Shown here: positions 1 to 64,000 of the stretch, one piece after another | Layout: every line of letters begins with the position of its first letter | How positions within the stretch are numbered: the stretch's first letter is position 1 | The notes under the pieces: generated by a model | Told to the model about the DNA's origin: nothing | The model's database searches: none | Seen by the model: only the letters and a program-made list of their open reading frames with translations | Translations under genes and position numbers: made by a program | NCBI GenBank assembly: GCA_015179125.1 | Contig: WHVA01000034.1 | Span: 186,001 to 250,000, forward strand | Reading direction: 5' to 3' | Source of the DNA: Gautieria morchelliformis | Lineage: Eukaryota > Basidiomycota > Agaricomycetes > Gomphales > Gomphaceae | Length of the DNA: 64,000 nucleotides

Positions 1-330
1 ACAGATGCTGCAATAGCCCCTGTATCTCATCCAGATATAGGTCAGGGAACTCCTCTGTAAGTTGAAGAAGAAACTAGGATAAGGAGTTATGAGTACATTT
101 ATTCTACGGCAGAATGACCTGTTACTTGCCTCCAATTCCTCCTGAGTCATGATCTTCCTCCTTTTCCCTTTCTTGCCAGGTTCCTGCGACATAACCTTGC
201 CAGTAGTACGCCATAGATGGAGGATGCACTCGACCACACGTTTTGACATGTTCAGATTGAGCGTGATTTTGTCGATCTTCTTCTCCCATGTGAACCATTG
301 ATATATTACTCATTTTCGAAGACCTTCAGA
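1..330 (-). pseudogene. Tc1/mariner-like transposase, N-terminal HTH fragment (cut by window start)
   Basis: On the minus strand a frame from about 330 to 126 reads a basic helix-turn-helix-like segment (core NMSKRVVECILHLW) followed by a Lys/Arg-rich linker and TQEELEA. A 71-nt GT-AG intron (55-125) can be removed, after which the frame continues into PDLYLDEIQGLLQHL and runs off the window edge. The same order of motifs (DMSLRVVQRIIALW, then SPYLYLDELAEEL after an intron) occurs in the transposase at 56.8-57.9 kb, which supports the assignment to a Tc1/mariner/pogo-type transposase. The catalytic DDE part would lie left of the window. No clear start codon is visible, so I treat it as partial and possibly dead. 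Confidence 0.6.
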
Positions 331-339
331 GTAGGTTTG

Positions 340-1455
340 ACACTGCCATTGGTGTTCAGGCAGAAAGTGCGGCATCTGGTACAAGTACAAGATATGTAAT
401 GTCACATGAATCACGTGATGTGTTGCGTGTAGTCCACACAAGATGGGAAGTCAAGGCAAGTATAAACTTGTGTCTGCTTATTATATATTTTATTACATGT
501 ACATGTATTACACTCTCTCAATTAGAATTTTTGCTTTATAGAAAGCTAAAAGACTGGGAAACTATGCAGCCCCCCACTTCCCTTATACACTAGTTATTAG
601 TGTTCAAGAACTTTATACATGCAAGGCCTTACTTTATAAATGCACACCCTTACTTTATTTGAGCCTGCTACCTCCCACATTGATGCATATAGGCTCAAGT
701 TTCCAAAATTTCAATATTTCATAATAAGCTACAATTTTTATATGAAATTGTATATAATATACAGGAAAAACTATCTACCAAACTTAATGTCTTATTCTTC
801 AATGGTTGACAAGCTACAGTGCAATCTTTGGAGGCAGCGTCGTGCAGCATGAATTTCATACTCCACCTTGTGTACCCGAAACAGCTGTAGTATTATTAGT
901 CACTTGATATTCCATTTCGGTCACCGACATTGTGTGTCTGTCCTGTGCAATCACCATGTCGAGATGGTGCATTCATAGTCCAGACACCAATTGCCAGGTT
1001 TAGGGTGGCTCATTGTGGGGCATGGACGGTAAGGCAGCGGATCATGGGCACATCTTCCAGATTGTTGCTGGGCTTTCATTCTGGAGATGCTTGATATCCT
1101 AGTACAGATTACCATCAGACTTGCAACCACAAGGTCTCTCTGGTTTTTTTTTTCAACTATATGTAGATATATCCAGACATACTATATATTCATTGAGCAT
1201 ACAGATTCAGCTACAGCTATTTATATCTGCATGTCCAGGCCGCTCATACTCCAGTTATACTCTACTGGCTCAGAGAACATCTTAAATATATATATATCTG
1301 TACAATCCAAATATGTTCTAGCACCTGCAGGAAATAAGCCATATTGCACCCCAATTACATATACACTGCACTTTGCTTTAAATACCTGACATAGAAATCA
1401 CGGCATTTTGTGGGTTAGTATTTGTAGTCCAAATATGTGCAAATAGCTGAGTTAT
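340..1455. other. AT-rich stretch without recognisable gene
   Basis: Only short open frames with no recognisable product occur. A segment of about 65 bases near 890-960 (TCACTTGATAT, then ...CGACAT and TGTCTGTCCTGTG) is repeated with few changes near 18615-18670, so a dispersed repeat remnant is present. Poly-T, TATATA and similar runs are common. Confidence 0.6.
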
Positions 1456-1912
1456 TGTTATGATCCATTCCCGAGTCTAGTCCCAAAGCCTTGGCTTTGG
1501 TACTTGCTTGGGAACCCTCAGGTTCACTAGGCTTTCCTCAGTTTCTCTTTGTACCTTTCCATCACCCCTGATTCCCCTTCTTAGATTGTTCCCCATATGT
1601 TTGTCCCTTTGTGCCCCTTGTCCACTAGTTCTGATCATCGACATCCCTGACCCTGCATCCTACTTTACTATATAAACCCCCCAATCTTCTATCTCAGTTC
1701 CTCAGTTGAGATATTGACCTAGCTCCTCATACACTAAGCTCATCTGCCTGTTACTGATCACAATTCTTGGCTTAAAGCCGAAACCTGTTTCCGAAATTAG
1801 GGCAGAACACTGAGTGGGGGCAACCCATGAAGTTGAAGCCAAGCCCTCTGTTTAGAATCCCGGCTTGGCTCTGGCTTAGAACTGAGCCTCAGTACAACAC
1901 ATAGTCTTAACA
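1456..1912 (+). repeat. LTR-like block (TG...CA), possible gypsy LTR
   Basis: The block begins TGTTATGATCC and ends TAGTCTTAACA, carries a TATA-box-like ACTATATAAACC near 1667 and is about 457 bp, all typical of an LTR. The flanking 5-mers are GTTAT (left) and GTATA (right), which are not identical, so no target-site duplication is proven. A short open frame (1938-2237) follows but I do not recognise it. It may be a 5' LTR of an element truncated near 2.29 kb, or a solo LTR. Confidence 0.4.
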
Positions 1913-2293
1913 GTATATCTCAACTCACTACACCCAGTTGTTCAGAATGCCAATCACCCGTTTGTATGCCCATGCTGAAGGCAGCCACGTAATGCCGACA
2001 ATTGAAGCTTGGCGTGCACGAGGTGCTTTAGGTGTCCTGGAAAATCTCCCATTCAGTCACCAGTATTCCAACCCCCCTTCAGCTCAACCCATGCTCCAGT
2101 GCCGAGTTATCGGTGCTGGCCAAGGACATATCAGCAAGGTCCCCTATGAACCAAGCGCTGAACCCCTGGAACCTAGTGATCCTGGCGATGGTGTGTGGGA
2201 ACCGTTGCTAACAAAAAGCCTCATGAAAAAAGGATAAAAATCGCTGTAAAATCTTATTTTCCTACCTGATAGTAGCTAATACATGTGGCTATT

Positions 2294-3633
2294 GTTGGGA
2301 GAATTCTATTCAAATATTCCTTGAATTTCCTTTTATTTTTTCGCCATTTAACCTGGCTTCCCTGGCTTAAAACCTCCTTATTCTGTCAGGCAGAGTTATG
2401 CACCCATGCAGGTCCACAACTCTGCCACAGCCGCTCAGTTTCAAACTCCGACCGGAGCTTCCCACGAACCGTGAACTCAGAGTTGCAGGCACTCAAGCAC
2501 CTACAACTCCGGTACCTTGGCTCACTCAAACTCAGCCTGTGTCCTCTACTGCTTACACAAGCCTGTGCAATTCAAACCCAGCTGGCACATGACTTGCATC
2601 ATAGCAACCATGGCTGTGCAAGGCTGCGTACAAAGTCACACAAAGATGTACAAAGCCAAAACTAGGGTGCAGGTTTGACAAAGCCTATTGGAGGAATGAA
2701 TCCTCCAAATGCAATGCTACAACACCAAATAGGTCCCTTGATGTCATAGCAGCTGTGTAGGGCTGTGCAGGGCAGTGCAAGGCTGTGTGTGAAAGGCTGT
2801 GAAAGGCTGTGCAAACCAGGGAAGATGATTGGCTATCTATTTCAAATTCCTTTGCACAAACACACCACAATAGTTACGAGGGTGTGTTTCAGCAGTGCAA
2901 ATATTTACATATGACATCACTCACCTAATAGATAGAAGAACCCCATTTTACATAATCCTGTGTATTTTACAATATAAAAGGAGGCCATTCTGACCTCCTT
3001 GAATCATCATTCTAGCAATCTAACATCTTCTATCCATGTGACCTCATGTGACTTGCATCTTACTAAGCTGCTAATCCCAGCTAGGGTTATTCACTTACTT
3101 TAGTGTCTAATTCCTTGTTAAGTAGATACTTTTCTGCTTAGCCACCTAGACTTATCCTCCAGGTGTAATTCTACAGAGTGAGTCTGTCAATTGATAGTCT
3201 TGCCATTCTCACTCCAATACCCAAGACGATCTGATCAGTCGATTTTCCTGATTAGAGACTTTCACAAGTCACTTCTAAAACTCGTTCATCCCCCGTTTTA
3301 TTGCTGTGCACTGGTAGATTATCAGGGCAGTCCATTTATAAACTTGCCTGCTAAGTACATTGCTTTATATTTTGGAATATGCTTGGACCCCGATAGTGTC
3401 CTTGAACCTACAGTCTTTTAGTTTATTGTTCAGTGCTGCTAAGAAACGCATTGCCTTCCATCCGTATTAACTTGGACTAGTTTTTACGTGGATTGCAACC
3501 AAGGTACAAATATTAAATTATTTCCGGAGTTGTGCTGCAGCATTGTTTAATATTCTTCGAGTCTTGTAAATGACACATTCTGATAGATTGAAGTGTTAGC
3601 AATAACACCAAAGTCTTGAAGGGTTCCAAAACA
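2294..3633 (+). repeat. LTR of gypsy family P (5' copy; left border approximate)
   Basis: The segment from about 2900 to 3633 is matched in reverse complement by 54252-54960, including the TATA-like ACAATATAAAAGGAGG, the downstream leader and the end GGGTTCCAAAACA. The end at 3633 is set by the point where the two copies stop matching; it gives a CA terminus. The left end is uncertain: a TGTTGGGAG at 2294 resembles the TGTTAGGG terminus of the other copy, but the first 600 bp are diverged and contain a short G/T-rich repeat (AGGCTGTG units near 2755-2815). It precedes the gag remnant, consistent with a 5' LTR. Confidence 0.5.
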
Positions 3634-4078
3634 GATGGTGGTAGAGGTGATGACTCTGGTTCCGAGCATAATTCCGACCCTGATGTAGCAGGCCCAAGAC
3701 CTAATCCCAGCCCAAATGCAGCAGCAAACGGTGAGGAACAGATTGGGAAAATGCTTGCGGCTTTGGAAAAACTCACCATCAATGGACTTGGTGGTGGAGA
3801 TGGGAATGACTCAAAAGTGAAACTCCAGGAACCTGACCAGTTTGATGGCTTGGACCCGAAAAAACTCTGAGGATTTCTTCTCCAGTGCACATTGAATTTC
3901 CATGCCAAATCCCAAGCTGTCCGAGATGGTTCTATGAAAGTGAACTATGTTTTGTCCTTCCTCAAGGGAACAGCTCTAGACTATTTTGATCCCTACCTTG
4001 CACATGACCCTGCCAACAAACCCGCATGGGCTTTGGATTATACGGGATTCACAGAAGAGCTCTATTTGAACTTCGGCC
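3634..4078 (+). pseudogene. Ty3/gypsy gag, N-terminal part, truncated
   Basis: The frame encodes an acidic/Asn-rich N-terminus, then the retrotransposon gag signature KLQEPDQFDGLDPKKL, an in-frame TGA at 3868-3870, and LLQCTLNFHAK...LSFLKGTALDYFDPYL...FTEELYLNFG. The order matches the Ty3/gypsy gag capsid region, so the stop most simply derives from CGA (Arg). The frame is already open at a TTG at 3616 inside the LTR, but no ATG start is visible before residue 50 or so. The protein is cut at 4078 by the LTR end of a second element (family C) lying in the opposite orientation. Confidence 0.75.
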
Positions 4079-4276
4079 TGTAAGGACAACCCTAGCTGGC
4101 TGTGGAGATCACACTACCACACAACTGACAAGGGGAAATCCGAAGAATGTATAAATGAACAGAGTATACAATAAAGGGGATTCTTACCTGACAAGGGGAA
4201 ATCCAAAGAGAAAAGTCTAAGGACCCCCAATGTCAGCGAGCCCATATTATACTACGCTTCGCAGCCAGGGACAACA
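4079..4276 (-). repeat. LTR of chromovirus C (198 bp), copy 1
   Basis: The block runs TGTAAGGACAACCC ... CCAGGGACAACA and is exactly as long (198 bp) as the copy at 26935-27132. Inside it are two direct repeats of CTGACAAGGGGAAATCC about 54 bp apart. The adjacent frame on the minus strand is the end of a chromodomain integrase, which makes this the 3' LTR of a minus-strand element inserted into the gag of family P. Confidence 0.65.
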
Positions 4277-5048
4277 CTTGGCACTCGCCATCGACCCTGC
4301 ATCCCCCTGACCTCCCTGACCCTTGATCGACCCTTGATGCCACCTATTACGCGAGTCGCTTGACTTCCGACACTGTTCTGAGAACAGAAGTTGGAAAGTG
4401 GAGTGGAATTGGCAAAGCAAACAGAGCTGGTGGAAGTTCTCCCAGAAGCGGAATCATTGCCGGAAGCGGAGTTGGAGATGGAATCGGAACCGGAGTTGGA
4501 AATGGAGTCAGAACTTGGTGTGGTGTCAGAACTGGAAAACAGGGTGTCCCCTGACATCACCCCCCCTCTAGCATGCTGCGTCCTCGAAGCATGGGACACA
4601 ATGGATTGAACGGCCAGTGAACGGATTCGGTGAGGGGCACCAGGGTGTGTCTTATAGAATTTGCGGAGTTTGTCTGGAGCAGAGACATCTTGCTCTGGGA
4701 CCCACGAATTCTCCTCGTACCCATACCCTTCCCATTTCACGAGGAATTGGAGTCGTCCTCGCACAAACCGGCTGTCCAGGATCCGTTCCACCACATAGTG
4801 CTCTTCCCCATCTACAATTTCCGGGGAGGTGGCGGACGAGCCTTCTGACCTGGAATTGGGTCCTCAAGCACAGGGAGCAACTTCACTACATTGAAGACAG
4901 GGTGGAGGCGGGACATGGAGTTTGGAAGTCGGAGGTGGTACATGTTCCGTCCAACCCTCCACATCACTGTGAAGGGCCCAAGGTAGTGGTGGGCAAGCTT
5001 CTGCGAAGGGCGTGTGGTGCGGATGTCACTTGCGGATGTAACATTCAA
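4252..5048 (-). pseudogene. Chromovirus C pol 3' end: integrase C-terminus and chromodomain
   Basis: Two minus-strand frames (5048-4812 and 4794-4252) give an integrase C-terminal segment (RPSQKLAHHYLGPF, RLHPVFNVVKLLPV) followed by a chromodomain (VERILDSRF, LQFLVKWEGYGYEENSWVP). The chromodomain aromatic and acidic residues (W..Y..ENSW) are intact; it would normally steer integration to methylated histone H3 chromatin. A Ser/Asn/Asp-rich tail with imperfect repeats follows and runs into the LTR. A frame break separates the two parts near 4800. The 5' side is lost at about 5036, where an L-family LTR fragment begins, so only the last 250 or so residues of pol remain. Confidence 0.8.
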
Positions 5049-5830
5049 TGTGTCATGGCAAGGTTGTCAAGCAGCAACAATCCTTTCGCCAGCAAAGGTG
5101 CTCCTTTGGAGCCCTTCATCCACAGTGCTGATACTAGTACAAAGGCTAAGATAGTGAAGGTGAAGTACAGAAACTCACCAGTGGTGCTTAAGTCCTCCTC
5201 TGGTCGAAGATAGGAATCTATAGAAGAGGGCTCAAGACGATGGTCACAGTGAGGTCAAGTTTTGCACAAGATAGACGTATGATAATTGAACTGGGAAATA
5301 TACATGCAAACGTAAACTACTTATACTGAATGCTCATATGATACCAGCGAATAGGAAAGAGGCCGTCACAGGTCAGGGTTGGATAGGGGTGCGCAGTCAG
5401 GATACAAATAGATGGAACACATAAACAATGGAGAAGGAGAGGAGTGTGAACATGAAACAATGGGGAGGGGAGAGGATAAAGGCACCTATGTAAGAAAACA
5501 CGCCCTTCAGACCTGCATACATGTTACCCTGCATGGACTCTTGGTCTGGTGGGTTGATGCCACACGAGCTACAGGTAGGACGTCCCGTGAATGCATTCTG
5601 GCCATAGAAACACCCAAAGGGGGTTGAGTCGGGAAGATGATGGGGCCAGTGATGAACCATCACGCTGGGTAAAGGATGTCAATCGTGTTTGATGGTGTGC
5701 CGGTGAATGATGTGAGTAGCGAATAACCGTTTGGCGAATTCGGCGAAGAGCGAATGGAGCAAGCATAGAGGTGGAGTGATGAAAGGGAAAATGGAGTTTA
5801 CTGGATACAAGAAATAAATGAGTCGTGACA
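5036..5830 (-). repeat. LTR family L, 5'-truncated copy
   Basis: Reverse-complement relative to the copies at 25160 and 36326. It ends on the plus strand in GAGTCGTGACA (5830) and lacks the conserved AATCTTGACA terminus on the other side, where it abuts chromovirus C. It contains the shared blocks CCTTTCGCCAGC, the TATAAGTAG-type promoter region (as complement) and the ATTCGC-rich segment. Directly after it comes the ORF3 remnant. Confidence 0.7.
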
Positions 5831-8541
5831 CAAGGCTGGGCTGGCAAGCCAAATCACTGCCCCGGAGATCACCCCTGACCAGCCCCCACCAGGGCCTCAT
5901 GGCACAGATGGCTAGCCCCCCCATCCCATCCTTCATGGGCCCAAGCAAGCCACCAGCATCGATAGATGACATCCCTGACGGCTTCTACTCGGATGACCCG
6001 GATCTAAAACATTATGATCCAGACCGCCCACAGCACATCTCAAAATAGAGATGTGCATGAGGTTATGACAAACTCATAACCTACGACCCCCTCGGTGACA
6101 TACGCAACTGTGTCACCCAGGAGTACCTGGCACAGTTGCCGAGTTGGGCAATCGATGACACGGGACTGGGGCAGGCGCTGGTATGTCGCAGCCAAGCAGG
6201 AGAGGGCCAGACAGAAGGTCCTCCGGCCTGCACCATCGGTGTCATTGCCCCCACCGGCAATGACAGTTCCTAACCCTCTCTAGGGGAAGGGGAGCTCATG
6301 CCTCTCGGGGACCCACCATTCACCATAATGGGCCACCTACCATGGCCCATCAGAAAAAGAATGCAGCAACAGGCCAAATGGTTCAGCCTCTGCGACACCA
6401 AGGAGCAGAGGTTGCGGGACCTCCTGAAGGAGGCTAATATCAAGATTGGTTTTTAGGCATTAATATCGTGTATTAGTGAACACAGCGAATGCCCGAATAA
6501 CTTGTGCAAATAAGTATGCTGTCTGGCGAATAGGGTGAACCAATAAATGTTCACAAAATAAGAGGGCTTCCCGAACGGAGCTCGCCCTATCTACAGTCGT
6601 AGCGAAATAGCCCATGGCACTTGACTATGTAACGTGCAAGGTGTCACGGAAGGGTTGTCTAAGTAGTGACAATCCCTTCGCCGACAGCACAGAAAATAGT
6701 TCGAAGGCTAAGTTAATGAAGACGAAGTATGAGAACTCACCAGTGATGCCTAAGTCCTCTTCTGGTCGAAGATAGAAATCTACAGGAGAAGGATCAAGAC
6801 AATAGGTCACAGCGAGGTCAAGTTTGCACAAGATGGACGTATGATAATTGAACTGGGGAATATACATGCCAATGTAAACTACTTATATCGAACGCTCGTA
6901 AGGTATCAGCGAATGGGAAAGAGGCCATCATGAGTCAGGGTTGGATAGGGGTGCGCAGTCATGATACAAAATAGATGAAATAAACATACAATAGAGTGAG
7001 GGAGGAGGGCGAACATGAAACGATGGAGAGTAAAGGAGGCGGAGGCACCTATGTACGAAACCATGTCTTGGGACTGCATATATGCTACCCTGCACGGACT
7101 CTTCGTCTACTGGGTTGATCCCACACAACCTATGGGCAGGACATCCCGTGAACGCATCCTGGCCATATGAACACCTAAAGGGGTTGGATCAAGAAGCTGA
7201 TGGAGCCAGTGACGAGCCATCATGCCGGGTAGGGGATGTTGATCGTGTTTGATGGCATGCCTGCTGGCGAATGATGTGAGCAGCCACGAATGGTTGTTCG
7301 GTGAAATGCCGTGAAGGGTGAATAGAATGATCATCAAAGAGCTGTGGCCCAAGGGGAGGGCGAAGCCACACGAACATAGAGGAGGACTGGGGAAATGGAT
7401 AATAAGGCTAACTGGGTACAGGAAATAAATGAGTTGCACCATCTGATCAGAGGAGCATCTGACAGGGTTTGAGCCAGGGAGGTGAGGGGACCCATGATGG
7501 ACCATCGAGCCAAGGAGAAGGCGTTGATCGGGTACAGGTAGCGCTGCTACGTGCGAATGACACGAAGGCAAATAAACGTTCGGTGCATTCGGCGAGGAGC
7601 GAACAGGGAGAACGTAAAAGTGGGGTGTCGAGGTTACTGGGTATACAAATAGACGGGTCATGACAGCTAAAGAGATGCCATCGAGCTCCCACACGCGCGG
7701 GATGGCTACCGCACTGAAACAGGCGTGGGATGAGGCTCGGACCAGCAGCCAATGGTCAGGCTACTTCCTCATCGGCAAAGGAACCGCTGAGGATATTCGG
7801 GACGTGCTCCAGGGCTGGTTGTGAAACCCTGAAGGCATCCTGCCGGCCATCCGTGATGAACCAGATGGCAATTGAACATCCATGGCATGGATGTATGGAT
7901 GTGGATGAGGAGGCTTGTTCCAAAAAACACCAAGCCTCCCTCCCCCCTCTGATCGCGAATGCACGATCTGTTCTGCGTCACTGACCAATGGCAGGACCTC
8001 GTACCAGCCAACAAGGTCCGATACACCATCGGTGACACCCTGAGGGCGTCGATCACCAGCATATTCCCCATCCAAGGTTGATCAGCCCAGGACATCCCTG
8101 TGGACAAGGTTGCCCGCTGGCTCGCCAAGCACGGGGGAGTAACCTGGGACAGCATACCCCAGATTGAATCATTCATCCAGTGCGAGCTGACGAGGGCCAC
8201 CTTCAATGCACCTGTCCAGATAGGGCAGGAGAGGCTGCAGGTGGCGGCCCTGTGGGACCGTGACCAAGCAGTATCCATGACTGCCATGGCCTCAATGGTC
8301 GCCCAAGCATGGCTAGACCTCGAGCTAGCCGTGACTCAAGGCCCATCACCAGCCAGCGACCTTTCAACAGGACGTGGGCATCGACTCCCCGCCCCAGGTC
8401 CTTGCCGATGGCCCGGGTCTTCCGACAGACCCACGATCACCACCAGCCCCGTACTCTGACATTCATATGTCAGATGTGGACTCCAATGACCTCACCAGGT
8501 CCCTCTATGAGGATACCTGAGTTGTTCATAGAAGGGGAGGG
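5831..8541 (+). pseudogene. ORF3 of gypsy family M, second copy, split by an L LTR
   Basis: Two pieces (5831-6437 and 7671-8460) align with the minus-strand ORF3 at 27352-29114. Piece 1 shares YDPDRPQHIS with YNPDRAQHIA and LGDPPFTIMGHLPWPI with LGDLPISEMGLLPWPV. Piece 2 shares DIRDVLQGW..NPEGILPAIRD with DIAAILRGWIHNPEGIPSAIRD and VARWLAKHGGVTWDSIPQIESF with IARWLAHYTGVTHERVARIEHY. Several stops and frameshifts are present, so it is dead. The L LTR between the pieces is flanked by GCTAA. A purine tract (GAAGGGGAGGG, 8531-8541) sits right before the M LTR, the layout expected at the 3' end of an LTR element. The function is unknown. Confidence 0.7.
6438..7665 (-). mobile_element. Solo LTR of family L (1,228 bp) with GCTAA duplication
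   Basis: On the plus strand it begins TATCAAGATTGG (other copies have TGTCAAGATTGG, so one G-to-A change) and ends GGGTCATGACA. The flanking 5-mers are identical: GCTAA at 6433-6437 and at 7666-7670. It has the full-length L structure with a partial internal duplication (two starts of the ATTCGC-rich segment, near 7437 and 7665). The insertion splits ORF3 of a gypsy M copy. Confidence 0.85.
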
Positions 8542-8817
8542 TGTAAATACCCTATTTACCCACATTGCCCTTAAGGCAATGTGCGCTGCTGGAATAGATT
8601 AGCTAATGTTAGTGGATCCCTATGGATACACTGTATAGTTCTTGTGTGGGAACCGCATGGGCGGTTCGCCCGATAATCTTACCTTACACTCTCACTACAT
8701 AGCACATGGAATAACCACACATTGGTCGAGTTCCATTTGCCCTTGTGATACAAGGACCTAAGATCCACTCACTTACAGGCCCTCGTGTTGCGCCTCCCTA
8801 ATATTAATAATATAACA
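8542..8817 (+). repeat. LTR of gypsy family M (3' copy, right border approximate)
   Basis: It starts TGTAAATACCC immediately after the purine tract at 8531-8541. Its body (CACTGTATAGTT, GTGTGGGAACCG, TTGCCCTTGTGATA) matches the reverse complement of 39610-39859, the segment upstream of the M gag. The right end is guessed at TAATATAACA (8817) from the loss of similarity and a CA terminus. Confidence 0.6.
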
Positions 8818-9284
8818 TGCCCTGTATTAATTCTTGACCAGGAACACGAAAAATCTGGTGTACCATGAAGGAGTGCTCATGTATACACCCAAATACAGAC
8901 GTCTCAGTAGATATATCGTCCGAGAGGGCATCAGACCAGTGATGTTCTTGAATTCTCGTCCGAATCAGTGCAGTGGCTATATTAGCGATCACTCATCCTA
9001 GATCCACTGATGGACTCCTTATAGATGGATGAGAGTCAGAGATTCATGCGAGGTCCCACAGAAGCACACCTAGGCTTGATGGTGAAGGCACGGCAGTGAG
9101 TCGTAACTCTGTACATTTTCTAAAGATCATTGTTTAAACCTGGGGGACTCTGAGTCCAGCTATTTAATTACAGTACAAGCCACGACCCGTATCACATAAC
9201 TTGTCACTTGAGGAGTCAGTGGTTGGAGTTGAGCCACGACATCGTGCACAGGAAACTCAATTACAGTGGTGCCTATACATAACT

Positions 9285-10915
9285 TCAAGCCGATTCCACA
9301 GAGAGCCCAGATGGCACCACCACTCTGAAACACTCTATGCCCGTGAAGTCCGAGACTCTCTGGGCAGTTTCCGAAACATAGATACGTTCGCGCACGTTGA
9401 GCATAAGTCGACTACCCAATGAGCATGGGAGGGCAACCGACCACCTGTAAACGAGGTGCTGGTATACGTAGCCAGTACTATGACGAATCCTGACACACAC
9501 CAGATAGCAACCTGTATGTAAATTTGAGAGGCGAAGGCCCAGACCAGACAATTTATGAGAAAAATGGCAAACGCGCTGCAGACCTGGTTCAAGCAGCCTC
9601 ATATATGTCAAGGCGATCTAGTACTTACGTTAAAAAATAGAGTACACTGGCCTATATTAGTCTCTCTAACCACACGAATGGAGGGTCGGAACACACCTAT
9701 CACGTATAATCAGGCGTAGCAGCGACGAATCGCAGTTGTTTTTGTACTCTGTCCAAGCCTTGTACAGCATCAAAAGACACAGAATACTTTCACAGATTAG
9801 TGACGGGATCCAGGTAAGGAAGTACAGTGGTGGCTGGGGACCAACGTAGCAACCCGGCGATAACCTCGAAGGCCCAGGAATACCTGGAGGGTCAGTCAGG
9901 AAAAAACTACCGTAGAAAGGCCATAATTGTAGTTGCAATACATCGTGGCATGCTCGTACCTGGAATAGCAATAGCGGCAACAATTTCGGCGACATACATC
10001 ATGCCAAACAATACCAGCAATTTCCTATTGCGGTCATAAACAGCGTATATCTGTGTGGGGTGTACCGTTGTAAGAGAATGCCCAATAAATGAAGCAAAGA
10101 GAACATATGTACGCGAGTCATCAGGATACCTGCTCATCAAATTTTAACATTGCAACGACATTCGAGACTTGTACTTACACTGCACGCTAAGTATAGCGAC
10201 AGCTTCTCTGTAGACAAATAAGGAAAGGCAACTGATGATAAAACCTGCTCCCTGGACTTACGACGCCGGTTCCCACCAGTGAAAACCGGTGCAGCTGCCG
10301 AAACGGAGGGTCAGTGAGTAAAGAGTTCTTGTAAGGCAGCAGTGGAAACATACACCTGAAGGGGAATCAGTGGCGCACATGTGTAACATTTCAATACGAG
10401 CGCACCTTCAGCAAAACAGACGGCCATGCGTATACTTTTTGAAGGGATTAAAAATATGACAGTTTTGAAAGAAGCGACTTCACCCGACATATTCAGGATA
10501 AGGGTAAACGGTCCGAAATAACGGTTCTATGAAAGGCGCGTTCAGCCTCGTCCTGGCCCAGCTGGGAAAGTGGAAAGTTCTACGAATAGGAATAGTCCTT
10601 TTCCAAATCTATGTCCTGGATAATTCCATACAAGTCGTATCTGCGTATAACTGCGTAAGAGTTCGATGACTGTGTACTCGTCGTGACTGACGTACCTCGG
10701 TGTCAAAGGTAAGAACTTTAATCATAGTTAGCCCTCTTACTCGCGACTAGCTGCAAGAATTTCACCATGGTCATACAAAAGAAAGGCAAGGGAGGCAAAA
10801 GAGGAAGCGCTGACAATCCTTCCTGGGGTAGATGGTAATTAGTTACATCATTGAAACATACCCAGCTTGGGACTCGCACACCTGCGGAAACCAGTGTCGC
10901 AAAGCTGAATTCCAT
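9285..10915 (-). pseudogene. DUF6533-like integral membrane protein, copy 1
   Basis: A multi-exon gene in the basidiomycete-typical DUF6533 layout can be followed on the minus strand. It starts MEFSFATLVSAG (10915); after a GT-AG intron comes IVSASSFASLAFLLYDHGEILA (the DUF6533 YDH motif). Later exons give QIYAVYDRNRKLLVLFGM (the ALYxRNR-type loop), CYVGPQPPLYFLTW, ESILCLLMLYKAW, SSLLRLIIRD and finally LGSRLMLNVRERIYVSE (the C-terminal R-x-L-LN-RE motif). About seven hydrophobic segments are expected for the family. The frame between the second and third exon is hard to close and seems broken. Function of the family is unknown. Confidence 0.55.
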
Positions 10916-11972
10916 CGTCAAGCACTTATCTGAGGTTGAGCTTAATGGTAATGGCGTTGGCGTAAAGCTTAGAAAGGAAAAATATAGTCGCATTCGCTGA
11001 CGGACTCCAATATATGATGTCTCAGGCTGCCCAAGCTCCGATCCAAGAAGAAATGTTACGATCAAGGGTGATGCTGCAGCTGAGATGTCATCGAGACCGT
11101 TTCAGAAGTCTCCTGAGATTACTTAGCCCCGTTTCCTCGAGACAAGCCAAACTTGAAGTCACTATGATTCCGAACTACGATGTCACAATTAGTGCCACCC
11201 AAGGATCGTCCAAGCCGGGAGCAGCGGAAGCGGTTTACCATTGCGGTCCTGGGAGTATCAATTGATAGTGCTTTTGCTACATACTCATATATATTGGCTC
11301 AACTGAATTGAAAATATCAGGCACCATTCAGTTGGGCTAATATCTATTGGTAGCAGAAACATAGAATTTTCTAGAATATATTAGATTATATCAGTGGGCG
11401 TTCCTCACTGCCATCACGTGATTTATCGATACACGAAGCGGGCACTGAAGTACTGACCCACGGAGTTAGCACATGAGGACTTGATGATGACAGGCATCGC
11501 AGTGGAACGTCGGATCTATCCACAGGGTGACTTTTTGCACGCAATACATTGTTTACACGAGTGGGACATGATTCAGAACAGTGATTTCTTGAATTCTCGT
11601 CCAAACCAGTGCTATGGTTATATTAGCGATCACTCATCCTAGATCCAATGATGGACTCCTTACAGCTAGATGGGAGTCGGAGATTCGTGGGAGGTCCGAC
11701 AGAAGCACACCAAGGCTTGATGATGAAGGCACGGCAGTGGAAAGTCGGAACTATCCTGCAGAGGGTAACTTACGATTTGCACGCAATACTCTACATTTTC
11801 TAAAGATCGATCATTGTTTAAACCTGGGCGACTGTCTGAGTCCAGCTAGTTAATCACAGTACGACCCATATCCCATAACTTGTCACTTGAGGAGTCAGTG
11901 GTTGGAGCTGAGCCAGGACATCGTCCACAGGAAACTCAATCACAGTGGTGCCTATACATAATATACATAACC

Positions 11973-13597
11973 TCAATCCGATTCCGCAGATAGCCCAGAT
12001 GGCACCACTACCCTGAAACTCCCTATTCCCGTGAAGTCCGAGACTCTCTGGGCAGTTTCTGAAACATAGATACGTTCGCGCATGTTGAGCAGAAGCCGAC
12101 TACCCAATGAGCATGGGAAGGCAATTGTCCAGCTGCAATGAGGTGCTGGCATACGTAGCCAGTACTATGACGAAACCTGACACACCTGATAGCAACCTCT
12201 TGGTAATTTACTGGGGCAAAGGCCGAGACCAGACAATTTATGAGAAGAATGGCAAACATGCTGCAGACCTGATTCAAGATAGCCTCATATCTGTCGAGGA
12301 GATCAACTTACGTTAGAAAATAGAGTACACTGGGTTATATTAGTCTCTGTACCCACTCGAATTGAGGGTCGCAACTCACCTATCACGTATAATCAGGCGT
12401 AGCAGCGATGAGCTCTGGCTATTCGTATACATTGTCCAAGCCTTGTACAGCATCAAAAGACACAGAATACTTTCTCCGATGATTTCCGGGATCCAGGCAA
12501 GGAAGTATAATGGTGGCTGGGCAGAAAAGTAGCAACCCGTCGATATCCCCGAAGGCCTAGGAATACCTGAAGGGGTCAGCCAGGAAAAACCGCGTAGAAT
12601 TGTAGTCGCAATATACTTCGTGGGAAGCCCGTATCTACAACAGCAAGGGAGCCAGCAATTTCGGCAACAAAGAGCATGCCAAACAATACTAGCAACCTTC
12701 TATTGCGCTCATAAACAGCGTATATCTGTGTGGGGTGTATCATCGTTGTAAGAGAATGCCGGATAAATGAAGCAAAGAGAAGAAATGTACGCGGGTCATC
12801 AGGATAACTGCTCATCAAATATCAGCATTGCAACATCATACCAGACTTTTACTTACGTTGCACGCTAAATACATTGATAGCTTCTCTGTAGATAACCCAG
12901 GAAAGGTAACTGACGATCAAAACTGCTCTCTGGACTTACGATGTCGTTACCACCCAGAGAAAACCGCTGCAGCTGTCGAACGATCGGTGAGTAAAGAGTC
13001 GTTGTACGGCAGCAATGGAGACATACAGCTGCGAAGAAATCAGTGGCCTATTTGTGTAATATGTCGGTACGGGCGCACCTTCAACGAAACAGAAGGACTT
13101 GTGTATACTTTTGGAAGGGATTAAAAATATGATAGTTTTGAAAAAAAGCGACTGCACCTAATATATTCAGGATAAGGGTAAACGGACCCAGATAACGGTT
13201 CTAGGAAAGGAGCCATCAGCCTCCCTGGACCAACTGAGAAAGTGTGAAGTTCTACAAAAAGGAATAACACTTTTCCAAATATCCATCCAGGTAGTTCCAC
13301 ACAAGTTGTACCTGCGTACAATTCCGTAAGAGTTCGATGAGTGTCTTCTCGTAGTGACTGACGTACCTCGGCGTCAAAGGTGAGCACTTCAAGTTGTATC
13401 ATAATTAGTCGTCTTGCTCAGGATTAGCTGCAATACTTTCACCATGGTCATACAAAAGAAAGGCAAGAGAGGCAAAAGTGGAAGAGTCGACAATCCGTGC
13501 TGCGGGTAGATGGTGACCGGTGATTAGTCACATCATTCAAACATTAGTACACAGCTTGGCCACCTGAAGAAACAAGTATCGCGAAGCTGAATTCCAT
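11973..13597 (-). pseudogene. DUF6533-like integral membrane protein, copy 2
   Basis: Same exon order as its neighbours: MEFSFAILVSSG (13597), a YDHGESIAA exon, NRYLGPFTLILNIL, QIYAVYERNRRLLVLFGMLFVAEIAG, a PPLYFLAWIPEIIGESILCLLMLYKAW exon with SSLLRLIIRD, and the terminal LGSRLLLNMRERIYVSE ending at 11973. Introns such as GTACGTCAG...GCAG are recognisable. This is the copy whose exons read best, and it could still be functional if some frame breaks are resolved by splicing I cannot verify. The gene is probably a membrane-embedded protein of about 300 residues. Confidence 0.55.
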
Positions 13598-14443
13598 CGT
13601 CAAGCACTTATAAGTTATCTGAGGTGAGCTCAACGTGTTGGTGTAAGGCCTACAAAGAGAAAATAAAGTCCCATTCGGTGGCAGATCGATCTCCATTACA
13701 TGCCCACTGTGCTTCCATCCAAGAAACTTCATGTTACGATCAGGGATGATGCTGCGGCTGAGAGTCCCAGTGAGAATCGACCCGTATCCAGGGAGGTGGC
13801 ATCGGGTGGGAGGCGTAGATGGTGTGGCGACGTTTCGGTTAGGATCGGTTGATATCGGTCACGAGATGATGCGCGGGACATTCTATTTTTATAGAGATAG
13901 ATTACAGCTCGATTAAGATTCATGTTAGAATCGTTTTGAGATATGAGGAATCTAAACGGCCAGATATGACTGCACCGTCTCCAGCCGTAGAGAATACAAA
14001 CTGAATTTTTTCAAGCACCATCAACGTGTTACATAAACGAATGGGGCATGATTCAGACCAGTGATGTTCTTGAATTCTCGTCCGAATCAGTGCTGTGGTT
14101 ATATAGCAGTGATCACTCCTCCTAGATCCACAGATGGAGTCCTTACAGCTGGATGGGAATCAGAGATTCGTGAGAGGTCCGATAGAAGCACACCAAGGCT
14201 TGATGATGGAGGCACGGCAGTGGAAAGTCGGAACTATCCAGAGGGTGACTTACGATATGCACGCAATACATTTTCTAAAGGCCATTGTTTAAACGTGGGG
14301 GTGGGGGGGAGATTGTCTGAGTACAGCTAATTATTCACAGTACGACCCACGACCCGTAACCCGCAACTTGTCACTTGAGGAACAGGTCAGTGGTTGGAGT
14401 TGAGCCACGACATTGTCCACAGGAAATTCACTCACAGTGTTGC

Positions 14444-16069
14444 CTATACAGAACCTCGTGCCGATTCCACAGTTAGTCCAGATGGCAGCGCCACTCTGAA
14501 ATGTCCTATTCCCGAGTCCGGGACTCTCTCAGTTTCTGGAAGATAGATACGTTCACGCATGTTGAGTATAAGTCGACAACCCAATGAGCATGGGAGGGCA
14601 ACTGCCCATCTGCAAATAAGGTGTTCGTATACGGAGCCAGTACTATGTCGAATCCTGACACACCTGATAGTAACCTCGAGGAAATTTTGAGGGGCCAAGG
14701 CCCAAACCACGCAATTTAGGAGCAAACTGGCAAACACGCTGCAGACCTGGTTCAAGTAACCTCATATATATCAAGGCGACCTAGTGCTTACGTTAAAAAT
14801 ACAGTACACTGGGCTATATTAGTCTCTCTATCCACACAAATGGAGGGTCGGAACACACCTATCACGTATAATCAGGCGTAGCAGCGATGAGCTCCGGCTG
14901 TTCTTATACGTTGTCCAAGCCTTGTACAGCATCAACAGACACAGAATACTTTCACAGATGATTGCCGGGACCCAGGTAAGGAAGTATAGTGGTGGCTGGG
15001 GACCAACGTAGCAACCCGTTGATATCCCCTTAGGCCTAGGCATACCTGGAGGGGTCAGTCAGAAAATAACTGCAGTGGAAATGCCATAAGTATAGACCTT
15101 GTGGCAAGCCCGTATCTACAACAGCAAGAGTGCCAGCAAATTCGGCAACAAATAGTATGCCAAACAATACTAGCAATCTTCTATTGCGCTCATAAACAGC
15201 GTATATCTGTGTGGGGTGTATTGTTGTAAGAGAATGCCAGATAAATGAAGCATAGAGAAGTTACGTACGCGAGTCATTAGGATAACTGCACATCAAATAT
15301 CAACATTGCAACATCATGCCAGACTTGTACTTACGTTGCGCGGTAACTATAGCGATAACCTCTCTGTAGACAATTCATGAAAAGCAACTGAAGACCAAAA
15401 ATTGCTCCCTGGACTTACGATGTCGTTTCCACCCAGTGAAAAACGCTGCAGCTGCCGATCGAGGATCCGTGAGTAAAGAGTCGTCATACGGCAGCAGTGG
15501 AGACATACAACTGCGAAGACATCAGTGGCCCATTTGTATAATATGTCGATACGAGCACACCTTCAACGAAACAGAAGGAATTGTGTACACTTTTCGAAGG
15601 GATTAAAAATCGGACAGTTTTGACAACAGCGATTGCACCTAATATGCCCGAGATAAGGGCAAATGGTCCAAAATAGCGGTTCTAGGAAAGGAGCCATCAG
15701 CCTCTCCCTGGACCAGCTGAGAATGTGCGAAGTTCTACAAAAAGGAATAACACTTTTCCAAACATCCAACCGGGATATTTCCATACAAGTTCTACCTGCG
15801 TATAATTCAGTATGAGTTCGATGACTGTCTTCTGGTCGTGACTGACGTACCTCGGCGTCAAAGGTGAGAACTTGTATCATAGTTAGTCGTCTTGCTCGGG
15901 ATTAGCTGCAAAGAATTTCACCATGATCATACAAAAGAAAGGCAAGAGAGGCAAAAGCGGAAGAGTCGACAATCCGTTCTGCGTGTACGCGGCGATTAGT
16001 TACATCATTCAAACATTAGTACCCAGCTCGGCCACCTGAGGATACCAGTGTCGCGAGGCTGAAATCCAT
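14444..16069 (-). pseudogene. DUF6533-like integral membrane protein, copy 3
   Basis: Begins MDFSLATLVSSG (16069), then IVDSSAFASLAFLLYDHGEIL followed by an extra T (TTCTTTGCAGC versus TTCTTGCAGC in copy 1) that breaks the frame. Later exons include GCYVGPQPPLYFLTWVP, ESILCLLMLYKAWTTYKN, SSLLRLIIRD and a C-terminus LGCRLILNMRERIYLPE. The upstream leader contains a local duplication near 16115-16220 (CTCGCTGGCGGATCTCCAATATATG, then CATTCGCTGGCATATCTCC). I judge it more decayed than copy 2. Confidence 0.5.
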
Positions 16070-16560
16070 TGTCAAGCACTTATCTGAGGTTGAGCTCAGT
16101 GTGTTGGGGTAAAGCATAGAAAGGGATCCCACTCGCTGGCGGATCTCCAATATATGAGGTCTGTTGGCACAAAGCCTAGAAAGGGAAAATGTAGTCCCAT
16201 TCGCTGGCATATCTCCAATGTATGGGGTATCAGGCTGCCCAAGCTTCCATCCAAGAAGAAACTTCACGTTATGATCAAGGGTGATGGATGAGATGTCATC
16301 GAGACAGACAGTCTTGAGAACAAGGAGTCTAAGAATAGCCCCGTTTCCGAGTCCTCGAGAAAAGCCACAGACAGTTGGTCAGTACGATTCAGAACTACGA
16401 AGTCATAATTAGTGCCACCCAAGGATCATTTGCAGTATCGATTTCCAAGCATGGCACGCCTGGAGCAGAGGCGGTCTACGCGGTCGGTCACATCTATCAC
16501 GTGATTTATACCGCGTGCACTACAGCATGTCATGTCAAACATAGCGTCCATCCTAGACGT

Positions 16561-16930
16561 CTCTAGCACGCATCTATACCTCCTGTCGTGTATTCTCAGA
16601 GCTGCTAGACGTTCCCCATGACTAAATAATACTTTATATCACACTTTTGCGACACCTCCTGAAGCTCCTTTGAGGACTCCATGCTGACAACCTCCGCAAC
16701 CGCCTTGGATGACTCCACTGTGGCAGCTTCCTCAACCCTCGTCTTCTGCATAGCGACTTTCGTCATCACACACGTATGGCAACTTTCTTAACCTTTTGGA
16801 CGCCTGTTTGTGCGCCGAAAACTTCGCATACGATTAGTATCCATGAAGAGAGTACGCTGCCTCTGAGTGTCTACGGAAAATAAGATGTGATATGCGACAT
16901 ATTCTGCCAGAATATGGTAGTAGAGCGGCA
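16561..16930. other. No supported gene
   Basis: A 48-codon minus-strand frame (about 16751-16605) rich in Glu, Ser and Val is the only open frame of note. It has no recognisable similarity and I do not call it as a gene. Confidence 0.5.
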
Positions 16931-17600
16931 ACGTAGGGGCCCTGACGTGGTATGATGTCTTGTCGAATTCGGCTACGAAGGCATCTTACTTGTCCGTGTT
17001 TCATTTAGGTTCACGTCTTCCACCTAGCCCCTTTGCATCATGCGCGACACGTCGTTTTTTTTCCTCAGGCGTTGTTCCTTATCTACACCATGCCTTGTGT
17101 CGGCGAAGCTGTAGCTTGGATAGGGACCTCGAATTTGATCGCCTGGGACTATTTTGAACAGTTATTTGTATGTCCTCCGTTCTATATTTCCCACAGTACA
17201 TCGCCAAACTCCTGCAGTATAGAAAGACGTGGATTATTGACTTGAAAAATCCTGACATGGTTTACAGAAAATGCGTAACAATGGAAGGGGCCCTTAGGTG
17301 GTACGATACCTAATCGATTCAGCCTCCAATGCGTCTTGATTGTCCTTTTTTCGTTTAGCTTCGCGTCGTCCGCCTGTCACATTCACATCTCACACGATAA
17401 CCATTTCTTGCGCCTTCGTTTTCTACCTACTGCACGCCTTGTGTTGGCGAAGCTGTATATTAAATAAAAGTCGCGGTCACATTTGATGTATGATTTGTAC
17501 GTCGTTCGTTCCATATCGCGCGGTTTCCATCCCCAATGTCCTATAGTACGGAAATATGTGGTTTATTATCTTGAAAACCACTATGTCAATGTTTAGATAT
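16931..17600 (+). repeat. Diverged tandem duplication, unit about 355 bp
   Basis: Two successive units share an ordered set of blocks: GGGGCCCT..GTGGTA.GAT at 16937 and 17290; TCGTTTTTTTTC / TCCTTTTTTCG; CACGCCTTGTGTTGGCGAAGCTGTA (17090 and 17430 variants); GTATGTCCTCCGTTC / GTACGTCGTTCGTTC; and TAGAAAGACGTGG..ATTA..TTGAAAA / ACGGAAATATGTGG..ATTATCTTGAAAA. They are roughly 70 percent alike by eye. No long open frame is conserved between the units, so this is likely a non-coding duplication. Confidence 0.6.
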
Positions 17601-19180
17601 AAAACTTGTGCGGATACATTGACTCCCTCCCTACTAATTGGAACTAATAAGTACTATGTTGGGTGACTTTTCCTCTATGTAGTATTGTGCGGCCTCATAC
17701 GGAGGTCATACCATCAGGAAAAACGGGGGATGTTATGGAATGGTACGTACCCTACATAGGACTTGTAGGCATGTAGGTTCCCCCCCTATTACAATGTGCT
17801 CCGTAGTGCGGGCCCAATTTTGTAGTGTGCCGTAGGACCACGTAGCTGCGGGCGGTATCTAGGGTGGGTCACACATAATGCCGCGTGGTGTCTACGGTGG
17901 GCCACATCCCAGGGCATATTTGGTTGAGGTGAGATGTAATTAATGCAGATTCAGGGCTCAGGAGGCTTTAGGAGATAAGATATCATTTCATAGTTAGATA
18001 TTGGTCTATATAAGTACATAGAGGAAAAGTTGGCATGTGTATGTATTCTTCATCGAAGGCGCCGCGGATTGCCACAGCTGCTCATGCGAGCTTCGCGTGG
18101 TCGAAACGCAACTTCACAGTTTCCGGAACGTGGAACCCTGCCCTTATCCGGACGCTGTCAACCAGTTTGCTCCTCCAGGCCAACTACAAGGTGAAATCTG
18201 AAGATATGATCAGAGGGGATACAGAGACTGAGCAGATGCAAGAGTTGAATGTATAAGCCAAGCTGAGCCAGACACAGAGATGACTAGAGCATAGCAAGGA
18301 GACAGCACGGCCAGGAGCGATGGCAGGCAGAGCTAATAGATGAGCCAGTCAGCGGCAGTGAGCAGAGCAAAGTAGTCATTTATACCCAGTATAAGCACAG
18401 GAGCATAGGATAGTATTGACAGAAGTCTGGTAGAGCTCTCTCCGTGAATAGTGGTGGAGGAGTTGGTGGTGGGTGGGGAAAACGAGCGGCCCCTTTGAGA
18501 CCCGGGCATAGCGCAGTATTTCTATGGCGCGAACTATTTGGTGCTGTTGGGCACGAAACTTATGTGTCACGTGACACATGGGACAAGAATTTTTCGCTCA
18601 GCACGACCTAATAATGTCACTTGATATCCCATTTTGGTCGCCGACATCGCGCGTCTGTCCTGTGGAATGGGCAGACTGTCGAGAGTATTAGTAGCTCCCT
18701 ACACACAAGCTCAAATTCTATCAACCAAGTCTTGTTTAGAAGCTATGAACCTGTAGATACTCAGAAAATTGTCCAAACCGTGATACCTCCATTGTACGTA
18801 CCAGGAGGTCGTGACACTTTCCTAGCCATTGGTGTGGCATGTGCACGGTGGCACAGACAAGATTAATATGTTCGATAGACCAGAAGTATTTTTTTATTCT
18901 TGCTGTGATAAGCAATACCACCGAGTACATGTGCTTTATGTTTGCAGCCTCTATGCTGGTTGTACATAATATATATGGACATACCATACGGCAGGGGTTC
19001 AATGCCCGTGTCGACTTCGCGCGTATTACTATACCTTGACCATTAAGCCTCACAGGGTGTCAGAGTAGGCAGTCAACTGTCTCATAAATGCTTTGTATGT
19101 ATATATACATGAATAAAGGATTATTTTCTTGTCCGCAGTCTCTTGCTCCATGGGTTTGACACCTCCTCGAGTTCACTGTG
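17601..19180. other. Non-coding stretch with a dispersed repeat
   Basis: No gene can be supported. A 73-codon frame at 18035-18256 precedes a region of GAGC/CAGAG-rich simple sequence. The segment near 18610-18670 repeats that near 895-960. Palindromic TGTGTCACGTGACACA lies at about 18571-18586. Confidence 0.5.
18571..18586. promoter_or_regulatory. Palindrome TGTGTCACGTGACACA
   Basis: A perfect 16-bp palindrome centred on CACGTG, the E-box core bound by bHLH factors in fungi. No gene start lies close by, so function is not implied. Confidence 0.3.
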
Positions 19181-20260
19181 CTAGCGCTTGGTCGTGGTCT
19201 CTTGCATAACGACAACATCTTCAGGTGCCAGTCTGACGGTTCCAATGAGAGTCTCCCCTATTTCTGTGAAGCCGTTGTCAGCTGATGTATCAGGGGTGGT
19301 TTCATCAGGTGCGAAGGCTTCAACAGCGGGGTGCAACATTTCCTGCTGACTGTTGTTAGCGCTTGGAGTCTCCGTTGCAGGGGTGACATATTGGGTTGAT
19401 GAGGCTGAAGGTGTGGTGTCGATGCCAGCTGCTAAGGTCTCTTGACTTAGGGATGTCATAGGAGTTGCACGAAGCTCACCGTTGTACCTTGTGATATGCA
19501 ACAGAAGTCTTCGGCGTGGCATATTCTCTGACAGGATCTCTATCCCAGCAGGTTGTGGCGAGCGAGGAGGCTGCATAGCAGAAGAGAGAGGAGAAGGCAC
19601 CGAAGGAGTAAGCAGCTCAGTAGAAGAGATGGGCAACGAAGACAACATATGAGCAGGTGGCCCAGCAGAAGGCATGTGTGGGGAAGGTGACCGATGAACA
19701 TGCGGCTCAGGGGGTAAGATAGGAGCCGTTTCCATGGCTGTTTGAACATGATTATGGTTAACACAAGGTGTCTGTGACAACACTGCGCATTAATTGAAGA
19801 AATTTATCCCATAGAACGTCACTGACCTCGAAGAATGGCCCTTCTTGAATCTGGACAGGAGATAGCTCGATGCTTGGGTCGGGAATGCGATGCGCATCTT
19901 CCAACTTGACCGCTGCTAGCACTGTTGTGAGTGTGCGCTTGCTTATTGCGGCCCAAGCGAATTCATACAGTGCCTATCCGTCATACATGACTCGAACATG
20001 AGAGAGCACATTCCCTTGTGCAATTACGATGATGATAGAGGAGGGTACGCGAGTACCTTGCTTTGACGGCCTCCAGCTACTGTATGATAAGGCCGCATCA
20101 TCAGAGACAAACGTGCGGCCAGGGGAGGGATGCCGAGAATTCAGGGCTTACCATGGATTTGCCGACGAAAATTCTTTACCCAGATTGGATCGAGGGCTGA
20201 CCCACATCTTTTGGTCACAATTAGAGTGCTGCAAACGCTGACAAGTTTTGAGAAATCGCT
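19181..20260 (-). pseudogene. Hypothetical Pro/Ser-rich protein, broken
   Basis: The minus-strand frame 19783-19181 encodes 200 residues rich in Pro, Ser and Thr with no predicted fold, ending ETTTKR. Upstream (about 20090-19810) another frame reads QGNVLSHVRVMYDG, an in-frame TAG, then ALYEFAWAAISKRTLTTVLAAVKLEDAHRIPDPSIELSPVQIQEGPFFE, which looks like a folded coding exon followed by a possible donor GTCAGTG. The TAG fits a CAG-to-TAG change. I infer one gene whose disordered C-terminus follows the folded exon, but I do not recognise the family. Confidence 0.4.
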
Positions 20261-20807
20261 AATTTACTTGCCAACTGGGCCACTTATCTAGGATCTGACA
20301 ATTATGCTGAACTCTCCTGGTTTTACTGATTAGAAAGAGCACACATATAGAGAATTCGACACAGTGGCTGGGCAGCAGCTAAAACTCGGGACAGAAATGT
20401 CATGGCGGTGTGACAGTAACTCAACCGCAGCGTGACAGAATTAGAGTTGCTCAGGGACATAAATAGAATAGTGGCACGGCTGAAAATGTATTACAAAGGG
20501 ACATAAAAGCAAATTTTCAGGGACACTAGGTGTAAAGTACGGGGACACAAAAGGCATGTCGGGGACTGAAATGGAATATGAAATGACATTATTCATTTCA
20601 GCTTTCGCTAAGTTGGTGACGCCCGTGCGAACAGCAACGCAGTTGGGCATGGTCGTGCACCATGGCATTGAATTCACATGGATCTGTTAAAATTTGATTC
20701 TCTAGTCTCAACATACGGGCCTAATGAACAGGTCTAGCAAATCGGTTTGTATATGTATGACGCAAAGCTTATGCAACCCCTCTGCATTGCGTGCAACTGA
20801 CCGTCAC
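20261..20807. other. Non-coding stretch with GGGACA repeats
   Basis: Imperfect short repeats of the type AGGGACATAAA / GGGGACACAAA / GGGGACTGAAA lie at 20450-20580. No coding region is supported. Confidence 0.45.
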
Positions 20808-21222
20808 GCGGGTCGCTTTGTCCCTAGAGCCCACACAATCCGCCTGCTGTCCTGTGACAATGCAACAAAGTAGACCCACTCATGGTGACCTTTGAATGGC
20901 CCTGCAATGACATCGCCGGTCGTTACATCCCATACCGAATGGTCCTGTCATATGATTCCAACACGATCCGCTTGCCATCCCACGACACCGCAACAGAGCT
21001 GACTGCATCAGTGTGGCCTTCAAATGGTCCAGAAATGAGCTCACCTGTTGTGATATCCCTCACCAAGGTCATGTTATCAACCCCTGAGACGATGCGTTTG
21101 CCGTCTTGACAGAATGTCAGAGTTGACAGTCCAAGTATAGGAGGCTTGGGCTTGTCAAGGATTAGTTTCTTATTGAATAAATGCCAAAGCCATGAGGTAG
21201 TAGTGTCCCTGATAAATTGCAC
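20808..21222 (-). pseudogene. WD40-repeat protein fragment (NACHT-WD40 type repeats)
   Basis: The minus strand encodes two and a half near-identical WD40 repeats: LTFCQDGKRIVSGVDNMTLVRDITTGELISGPFEGHTDAVSSVAVSWDGKRIV, a frame break at about 20925, then VWDVTTGDVIAGPFKGHHEWVYFVALSQDSRRIV. The ISGPFEGHTDAV-SWDGKRIVSGSYD type of repeat is common in fungal NACHT/NLR-like proteins with high-identity WD40 arrays. Here it is an isolated fragment with a frameshift and a stop (TGA at about 20808), so it is a relic. Confidence 0.75.
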
Positions 21223-21566
21223 GAGTGAGTAAGCCTGCGTCTAGGAAACGGGCATTGTCTCACACACGTTATGCTGTAGCATTGCTAGCTCAACCAAGTG
21301 GCACTTGGCGCATCTTCGTTCGTGTATGCGCCAATACTAGTAGTCCTTGCCATGGCTGAGGGAACATCGATATTAAGCATTTGCAAATGTCGAAAGAGCT
21401 CGCACAAGATTTTGCACGCAAAGGCCTTGCGTTGAGTGTTGGTGTGCCGTTTGGCGGTCCAATGAGATACAAATTGTTTGTGACCTGGGGCCAGATGCAC
21501 ACAAGGAGGCTCTGGCCCGTCAAGGTTGGGGAAGTGGAGGGCTACTAGAGGCATAGACAAGACCAT
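21223..21566 (-). other. Open frame upstream of the WD40 relic, unassigned
   Basis: A 93-codon minus-strand frame (21566-21285; MVLSMPLVALHFPNLDGPE...) sits just upstream of the WD40 fragment. It could be a remnant of the linker before the WD40 domain, but I see no recognisable motif. Confidence 0.25.
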
Positions 21567-21902
21567 CCCTGGAGGTAGAAAGCTGTAGGTCTACCTAGTG
21601 CAGGCATGAGCGCCACATAATGATCTGTGGCGCTACGTGGAACAGAGTCAGCTACGTAGTTGACGTAGTCTACTAGTAGCGCCGGTGGCGCTGCGTAAAT
21701 ATGGCCGAATTACAAGCCGGAATCGGCCGTTCCTGATGACGTACTGTCACCATATGGTGGGATGTCGCCAACCTAGCTTCGGTAGGTACGGATCCATACG
21801 GCAGCCGTATATACGGCCCATACGGGTACAGCGCCTAGCCCTATGGCAGCCTCGAAGTGATTGTGGACGTGTTGTGGACGTGTACTGTGACTCGCATGTG
21901 TG

Positions 21903-22861
21903 AGGTGCATGGTACCAGTGGGGTGTGGGTGCTCAGTAACTATTCGGTCCAACTCTCATGTGATCAGATTACAAATCGAAGGGCTATACCTAGAGACGAA
22001 GGTGCTATAGACATAGTATAAGCTACTGCATGTCTCGTTATACTGAAACGGTACGTACCTGAGTGAATGGGCAATTCACTGAGGTACAACTAGCTAACTG
22101 TCTGAGTAATATACTGCCACGGTCGAGCATGACCGTGGCTACCTAACTACGTGTCTAGTGATGGGCACGGCCCGGCCCAGGCCGCGGCTTAGCCCGAGCC
22201 GAGCCCCCAAAAGCCCGAGCTGGACCAGGCCCAAGCCGTTGGTGCGCCGGGCTTCCGGGCCTGGCTCGAGTTTTGACAAGCCCGAGCCGAGCCCTGAAGC
22301 CGCGGCCTCGTAGGCGCCCGCTGCCACCGCCGCCGCCGGGTGCTTCTCCTTCTCCTTCCGCCCCACCATCCCGCCAGCGCCTTGAAAATCCCGCCCCCAC
22401 CCCCACCGTCTCCTTCCTTCACCTGCACCCTGCAGCGAGAGCAGCGCGGTAGGGGCCTTGCTCCTCCGTGTGCATGTGCGGGTGCGTGTGGGTGTCTGCA
22501 GGGGGGTGGGCGTGCACATGCAGCTGTGTGTGCGCGTGCGTATGGGGCTGCAGGTGCGTGGGGGGATGGCGTGCTGGTGTGGCCACGCCAGCGGCGGCGG
22601 GTGGTGCTGTTGTTGGAGGTGCAACATACATGTCTTGTTCCCCACCAACAGGCCACGGCCCAAGCCGGGCTTAGCCTGAGCCGAGCCAGGCCTGCTGGTA
22701 AGGGCCTGGCTCAGGATTTGGGAAGCCTGAGCCCGAGCAGGCCGGGCCCAAGCCCGGGCTTTGGGGCCAAGCCGGGCCCTGCCCATCACTATACGTGTCC
22801 ATGCATCAGACACAACCCTGCATTCTCCACTTACCCCTGCTACCCTTCTATTCCCAATACT
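21903..22861 (-). repeat. Probable 3' LTR of the copia pol remnant, split by a MITE
   Basis: On the minus strand the copia RNase H frame stops at 22867. It is followed by a purine tract AAGAGGGAG and TATTGGGAATAG, which would be an LTR start TGTTGGG with one G-to-A change. The region down to about 21903 (TGCACCTCACA) holds no genes and includes short inverted motifs such as CATACGGCAGCCGTATATACGG near 21795. The hAT-like MITE at 22156-22791 lies inside it. The left border is a guess. Confidence 0.35.
22156..22791. mobile_element. hAT-like non-autonomous element (MITE), 636 bp, 8-bp duplication
   Basis: Terminal inverted repeats TAGTGATGGGC (left) and GCCCATCACTA (right) bound a GC-rich element. 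The 8 bases outside are identical: TACGTGTC at 22148-22155 and at 22792-22799. An 8-bp duplication plus a TAGTGATGGGC terminus fits the hAT superfamily. Next to the ends there are many copies of GGCCC / AGCCCGAGCC, typical subterminal repeats that bind hAT transposases. The long GC-rich open frames inside it, up to 293 codons, are by-products of composition. Confidence 0.85.
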
Positions 22862-22866
22862 CCCTC

Positions 22867-25065
22867 TTAAGCAGAACACAGCCCAACTAGCTGGTTCAGG
22901 TGGAGGACCTTGTGCCGGGGGAGCCCTTTCATGAACATATCCACCGCCATGTCTGCGGTGGGTACATAGTCGATAGTGAGTAGCTTCTCCTGGACCGAAT
23001 GATATATGAAATGATACCAAATATTGATATGCTTTGTATGAGGGTGATATTCATCGTTTTTTGTGATGGAAATGGCGGAGATGTTGTTGAGATGTATGGT
23101 GATGGGCTTCTTGAGGGGGCGCGCGATCTCAGCGAGGAACATCCTTATCCACAGCGCCTCCTTCGCCACGTGTGTCGCTGCGAGATACTCGGCATCTATG
23201 GTCGATAGTTCAGCGCCAGGAGACCGCACCACCTCCCATCATGAAGACATAGCCAGATATCAAGTGCCGGTGTTCTTGGGATGCCCAATCCGTGTCTGAG
23301 AATGCCTCAAGTCCCTTTCCCATTCCTCCAATGGCAAGACTCACGTCTTTCGTCCCTTTGAGGTAACGGAAGACTCGTTTGACCGCCTCCCAGTGTGGTC
23401 TTCTGGGATTTTGCATAAACTGCGAGAGGAATGATATGGCAAAAGTGATATCTGGGCAGGTGCCAAGCGCTGCATACATGAAGGAGCTGATGGCTTCCCT
23501 GTAAGGTATGCCGCACATACCTTCGAACTGGAGTGGGGTGGACGGGGATTGTGACAGAGAAAGCTTGTGGTGAGGGTCAAGTGGGGTTTCGAGTGGGTTA
23601 GCATCCTGTAAGTTGAATCTCTCGAGTATTTTCTGGATATAGGCTCGCTGCACAGCGAGATCATATGTAACTTGCAATCTCTCTTTACTTCTATCCCCAG
23701 TAGCCAGTGCAAGTCCCCAAGATCCTTGATATTGAGTATGGTGCGCAGTTCATCCTTGAACCTGCGGATCACACCCCTGGAGTTCCCGGCCATGGTAAGA
23801 TCATTGACATCTACAGTGACGATGGGGGTGTCTTGCCCAATATATCTGTAGAATACAGTGTGCTTGAACTCACATCGTGTAAACCTGAATTTAAACATGA
23901 TCCTGCAGAACATGTCATACCACTCTCTGTCTGATTGCTTCAGGCCATAAATTGCATGGTTGAGGGGGCAAACATGGCGCTCCTTGCCAGGAGTCTCCTA
24001 CCCTTTTGCCTGACACATGGAAACTACCTCGGTGATCGGGGCGTTGAGATATGTGTCGTCAATATCCATCTGTTCAAGCTCCCAGTCGTTTCTGATGGCA
24101 ATAGTGGCGATGATGTGGATGGCGGAAAGTTTAGCGGTAGGGGAGAATGTCTTGTTGTAGTCTATCCCTTCTGCTTGTGAAAAGCCTTGCAGGACGAGCC
24201 TTGTTTTGCGATTCACAACTTTGCCGCTGGTGTCATGTTTGTAGTGGAATACCAGTTTGCTGCCCACTATGCTCACGCCTCCTGGGGGTTCCACAAGGTC
24301 CCAGGTCCTTAGCTCAGTGTGCTGGTTCAGTTCATGCTTTATGGACATGTCCCACACTGGCCAGTCTTCGCATGAGCGCACATCACTCAGACTAACTGGG
24401 TCATTTCCCATGCTCTGGGTAGCCGCTGCCATCGAAAGTTCGAGAGGGTGACACGTCACTCCCTCAGCTTCCACATTGACCTCCCCCAGCTCCTCCAGGA
24501 CCACTAGGGCCATGTTCCTGGTGGGGATGGGCAGACCCTTGGGGTACATAGGGGCATTTGTGCGGCTGGTGCTGTTGCCTGCACTGTCGGTGATGTCCTG
24601 CATGTAGGCAGAGGGTTTTCGCACCCTATGTCCCCTACCTTGGGGCTGGTCCTCTGGAGGATCTGGCGCCTCGAACCCTTCAAGAGGATCAACTCACGGC
24701 GCAGGAGGATCGACATGCGGTGCAGATAGGGGCAGAAGTGTGGGTAGTTGGTCGTGTTGAGTGGCACCTTGACTGTTCTGGGTGGCTAGCTCCCCCTCAG
24801 TCTGTGTGTCACTCGGGATGATCAGGATGGGTTCATCAAACATAGTGTTGCGCTTGACGGTTATGCGACGTTTTCCGGGCCAGTAAACTCTGTGTCCCTT
24901 GCTGTCATCACTATATCCAACCCACCTGCCTTTGTCCGCCTTGGCTTCCAGCTTGCCATGATCTTCTTTAAGAGTAGTCTCCATAACTCGAGGACAGAAG
25001 CCTCCCATCCCAACATGTACCATATTTTGGAAGTGGGGGCACCCAGTGGATTGTTGCTTGATTGC
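22867..25065 (-). pseudogene. Ty1/copia pol remnant: integrase C-terminus, RT, RNase H
   Basis: In minus-strand order: an integrase C-terminal block (KGRWVGYSDDSKGHRVYWPGKRRITVKRN), RT part 1 (24624-23998: DWPVWDMSIKHELNQH...KTRLVLQGFSQAEGIDYNKTFSPTAKL, QMDIDDTYLNAP), RT part 2 (GLKQ...VTVDVNDLTMAG), GDLHWLLGIEVKRD, and RNase H (LSTIDAEYLAATHVAKEALW; TADMAVDMFMKGLP). At least four frame breaks occur (near 24660, 24010, 23700 and 23230). The RT catalytic YVDD position reads DVND and the RNase H Asp of DNxSA reads NN; both fit G-to-A decay. It abuts, in reverse orientation, a copia gag/protease piece at about 25065. Confidence 0.85.
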
Positions 25066-25159
25066 CCATCCAGATCTTAAAACTATGCGAAAGGGGGAAG
25101 AGAATGAGAGAAGGAAAAGTGCACCTCAAACAGTGGAAAGCAGGCAAAACGGAGCAGTA

Positions 25160-26433
25160 TGTCATGACATGTTTATTTCCCATACTCAGATGCCCTGTTT
25201 TCCCATTTCTCACTCCACCTCCGTGTTTGTTCTGATCGCCCTCGCCGTGTTCGGCAACCGATCCTCACTGTTCGCACCATTTACCATAGCCACGCCGTCA
25301 AAAGCATGATCAACTTCTTTGGACTGACTTGGCAGTCATCGCTGAGCCTATCACCTCCTCTGCTTAAACCCTCTTTCGATGATGTTCCTATGATCGGATT
25401 GTCATGACATGTATATTTCCTACACCTTGTTACCCCCATTTCCCCTTTTGCCACTTCTCTTCCGTGTTCACTCGGCTTCGCCCTCCACCTCGACCACTCC
25501 TGCCCTATGTCATCTCCGTTGGCCCTTCCTCACATTTCGCTGAACAGCCACTCGCTGCTCGCATCATTCGCCAGCAGGCACACCATCAAATCACGATCAA
25601 TATCCCTACCTGGCATGATGGCTCGTCAGTAGCTCCATCAGCTTCTCAGTCCAACCCCCTTTTGGTGTTCATGTGAGCAGGGTGCACTCGTGGGATGTCC
25701 TACCCGTAGGTCATGTGGGATCAACCCAGTAGGTGAAGAACCCGTGCAGGGCGGTGTATATGCGGGCCCCAAGACATGATTTCATACATAGGTGCCTTCG
25801 CCACCTTTACTCTCCGTCGTTTCATGTTCGTACTCTTCTCTCACTCTATTGTATGTTTATTCCATCTACTTAGTATCATTACTGCGCACCCCTATCCAAC
25901 CCTGACTCACGACGGCCTCTTTCCCATTCGCTGATACATTACGAGCATTCGATATAAGTAGTTTACATTTGCATGTATATTCCCCAGTTCAATTATCGTA
26001 CGTCGCCCATCTTGTGCAAACTTGACCTTGCTGTGATCATCATCTTAAGCCTTCTCTTGGAGATCTCTATCTTCAACCAGCAGAGGACTTAGGCATCACT
26101 GGTGAGTTCTCATACTTCATCTTCGTTACCTTAGCCTTCGAACTATTTTCTGTGCTGTTGGCGAAGGGCTCCGAAGGAGCACCTTCGCCGGCGAAGGGAT
26201 TGTTGCTACTTAGACAGCCCTTCCGTGACACCTTGCACGTTGTATCGTCAAGTGCCACGGGCCATTTCGCTACAACTGTAGATAGGGTGAGCCCCGTTCA
26301 GGCAACCCTCCTATCTTGTGAACATTCATTGGTTCACGTATTCGCCGAACGGCATACTTATTTGCACAAGTCATTCAGGCATTCGCTTTGTTCACTAATA
26401 CACAATATTAACGCCTAAAAACCAATCTTGACA
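25160..26433 (+). mobile_element. Solo LTR of family L (1,274 bp) with CAGTA duplication
   Basis: Runs TGTCATGACATG ... CCAATCTTGACA. Identical 5-mers flank it (CAGTA, 25155-25159 and 26434-26438). A second TGTCATGACATG at 25401 starts a partial internal repeat of about 245 bp, as in the other full copies. It contains a TATA-like GATATAAGTAG near 25950, a GGTGAGTTC donor-like site at 26101 and two hairpins at 26167-26197. Removing it restores a continuous copia frame, so it is younger than that element. Confidence 0.9.
26167..26197 (+). promoter_or_regulatory. Twin hairpins in the L LTR leader
   Basis: GGCTCCGAAGGAGC (stem GCTCC/GGAGC, loop GAA) is followed by the perfect palindrome CCTTCGCCGGCGAAGG. 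Counterparts occur at about 37326-37353, 40436-40462 and 49138-49168, partly eroded. Being downstream of the TATA-like box, they would lie in the transcript leader; a role as RNA structure or as a protein-binding site is inference. Confidence 0.5.
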
Positions 26434-26934
26434 CAGTACAGGAACTTGCCGGAAATGTGAGTCTGCACTCCTCATCCCCACATTCCTCCAATAGTGATGC
26501 TGATCTATGCTGGAACACAGACACAGGAGCCACTATCCATGTGACCCCACATCATCTGGCTTTGAAACTACAAACCCTATCATGTGCCCATCCACCTCAC
26601 AACCAATGAGATTGTGTACTCAGCTGGAAGGGGCAGGTCTTATTTACTCCCATTATAAATGGAAAGCCAGCACAAGATATCATCTTGTCACAAGTCTTAC
26701 ATGTACCCATGCTCCAAAATAATCTACTTGTGGTCCTTCGCCTTACCACACATCATGGTTTTGTCCTCAATATTGTAAAAAATCACATTTCCTTCATGAA
26801 AGATGTAAATCTGCATTTTTGTGCCACAGTACAAAGTGGAATGGGCTTCCTTACTGGGGACATGATTCCAATCTCAGAGTTCACCCTAATGACCTCACTG
26901 CTAGCTGTGGACCGATTGTTATTACACAAACAAC

Positions 26935-27343
26935 TGTAAGGGCAACCCTAGCTGGTTGTGGGGCTCACACTACCACACAACTGACAAGGGGAAATCCGAA
27001 GTATATATAAATGAACTGAGTATACAAGAGAGGGGATTCTCACCTGACAAGGGGAAATCCGAAGAGAAAAGTCTAAGGACCCCCAATGTGAGCAAGCCCG
27101 TATTATACTACGCTCTGCAGCCAGGGACAACACTCAGCACTTGCCATCAACCCTGCATCCCCCTGACCTCCCTGACCCTTGATCGACCCTTGATGCCACC
27201 TACTACATGAGCCACTTGACTTACAACACTGTTCCAAGAGCGGAAGTTGGAAATTGAAGCAGAACTGGAAGTGGAGTCAAAAATGGACTTGGAACTTGGC
27301 ATGGTGTTGGAACTGGAAAACAGGGTGTTCCCTGACAATGACT
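26935..27343 (-). pseudogene. Chromovirus C, copy 2: LTR (26935-27132) and polyprotein tail
   Basis: The LTR matches 4079-4276 in sequence and length (198 bp) with the same pair of GGGGAAATCC repeats. The adjoining minus-strand frame (27338-27147) repeats the Ser-rich tail of the chromodomain protein (SGNTLFSSSNTMPSS, VVGGIKGRSRVREVRGMQG). No chromodomain remains. On its left it breaks copia protease; on its right it meets ORF3 of gypsy M without a visible target-site duplication. Confidence 0.7.
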
Positions 27344-27351
27344 AGCACACA

Positions 27352-29150
27352 TCAGATTGGCATGTTTGGAGAAGCTCCTAGCAACCGTATGGTTGGGTGA
27401 GGTGGCACTACCTCACCACTGGTGGAGGCTTCCGCTTGGTTGGCGAGGCTGGTGTCCTCGCAGAGCATGGCCTTGACGGCCAGGTCATCGGCCTGGGGAG
27501 GAGGCCAGAAGCATGCCAGCTCTTGATTGAGATGAGCATGAGTAAGTGGTCGTGGCACCACGGCCCTCACGTGGCTGGTCTCGAGGACCTTTTGTTGGCC
27601 CTCCCGTGCAGCGGCACTGAATGCCGCACCGGTGAGGCTGCGTTGAACATAATGTTCAATGCGTGCCACTCGTTCGTGAGTGACGCCGGTGTAGTGGGCC
27701 AGCCATCGTGCGATCTCGGCAAGCGGGATGTCAGAGCCAGCTTGGCCTCCCACGGGATATGGACCCGTGATGGATAACCGCAGGCTGGTGCTCTGCGGTG
27801 TCAGGCATTCCCTGGCATCGACGAAGCTCGACCATTGATCGGTCAAGCTGAACAAGGCGAAGAGTCTCGACTTGAGAGGTGATGCAACCCCCTTAACTCG
27901 GGGTGCGAGGGCCTTCAACCACATCCAGATGTCCATGTCATCTATGTTGAAGGATCCATCTGCATTGTCACGGATGGCAGAAGGGATTCCTTCGGGGTTG
28001 TGTATCCAACCCCTTAGGATGGCAGCGATGTCATGCCGGGTATCCTTATCACGAGACAATCCCATTTGGGATTGCGAGTGTGCTGCTTGCACTCGATGCA
28101 CTTGAACATGCCGATCATCTCGCGTGTGCGCAAGAATTGCGGCATGTCTTTTGTGTGCGCTAGGAGCTCAACAAAGCGTGGGTTGTTGAGTGGGAAGACG
28201 TTGTACCATTGAGTACGACGCTGCTGTGCCTTTCCTACTGGCCATGGTAGGAGGCCCATCTCGGAGATCGGCAGGTCTCCGAGTGGTATGATCACTCCCT
28301 CCCCCGGGTAAGGATGGTGAACTGTCTCCACCGGTGGCAGCAGGACCACGTGAGGGCCGATGTACTGGGCCTCAACCAATGCTACCTGCCATTGTAGGGC
28401 AGGGTCATTGATTGTGTGTGACGGTGACACCGCCAGGTATGTGCTGATCACGCTTTCCCTCGCAATGGCCAGACCATTGACCGTGTTGGGGGTGCTGCGC
28501 AATTTCTTGCACTTCTTCTTTGGCTGCTCAGCTATATGCTGAGCCCTGTCCGGATTGTACGTCTTCCAGACGGAGGAGTCAGACTCCCATCCGTCTAGGA
28601 TGTTGTACATAGCGTTGGATGGTGCACTCCGCCCCTCTGTTGATGTCGGGGTGGGCGCCGATATTCGGGAGGCCAGTCCTGAGGCTGCGCGTGCTGGCAA
28701 GGGTGCTGTCACATGAGGTGATGAGGGCTCGGCCACTGGGTCTGTGGCCGGGTCATGGTGCGGCCTTTTTGAGGCAGCATGTGTGAGTTGGAGCAAATTC
28801 AGCTGCTCCTCGAGCTCTTTTACTTTGGCGCACTCAGGTTCGAGCGCGTCGTCACGGTCTTTGACCATGTGTTCCAAGTCCTTGACCTCCTTTTTGAGGT
28901 CATGGATGTCCCGCAGGGGCTCCACTCACGCATCATGCACGATGCCCCTCGGGAGCCATCCCCAGGCCATATCGACAGCATCGCCAATGTCCTCATCCCA
29001 CAGTTTCACCTTGCAGGTGCCTGTCGTGGCCCATAAGTGCATGGCGTAAGTCGCGCAGGTGTCGCAGTCGTCCAGGTGGAGGATTGCCAGAGCATCTTCC
29101 CATCCTACGATCATCCAGTTTTCTTGGTCTACTGGAGCTCATAGGATGTT
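27352..29150 (-). pseudogene. ORF3 of gypsy M: conserved protein of unknown function after the chromodomain
   Basis: The reading runs 29114-28928 (WEDALAILHLDDCDTCATYAMHLW...KLWDEDIGDAVDMAWGWL), a TGA at 28926-28928 most simply from CGA, then 28925-28014 in the same frame, and after a frameshift near 28050 the frame 28101-27352. Layout: a small Cys/Trp-rich N-terminal region, a coiled-coil heptad-like stretch (DLKKEVKDLEHMVKDRDDALEPECAKVKELEEQLNLL), a Pro/Ser linker, a globular core (YNPDRAQHI ... PLGDLPISEMGLLPWPVGKAQQRR), a CxxC pair (FKCIECKQ) and a helical C-terminal part (WMWLKALAPR, FALFSLTDQW, IARWLAHYTGVTHERVARIEHYVQ). Total length is about 600 residues. I do not recognise the family; it has no visible signal peptide or membrane segment, so a classical env role is not supported. 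A homologue occurs at 5.8-8.5 kb, also next to an M LTR. Confidence 0.7.
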
Positions 29151-29350
29151 GGTGACCCCTTGTCTTGGGGCCGTTGCTTGTGTCGCGGATGTTGACCGAT
29201 CAACATCTATCCCATCTTTGGGGAGCATCATCTTCATGGGGAGATGATGGTGGTTGGTTCCAAGAAGTGATGCGCCTTCAGAAAGATCCAAGGCGAAAAT
29301 TTAACCATGCCGAGGCCGGCACGTCACGTGGTGTGCACGTGACAGACGCG

Positions 29351-29590
29351 TTAGAGGTGGCATGGCTTGCCCAGCCCCCAGAGCTCTAGATAGCTATCTA
29401 GAGCTTCAAGATTCTTGCACGATGACATAGGCTCCTATCTAGAGCTTCAAGATTCTTGCACGATGACATAGGCTCCCATGTCACATCGCCTAGGGTCCAG
29501 CGGACCTGGAACTCCAGGTCCGTTGAGTTTATCCATCAATGTGCGATAATCTCGTCGATGAGCCACTCCTCGTCGTCATTCGCTCCGAAG
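29351..29590 (-). pseudogene. Chromodomain at the end of gypsy M pol, broken by a 41-bp tandem duplication
   Basis: The minus strand reads EEWLIDEIIAH, then DLEFQVRWTLGDVTWEPMSSCKNLEALD, the layout of a fungal chromovirus chromodomain. A 41-bp segment is duplicated in tandem (29394-29434 and 29435-29475), which shifts the frame; skipping one copy gives YLELWGLGKPCHL and a stop at 29351-29353. A stop also lies after EIIAH. Chromodomains bind modified histone H3 and guide integration. Confidence 0.65.
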
Positions 29591-29639
29591 TCATAAATGA
29601 CTCCACCTCACGACAAGGGAACAATTCATCGTTGTTAGC

Positions 29640-29900
29640 CTTGTATCATCGTACGAGGCTTGAATGGAAGACTGTACGTTTTCGTTAGGTGTGGCGCACT
29701 TTCGGTAGGTGCGACTTCCGAGGGTCAGCATGCTTTCAATAGGCGTGGCTTTCAATGAAACTTGAGCTTTCGGTAGGCGTGGCGCACTTTCGGTAGGTGC
29801 AACTTCCAGGTCGGTTTAACATGCTTTCAATAGGTGTGTCTTTTGATGACTAAGCACTCTTTGATTAGGTACGACTTGGTAGGCGGTTGTCAATGTTGAT
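29640..29900. repeat. Imperfect tandem repeats in the integrase-chromodomain linker
   Basis: Units such as GCTTTCGGTAGGCGTGGCGCACTTTCGGTAGGTGCGACTTCC and CATGCTTTCAATAGGYGTG alternate four to five times. They fall between the integrase C-terminal domain and the chromodomain of gypsy M, in a region expected to be a flexible linker. Confidence 0.55.
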
Positions 29901-29946
29901 TTTGGCCTCGATGGGGCAAGGTGTCGTGCGGTTGTGTTAGAAAAGC

Positions 29947-30019
29947 AGATAGCAACTCAACGATGCACAACAGCAAACAGCAGGTTGTAACCCGCTGTTG
30001 TGCATCGTCGAGTTGCTAT
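29947..30019. repeat. Inverted repeat, arms of 27 bp
   Basis: The left arm 29947-29973 (GATAGCAACTCAACGATGCA...) is the reverse complement of 29993-30019 with one mismatch, with a 19-bp spacer. Weaker pairing (AGAAAA with TTTTCT) extends outward. It lies just after the integrase C-terminal frame of gypsy M, so part of the pol end has been copied in inverted orientation. Confidence 0.7.
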
Positions 30020-30039
30020 CAAGTGCATCGCTGGTTTTC

Positions 30040-31204
30040 TAACAAAGCCCGGTGATATACAACGGCTTTTCAGCTTGTCGGGAAGCTCAAGGGTTACCGT
30101 CAAGGCGTCGTTATGCGCCTCGATGACGCAGTATGGTCCGATGTACCGCAGGATGAGTTTTCTGGCTCTTCCTTTCGGTAGAGTCAGGTTTTGGGTCGAG
30201 AGGTAGACGTGGTCGTTGGCCGCGTACCTGGAGCTCGCTGTACGTTCTTGTTTGCATGAAACGTTTGCGTCACTCGATGCTCAATGATTGCATCGTGTGC
30301 CGCCATCATGTTCCATCTGGCCTGATGTGTGAACCGGGCTACCCCCTTAAACGGGGTGTCTGCGGCTATGGGGAGATCCATCTGCGGCATATAGCCGTGA
30401 TTCAGCTCAAAGGGGGCGAACCCTGTGGTTGCGCTGATGTTGCTGTTGAGGGCGACCTCAACCATTGGGAATTTCAATGCCCAATCCTTCTGATCGTCTC
30501 TGATGACCGCGCGTAATATCTGCCCGATCGAGCGGTTTGCCTGCTCAGTGGCTCCATCCGTTTGGTGATGGAAGGCAGTCGACATGAAGAGCTTAGTCCC
30601 CATGAGTCGCTGTAGTTCACGCAAGAATATCAACATGAACTTCGAGTCTCTACCTGAGACGATGGAGTCAGGGACTCCATGGAGTCAAACGATTTCTTTC
30701 AGAAACAGCCAGGCTACTAGTACCCTTAGCTGACACGCTCGTCATGGTTGGGACGAGGTGGACGTGCAATGTTAGTTGGTCGACGACTACCATCAGGTAG
30801 TCACAGTCGTTAGATTTGGGCAGGGGCCCCATGAAGTTGATGCCAATCGACTGCCACAGCCTATCCGGAATGGGTAGGCTGTGTAGTAAGCCTTTGGGCC
30901 GTTGTGGCCTGGTTTTCATCATCTAGCACTTCACGCATGATGTGCAGAATGACTCAATGTCCGGGCTCATGCCTGGCCACCAATATGACCTTTGAATGTA
31001 GTTCAATGTCTTCAGATGGCCGTAGTGACTGACTATCTGGTGTGCTCGATCAATGATTATTTCAATCAGCATCCTTCCCCCCTGAGGAACAGATCGGGGG
31101 ACAGCGATGACGTCTTGTTTGAGCTGATTCTTTGTCCAAATCAGCCCGTCCTGGATTCCGAATCTCGGGTGCATATCCGAGTGCTCCATGATCTTTGAGA
31201 ACAT
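30040..31204 (-). pseudogene. Gypsy M integrase
   Basis: Frames at 31204-30923, 30922-30668 and 30636-30184 give, in order, the HHCC zinc-binding part (RAHQIVSHYGHL ... YWWPGMSPDIESFCTSCVKC), the first catalytic Asp (YLMVVVDQL), the second block, which reads SGRDSKF instead of the usual SDRDSKF, the Glu block (HHQTDGATEQANRSIG), and then a C-terminal domain (DHVYLSTQNLTLPKGRARKLILRYIGPY). The Asp-to-Gly change removes the second catalytic residue (near 30645). A TAG at 30920-30922 most simply derives from CAG, and there are frameshifts near 30680, 30640 and 30190. The enzyme would insert cDNA into the genome if intact. Confidence 0.85.
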
Positions 31205-33201
31205 GGTGTCCCTATGGTATGCATCTCATAAGACCTTGGACAGGTCTACACCTTGTTCAATGCTCCGGCGCAGGAGCGCGCCATTGTTACCTGCAGCAAT
31301 GACTCTGACATCATCGTCATCATCCTCGCGTGATGCGGCGCCTTTCATGGGCTTTTGTGAGCCCTCATTTAATGCAGCAGATTCCATTATCTGCGCCTCT
31401 GTCTTCTCTGCAAGGTGGTTAGACCGTCTCGTTGCTGCTGTTCACAGCTCGATATACCGGTCGGTGGGCAGTGGTTCACCTTCCAGGTCTAAACGCGCAT
31501 CTGCATTTACAAAGACATGGTCCGGGTGATTGTCATCACTCATGTCACTCTCATAGTAGTGCGACAGGCAGTCTGCTACCTTGTTCTCTACACCGTCAAC
31601 ATGTACGGTGTTGAAGTTGAAACGGGACAGGAACTCCCACCATCTGACCTGGTGGTCAGATAGGCTCTTCTGGGTCTCGAAGTATTCAAGTCCCTTCTGG
31701 TCTGTGACAAGGGTGAACCTTCATCCCAGTAGTTTATCCTCCCATTTCATGAGAGCCTCAAGCACGGCAATTGTCTCGTGCTCGTGAGTCCGGTAGTGTT
31801 GCTGAGCAACACTGAACTTCTTTGACAAGAAGCCGGCTGGCCGACAGGTTTTCTTTTGGATTAAGATGTTAATTAGTGCCTTTCAACGAATAGAATATAT
31901 TGCTCAGTGACTGGAGCCACTGTGTTCGCCCCTCTTCTATGTGCTGACTAAGCCTTTCGAGGCGCGTCCAGCACTGATGAATGAGAGTCATGTGACCGTG
32001 TCGACAGAAGAATGGTGTCGATCCAAGGGATAACCAAATCAAAAGCGTTCGCTTTTAAGGTAGTATAGAGTAAACAGTGATAGTAGACCCTCAACGAAGA
32101 TTTGGAATAAACTATCAAGATCTGAGCTCTGTATCTATCAAACAAGACTACAGGAATTTCAGGAGGCAGAAATAATCGATTCTGGGTGATTTCGTTCATA
32201 CATTCGTACTAGCTATTTATACTATATTAGTAGTAACTACCAGTACTCAAGATATTGGACAGATGGGTCGAAAAGCTGTTTGTAACTAAGGGGTGACTAA
32301 TTTATAGTCATAAAGTCATGGGGTGATGGGGATGGTGTTAGGATTGTCTGGGCTTTGGAATAGAGATCTGTACCTAGTATACAAAGCCCCTGTCCACATG
32401 ATGTTAAGATAGTAGTCAGTCAGACATGTCATGGGGTTCAAATAAAAAAATGGAGCTGAGTTTACCCTGCCCAGCATATATGCTGGGCTTGGAGATGGGG
32501 CCACTGTCTCTGTGCCCTTTCTGTGGGGCAGCTAATTGAGTATGTGTACTGCGGATGACATTCTCAGGTCGCTCCACAGCACCCTATATTCCTGTGCAGT
32601 CTATTGTCCTCTGCGGTGTTTGGTGCCCGCACCCATCGGTGCCTACGACCTGGCGCCTGTCGACATCATGGCCGATGCCATCACTCGATAGGCGCGCCGT
32701 CCCTGATCGACCGCACGTGGTCGATGCCCGAACTCCTGTACATTACCCGATCTATGGGTAATATAGCATGTCGTAAATTCATATGATCGTCGTCTGTGCC
32801 GACGTCTATCATAAATGTCATTTCTGTTTCTTTTTGATCTTTTTCTTTTTCTTTCTTTATTAGTTTCTTTTATATATAAATGATTTGAAATGGGATAGTT
32901 GCGTTTATCACAACATTTTCCAGTCGGGGCCTTGGCAGTAGACGGCACTGACGCTGGCCTTTGACACGTCGGTGATCACCCAGATTGGCTCTGGGCACCG
33001 TGCGTCTATTGGATGCAGGATCGGGGCCTTACAGGCCAACACCTTAATACTTTGCCAGCATTTGTCTAGTAGTGGGGTCCATTCGAATGGATGGTTGTTA
33101 CGCGCGCAGCCCGATAACGGTGTCGTGTATGCGCTAACTGTTATTGGATGAGGAAGGACAGTTTCAATCAGGACAATCTCACTTCTCATTTCTGTTATCA
33201 C
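31190..33201 (-). pseudogene. Gypsy M RNase H and linker, split by a 1,062-bp insertion
   Basis: The segment 33201-32921 reads NNHPFEWTPLLDKCWQSIK..PILHPIDARCPEPIWVITDVSKASVSAVYCQGPDW, the start of the RNase H (TDVSK carries the first catalytic Asp). After skipping 31854-32915 plus one TTTTC it continues K-TCRPAGFLSKKFSVAQQHYRTHEHETIAVLEALMKWEDKLL, then TLVTDQKGLEYF and VRWWEFLSRFNF. Continuity across the insertion is exact. Stops occur near 31720 and 31440. Confidence 0.8.
31854..32915. mobile_element. 1,062-bp insertion in gypsy M flanked by TTTTC
   Basis: Removing this block and one of the two TTTTC copies (31849-31853, 32916-32920) restores the RNase H frame. On the minus strand it begins TGTTGTGATAAACGC and ends AATCCAAAA; the second end lacks a CA, so it is not a clean LTR. 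It has no clear coding region. It may be a solo LTR with a mutated end or another non-autonomous insert. The left part near 31960-32200 has a weak minus frame (83 codons) I do not recognise. Confidence 0.6.
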
Positions 33202-33766
33202 TCACCTTATTTTCCCATCATTCCAAGTCGAGTCGAGGCGCATACATGCGTACCATGAGTCAAACATCAAGTCGAGGCGCAGACATGCGTACCATTGAGT
33301 TAAGAGTTCATTTTCATGCCTATCATCGAGTCAAGTCGTCATTCTACTGGTCTGACATCATTCATTGCATCATCTCCATCATTTATGAAGAGATTAGCCA
33401 CATAGGAGCTGTTGCATCACTGTTGACATCATTATGCTCCCATCCCCTAAGTAGCATCATATTTCACATGATTATTACATTCACACATGATTATTTCCTC
33501 CTATCCTACACTGCTTAAATACTTGGACTCTAGATACGAATAAACAAAGCGACTTAACAATCTTTTTCCCTAGAGCTTCGAGTTATAAGCTTCTTTGGAC
33601 TATTATTGTTTCCTCCTCAACTCTTATTGCACCAAGAACATTGCTTAATTCTAGAACTCTAGAACATTGCTTTTATCTCTCACCAGAACACTGCTTGAGC
33701 TCTCTATCACACCATTGACTACTCGACCCCAACCCCTTAATCTGATTTATATTACTAACATCTGGC
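33193..33766 (+). mobile_element. LTR-like insertion (574 bp) in the gypsy M RT/RH junction
   Basis: Runs TGTTATCACTCACC ... TATTACTAACA, with a promoter-like CTTAAATACTTGG near 33515 and GAATAAAC (polyadenylation-like) near 33540. Joining the flanks as ...CATTTC/TGGCATG restores the frame AHYMPEMRSEIVL. Only two bases (TC) are shared between the flanks, so a 5-bp duplication is not visible. Probably a solo LTR of an unrelated family. Confidence 0.55.
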
Positions 33767-35433
33767 ATGTAATGTGCCAGGTACTATACTAACCCGAGGA
33801 AACACTGGACGTTGTTGAACGTCCACAGCCTGTGCCACTCGCAGATGCATCCTCATCAGCATGTACCAGGGCTGTCCACGAATCAACCTGCAGGTTACCT
33901 GGACTTGGACTCGCAGGTTTGCCAGCTTCCAGAACTGGAACCTGGACTTGACCTGAGTTTTTCTGCAGGTTGACTTGGACCCGCAGGTTAAACCTGCGGG
34001 TGACTTGTGGTGACTTGCTGGATTATTCTGAGCTGACTCACCCCAGGCGAGTGCATGATGCGTCTCCTCCTGTGGGGACAGCCCTCCTCCATGGAAAGAC
34101 ACCACCCAGGTCCCTGGCCAGGTGCAGATCATATGAACAGACACCGGGTCACATGGTCTGTTCAGACTTGCAAGTCTGCACAACCGATGGCCCTACATAG
34201 GTCAATCAGTGGGTAGAAATGCTGCCACATCGGTGTGGAGGAACGGGCATACTCACAGATCACCTGAGAGCTGCAAGTTCTCTAATGGTTCATGTTTTTT
34301 TTTCTGTGTTTCAGGTCTCTATTCAATTGTCTAGTAGTCAAGGAAGTCAACCCTGTAATCCATTGCGGAGGAACTGGCATACTTGCAAATACCTGAGATG
34401 ACTGACTTCTCTACTCCAGAAGGAGATAATAGTAGTGAATGTCATGTAAATGACATGAATTCTTGGCATTTAAGGCTTGCAGGTCTGCGAGTCACCTGCG
34501 GAATTCCAAAGGCCAAACCTGGACTTGGCAGGTTTTTAGGCGCCGGGTCACCTGGACTTGTGGGAGTTGGATCTGCAGGTTAAAATCACAGGTTGAACTG
34601 CGAGTCACCTGCAGGAACCTGGACTCATGGACAGCCCTGGCATGTACTGGCCATCGATGATGTGGCCGAGGCACTCCATTTGGATGGAATAGAGATCAAC
34701 CTTCTTCTTGCTCAGAAAAAGGTGGCTCTTCCTCAGTCTGTCAAAGACAAGATAGAGGTGCTCCTCGTGCTCTCATGTCGAGAGCGAGAAAATGAATATG
34801 TCGTCCATGTAGACATGGACGAAGCGACCTATGCAGTTGTGGAAAATGGCTGTCATCAGCCATTGGAATGTCGATGGGGTGTTACAGTCTCCCATCTGTA
34901 TCACTTGGCTCCTAAATGTGCCAAGGATCATGGCAAAGGCAGTCTTTGCTATGTGATCCGGATGAATCCGGATCTGCTCGTATGCTTTGGACATATCGAG
35001 TTTCGTGCAATATCGACAGCAAGCCATGTCGCTGTGGATGATATCCTGATCTGGGAAGGGCGTAATGTCCTTCACCGTGCTCTCGTTCTGCTGGCGCAGA
35101 TTGAAAACGGTACGTAGTGTACCGTTCTTCTTCGGCATGCACAGCATGGGTACAGCTTGCTGTGCGACTGCCGGGATCCACCACTTTGCAGTGGGTGTAG
35201 TGTTCTATTTTTGCAGACAGTTCCTCTCGGAAATGTTCGGGGCACTTCAGTAGTCGATACCGCATGTGTTTGTTGGGATCGATGAGACTGATATCGTGGT
35301 TGATCTCCCGCAGTGGCGGGAGTTCTAATGGAATCCCACTGACTAGGTCAGTGATCCTTTCCATCCATTCCTCACAGAGGCGAGGGATGTTGTCATCCGT
35401 GAGGATGACAGTGGTGGTTGGCTTAGAAGCCAT
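33767..35433 (-). pseudogene. Gypsy M reverse transcriptase
   Basis: Frames 35433-34912 and 35147-34773 give PLREINHDISLIDP (RT start), PCTHAV-type thumb motif region, KKNGTLRTVFNLRQQNESTVKDITPFPDQD, CTKLDMSKAYEQIRI (first catalytic Asp), and FVHVYMDDIFIF with the two catalytic Asp of YMDD intact (near 34800). After the hAT MITE (33867-34639) the frame continues LGHIIDGQYM, then FLGLV.YLAHYMP, the RT thumb. Frameshifts occur near 35130 and 33850, and there is a TAG near 33790. RT copies element RNA to cDNA in Gag particles. Confidence 0.85.
33867..34639. mobile_element. hAT-like non-autonomous element (773 bp), 8-bp duplication
   Basis: Exact 12-bp terminal inverted repeats CAGGGCTGTCCA and TGGACAGCCCTG bound the element, and the 8 bases outside are identical: GCATGTAC at 33859-33866 and 34640-34647. 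Subterminal regions hold many copies of CCTGCAGGT / ACCTGGACTTG in both orientations, as in hAT elements. No transposase frame is present. It interrupts the RT of gypsy M, and removing it restores ECLGHIIDGQYM-like continuity. Confidence 0.9.
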
Positions 35434-35557
35434 TAGGCGCTGTATGCATCTATTAGGTCCCGCAGTGCGCAGGACCGCTTTCCTTTTCCCATTGCTTTCA
35501 CCATCAGGTGTAGGGCGAGCTCAAGGATGAGTTGTTATGCGACTCGTCCTCCTGCCT

Positions 35558-36020
35558 TCAATGAGCTGGGTTTGGCTTCGGCACTGGGGTGACTCTGCTC
35601 ACCCTTGGCCCCTTGCCCTCGTTTGTCGATTCATCATCGTCGAACAAGACTTTGCCCATGGGGATTATTTTGTTTCCCTTATGGATCATCCCTGGGCTTG
35701 AGAAGTCCAGGGTGATACCAAATCTCCTTAGGAATGGTGTCCCTAAGATCACGTTGTAATATTCGATGTTCGCTACGTCGAAATATTTGTCGTATGTTTC
35801 ACGACCAAATTTAATGGTCGAGTTCGTTCCATAATTGATTGTGGAATGGCTGCCTATGCAGGCTAGCTGCAGCGCAATTGGCTGCTCCAGGGCAAATGTC
35901 TTCATCCCTGTAGCTCGTGTGAATTAAGAGGATAGTAGTACCCCTTTGCTCCTGCTATCCAGCAGGCAGTGGGCTTTTACGCCATTTATTTCCCAGTACC
36001 CCGAGAGGGTACAGTTTTCA
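35558..36020 (-). pseudogene. Gypsy M aspartic protease
   Basis: The minus strand reads GYWEINGVKAHCLLDSRSKGVLLSS, a stop (TAA), then FTRATGMKTFALEQPIALQLACIGSHSTINYGTNSTIKF ... YYNVILGTPFLRRFGITLDF. This is the retropepsin of Ty3/gypsy: the active site expected as LLDSG is LLDSR (AGG for GGG) and ILGTPFLRRF is the usual flap/ending motif. The Gly-to-Arg change would abolish activity. Confidence 0.75.
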
Positions 36021-36325
36021 CTGAACGGGCACGTTGGCCGCTGTCATGAATCGTTTATTCTGCGAATCATCCCTCAGCACACAGCAAATGACCTCCTGAA
36101 CCACCGAATGGCTTCCCAACCAGCAAATATCTTGCCAAAATATTTGTCGCCATGCTGCTTTCGCATTCGCTATTGCATCATTCCTGCCAGGACGCCAGTG
36201 TTGGGGCCCTCATCCATCATAGAACCATCATCTGTTAAACTCCCACTCCATGACAGACCCACCTGCTCAGGAGCATTCGGATAGTGGCAGGATGAATTAG
36301 CTTCGCTGAAGTTTCACTACACAGT

Positions 36326-37585
36326 TGTCACAACCCATTCATTCTTGTATCCAGCTATCCCTGTTTTCCCTTTCACCACCACTCTTCCATGTTTGCTCGG
36401 ATTCGCTCCATTCACCCTGTGCTCCATTCACTATTCGCCACATTCGCCAAATGACCATTCGCTACTCGCATCATTCGCCAGTAGCCATGCCATCAAACAC
36501 AATCGACATCCTTTACCTGGATTGATGGTTCATCACTGGTCCTATCATGAATTGCAAGGAGGTGCAGCTGTCATGACTCATTTATTTCTTGTACCCAGCT
36601 ATCCCTGTTTTCCCTTTCACCACTCTTCCATGTTCGCTCGTCTTCACTCCATTCACCCCTCGCTCCATTCGCTCCTCACTCCATTCGCTATTCGCCACAT
36701 TCGCCATATGACCATTCACTACTCGTATCATTCGCCAGCAGGCACACCATCAAACACGATCGACATCCTTTACCCAGATTGATGGTTCATCACTGGTCCC
36801 AACATCTTCTCAACTCAACCCCTTTGGGTGTTCCTATGGCCAGAATGCATTCGCGGGGCATCCTACCCGTAGGTCATGTGGGATCAACCCAGCAGACAAA
36901 GAGTCTGTGCAGGGTTGTGTATATGCAGGTCCCAAGGCGTGTTTTCGTACATAGGGGCCTTCGCCCTCTTTCCTCTCCGTCGTTTCATGTTCGCACCCCT
37001 CTTCCATTCTATTGTATGTCTATTTCATCTATTATGTATCCTGACTGTGCACCCCTATCCAACCCTGACTCCAGACGGCCTCTTTCCTATTCGCTAGCAC
37101 CATATGAGCATTCGGTATAAGTAGTCTACATTTGCATGTATATTCTGCAGTTCAATTATCATACGTCCATCTTGTGCAAACTTGACCTCACTGTGATCAT
37201 CGTCTTGAGCCTTCTCCTGTAGATTTCTATCTTCGACCAGAAGAGGATTAGGCATCACTGGTGATTTCTCATACTTCATCTTTGTTACCTTAGCCTTCGA
37301 GTTATTTTTGTGCTGTCAGCAAAGGGCTCCAAAGGAGCACCTTCGCCGGCGAAGGGATTGTGCTACTTAGACAACCTTTCCGTGACACCTTGCACGTTAC
37401 ATCGTCAAGTGCCATGGGCTATTTTGCTATGGCTGTAGATCAGGGCGAATTCCTTTCGAGTAACCCTCTTACTTTTAACCCTTACCTCTTCGGTACTGTT
37501 TGCTGGGCGATTCACTAGATCGCACACGCTATTCGGGCATTCGCCACTAACATGCGATATTAATGCCCAAAATCCAATCTTGACA
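36326..37585 (+). mobile_element. LTR of family L (1,260 bp) inside gypsy M, no matching duplication
   Basis: Starts TGTCACAACCC and ends CCAATCTTGACA. A second start TGTCATGACTC at 36571 marks the internal repeat, as in other full copies. Flanks are ACAGT (left) and GCCGC (right), so a duplication is absent; a deletion or recombination next to the insertion is likely. It sits between gag and protease of gypsy M. TATA-like GGTATAAGTAG is near 37116 and the twin hairpins at 37326-37353. Confidence 0.75.
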
Positions 37586-37593
37586 GCCGCGTC

Positions 37594-39558
37594 CTATGCT
37601 TGCTTCGGTGGTGATACACCAGCTCGGGCCTTGTCTGGCATGACCAACATGCGTGCCGCCATGACTTTTGTGGCGGCATTGTCTTCCGGTGCGATTCTGA
37701 TCACGCTAGACCTGTAGGCAGTGTCTTCTGCTCTTCGTCCCTTCATAGTACTGGGACGGCTCCGGATCCCACTCTTCAGCAGGCGTGTCTCCGTTGTCCG
37801 GAGATTCATTGGGTTGGGGATCACCCTCCCCCTCTTCATCAATCTGATGAAGAGAATTTTTGACCGAGGTCCGCCTCTGGGTCCTCAGTATCATCATTGT
37901 GCCTCATGGCGCTGTCCTTATACCAGACCTAAGCCTGGGGCACTCCCCTTCTTGTGGCCAGGTTGGCCACATTCAAAGCATGTAGTGCTGCTTTGGCTGC
38001 CGCTGGGCTGATCGTTAGGCCAGCCCAACACTTTGTTGTGTGGAGCAGGTCGTGGAGATGACCCTGACGCTTGAGGCTGTTTAGCTTCAGGCAGGCATCC
38101 AGCTTGCGCTGGGCGTGGGGGTGGCGGTCACTGCGACGCTCCACTTCTCGAGAACAGGCTAGGCCTGGTCAGGCCCGTCTGTGTCACCGCTTGCTCCCTG
38201 TAAGCTGGGCTGCGCTTGCTGTTGCCGCTGCGCTTTCTGCACGGCGGGCAGGCTGTTGTATGCCCTGACGGGCCCAGGCCCGGGTCGGGCTTGGGATCGG
38301 GAGCATTTTGTGCTCTCGAGTCCGGGGGCTCTTGTGCCTGGTGTCCCCCATCAGTCACATGTTGCGGATCCACAGCCTGCTGTTGTAGGCTGCACGTGCT
38401 TGTCGTGCGTCCTGCACGGCTCATGTGAGCTGTTTGTTGGGCTCTGAGCGGTGTGGCTCTGGGCTACTGCTTCCTCAGCGTTCTTCACCAGCAGCTTGAG
38501 GGCCCGCATATGGCGGTGCATGGCTGCGGCCTCTTTTTGCTGCCAGTGTGCGACTTTGAGCTCTAGGCTCTCTGTCGTCGCTTCAGAGTCAGGCTCTGAG
38601 GCGACCTGCTCTCTGACGATCTGTTGGATCATCTTGGGGTGTCCATTGGGGCAGCCGGTTTCTCTTGGGGTTCATTTCTGAACTGCATGTCCTGTTTGAC
38701 CGGGATGGCTGGCGGCGGCATTCACTGCCTGTCCAGTTCCTTTTGTCACGGGTCTTCCGTGTCGTGACCGCGTTCACTAGCTGCGGACTGTCACGAGCTT
38801 GACATGGTACTTCATGTTCCCACGTGAATGGAGGGCCATCTGGACATTCTCCAGCGTGGCCATGTCTTGCAGCCTGATCTCCTCAGCTTGGTGGAGTTCC
38901 TTGCCGATCTCCATGATGGCGGCGGCAATGTTGTCAAGCTGCGATGCTAGTTGATCGTGCTTGTGGCCCGTGAGGGCACTCTGGTGCAGCGCACCCTGCA
39001 CCTGCTTGTTCATTGCCTCCGCCATCTAGTTGTCGACAGCGTGAGTTCTCGAGCTCTTGTGACTTGAGCTCAAATATTCTGAGCCCTGACCATCATCTGG
39101 GGCTTGCGCTTTTTGCCTTCGTCCTCCTTTGGGGATGATCATCGTCGCTCTGCTTCGTGAGCGGCGGTTCGAGTCATGGCTTTGTGCCTGCCTCGATGTT
39201 GATGCTCTTCCATCTGATGATGGTGAGACCTCTTTGCCTTTTCCTTTGTCTCTGGGCAGAGGGGATTGGGGGGCAGCGCTGGCTTGTTGCCTGGTGACAT
39301 CTCGTATCTCGTCCTCGACCACGCTTGGCAAGACATGGTCGGGGTTTTCCTCGTCCCTATTGGGGGGACGAGGGCGGTGAGGTGTATGATCTCTCCGTCT
39401 TCTGGCATCCTGGATTCTTGGTCCAGGGTCGCATCAGCCGTTGTGTCACTGGGCTGCACCTGTGGCGTGGACTGCGAGCTCGACGCTCGTGTCCGTCTTC
39501 GACTGCGTGGAATAATCACGCTCACAGCCAACAGTAGAGAGTCTACTGGAGGTATCAA
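37594..39558 (-). pseudogene. Gypsy M gag with CCHC zinc knuckle
   Basis: Overlapping minus-strand frames (39558-39139, 39331-39026, 39025-38777, 38632-38351, 38424-38128 and 38144-37929) form a basic, Ser/Gln-rich protein with a helical stretch (KQVQGALHQSALTGHKHDQLASQLDNIAAAIMEIGKELHQAEEIR). Near 37939-37980 a zinc knuckle CFECGQPGHKKG occurs; the last Cys is recovered only in another frame (one G missing). At least five frame breaks are visible. It would package RNA into virus-like particles. Confidence 0.65.
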
Positions 39559-39562
39559 CGAT

Positions 39563-39859
39563 GTTTAGTCGTTGACGCAGCGATCTTTTTCAAGATTGCT
39601 TCAGTTGGTGACATGGGGATCAACCGCAGGATAGTTCAAAAAGGTGTAAAGATGACGATCTTAAACCCTGTTATCACAAGGGCAGACAGAACTTGACCAA
39701 TGAGTGGTATTCTGGATGCTACGTAGTGACAGGTAAAGGTAAGATGCGATGGGGACTGCTGACCGGTTCCCACACATAAACTATACAGTGGGTCCCTAAG
39801 GGGCCCACTGGGATTAGGTAATAACTAGTGTACATACATGAGTACATAGGTTATTTACA
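39563..39859 (-). repeat. 5' LTR of gypsy M (inner border approximate)
   Basis: On the minus strand it starts TGTAAATAACCTATG (39859) and shares CCCACTGTATAGTTTATGTGTGGGAACCGG and CTGCCCTTGTGATA with 8542-8817. The inner end is taken at CTAAACA just before the gag frame. To its right, without a gap, continues a truncated L LTR, showing that M inserted into L. Confidence 0.6.
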
Positions 39860-40697
39860 GCATGCCATACAAACATGATCGACATCCTTTACCCAGCATG
39901 ATGGTTCATCACTTGTCCCATCATCTTCCCGACTCAACCCCCTTTGGGTGTTCCTATGGCCGGGATGCATTCGTGGGACATCTGACCTGTAGATCATGTG
40001 GGATCAACCCAGCAGACCAAGAGTCCGTGCAGGGGAACATGTATGCGTGTTTTCCTATATAGGTACCTTCATCCTCTCTCCCTCCATTGTTTCATGTTTG
40101 CACTCCTCCCTTCTTCCAATGTATATGTGTTTCACCTATTTGTATCCTGACTGCACACCCCTATCCAACCCTGACTCAAGACAGCCTCTTTCCTATTCGC
40201 TAACATCATATGAGCATTCAGTATAAGTAGTTTATATTCACATGTATATCCCCAGTTCAATTATCATATGTCTATCTTGTGCAAAACCTGACCTCACTGT
40301 GACCATCATCTTGAGCCCTCTTCTATAGACTCCTATCTTAGACCAGAGGAGGACTTAAGCACCACTGGCGAGTTTTTGTACTTCACCTTCATTACCTTAG
40401 CCTTCATACTATTATCGGTGCTGTCGGCGAAGGGTTCCGAAGGAGCACCTTCGCCAGCGAAAGGATTGTTACCAATAGACAACCTTTCTGTGAGATCTTC
40501 AATGTTACATCGTCAAGTGTCATGGGTTATTATGCTACAACTGTAGATAGGGCGAGCCCTGTTGGCAGCCATCTTACCTTCTAAACATTTATTCACGCAT
40601 CTTATTCACCGAACTACACACTTCGTTGTACAAGCCATTCGGGCATTCGCTGTGTTCACTAATACGTGATATTAATGCCTAAAATCCACTCTTGACA
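39860..40697 (+). repeat. LTR family L, 3' part, host of the gypsy M insertion
   Basis: Matches L from CATGCCATACAAAC to CCACTCTTGACA (40697). The missing 5' part would have continued beyond the other end of gypsy M. TATA-like AGTATAAGTAG near 40222 and the eroded palindrome CCTTCGCCAGCGAAAGG at 40446 are present. Confidence 0.7.
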
Positions 40698-42827
40698 GTA
40701 TAATTGAACTAACAGCAATCAAAGCATTCTTCTATCTGCTTCTCATGTCATTCTACACAACAAGAACAACCAGTTGTTCATAGAACTCGCTCAACGGGCC
40801 CAGTTCCTACTCCAGCACCACTTCTGAGGCAAACAGCTTCTGCCTCATTTCCTTTGCAAGACACCAGTGGAGACATCATCCCTTTCTCCTGCTTAGTTGC
40901 TCTGTCTGCATCTTGGACACCATATCATCTGGTCCCCGAACACATGTCAACCCCCATTTCAATTTCCAACACCAACTAACTCCAGAAACAGCACTTCTCA
41001 CCTTGCACCCACTTTCAGCCAGTACTCCCATATCCAGCCACAAGCCCAGTGCCCATCCTTTATGCCACCTAATGGCCCCTAATTCGCCTGGTGATCATCC
41101 ACAGAACCCAGCAGCTTTCAAGCACCTTACCCTTCAGGCTTCCTTGGATTGTCAGTGCCTCAGGGTCCTGATTACAATCGGCCTTCGCACAACCTCACTT
41201 GCCACCGGCTTCACCTAGTCATACTCCAAATCCATTTCTCGATGTACACTATGCCCAACATCCTCCTTATATGCATCCTACACCACCTCTCAATACTGGG
41301 CACACCACCCTGTACAAGCAGGATTTTGGGCTCATATGCCTGTTTCGCAGGAATCTTCATCTCATTCAACATCACTCACATGCGTCTTTGCACTACTTGC
41401 AGGCTCTTCGCAGTGCTCATCATTCGGTACACACAGCAACCACACTCGAGTTGATTCCCAACAAGGTCTTCCTCCCCAGGCGCCTTTAGCGGATCAGGGA
41501 CATCACCCTGACCCTGCACTCAGACAATACCTTGGCTATGCTTTCGGTGGCATGCCCTATTATGATCCGAATGCTGCACCATTCAGGGGTGCCCCACCTC
41601 TCTTCGTGGGACAACCTCCCTGCAACAACCTTTAGCACAGATTCCTGCCCTACCTGGCGGGCCTGCACCTCCTCCTCCACCACCTTTCGGGCCACCCTTG
41701 CCCCATTTTGGAGTACTCCAATTGGGCCTTTGGACCTCCTGGGCCCCTGGACCTCCTGGCCCAGGAGGTGGAGGGCCTTGGCCGCAACCAGGATTCCCCT
41801 GGAACCATTATTATCCCTTTCCATTCGCCTACCCTCAGGCTGCCCCTGACCATGGTTCTGATGCTGCAAAACCTGACAAATTCACAGGAAAGGAACCTCG
41901 CCTTCTCTGAACTTTCATTGCTAGTTGTGTTATGGTCTTTGACAACAAGCCCCGAAAGTTCCAGCAGGAGACAGCGAGTCTCCTATGCAGATCCAGCGAC
42001 ATTGCCTTGATCTGGTGGCAACCCTTTCTCATTCAGGTCCCAGAACCTCCCATTCAGAGCGACTGGCGTACCTTTGTTGACGAACTTAATCATCTTTTCG
42101 GTCAGGCCGACATCATCCAGGTTTCTGAGTGAGCCATTCACAAGCTCAAGATGCTCAACACCATCGTGTCAATTGCCACATGACCATTTTTGCTGAGTTG
42201 TCCTCTTATGTTGAGTGGAATGATGCCACCCTTTATGACGCTTTCCATAATAGCCTCATCAAGCATATCAAAGACCACATGCTCTCTTATGATTGTCCCA
42301 AAAGCCTCAACAATCTCAAGCATCAGGCTCTTCGCATTGACAATCGCTACTCGGAGTGCCAAGGCGAAAAGCAGATTACAACTTCCATTAGTCCCCCTTC
42401 CTCTTCTGAACCATCCTCCACACCTCATGCTAACGCTTGCTCCAGACCCTCTGCAGTGGCTAAGCCCAGCGAACAGAAAGACCTTTCTGGTATCCTCGAC
42501 GCTACCGGATGTCTTACTGAAGCCAAGAAAGAGCAACGAAAATCCAAAGGCCTTTGTCTGTATTGCAGCGAATCCTCCATACATCACCTGAAGGGGTGCC
42601 ACTACCAGGACCCTGCCTCAACCACTGGCAGGGCTATCTGCACCCTTGAAGGCAATCCTCAGGTGGCCACTCTCGAAGAGGCCTCTGATGATAGCAAAGA
42701 CTCTCCCATGGAAAACTAGTTCGTGATCCCTCTGCGGTGTTAATGATGGGTCGCTCTATTTCTTTGAACACCAATCTTATCTACTCTGTACCATCTGTGT
42801 ATATGTCCGCTTCTATTAGTTCCCATT
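40698..42827 (+). pseudogene. Ty3/gypsy gag (another family), plus strand
   Basis: Plus-strand frames give a Pro-rich leader (about 40900-41800: PGPPGPGGGGPWPQPGFPW), then the gag core DAAKPDKFTGKEPRLL, stop, TFIASCVMVFDNKPRKFQ..., IALIWWQPFLIQVPEPP, WRTFVDELNHLFGQADIIQVSE and, at 42129-42719, a continuation with KDLSGILDATGCLTEAKKEQRKSKGLCLYCSESSIHHLKGC (CCHC-like knuckle) and ATLEEASDDSKDSPMEN. Several frameshifts and stops occur. Pol is missing because copia K begins at 42828. Confidence 0.75.
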
Positions 42828-43315
42828 TGTAGAGGACAGGAATTATAGGCAGTAGGTATGGACTTGTTGCTCAAAAGAATAGACTAGAAATTAATTCACT
42901 CTCTCAGTGAATTTAGTTCACTAAATATATTATACACTACCTAGAAATAATTCACTACAGAGGATTTCTAGGTCAATAAATCGAAAGAACTACTAGACTA
43001 ATTTACTTGCCTCTCTCAGTGAATTTAGTTGTCACTGAGAGAGGGGGAAATGGTTCTCACTGCGCATGTACTACTACCCGGCCCTTTAGCGCCCAAGAGC
43101 TCGCGCGTCGAAGTCATTTCAGACTCCGCTGGGTGCAGCCGCTTGTGAAAGTAGGAATAACAAGATGAAATGAGAGATAGGAGTGAGTGGAAAATTTCGA
43201 AAATAACCAGAGAAATGGATGCATTACAAGAACAATGTGAGAAGAAATTGAAAACCAACAACAAATTGGATATATTATGCTTGATTTTGGTGCAGGAGCA
43301 TAAATGCACCCAACA
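42828..43315 (-). repeat. Copia K LTR (3' LTR of the element), 488 bp
   Basis: TGTAGAGGACAGG ... GCACCCAACA. It contains an extra block (CTCTCTCAGTGAATTTAGTT...CTACC) also found in the solo LTR at 59455, but not in the 5' LTR at 48134. A hairpin CTCTCTCAGTGA / TCACTGAGAGAG lies at 43011-43043. Confidence 0.9.
43011..43043. promoter_or_regulatory. Conserved hairpin in the K LTR
   Basis: A perfect 12-bp stem CTCTCTCAGTGA / TCACTGAGAGAG with loop ATTTAGTTG. The 5' LTR has it at 48260-48292 and the solo LTR near 59640-59673. The related nested LTR keeps a stem of different sequence at 46935-46964. Confidence 0.65.
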
Positions 43316-45798
43316 CGCCCCCTCAAGCTTAATATATTCCGAATTTGCTCGTTGAGGATCTTCACTCTAGGACTAGGAAGTCCTTTAGTGAGAATATCTG
43401 CCAACATTTGTTCCGTTGGCAAATAAACGAGCTTGGCTTGTTGATTTTTGATGATATCTCGAAGGGAAAATATAATCTGATGTCGAAATGTTTGGTTCTC
43501 GTGTGTGTTGAGTGCCATACGTGATTGTAATGGCTGATTGATTGTCTGAATAAACTTGGATGGGTCCTGTTCAGTGGTTTGGAATATTTCAGAAATAAAA
43601 TGGCACATCCAGAGAGCCTCTTTGCCCGCATGGGTCAGGGCGACGAATTCGGCTCAGTTGATGAGAGGGCTACTATCGACTGTTTCTGGCAATCCATGAA
43701 ACAGTGCCCCCATCAATCTGAAATAAGTATGCCGAATACGAACGCCTATGACTCTGTGAACCCCAATCCGCATCTGAATACCCCATCAAGCCGCCTCGAT
43801 TTCTTCCAAGTGTGAGCTTGTAATGCTTCGTGCCTTTCAAATATTTGAAGACACGTTTGACTGCATTCCAATGTGTGCCACCTGGATTTTCGAGGAATTG
43901 TGAGAGTAATGACACCGCAAATGCAATGTCAGGTCGAGTGGCTATAGCTGCCCACATCAGTGATCCTATGGCTTGCCTGTATGGAAACTTCGACATGGCT
44001 TTCTTGCCTCTTTCTGTAGAAGGACATTGGTCTTTAGATAATTTATGGCTGGATCAAGAGGCGTAGCATAAGTTTTCACATCTTCGAGATTGAATTTTTT
44101 GATGATCTTCTCGATGTATGCGGGTTGTGAAATTGCAATGGTTTTCTTCTGCCAGTCTCTTTCGATTTTGAGGTTCAATAGCCAATGAATCTCGCCTAGA
44201 TCTTTCATACTGAAGACCTGAGCAAGATCTCGTTTGACTTCGTCCAGGACTGACTGATTCTCAGCTGTGATGGTGAGGTCGTCTACAGCTGTTGCAATAA
44301 TCACATGCCCCTTTCCGCCACGTCTATAAAATACAGCCCCATCTGTGGCTGACGTAGTGAATCCTAACTTGTGGAATTCACCACTTAGACGTTTGTACCA
44401 TTCCCTTCCAGATTGTTTGAGGCCGTAGAGTGCTTTCTTCAAAAGTAGCACTTCGTCTTTGTCTCCGGACTCATATCCATACGGCTGCTTCATGTAAATA
44501 GGTTCAGGCAGTGTAGCATTGAGGTATGCATAGTCCACGTCCATTTGATGGATAGGCCAGTCATTCCTAGCAGCAATGGCACATATGATCCGCAGGGAGG
44601 ATAACCGAGCAACAGGTGAGTATGTCTCATCATAGTCGACTCCAAACTTCTGTGTGAAGCCTTGGGCGACCATTCTCGATTTAGGCATTATTGGTTTCCC
44701 TTCTGGATTACGCTTCCAAAGGTAGACCCATTTATTACCGACAATATTGGCTCCAGGAGGTGGTTTAGCTCGTTCCCACACTCCCTTGTCGATTAGGGCC
44801 TCATACTCTTTGTCCATTGATTTCTTCCACATAGGATTATTCAGAGCTTCGTCTGCATTGCTAGGTTCAATTTGACTCAAATCCGGTGCCTTTTTATTGT
44901 TTTGACCGTCGGTTGGAAACGCACTGATGGCAAACTCATAGCTACTGATGCCATCAATCTTGGAGGATAATTCTTGGTCGAATAAATCTTCTTTATGGTC
45001 CTCAACGTCCTTGTAAGCTAGCGTAGTCATATGTGCACCAGCTTGTCTCTGAGTTTGAGATCTTGTTACGGGACCTGATGGGGCTGGCTGCACTTGTTGT
45101 TGACGGATCCTTTCGCTTCTCCTTATCGGTTCAGCTTCTCTAGGTCTCTCATCAACTCCCTGAATAGGTTGCAGCTCTTCAAGATATTCCTCTGGTGCAC
45201 TTTCATCAATTTCTTTGATCTTTGCCTCTTCACTGACTAAGCGACCGGGCACTGGCACTGATGCCGGAATGGCCTTCTTCTCTTCTCTAGACGTAGGTAG
45301 CTTGGATTCCTCAATAGAAATGATTGGGACCTTTCCCTTCTTCATCTCTAAATCAAACACAACGTTCCGCTCGACAGAAACTTTGTGCGAGTCAGGCCAA
45401 TAAATATAATGACCATGACTCTGCGCAGAAATTCCTATCCACCGAGCTCTCTTGGCACGGGCTGCCAATTTATCTCCCTGAGTGACCTTAATGTAGACTT
45501 CAGTTCCCCACGCGTGAATGTCTTTGAGATTCGGTTTCTCATGGTGAATCATCTCGTAGGGCGTTTTATCCGGTAGAGCTCTTGTATGTGTCCTGTTCCT
45601 AAGATAATTGGCATGCTGTATCGCATAGCCTCATAATATCTTAGGAAGGCCTGATTCCAGCAGCATGGCACGAGTTCTCTCAGTGAGAGTTCGGTTCAGA
45701 CGTTCGGCAACACCATTAGACTCTGGTGTGTCGTGTACCGTCAACTGATGCTTCATGCCTTGTTTGGCTAGATGCTGTTCGAATTCTGAGCTCATATA
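43114..45798 (-). pseudogene. Copia K pol: integrase C-terminus, RT and RNase H
   Basis: After a frameshift at about 45798 the integrase continues EYMSSEFEQ..., HDTPESNGVAERLNRTL (catalytic Glu), a TGA at 45631-45633 (from TGG), and then the long frame 45552-43966 with GTEVYIKV...HGHYIYWPDSHKVSVERNVVFD, an acidic/Ser linker, and RT: EYEALIDKGVWE, KSRMVAQGFTQKFGVDYDETYSPVARLSSLR, QMDVDYAYLNATLPEPIYMKQP, KALYGLKQSGREWYKRL, IIATAVDDLTI (catalytic VDD intact), EIHWLLNLKIERD. Frame 43996-43673 continues FPYRQAIGSLMWAAIATRPDIAFAVSLLSQFLENP, and 43608-43114 the RNase H end (PTEQMLADILTKGLP). Frameshifts separate the pieces. The long RT frame shows recent activity. Confidence 0.9.
43316..43330 (-). 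promoter_or_regulatory. Polypurine tract of copia K
   Basis: On the minus strand AAGCTTGAGGGGGCG directly precedes the 3' LTR. Such tracts prime second-strand cDNA. Confidence 0.7.
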
Positions 45799-46603
45799 CT
45801 CGCCCCTCGGTCAGAAACAAGTGCCTTGATGTGCACATTTGTCTGTCGAAGCATTAAAGCCTCATAGAGCTTATACTTTGAGAATGCTTCTGATTTGTTC
45901 GCCATGAGATAGATCACCGATTCTCTTGAGTAGTCATCGATAAAGGAGACATAATATGACTTTTTATCGATTGTGAGGTGTCTTGCAGGTCCCCAGACAT
46001 CAGAATAAATTCTGTCACCGAATTTTGATGTTCGGTCTCTGGGTTCTCGAGGAAGAGGTTTGCATGCAATCTTGGCTTGAATACACGCATCACAGACAAT
46101 TCTATCACCTGTGGAGCTCAGTTCAATGCCCAATATCATGCCACGATTTAATAGATGTTTTAGGGACTTCTGTGAGATGTGCCCCATCTTTTGATGAAGT
46201 TCCATGGCAGACAAACACATATGGGCTTGAGCACTTGGTGACTGGATGTCTAGTCGATATAAGCCATTGACCTTTGGTGCTTGCATCAATACCTTTCCAG
46301 CAGCGTTAGATATTGTGCATTTCTGGCCACCGAGTCGAATGTCGTAGCCAGCATCATCGCACCGACCAATCGAGACAAGGGTAGCAGCAATTTTTGGTGC
46401 ATAGTATGTATCTTGCAGCATGACTTCTACTGTTTTATCTCCAACCTTATTGGATAATACGAGCAGTCCTGAGCCGAAGGCATCAAAAGTGCCTTTGTTG
46501 GCTGCTCGGATAGTCCTCGGCTGCGAGAATTGACAGTAGTTCCTCAATAAATTCTTATGAGGAGTCATATGTGATGTCGTTCTGGTGTCGAGTATGACTA
46601 TAA
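45792..46603 (-). pseudogene. Copia K protease and integrase core
   Basis: The frame (from 46603, main part 46568-45792) encodes the copia retropepsin with LDTRTTSHMTPHKNLL; the usual DTG is DTR (AGA for GGA). It goes on through YYAPKIAATLVSIGRCDDAGYDI, the integrase zinc finger (HQKMGHISQKSL...DRIVCDACIQAK) and the core with the first Asp (YSDVWGPA), YVSFIDDYSRESVIYLM and VSDRG (second Asp) just before the frame breaks. It joined gag in one frame before the solo LTR inserted. Confidence 0.85.
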
Positions 46604-47153
46604 TGTTGGGTGCATATGTGCACCAGGCTCCAAACCTAACATTTATGTTGTTCTTTCTTTCGATTTTGACCTGAAACTATGCTGACATTCATTCTATGCC
46701 TGTCACAATTTTCTTTGATTTTTTCGAGGCTGTATTACTACTTTTTTTCATGTTCTGTCCAACCGACCCTTTGTGGGTGGTTGTGGACAACTTTCCTTTT
46801 TGAGCTGTGGCTGTTCACTAATGTGTTACGTTCTATGGGCGCTTAATTATCCGAAGGGCACACCATTGCCTCAAGGGCGCTTAAAGTGCTGGAACTTCGT
46901 ATATGCGAGTGAAACAAGCCCATGCGCAGCCTCCCCTCCTCAGTGTTGACAATCACTGAGGAGGTGAGTTTAATAGTGTACTTTCATAGTATGAAACTGA
47001 AAAACATGTAGAACATTAAATAGGTAGCATTCCTTTATATTACTAGTGTTGACTATCACTGAGGAGAACATTAAATAGTTTACTAATCTCCTGCAAGTCC
47101 CATCGTTCATATCTGGCATATAACTTCCTACTTGCCCAAACCGAGTTTCTACA
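46604..47153 (+). mobile_element. Solo LTR of a copia family related to K, TATAA duplication
   Basis: Runs TGTTGGGTGCATATG ... GAGTTTCTACA, i.e. in the orientation opposite to its host K. Termini resemble K LTR ends (K: TGTTGGGTGCATTTATG and CCTCTACA on the minus strand). Exact 5-bp duplications TATAA flank it (46599-46603 and 47154-47158). It has a hairpin CCTCCTCAGTG / CACTGAGGAGG at 46935-46964 and a second half-copy of that sequence at 47044-47066. Its insertion separated gag from protease, and removing it with one TATAA puts both in one frame. Confidence 0.9.
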
Positions 47154-48128
47154 TATAACTCCTGAGGATGTGCTCAGATTAAAATTAGAGCACTCGTCAA
47201 AATTGGTGAAGGCCAGATGCCCATCATCACTTTCCTCAGAAGAGGGCTCTTCTTCGGCAACATTCGCTTTTGCTTTACCCTTCTTCTTCTTCTTGCCTTT
47301 GGCTTTTTTCTTCTGACGTGGTCCTTGACCTTCTTTACCACCCCCTTTAGCCCAGCAATTTTCGATCAAATGTCCAGGCTTTTTGCAGTTGGTGCATACA
47401 TGCGCCTTCTGCCCCTTCTGGTCCTTCTTAGTAGATGAACCAATAAACCCCTGTTCTTCTTGCGGGAGTGTTTTCTTCCTGTCATACTGAGCCTTTAGTA
47501 CCCTAATAATATTATCAGGGACTAATGGCATCCCGCATTCTTCAAGTGAAGTGGTAAGGGCATTCATGACTGCCTCATAGGATGGTGGAAGTGACGCAAG
47601 GATAATGTCCATGAATTCTTCTTCAGAAACTCTAGCTCCCATCTCATTAAGACGAGCATATAGGTCTTGGGCCTTGTCCAAATGATCTCTCAAGTCTCCA
47701 TCCTCAGGACATCTCATACTGCGGAGTTGTCTCTGCAGGCTGGTGAGGACCATCTTGGGCTTTTTGGTCAATTCATTGACCAATGCATCCCAAGTCTCTT
47801 TTGCTGTCTTTTGCTTCTGTAGCATCAGAGCTAGTGACTCTGACACTGAGACGATAATTTGGGTCTTGGCTTGTCCTTCTCTAGCAAGATATCTCTCCAG
47901 CTTCTCCTCAGCCTTATCCATCTGAGTTTCCTCAGCTTCTGTAAGAATATGGCCTGGGGGCATGACTGGAGGATCAGGAGGTTGAGTGACTCTCCCTTCT
48001 ACATGCTTGAGTAGATTTTTGGACTCGAAATAGCTGATGAGAGTGGCTCGCCACAATGGCCAATTACTTCCATCAGTAGCAAGCTTCTCAACACCCAATA
48101 GCTTCTCAGAAGTGTCTCCGGGGCCCAT
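47043..48128 (-). CDS. Copia K Gag
   Basis: Starts at ATG 48128, inside the primer-binding site. The first 320 or so residues are intact: N-terminal LLGVEKLATDGSNWPLWRATLISYFESKNLLKHVEGRV and ESLALMLQKQKTAKETWDALVNEL...SLQRQLRSMRCPEDGDLRDHLDKAQDLYARL (UBN2/gag-like helical capsid), then a CCHC zinc knuckle (CTNCKKPGHLIENC, about residues 247-260), a Lys-rich segment (KKKAKGKKKKKGKAK) and an acidic end. After residue 323 the frame reads into the inserted solo LTR, so the last 35 or so residues are foreign. Gag makes particles that package element RNA. Whether it is still expressed is unknown. Confidence 0.85.
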   Translation of the reverse strand: MGPGDTSEKLLGVEKLATDGSNWPLWRATLISYFESKNLLKHVEGRVTQPPDPPVMPPGHILTEAEETQMDKAEEKLERYLAREGQAKTQIIVSVSESLALMLQKQKTAKETWDALVNELTKKPKMVLTSLQRQLRSMRCPEDGDLRDHLDKAQDLYARLNEMGARVSEEEFMDIILASLPPSYEAVMNALTTSLEECGMPLVPDNIIRVLKAQYDRKKTLPQEEQGFIGSSTKKDQKGQKAHVCTNCKKPGHLIENCWAKGGGKEGQGPRQKKKAKGKKKKKGKAKANVAEEEPSSEESDDGHLAFTNFDECSNFNLSTSSGVICRNSVWASRKLYARYERWDLQEISKLFNVLLSDSQH

Positions 48129-48133
48129 AACCC
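48121..48133 (-). promoter_or_regulatory. Primer-binding site: initiator tRNA-Met anticodon arm type
   Basis: The plus-strand sequence GGGCCCATAACCC abuts the 5' LTR and equals the anticodon stem-loop of many eukaryotic initiator Met tRNAs, with CAT as the anticodon. Internal (half-tRNA) priming of this kind is known for Drosophila copia and yeast Ty5. The complement of the anticodon is the Gag start codon. Confidence 0.75.
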
Positions 48134-48570
48134 TGTAGAGGACAGGAATTATAGGCAGTAGGTATGGACTTGTTGTTCAAAAGAATAGACTAGAAATTAA
48201 TTCACTACAGAGGATTTCTAGGTCAATAAATCGAAAGAACACTAGACTAATTTACTTGCCTCTCTCAGTGAATTTAGTTGTCACTGAGAGAGGGGGAAAT
48301 CTGTCTCACTGTGCATGTACTACTACCCGGCCCTTTAGCGCCCAAGAGCTCGCGCGTCGAATCATTTCAGACTCCGCTGGGTGCAGCCGCTTGTGAAAGT
48401 AGAAATAACAAAATGAAATGGAGAGGTAGGGAGTGACTAAAAAACTTCGAAAATAATCAGAGAAATGGATGCATGGTACAAGAACAATGTGAGAAGAGAT
48501 TGAAAAAACCATACATCAAATTGAATATATTATGCTTGATTTTGGTGCAGGAGCATAAATGCACCCAACA
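48134..48570 (-). repeat. Copia K LTR (5' LTR of the element), 437 bp
   Basis: TGTAGAGGACAGG ... GCACCCAACA, lacking the 50-60 bp block present in the other two K LTRs. It ends within an L LTR (next bases CGACATCCTTT). Confidence 0.9.
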
Positions 48571-49400
48571 CGACATCCTTTACCCAGATTGATGGTTCAT
48601 CACTGGTCCCATCATCTTCTCAACTCAATCCCCTTTGGGTGTTCCTATGGCCAGAATGCATTCATGGGGCATCCTACCTGTAGGTCATGTGGGATCAACC
48701 CAGCAGACGAAGAGTCCATGCAGGGTGGTGTATATGCAGGTCCCAAGGTGTGTTTTCGTACATAGGGGCCTTCACCCTCTTTCCTCTCTGTCGTTTCATG
48801 TTCGCACCCCTCTTCCATTCTATTGTATGTCTATTTCATCTATTATGTATCCTGACTGCACACCCCTATCCAACCCTGACTCCAGACGGCCTCTTTCCTA
48901 TACGCTAGCACCATATGAGCATTCGGTATAAGTAGTCTACATTCGCATGTATATTCTCCAGTTTAATTATCATACGTCCATCTTGTGAAAACGTGACCTC
49001 GCTGTGACAACTATCTTGAGCCTTCTCCTGTAGATTTCTATCTTCGACCAGAAGAGGATTTAGGCATCACTGGTGAGTTCTCATACTTCATCTTTGTTAC
49101 CTTATCCTTCGAGTTATTTTCTATGCTGTCAGCGAAGGGCTCCGAAGGAGTGCCTTTGCCGGCGAAAGGATTGTCGCTACTTAGACAACCTTTCCATGAC
49201 ACCTTGCACGTTACATTGTCAAGTGCCACGGGCTATTTCGCTATGACTGTAGATCGGGGCGAATTCCTTTCGAGTAACCCTCTTACTTCTTAACCCTTAC
49301 CTCTTCGGTACTGTTCACTGGGCGATTCGCTAGATCGCACACGCTATTCGGGCATTCGCCACTAACATGCGATATTAACGCCCAAAATCCAATCTTGACA
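48571..49400 (+). repeat. LTR family L, 3' part
   Basis: From CGACATCCTTTACCC to CCAATCTTGACA, matching other L copies. It starts exactly at the right end of copia K, meaning K inserted into this L copy. TATA-like GGTATAAGTAG is near 48923 and an eroded hairpin at 49138-49168. Confidence 0.75.
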
Positions 49401-49577
49401 CCATCACACCGGGTAAAGGATGTCGATCATGTTTGATGGTGTGCCTACTGGCGAATGATGCGAGTAGCGAATGGCTGCTTGGTGAATTTGGCAAAGAGCG
49501 AATGGAGGGAACATTGAGGTGAAGAGAAGGAAGGGAAAATGGAGATAACTGGCTACAGGAATAAATGAGTCATGACA
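49401..49577 (-). repeat. LTR family L, 5' part in inverted orientation
   Basis: The reverse complement starts TGTCATGACTC (49577) and runs to TTTACCCGGTGTGATGG (49401), overlapping by about 28 bases the start of the previous L part. Together they form a head-to-head pair, which a simple insertion does not explain. Confidence 0.7.
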
Positions 49578-50960
49578 GATCATCAGGGTAATAAAAGTCC
49601 TGTGATTGGCCATTTGGGAGGGTTCCGTGACACATCTTGCACTTCCCATGCTTCCCATGCCAGTGCTTTGGAAATTTAGGCATAGAGCGAGCTGAAAGTG
49701 CATTGTCTGCTCTTTTTTGGTGCCCCATTGCGTTGTAAAATCCAAAAGCAGCAATTGCTGTTCCTTGGAAATTATCCTCAATTAATTCAATGGCATTCTC
49801 AGTTTGGGAACAAAGGTCTGCACAATCAAAATATCCATCATGGTTCTTTCCTGCCTTGAATAGAACTCGAGCTTGCCGAGAGCTGGGATGGTTCACCGTG
49901 AATTAATATAAACAGAGAAAAGTAAACTCTTCTGTCTTTGGATTTAAGCCAGCCCAGGTCTGGTGAGCAGAAGTCAGAGGCCATGCTAGATGCAACCCCC
50001 CCCCCTTTTTTTGAATTGGCTCTGCTTTTTCATTAATGTGAACCGAACAGGTTTTCCTTCGGTCATTGGCATAAAATGTAGATTCATCATGTGTGACCAA
50101 AACAATCCTTTTCTGCTGTGGGAATCTGGGAAGCTGGGGATAGATGGGCTCATTATCATTGCTCCATTTGACTATTTGATCTTCAATAGAGGTCCAGAAT
50201 GTTAGGAACACCTTGGTCTGGTAGTCCACCACATCTTCACATTTATGTCCATCCACATACATTCCGTTTGCAGATTTCCCATAGTGGTAATTCATCGCAT
50301 GCATCAATTGATGAGCAGTGCATTCAGGAGCTTTCTTGAGCCCAAGGCGCTCTTTGACCTCAGGCTTGGCCAGATACTGAACAATGTCTACTGCTTTGAG
50401 GTATTTCTTATTAAGGGACTGCAAATGAAGGTGAATTTCTTGTGCAAGATCCTCATCCTCAATTCTTGACTTTCTATGTTGCCCATAGAGACTTTCTGGG
50501 AGCTGCTTGTTGTCCTCTAGAAATTCCCACACCCGTACTGGCAGAGAGTGGGCAAGACCTGCTCCTTTCCAGCTGCAGTTGCAGCCAAGAGTGATGCTTC
50601 ATGCCACCCAATACCCTGGCCTGACATGTAGAACCACAAGAAAGCCAGCATCCCATTGAGACGACCCCAAAAAACCACATTTAGTGATATGGCTTTTGAT
50701 CATTTGGTAAGAACAGTGACAGCTTCTTTGAGAATCAGCAATGTGGGAAATGGTGGCCTTTCCCAAGCCTGAAGGATTGGATTCCCAATTTGGCTCTTCT
50801 TGCACATCACTCTCATCCTCATCCTCATGTTCTTCTCTCGCTCCATGCTCAGTGGATGTTTCATAATCCTCATCTTCTATCTCATCAATAGTGACCCCGG
50901 GGACATGTTGGCCATGTCTCTCATTCTTTTCTGACCCACTTGCAGAACACCCTGCAATAC
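49570..50960 (-). pseudogene. DDE transposase-like gene of basidiomycetes, decayed
   Basis: From an acidic Glu/Asp-rich N-terminal part (about 50960-50800), through 50532-49903 (LAKPEVKERLGL, YHYGKSANGMYVDGHKCEDVVDYQTKVFLTFW, KRIVLVTHDESTFYANDRR) to 49896-49570 (ARVLFKAGKNHDGYFDCADL ... HQKRADNALSARSMPKFP). These blocks match the mushroom-type DDE endonuclease family, with VDGHERxDVVxYR, HDESTFYANDRR and KAGKNRDGYW. The first catalytic Asp (HDES) is kept; the second, usually FDNATGH, reads FYNAMGH, so the Asp is lost. Frameshifts occur near 50540, 49900 and 50480. The C-terminus is cut at 49577 by an L LTR. Confidence 0.75.
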
Positions 50961-51112
50961 TTTGAGAGTCATCAACTTTCTCACGCTCACCACAACAACG
51001 AAAACTTCCAAAACACTGTTAATCACTCATACTCACTACAAAAAGGCACATAGAGCACTGCTAGAAAATACTAGTAATAGCCCTAACGTACCGAACCAAA
51101 GAAAAAGGGTCC
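50960..51112 (+). other. Probable 5' untranslated region of the LINE
   Basis: CA-rich sequence without coding potential directly upstream of LINE ORF1, with ACACTG/AAAACTTCC blocks. The exact 5' end of the element cannot be set. Confidence 0.4.
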
Positions 51113-52771
51113 ATGCCACCCAGCACAGACCCCACACCGCCCATGGCATCACAAACCCGAATGTGATCCAGCAACCAGCAGGGAAGCAACAAAACAAGGG
51201 CTGAGCTGCTGTCAGACCTGTACGCCGCGATACGCATGAAGGAAGCTCCTCGAACCTTCATGAACAAAAACAGTTTGTTTGCCAAGGACGAGCTGTTGAC
51301 CGCGGAGCTGCTCAGCCACACGCTCCTCTCGATAGCTCACGGAATGTCGGGAAAAACACTTTAGGAGGGAGCCAGGGCCATAGCGATCCTTATGTTGGAG
51401 GAAGCGGCAAGAAATCTTGGAGGGACGATGGCACAGAAAGTGAGCGATACACTGAAAGAGGTGGTGGGCAAGGTCAAAGAAGTGGCGGAGATGGTGTACA
51501 ATTTGACTGAAATGGTGCAAGTGGCGGTCCAAGGGGTGGTCAGACAGATGGACCAAGCACAAGGGCAACTTCAAAGATCAGAGAATGTCAGGGTGCAGGG
51601 TCCAGGAGGGATGACATACGTGACTGCGCTGAAAGGTAATGCACCTCTATCGCATCCGAACACCCTGGAGAGAGCCAGAGCCAGAGAAAGACAATTACTA
51701 ATAGACAAGGAAACGGGCGATGGACAGGACACTCTTGGAAACCTCACCCAGCAAGAACTAGTAGCCAAAGCCAATGAGGCAGTGGAGCAACTCGAAATGT
51801 CGGAAGAACTTGAATGTGGGTGCTTCATAGGGGCCAAGAAACTAGCGAACGGAGGAATAGTATTCGAGCTGCACACTGCAGGAGCTGCAAAATGGTTACA
51901 GGAACACAGGAAACAATTCCTAGGAAAATTCAGCGGAATGACCATGATCAAGGATCGAGCAGTATCAGTAATCATCGAATACATGCCGCTATCACACTCA
52001 CCAGATGCCCTCGCAGAACTAAGGAAGATTGAATGTGAGTCTGGCTTGCCGGCGGACACTATCATCTCAACCAAGTGGATCAAACTGGCCCACAGGCGGA
52101 CGGAGGGACAAAGGTCTGCTCATCTGATAGCCAAGTTCACGACCATGGAGGGGGCCAACATAAGCATAAGAGACGGGGTGACCATAGTGGGAAAAAGAGC
52201 ATGGGCTAGGAGGATGAAGAGGGAGCCGAGGAGATGCCTCAAGTGCCAGAAATACAACACGAGGCATATGGCGGCGGAATGCAGCGGACCAGAAGCATGC
52301 GGTATGTGCGGGGGAAGCCACAGAACAGCGCAATGTGAAGAGACTGACCCAGCGAAGTTCAGATGTGTCGGTTGCGACAAGCACGGCCATGCATCCTGGG
52401 ACCGCACGTGCCCCGTATTCAAAGCGGCATGCCGAACAGTTGAGAGAGCTGACCCAGAACACGTACAAGTACTTCCCGAACGATAGCCCAGCCCACGGAC
52501 ATGGGAGCAACGGGGTGCAGCAGAAGAAGAGGGAGCGTTGGATGAAGTAATGAGAAGGGTGAACACTCTAGGAAATGCAAGACAGCACCATGAGGCGAAC
52601 CAATGGCATGGTGGAGGTGCGAGCGGAGGAAGCTGGCAACAAGGCAGACACAACAGGGGTGGAAACCCACCCACAGGACACCAAGACCAGGGGTGGGTGA
52701 ATCAGCATAGCAGACAGAGAAGATTAGACGAGTACGGCATAAGGCCAGGTCAGACAGAGGAGTGCCAATGA
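51113..52771 (+). pseudogene. LINE ORF1 with zinc knuckles (Tad/I-type)
   Basis: The ATG at 51113 opens a frame with stops at 51164 (TGA) and about 51364 (TAG, from CAG); the uninterrupted part is 51392-52486. A helical N-terminus with heptads (KEVVGKVKEVAEMVYNLTEMVQ) precedes a middle domain and three CCHC-type knuckles (CLKCQKYNTRHMAAEC, CGMCGGSHRTAQC, CVGCDKHGHASWDRTC) near 52235-52420. A frameshift near 52430 leads into an Arg/Gln-rich tail that stops at 52771. ORF1 proteins bind element RNA. Confidence 0.8.
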
Positions 52772-52800
52772 GACGAAGACCCTTCTGACCTCTACCATGG

Positions 52801-54251
52801 ATGAACGATGAAAATGCACACAGACGACACCTGCGAGTTAGACAACAGAACGTGAACAAGTCGCTCACAGCCACAGCAGATCTCTTAGCTGGATGCCACC
52901 TGGAGAAATTCGACATCATAGCCATACAGGAACCATACATCGACTTCCTGGGGAACGCTCGGGCCTCACACCACTGGTACTCGATATATCCCGAGACACA
53001 CTTCCGAGACCACAGCAAACGCACCAGATCCATGATACTGGTCAACAAAAACTTGGCTACCAACACCTGGGCAGCGGTAGACGTAGGCACACCGGACATC
53101 ACGGCAGCGAGGATAAAGACTGAGACCGGTGTCGTGCTAATATACAATATATACTGCGATTGCACGCATTCTGACGCTATAAAATATTTACAGAAACATA
53201 TGCAGGAAAACACCAGGAGCAAACACCCGCAACGGGAAAACATTGAGGGAGTGATATGGCTGGGGGACTTCAACAGACATCACCTGCTATGGGATGAGGA
53301 GAGAAACGTCCATCTGTTCACTCGAAGCAACTTGGACGAGGCTCAGATATTACTGAACGCCGCCGCCGATCACGACTTACAGATGGTGCTGCCGAAAGGA
53401 ATACCCACGCTGAGATCTATATCAACAGGAAGCCACACCCACACTGACAACCTATTTGCTTCCACAGACATGATACAGGCAATCCTGAGCTGCCACACAG
53501 TACCCGAACACCATTGGCAGAAGGTCATATGTGTGGAGGGGAGACCCAACTGACAAAGCACACGATGACTACAGAGCTGCCAGGAACCAGTACGCGAATG
53601 CAATCCAGAAATCAAAGCGGGAGCACTGGGACGCGTTCCTGGAGGAAGTCAACATGAAGACAGTGTGGATGGCACACAGTTACGCGTCAGCAGACGTGTC
53701 AGATGGCGGGAGAGCGAGGATACCAACTCTCACAGCAAGAAGAGATGATGGGACAATATGCATGGCAGCCACTAACGAGCAAAAAGCGGAAATGTTATAC
53801 GATACCTTTTTCCCAGAAGTGAGGGTTGAAGCAGAAGAAGTGCCAGCCGACTATGAGTACCCAGAACCAGCTTTCGACTATGAGCCCATCACGGACACGC
53901 AGATAATGAGGGTGGTTGAGAAGCTCAACCCCTTTAAGGCCCCAGGGTCTAACGGTATCCCAAATGCTGTGATCAAGCATAGCATTAACAGGCTGCTCCG
54001 GTATCTAGGCCCACTGTTCAGAGCCACCTTCAGCTTAGACACTTACCCCAAAGAGTGGAGGGACTCGGTCACTAAAGTCCTGAGAAAGCCAGGCAAACCG
54101 AACTATACGGTGCCAGGAGCATACCGCCCTATTGCTCTCCTCGACACGATAGGCAAGGTACTGTCGGCTTGTGTAGCGGAGGATCTGGTGAAGATGACCG
54201 AAAAGCATCACCTACTACCCAGCAACCACTACGGGTGCAGACCAGGGCACA
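52801..54251 (+). pseudogene. LINE ORF2: AP endonuclease and reverse transcriptase, truncated
   Basis: Frame 52801-53553 encodes an APE-type endonuclease: RQQNVNKS, IIAIQEPYID (catalytic Glu), GVIWLGDFNRHH and TDNLFAS. A frame break and loss of about 100 residues follow, then frame 53531-54251 continues DDYRAARNQYANAIQKSKREHW and RT motifs KAPGSNGIPNAVIK, PKEWRDSVTKVLRKPGKP, GAYRPIALLDTIGKVLSACVAEDL and SNHYGCRPG. The RT stops before its catalytic motif (YxDD), cut at 54252 by an LTR of family P. The order fits Tad1-like elements of fungi. Confidence 0.85.
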
Positions 54252-55267
54252 TGTTTTGGAACCCTTCAATACTTTGGTGTTATTGCTAACACTTCAATCT
54301 ATCAGAATGTGTCGTTTACGAGACTCAAAGAATATCAATGCTGCAGCACAACTCCGGAAATAATTTAATATTTGTACCTTGGTTGCAATCCACGTAAGAA
54401 CTAGTCCAAGTTAATACAGATGGAAGGCAATGCGTTTCTTAGCAGCACTGAACAATAAACTAAAAGACTGTAGGTTCAAGGACACTATCGGGGTCCAAGC
54501 GTATTCCAAAATATAAAGGAATGTACTTAGCAGGCGAGTTTATAAATGGACTGCCCTGATAATCTACCAGCGCACAGCAATAAAACGAGGGACGAGTTTT
54601 GTGAACAAAGCGACTTGTGAAAGTCTCTAATCAGGAAAATTGACTGACTAGATCGTCTCTGGTATTGGAGTGCGAATGGCAAGACTTTCAATTGACAGAC
54701 TCACTCTGTAGAATTACACCTGGAGGATTAGTCCAAGTGGCTAAGCGGTAAAGTAACTACTTAACAAGGAATTAGACACTAAAGTAAATGAATAACCCTA
54801 GCTGGGATTAGCAGCTTAGTAAGATGCAAGTCACACGAGGTCACGTGTAGGATAGAAGATGGGTAGATTGGCTGATGAAAGGCAGGCAAAAAGGGCCTCC
54901 TTTTATATTGTATTGTACAGGCGCTTAACTAAGCGGTAGGACCTTCTATCTATTAATGGAATGGGGGAATGAGTCACGAAGAAGCTTTCGGAAGGTGTGG
55001 GAAGGTTCTGTCTGACTCATAATGACTCACAGTGACTGAAAATGACTCCTACTGGTGACTCCACTAGGTTTTCCACCAATCAGGGCTTGGTTTGTCAGGA
55101 ATGAGTCATTACAGTGCTTTGCAGTACATAAGGCAGGCGCTTGTTTTGCTTCCATTATTCGGCGGCCAAAATTAAAACAGCTGTAGAATAGCTAGTTCTC
55201 CATGGATTCAATCCAAATTTGAAATACAAGGTTATATGAGCTTATATGAGGGCACAGTACCCTAACA
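54252..55267 (-). mobile_element. LTR of gypsy family P (minus orientation), inserted into the LINE
   Basis: Plus-strand ends TGTTTTGGAACCC (54252) and TACCCTAACA (55267). About 700 bp match the reverse complement of 2900-3633, including the TATA-like TTTTATATTGTA (near 54902). No 5-bp duplication is visible (GCACA left, TTGAT right). It may be a solo LTR; the right end could also be at CATTACA (55113). No internal coding region is present. Confidence 0.6.
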
Positions 55268-55447
55268 TTGATGTAAATCAACTGGTAAAAAATTCGCATT
55301 TTTGGCCAGCTGCGCCTGGACTAGAATGTCTATTGCAAGCTGAATACATGCCAGAACCAATAACTTGTTGACAGATCATGTACTCAGGACATATGTTGAG
55401 GGATTAAACTGCATTTAAGCTTTATATATGTCACAGACTAATTATAT

Positions 55448-56235
55448 TCACAAAATAAATGAGTCGGAGCAGCAGGTGCAACAGCAGCGAGAGGGAGACT
55501 TGATGAGTGATGCGCGCATCGCGCTCCCACTCGTCCTGCGCATGCAAGAGAAGGTGCTGCAGTCCCCTTGAGTGCAGAGTGTCATGGACCCACTAGCAGT
55601 GTGGGGTGACATGGACCAGGAGCGTGAGGCAAGCTTGAAAAGGAGCACGGGGTGACGTGGACCACCAGGGGCACGGGGCGATGTCGAGAAAGGGCGCGGG
55701 TGATGTCGAGAAGTAGCGGGGTGATGTGGACCACCAGGCACATGGGGTGATGCGGACCTGCCAGGAGCGCAGAGTGACATGGACCCACCAGGAGCATGGG
55801 GCAACGTGGACCAGGAGCATGGGGACGAGTCGGAACGGCAGGAGCAGTAGCAGCGATGGGGAGACTTGAAGCGAGACGCGCGGGAAGGTTCTGGATGGAG
55901 ACGCGTTCATCAGGTGAGACGTATATCTAATGAATCAAACTTAACAACATACACGCACAGGCGCAGCACGCGCAGCCGTCACCACATGCGATGAGGGCAG
56001 AGTACGCGCTTCCCACCCCAATCTTCCACACCTCAGTGACCCAGCCCATCGGCCCTGGGGCGGATGTGTCGTGGGGATGTGTGGTGGAGCTGTGGGAGCT
56101 CGAGCTCAGTGTGGGGGAGCCACAGGTGATGTGGACCCACCAGGAGCGTGAGGCGATGTGGACCAGGAGGAGCGCGAGGCGATGTGGACCAGGAGTGCGG
56201 GACGAGTCGGAGCGGCAGGAGCAGCAGCATTGAAG
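55448..56235. repeat. Minisatellite region, unit about 30-36 bp
   Basis: Imperfect tandem copies of GTGATGTGGACCACCAGGAGCRYGGG are seen at 55575-55815 and again at 56120-56215. Between and around them are longer repeats with GACGAGTCGGARCRGCAGGAGCAG (at 55465, 55825 and 56193) followed by GGAGACTTGAWG...GACGCGCG. Proline-rich open frames on the minus strand (up to 118 codons) follow from the repeat and are not genes. Confidence 0.75.
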
Positions 56236-56239
56236 TTGG

Positions 56240-56716
56240 GAATTGGCGTCGAACTAGGACCGGCTTGCTTCAGGTAGAAAAAATTCATAATGTTGGTTTC
56301 TAGACCCAAGTCTTTCCATTCCTTGAGGGGAGCACCTGCGCAGAGTTGATAAAATATGTGGTAGTTACGCTCAATCTCGGGCTGGAAGACGAGCCGAGAG
56401 CACTCTAGCAGATAAGTGCGTATGCGCCCGCCAACAATCTCTTGTTTCCCATCAAAGAGAATCTATAGCTTGATAAGTAGATGCATAGTCCACCCTGATA
56501 GAGTGTACCTGACTGAATGTACGTTCCGAATCTGGGGGAGTTATCGTTACAAGGGGTTTTAGCGTTACCGAATGCCTCTAAGATTGGATTGGTCACAAGA
56601 ATTTGCTGTTCGACTTTGCTCAACTCGTCCAAAGATATTTTGGTGCGAGACTTTCCACTCGTATACAGACCATGGATGGTGAGTGTGACAAACACGAGTT
56701 CTTGGAGTTTCAACAC
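56240..56716 (-). pseudogene. Myosin motor domain fragment (class V/II type)
   Basis: The minus strand (main frame 56716-56405) reads [50 protein letters not shown], which is the myosin motor between the P-loop and switch I: [20 protein letters not shown] and the switch I motif NDNSSRFGKYIQ. A frame break near 56470 is followed by [40 protein letters not shown] (about 56410-56280), also typical. The P-loop GESGAGKT is decayed (GLYTSGKS). No other myosin exons are around, so it is a detached gene fragment between a minisatellite and a transposon. Confidence 0.85.
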
Positions 56717-56759
56717 ATGTTTGGCACCTCATGCCATGACCACCCAACCTACGTCCTGT

Positions 56760-57941
56760 TCGTCAGCACTACTGTAAACAGCTGAGGGAACGGGCTATCT
56801 ACCAGAAATTCAAACTAGGCAAGAGTACTACTGACATCGCGATTGACTTAGATATGTCGTTGCGTGTAGTCCAACGAATCATCGCACTCTGGCACGATGT
56901 CGGCGATGTAATCAACACTCCGCAGAAGCTCTCACGTGCACCACTGATGACTGCAGCTCAAGAGGAGGTAAGTTCTCTATTGGTGTGTCTCATTCTGTCT
57001 GATACAAATGCCCAGCAGTTTCTAATTGCGCTGCTTGAGCATTCTCCATACTTATATCTTGACGAGCTTGCGGAGGAACTGGAAGTACAGCATGGCATCA
57101 CTGTTAGTATATCAACTGTCTGGAGATCGTTGCAACAACTTGGGCTGCGACACAAAGAGGTATGTTTTTACTTTTACATAACTTGGCCAGTAGCTAATAT
57201 GTCTCTCTCTGAAAGCTTTCCAAGGCTGCTGCAGAGCATTGTGAAACCTCTAGGACAGCTTTTCAATGGGCTATAGGTGCCAAGTCACCTGAACGACTTG
57301 TGTACACTGATGAAAGCGCTATCGACCTTTGAACAACATATCGACTCATTGGGTGGAGCTACAAGGGGCGTAGAGCCCGCATTAAGGCAAAGTTTGGAAG
57401 GGGTGAACGGTAAGTACATGATCTATCTTATACATGTAATACTCTTCTTATGAACCGTGTAGATATTCACTACTGCCGGCCTTGTCACAGGATGGCATTA
57501 TCTACAGCGATATCAAGATTGGTTCATATGACGGTAATTAATTTATAGATTACCTTGAAGGGCTCCTAGAACACATGAATCCATATCCGGCACCTCGAAG
57601 CGTTCTGGTACTCGATAACTGCAGAATCCATCATGTGCCAGGGGTAAGGGAGTTGTGTGCCGCTCGGTAAGTTACCTCTGCATTCATTCCTATATCCACA
57701 ACTGATATTATTTTTCAGAGGTGTAAAAATCATGTATTTGCCTCCTTATTCACCCGATCTCAACCCCATCGAAGAAGCGTTTTCTTTCATCAAGTCATAC
57801 CTCCGCCGGCATGGTGACCGGTTTCGCCAGGCCATTGCAAGTAAGCAGAAGGAGTTACCGCTCATGTTTTTGTATGAGGCACTAGATGAAATTACGCCAG
57901 AACATGCTCTTGGGTGGATGAAGCATTCAGGTTATTTGTAG
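56760..57941 (+). pseudogene. Tc1/mariner-family transposase with four introns
   Basis: Introns with GT..AG borders at 56968-57018, 57160-57215, 57410-57462 and 57667-57718 join exons into ERAIYQKFKLGKSTTDIAIDLDMSLRVVQRIIALW (HTH), SPYLYLDELAEELEVQHGITVSISTVWRSLQQLGLRHKE (second HTH), ERLVYTDESAIDL, WSYKGRRAR, QDGIIYSDIKIGSYDG, SVLVLDNCRIHHVPG and VKIMYLPPYSPDLNPIEEAFSFIKSYLRR. The DDE triad is present: TDES, LDN and NPIEE (Asp, Asp, Glu). Two in-frame stops (TGA at about 57330, TAA at about 57539) correspond to CGA and CAA. The frame ends at 57941. No terminal inverted repeats were found. Confidence 0.8.
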
Positions 57942-59330
57942 ACTTGTGCCATTGTATCGCTTGAAATATTGGGTGCTGATCATTATTATCTACCTTTGAC
58001 ATGAACACCACATTACTACTTTTGACATTGACTAGACAAGCACCGCGTTTTAGACCAAAAAATTGCCTGGCGACTTTTGTATCAGTTTTCAAATAATATC
58101 CAACTTTCATCCAGAAGTCGCGTGGGGGTGTCACCGGGGTTACTCCTGGATGAAATTTGAAATATCTCTGGTGTGAAAAGTGGCGAGCTGAGCTCCAGCT
58201 CATGGCGTTACGTAGATATAAGCAATATATATTTTTATAGTGCACCTGCGTCGGGATTTGACTTAGGCTCGTCAGTGGTCACAAGACGCAGCGGAGTTCA
58301 CAGTCACGTGAAGCCGCGTCTTCTCTTCAACGGCCTCATCGCTCCCACTTCCCTTTCCATATATCTAAACAGCCCATCTATCCTGCATGGCACTTTCGCT
58401 GCCCTCTCCACCACGTCTGGCCATCCATCCATCCGCCAGCATGACCCAGACCCAGACACAGGTACAGACCCTGGAGACTCGCCCAAATATATTATTATTT
58501 GTCCACGCCGAACACCTCGCTTACACAAATTTACTTCCCTATTCCGAGTCCCTGAGTCAATCTCGCTCAACCTAACAATAGCACCCGCTCAGCGAAGCCC
58601 CCGTGGCGATGGTCCCTACTTGCGTCTAGCGATTGCATGCGCAATGCCTAAAATGTCAGTCAACCACATGCTTCTCTGCTCATCATCGAATCAAGCACGA
58701 TACCTTATGGAAGCCTGCACAAGGCCGGAAGCACACTCATAACTCCACGCGCATCTAAGTACATCACGCCGCACGCGGCATTGCGTGTCTCAACCGCACG
58801 GCCGCGCGTGCTGCGTCTGCGTCTGCTCTGCGCCTGCCGCACGTCCACGCCTGTGCGTACCCATATGGGGGTGTGAGTGCCTGATCGTCCTGCGGCCCCG
58901 ACACGTGTTTGCATTGCGGGGCATGTGCGAACTGCACTGTAACAGCACGGGCTCCGGCATGCCTGGCTGAATCCAGGCACATTCCGTTGCGACATTGCAT
59001 TGGAACTGCCCAGGTGAGCAATGCCACTCAAGTGCCCAAGCCTGTGGGGTTGCACAGGGACAAGGGCGCGATAGGCGGGCGGTGTCCGCAGCTGCATGGT
59101 ACATTACTGGCTGGTCGACTGATGGCGGGTGCGTGTAAGGCTGACAGGGCGCGGAGGTGAGGGTGCGGGTGTGGGTTAGGCGGTGAGGACCGGGCCTGCA
59201 CTCGCTTCATCAAATCAAGCCGCTCATAATATGACAGACCAAAAGGAAGCTCTGCAGAAGGCCGGCCAGAAACACCCTCTCCAACGCCTACGTGCCGCAT
59301 CTACATCATCCCGTGCGCTGATCTCCCGCA
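57942..59330. other. No supported gene; GC-rich sequence and a hairpin
   Basis: An inverted repeat TTTCATCCAG / CTGGATGAAA lies at about 58115-58157. Frames at 58173-58742 and 58387-58575 may be chance; a CCATATATCT box and pyrimidine-rich leader precede ATG 58387, but the short product is not recognised. From 58750 the sequence becomes GC-rich (CTGCGTCTGCGTCTG). Confidence 0.45.
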
Positions 59331-59334
59331 CCAA

Positions 59335-60920
59335 AAACCGCGAAGTTGCGTGCGGGGTTGGGTGTGCTCCATCTGCGTCTGCGTCTGGGCCTGTGCGTAC
59401 GTGTATGTGTGTGCCCGATCACCCCGCGACCCCGGACACGTGTGCGTATGCGCATGTAGGGGACAGGAATTATAGGCCGTAGGTATGGACTTGTTTTTCA
59501 AAAGAATAGACTAGAAATTAATTCACTCTCTCAGTGAATTTAGTTGTCACTATAAATATATTATACACTACCTAGAAATTAATTCACTACAGAGAATTTC
59601 TAGGTCAATAAATCGAGAGAACACTAGACTAATTTACTTGCCTCTCTCAGTGAATTTAGTTGTCACTGAGAGAGGGGGAAATCTGTCTCACTGTGCATGT
59701 ACTACTACCCGGCCCTTTAGCGCCCAAGAGCTCGCGCGTCGAAGTCATTTCAGACTCCGCTGGGTGCAGCCGCTTGTGAAAGTAGAAATAACAAAATGAA
59801 ATGGAGAGGTAGGGAGTGGCTGGAAAATTTCGAAAATAACCAGAGAAATGGATGCATGGTACAAGAACAGTGTGAGAAGAGATTGAAAACACCATACAAT
59901 AAATCGAACATATTATGCTTGATTTTGGTGCAGGAGCATAAATGCACCCAACAGCGCATGCTGCTGGGTGGCGGAGGGGCAGCCCGCGTCCGCAGCTGCG
60001 CTGTCCATTGGAGGATGGTCGAGCGGTGACGTGCGTGGGAAGCGCTGGGTTGGCAGGGAGGTGCGGACGCTAGAAAGGTGAATATTTCGTTATTTTGCAA
60101 CTGAGCACGAGAAAAGCTCACCGGTGCTTATCTAGAGGCAGGTCCAGGCCTGTGCGTATGTGTATGCTGCTGGGTGGTGGAGGGGTACGTGGCGTCCACA
60201 GCTGTGCTGTCCATTGCTGGATGGAGGAGGGTCGAGCGGTGACCTGCGTGGGGGCCGCTGGGTCGGCGAGGAGGTGCAGACAGACGGGGTGCTCTGCCTC
60301 AACGCGTGACGACGGCCGGGCCCGGGCGTGCGGCATCTGCGTCTGCGTCTGGGCCTGCCGCAGGACCGGGTCTGTGCGTATGCGTATGCTGCTGGGTGGA
60401 GGAGGGATAGGCCGCGTCAGCGGCTGCACTGTCCACTGCTGGGTGCTGGGTGCCGGAAGGTCGAGCGGCGACGTGCGTGGGCGGCGCTGGGTCGGCGAGG
60501 AGGTGCAGACGGATGGGGTGCTCTGCCTCACAGCTTGGCGCGACGGCCGGGCTCCGGCATGCTGCATCTGCATCTGCGTCTGGGCCTGCCGCAGGACTGG
60601 GTCTGTACGTATGCGTATGCTGCTGGGTGGCGGAGGGGTAGGTCACGTCTGCGGCTGCATTGTCCACTGCCTGGTTCTGGGTGGCGGATGGTCAAGCGGC
60701 GACGTGCGTGGGGAGGGCTGGGTCGGCGAGGAAGTGTGGAGGGACGGGGTGCTCTGCCTCACCACGTGTGGTGATGGCCGCGCGTGCTACGCCCATCGTG
60801 GACTCGCCTGGGTGGGGAAGACTGGCGATGAGGGCTTGACAGGTGGCGTCCGCAGCTGCGCTGTGCGCTGCTGGGCGGCAGAGCGTAGGGCGGCGAGGTG
60901 CGGAGGACTGACTGGGTGAG
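59335..60920 (+). repeat. GC-rich satellite, unit about 235-240 bp, interrupted by a K LTR
   Basis: The blocks GTGCGTATGYGTATGCTGCTGGGTGG, GTCGAGCGGYGACSTGCGTGG, GGTGCTCTGCCTCA and CTGCGTCTGGGCCTGCCGCAGG recur at about 240-bp spacing (units starting near 60148, 60372 and 60601, with partial units before 59454 and after 59954 and at about 60860). Long plus-strand frames (274 codons at 60095-60919) reflect this composition. Units differ by about 10-15 percent by eye. Confidence 0.75.
59455..59953 (-). mobile_element. Solo LTR of copia K (499 bp) with GCGCA duplication
   Basis: TGTAGGGGACAGG ... GCACCCAACA, near-identical to the LTRs of element K, and including the extra block of the LTR at 42828. 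Flanks are identical (GCGCA, 59450-59454 and 59954-59958). It interrupts one satellite unit; the flanks join to TATGCGCATGCTGCTGGG as in other units. Confidence 0.9.
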
Positions 60921-61491
60921 GACGTGAGAGGACTGGCGTGGGGAGGGGTTGCTCTGTGCGGCGCACTTGGGCGGATGCGGGTGGGCAGAGAGAGGATGGC
61001 GTGGGGGTGAAATTTTATGTAGGGGGTTTACGGAAGAGAGACGCTGACGCTGATCAGATTCTGGTTCCACGGAAGACCCCGAGGAGACAATTGAAGTCGC
61101 ATTACTTAACCGGCAATATGCAGCACCCTGACTAACAATGGCATCGGGAAACCAAGCTGTCCAGCGATCATGTCCGGTGTACCCGCGAAATACTCTAATC
61201 ATCAATACATGAAACACCAGCCTTCACGGACTTGCTTCTTCCGCGCGCATCATCAACTCACGTCAGGCGATTATATGAACTCGTACGGAAGGATGCGAAA
61301 CAGCGTCATAACTAGATCACACCAGCTGATGTCCTGCCACCTCAAACCAAATTCATCTGCGCCGATCACCTGGTTTAACAAATGTCCTTCCTTATTCCAT
61401 CGATTATTCCATCGATAGAGTTCAACCGAAACGTCCCCGCGGACCCATCGCAGTATCAATAGCACCCACGCAGCCAAGCTTTACGGTCACC
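60921..61491. other. No supported gene
   Basis: GC-rich sequence trailing off from the satellite, then mixed composition. Frames under 85 codons only. Nothing recognised. Confidence 0.5.
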
Positions 61492-61959
61492 GTGCCGGTA
61501 GTCCACATGCCTTCGCCCCAACAGCAACAGCCACAGCAGTCGCACCCGCAGCGCCACACACGCCCCCCACCTCCAACTCTACACCAGCAAGCCTTCCCTT
61601 ATATTTACCCACGCACACCACCGCCACTGCAGCCTTGCCCTTGCTCTTACCCGCCCGCCCCCCTCCCAGACCCCCCAAACCCCGCCGCTGCTGCATGGGC
61701 AAATACACGCGTCTTCATGAACCTGCATGCCCCCTGGGACCCTACCCGCGCCCGACGTGTATCCCCTATCGCACTCGCATGTGCCAGCCCCCCCCTTCCC
61801 ACCCACTCCCACGTACACACGAACCCGAACCACAGCGTGAACACGCTCGTCCCCGTCACAAGCTTTCACGGTCCTGGGGTCCGTCCCGGCGTCGGTCCTG
61901 CCATGGGTCCGAGGGTTGGTGTGGGGGTGCCGAGTTTGGTGCCTGTGCAGTGGCATTAG
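61492..61959 (+). CDS. Low-complexity Pro/His/Gln-rich open frame, uncertain
   Basis: A 155-codon frame with Q/P runs (QQQQPQQSHPQ, RPPPPTLHQQ), then a Gly/Val/Pro-rich end. Two other frames over the same DNA are equally open, and no known domain is visible. It could be an upstream regulatory region with chance frames. I keep it as a weak candidate. Confidence 0.2.
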   Translation: MPVVHMPSPQQQQPQQSHPQRHTRPPPPTLHQQAFPYIYPRTPPPLQPCPCSYPPAPLPDPPNPAAAAWANTRVFMNLHAPWDPTRARRVSPIALACASPPLPTHSHVHTNPNHSVNTLVPVTSFHGPGVRPGVGPAMGPRVGVGVPSLVPVQWH

Positions 61960-62009
61960 GCTTTAATTAGAGGAAGGCTCGGGATGCGTGGGATGCGTGG
62001 GTGTATGGG

Positions 62010-62141
62010 TATAAAGCCATATTCGTCGGCGCTGTCATCAGTTCGTCCTCCTCCTCTATTTCGTTTCCCTCTCACATCTCCCCAGTGGTCATGGGCGCCA
62101 TCATCCAGACCGCCTCCAAAAACCTCGGCAGTGACATCTGA
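62010..62141 (+). promoter_or_regulatory. Promoter-like segment with TATA box and short start exon, possibly cut off
   Basis: GGGTATAAAGCC (about 62007) is followed by a pyrimidine-rich stretch (CCTCCTCCTCTATTTCG, CCCTCTCACATCTCCCC) and ATG at 62091, giving MGAIIQTASKNLGSDI and a stop at 62139. The layout resembles a strongly expressed fungal gene start. The coding frame ends after 16 codons and AT-rich sequence begins, so the gene may have been broken at about 62145. Confidence 0.35.
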
Positions 62142-62284
62142 GATGGCATTTAGATGACATGTTGATTATATTTGCAGTCAAATCTTGCAATGGAGTTATT
62201 TGGATAACAGTTGTATTTTTGGAATATCATTGGAATATCATTGAGATATCAGTTGACCGTAATCTGGAGCGAAGCGCGGTGAAG

Positions 62285-63971
62285 CTACTCATGTCTAGCA
62301 CGCTTAGCCCGCCGCATGTTTTTCCTCGCCTTGTCTACCCTGTGAATGGCTTTCTCCACCGCTTTGTGAATGAACCGTGCATCTCCCCATACAAAGCCAA
62401 ATTGGTCTCTGAACTCCTCAGCTGTGAGACCTCGCAGCTCATCGATGTAGTGTACATGCTCGCTTTGGAACTGCGTCTTGAATAACTCAAGATCACGATC
62501 TTGTGCATCTGGCTGGATGGTAAGCATATCAATGAAGTTGGAAATAGTTGGGAAAGGGTGAGCTGCCGTGATTTCTGGGCCATCGCTTGAAGGGCCAGTA
62601 GCTGGACTAGGTGACCTTGTGCGGCCCTGGCCTTTTTTTCAAAACCGCCATAGCTAATTCCATCATCTGCATTGGGTCGTGGTAGCCGTATTGTGGTGCA
62701 TATGGGTGGTAAAATGCAGGGTGTGGTGTCTGCGGCTGGCCCATAAGTGGATAGGACCCGTTGTTACCAATCGCCGTGTGACCTGCCATCTGCCCCATGA
62801 CTGGATAGGGTCCGTCACTACCAAGAACAGCGTGACCTGCCCTTATTCTCGTAGGTTCGGCAGTACCTGCATTAGCCATAGCGTTGGCCCCGTGAAACTC
62901 CTCAAAATGCTTGCTGTTGGGTGGTACTTTGTATGTAACACCATATGTACCAGCAGCCTAAAAATGAATCAGACATTGTCGCTCTATAGAATATACGGTA
63001 GCTTACCAATGCCTTGGCCCACGCTCTCAGCTGGTTCCAACTAATGTCTCGGTGCATACCTTGCTTATCAACCTTACAGCGCTTGTTGTGGCAGGTGCTC
63101 AGGTCACATGGCTTGAGAGTTTCCTTCAATGCCTGTAGGGCACCTCGTTCTTTGGCTGACATTCGACTGTGGTCATCATCAGAAACGACCGATCTTTCAT
63201 CATCTGATGCATTCAAGTCGGTAATTTTTATTTCTTTCCATGTTTGGCCGCCACGTCCCTTGCCAGTGCCCTTCTTGTTAGGTTTCTTTCCTTTACCCAA
63301 TGTGTGACGGAGTGACTCCATGTACTTTATAATTTACCAATAGTTAGAGAACTGAGGATGAAAATCTAGAAGAACTTACGTCGTCAGGAACAATAATCTC
63401 GACAGCAACAGAGGCTTGATTTTTTTTCTTTCCTTGCACAGTTTCTATCTCCTCCTTCAAGCCCTCCCAGTCTTCGACAGACTGGAGCCGCATGAGCATT
63501 GCCTTGGTAACACGTGTAAGCTTGTACTTCAACTTCGGCTTCGATTTGACACCGGAACAGCCGATTGCATCATGAAGGGTGTTAATGACCGTATAGAATG
63601 AAGTATGGGACATTATATTAATCCGGGTGCGAGTCTCGTCAGCGTCAGTGCCATCTGGTACGAGAAATGTGATAGCTTTGTTGTGTCAGAACACGCAATT
63701 ACATATGTGTTTGAAACTCACTCTTTGCAGCGTCCTTTTTTCCTGCTATCACAGGTTTACTCGTCGGATTTGTAGCTATACTGGACTTGGATGGTATACT
63801 ATCGGATTCGCTTCTGGACTGAACGTGGTCGGGCACGAAGTCGGCAGAATTTTCTTCCACAACAGCTGGGCCTGGCTTGCTTTTGATTGGTGACAAATCA
63901 ACTAGAACATGTGGGATTTGGTCTGAGTCATCTGCAGGGAATGCAGCTTCTTCTTCGATGATTGCGGCCAT
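62285..63971 (-). CDS. Conserved hypothetical protein, four exons, with one frameshift
   Basis: Exons on the minus strand: 63971-63722, 63675-63380, 63324-63007 and 62957-62285, with introns of 46, 55 and 49 nt (GTGAGT..AAAG, GTAAGT..AAAG, GTAAGC..TTAG). The start is taken at MAAIIEEEAAFPADD, though the frame is open upstream to near the window edge. Exon 2 holds MSHTSFYTVINTLHDAIG...KLTRVTKAMLMRLQSVEDWEGLKEEIE; exon 3 a Lys/Gly-rich basic stretch and CHNKRCKVDKQGMHRDISWNQLRAWAKAL (a Cys/His motif); exon 4 GVTYKVPPNSKHFEEFHGANAM, Gly/Pro/Tyr repeats and a helical end (SEHVHYIDELRGLTAEEFRDQFGFVWGDARFIHKAVEKAI) that resembles a SAM-like domain. A run of seven A at about 62632-62638 shifts the frame; six would keep it open, so this may be a real lesion or a sequencing error. 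Function unknown. Confidence 0.65.
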
Positions 63972-64000
63972 TTTCACCTTTGCAGAAATCGGTCGCACAC

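Follow-up and report, generated by a model that had tools for sequence, protein, structure and literature searches.

ORF3, a selected third gene between pol and the 3′ LTR in a Ty3/gypsy retrotransposon lineage of Gautieria morchelliformis

A third gene in a Ty3/gypsy lineage

A large lineage of Ty3/gypsy LTR retrotransposons in the genome of Gautieria morchelliformis, characterized by a divergent, chromodomain-like end of pol, possesses an integral third gene that is maintained by selection. This gene, named ORF3, regularly occupies the space from the pol tail to the 3′ LTR, and its product is probably a helper protein that serves the element. In general, gag and pol are held to be sufficient for LTR retrotransposons. 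Since a third gene is here kept in many copies and in two lineages, under a constraint close to that acting on the pol tail, something more than gag and pol appears to be needed by these elements. A third ORF at this place is a feature of a known kind, and the protein family encoded by ORF3 matches nothing in the libraries searched.

The analysis started from a window of 64,000 nucleotides of contig WHVA01000034.1, in which a first-pass annotation had proposed the order LTR-gag-pol-ORF3-LTR at two loci. The first locus belongs to a damaged Ty3/gypsy LTR retrotransposon on the minus strand, called M; the second, at 5.8-8.5 kb, is assigned by its sequence to a second lineage and constitutes a family of its own. 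The proposed order is real genome-wide and in both lineages, but each of the two window copies shows only half of it, and therefore the whole order rests on other loci.

Position of ORF3 across the genome

The genome searched comprises 122 Mb in 1113 contigs. A search with ORF3 provided at least 130 scored homologues among 1592 first-look candidates, with 70-81% identity besides the window's own copy. In particular, 30 loci found in this way (L009-L038, including that of the window) were inspected together with flanks of 1.5 kb, or less if the contig ends earlier. The pol tail is located upstream of ORF3 in 28 of them, being clear in 27 and a remnant in L020, and is absent in L024 and L032. 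The downstream side was examined in 33 loci: 30 places of the ORF3 search, each represented by a single record, together with L039, L041 and, from the second lineage, L073. Among the 27 copies that reach residue 650 or beyond, an LTR begins 25-53 nt after ORF3 in all except L034.

The same arrangement is observed when the element is approached from pol. A search with the pol tail scored 150 places among 1522 candidates, and in the best 30 of these (L043-L072) ORF3 lies close behind the pol tail 26 times. Two further loci, L061 and L072, contain foreign sequence within the linker that separates pol from ORF3, and ORF3 continues beyond the insertion. In the remaining two, L058 and L059, the resemblance to M ends within the linker, and ORF3 was not found in 3.5 kb and 1.5 kb, respectively; as they are 99.6% identical over 3435 bases, they represent a single event. 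Four duplicate records (L010, L031, L043 and L057) were dropped from later counts and are still contained in these two lists of 30. The first-pass annotation had pointed to M elements lacking ORF3 as the observation that would weigh against its proposal, and among the loci examined no M copy was seen with an LTR directly after the pol tail. M belongs with those LTR retrotransposons that have an extra ORF behind pol, ahead of the 3′ LTR, in most of their copies.

Selection on ORF3 and common descent with pol

ORF3 is under purifying selection, for which the first-pass annotation had proposed a test (dN/dS well below 1). The ratio calculated over 49 copies (1176 pairs, which are not independent because the copies are related) is 0.23, with a median dN of 0.108 and a median dS of 0.462, while reading the same ORF3 DNA in the two shifted frames yields 1.08 and 1.38. 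Stop codons occur 0.22 times per 100 codons in frame versus 3.79 and 2.99 times out of frame. The constraint spans the full length of the protein, ranging from 0.13 to 0.41 over ten windows and being weakest at the C-terminus, and it is comparable to that on the pol tail of the same element, for which 52 copies give a dN/dS of 0.21. These sets include copies with at least 350 codons of ORF3 or at least 100 codons of the pol tail and leave out L073; dead copies raise the ratio rather than lower it. An earlier value of 0.27, obtained on codon maps that may slip out of frame in broken copies, was replaced by 0.23.

ORF3 and pol also share their descent. On a nucleotide map, pairwise distances in pol and in ORF3 are correlated with r 0.95 (378 pairs from 28 copies with enough of both regions). 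Recombination between pol and ORF3 was considered and rejected on the same map, because a distant ORF3 is found in none of 147 pairs with close pol. Correlations calculated on codon maps, which may slip frame in broken copies, are weak (r 0.55, -0.20 and 0.33, the last of which was reached by 14 of 2000 permutations).

The second lineage

A search with a C-terminal piece of the second-lineage ORF3 scored 150 places of 856 candidates; identity is 46-72% in many of them, and M copies rank further down among the matches, at 30-45%. The organization of this lineage is exemplified by L073, in which integrase, pol tail, ORF3 (with one stop) and LTR follow each other as in M. At the amino-acid level L073 and M share 76.8% identity in the pol tail and 37.4% in ORF3; hence ORF3 diverges much faster than the pol tail while its place is kept. 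The Pfam Chromo profile finds no match in the pol end of L073 at an E value of 0.1. A possibility is that the loss of a standard chromodomain and the gain of ORF3 may be connected.

The linker and the separate expression of ORF3

The short linker between the pol stop and the ORF3 start is characterized by sequence elements that recur in most copies. Specifically, CACGTG is present in 44 of 48 linkers, and twice in 22 of them, the TATA-like run TTAAATTTT in 43, and the exact hairpin CCTCGGATCTTTCCGAGG in 29. In the block that starts with TTAAATTTT, M and L073 agree in 57 of 64 columns (60 of 68 in a count by hand), compared with 35 of 55 in the linker before the block, 136 of 179 for the pol tail and 108 of 153 for the start of ORF3. 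Allowing up to one mismatch, the block pattern occurs 574 times genome-wide and its reversed version not once. Predicted RNA folds of four linker sequences are more stable than those of shuffled ones, with z from -1.9 to -4.7, but in the set compared (43 distinct of 56 found) the candidate hairpin is frequently disrupted by single changes, often at CpG.

The presence of a conserved block with CACGTG, TATA-like run and hairpins just before the ATG suggests that ORF3 is expressed separately from pol. The stretch that precedes the ATG measures 29, 30, 31, 33 or 36 nt in 44 loci, and a fusion of pol and ORF3 by frameshifting was rejected because this length varies by 1-2 nt between copies. We infer that the block would combine a putative core promoter, its upstream sites and a short leader. 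Alternatively, it might function as an RNA element for re-initiation or packaging. The use of a splice acceptor, as for env, appears less likely, because the candidate CCTCCCCAG, located near the pol stop in most M linkers, is absent from L073.

Foreign inserts are present in the 120-nt linker of L013, L061 and L072. By count, linkers contain 2 inserts in 6.6 kb plus that of L061, ORF3 contains 5 in 86.6 kb and pol 1 in 49 kb, all few events, in a count for which chaining failed for L040. Perhaps such inserts favour promoter-like DNA, though the numbers are small.

Features of the ORF3 protein

The reference protein, P0001, is that of L039 and counts 660 residues. Its N-terminal region carries the motif HWMIVGWED and is followed by a coiled coil at about residues 100-150, a segment enriched in Pro, Ser, Thr and Ala (about 155-225), the basic run PKKKRKKLR, and finally two conserved regions in which the motifs PYPGEG, GWIHNPEGIPSAIRD and DVWMWLKAL are found. 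A basic run resembling QPKKKRKK is present in 38 of the 39 copies matching the motif expression used, and it shrinks to KKR in the second lineage. The pI of ORF3 proteins is 5.1-5.9. Some M copies have lost the middle of ORF3 and kept both ends, as in L044 (about residues 233-568), L069 (about 70-561) and L072/L076 (about 182-590).

Searches of Pfam, NCBIfam and PDB, with the protein alone and as a profile, returned coiled-coil noise or nothing, and no relatives were found in the viral and prokaryotic contigs of IMG/VR and GTDB. Structure prediction of the two window ORF3 pieces, carried out without an alignment, reached pLDDT values of just 35.4 and 40.8.

Known systems with a third ORF

Among the systems considered, the best precedent by analogy would be Cer1, a Ty3-family element of Caenorhabditis elegans, in which a large ORF between pol and the 3′ LTR contributes to CERV, a nuclear protein required for the export of genomic RNA, according to the available text of PMC10309623. 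The likeness is one of described features: for CERV these are a candidate leucine zipper and the nuclear localization signal (NLS) KRKK (PMC10309623), to be compared with the coiled coil and basic run of ORF3, a run that is weaker in the second lineage. Moreover, both proteins are fast-diverging, CERV being described there as without obvious homology outside nematodes. As differences, the ORF of Cer1 supplies just the C-terminal half of a protein whose spliced mRNA also includes gag sequence, CERV has a cysteine-rich region, and Cer1 is a nematode element (same source, in part).

As far as the accessible part of PMC7264820 goes, the ORFs reported there lie at the same place and on the same strand, are kept in most copies and have no known role, as is the case for ORF3, but several of them have membrane segments, which ORF3 lacks. 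LTR elements of bdelloid rotifers contain family-specific third ORFs at the same place, some of them with coiled coils; however, in the portion of PMC5408684 consulted several of these are recognisable enzymes or env, including a GDSL esterase and a DEDDy exonuclease, whereas ORF3 matches nothing. A figure legend of PMC2864245 marks an ‘add. ORF’ of unknown function in fungal chromodomain Gypsy elements, which is possibly the same thing as ORF3, element class and label being what the two have in common in that legend. No additional ORF is named in the available parts of two other fungal surveys (PMC3248453; PMC3411680). Among the open papers listed by the literature searches, no title or beginning of an abstract describes the ORF3 protein.

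VANDAL elements are DNA transposons, unlike M. Their VANC proteins in Arabidopsis are anti-silencing factors and, as self-encoded nuclear accessory proteins acting on the element's own copies, they illustrate one of the roles that might be proposed for ORF3; the targets of VANC form tandem repeats in noncoding regions (PMC10398659, available text).

Possible function of ORF3

The fixed place, the own start, the putative promoter, the coiled coil, the basic run, the fast divergence and the lack of a membrane part point to a nuclear accessory factor rather than to an env protein. That the ORF3 product is such a factor, similar to CERV in its way of working, is the reading we tentatively prefer, with slightly less than an even chance of being right. 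According to this model, ORF3 would be translated from its own ATG on a separate mRNA, most likely transcribed from an internal promoter in the 120-nt linker. As weaker inferences, its product might self-associate through the coiled coil and might act in the nucleus on the RNA or chromatin of the element itself, with export, packaging, integration and escape from silencing as candidate roles. Its likeness to CERV of Cer1 would be one of mode of action, not of descent. A broader proposal, which we regard as rather doubtful, is that ORF3 could represent a new family of retrotransposon-encoded nuclear regulators, in which the internally promoted third gene of an intracellular Ty3/gypsy lineage would target the RNA or chromatin of the element itself and would have aided its spread to hundreds of copies. 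Foamy viruses, with their internally promoted transactivator gene, offer a parallel in principle.

The coiled coil would also suit a second structural protein of the virus-like particle, capsid- or matrix-like and made from its own mRNA, whose coiled coil and helices would form the particle or line it. The C-terminal piece is mostly helix in a model of low confidence (pLDDT 35), a weak indication, and ORF3 diverges faster than pol, which is usual for gag as stated in the accessible part of PMC2864245. However, at E values of 1 to 10 the Pfam matches of ORF3 include no gag or capsid family, the element already has a separate gag region, and a basic NLS-like run would not be expected in such a protein, so that a structural role seems unlikely.

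Host-like ORFs are known at this position in rotifer elements (PMC5408684, in part), and ORF3 might be a captured host gene that keeps its cellular job, for example as a chromatin or RNA-binding protein, for the benefit of the element. Such an origin is distinctly unlikely in our opinion, given that no recognisable domain is found in ORF3 and that the split into two lineages would make any capture old; one lone host homologue within this genome might be masked by the at least 130 scored ORF3 places.

The location between pol and the 3′ LTR is that of env, and an env-like or cell-to-cell transfer protein has to be weighed for this reason. As noted already in the first reading of the sequence, no signal peptide or membrane helix is apparent, and hydropathy bears this out: the 19-residue mean peaks at 1.06 across three M copies and at 0.59 for L073, the best 11-residue mean within the first 35 residues of M copies is 0.43, and by this measure ORF3 shows neither the signal peptide nor the membrane segment by which an env protein was to be recognised. 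An env-like role is thus very improbable. Finally, a passenger gene or transposon inserted beside the window copies, which the window taken alone would allow (M has no 3′ LTR there and the second copy no pol), can for practical purposes be dismissed, because the fixed order with constant spacing to pol and LTR, the constraint, the correlation of 0.95 with pol and the second lineage identify ORF3 as a gene of the element.

For work on what such extra genes do, this one genome supplies a wealth of natural variants, a compact promoter candidate and, in G2, a sister family in which the gene is lacking. In addition, ORF3 would explain the repeated lineage-specific ‘hypothetical proteins’ in the annotations of such genomes.

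Element M, its dead ORF3 and other repeats of the window

The features recognized in the window are collected in Table 1. Two loci outside the window served as the main references: L039, and L040, in which a pair of LTRs (402-615 and 7711-7926, 92.6% identical) encloses the ORFs.

Table 1. Position of element M, of the second ORF3 copy and of G2-family sequences in the window
Feature	Position	Strand	Basis
5′ LTR of M	39639..39862	-	88-90% identity to both L040 LTRs
gag region of M	37586..39638	-	81% identity to the L040 stretch directly behind the 5′ LTR
Reverse transcriptase piece of M (PF00078)	34776..35204	-	51.1 bits, cut-off 29.6
Integrase region of M	30045..31421	-	85% identity to L039 pol region; SH3_Tf2-1 31.3 bits, cut-off 30
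pol end of M, divergent chromodomain-like tail	29435..29672	-	90% identity to L039
Linker from pol stop to ORF3 of M, with CACGTG, TTAAATTTT and hairpin block	29232..29351	-	84% identity to L039 linker
ORF3 of M, residues 1 to about 618 of about 660	27397..29231	-	tblastn with P0001, 72.8% and 77.2% identity
G2-family LTR at the break of M ORF3	26934..27337	-	77.8-89.3% identity to G2 LTR 4556-4078
Second-lineage ORF3 copy	5848..8511	+	50-65% identity to L073 ORF3, 30-43% to M ORF3
Purine tract behind the second ORF3 copy	8530..8541	+	read from sequence
3′ LTR of the second-lineage copy	8542..8777	+	83% identity to L073 LTR; TG...CA ends
G2 gypsy element, control	4078..4863	-	Chromo 61.5 bits; LTR 4556-4078

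M is interrupted at several points by other sequence. Its protease-reverse transcriptase region starts at 36039 on the minus strand, protease and RNase H being recognized by eye only, and reverse transcriptase precedes integrase, which is the order of Ty3. The gag region corresponds to an L040 reading in which, as tested, Pfam finds no domains. The first-pass annotation had let pol end in a chromodomain at 29351, followed about 200 bp later by an ORF at 27352-29150. The pol stop at about 29351 stands, but the chromodomain-like tail is divergent and remains below the Pfam cut-off of 25.1 bits (15.8 bits for the pol tail of L039, 18.3 for that of L040). The linker to the ORF3 start is in fact 120 nt long and the ORF had been drawn too narrow at its start, as the ATG lies at 29231; from there ORF3 can be aligned down to 27397. 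This copy is dead, having two in-frame stops, one frameshift and no 3′ end, and it breaks off where the G2-family LTR begins (27337). No 3′ LTR of M was found within the window, in which LTR matches are limited to 39862-39639 and the surroundings of 8.6 kb.

The homologue formerly placed as a clear one at 5831-8541 is real, and a purine tract and an LTR come after it; it consists, however, of broken pieces (about 5848-6438 and 7657-8511) with internal stops and other repeats between them, and it has neither an N-terminus nor an adjacent pol. G2 differs from both elements, since its canonical chromodomain is followed directly by purine tract and LTR, with no ORF3 between. A colinear G2 flank was looked for beside the LTR at 26934-27337 and was not found. 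G2-like LTRs also occur inside the ORF3 of L034 and of L061/L074 and in the pol-ORF3 linker of L013.

A family of repeats of about 0.7 kb, present at 25597-26337, 36719-37480, 39870-40700 and 48571-49295 and inverted near 5.0-5.7 and 6.4-7.3 kb, interrupts both M and the second ORF3 copy; comparison of the LTRs ruled out that these repeats are the LTRs of M. The plus strand from 8945 to 15984 is occupied by three direct repeats of about 2.5-2.7 kb, near 9.2, 11.9 and 14.4 kb, which are 60-90% alike in pieces.
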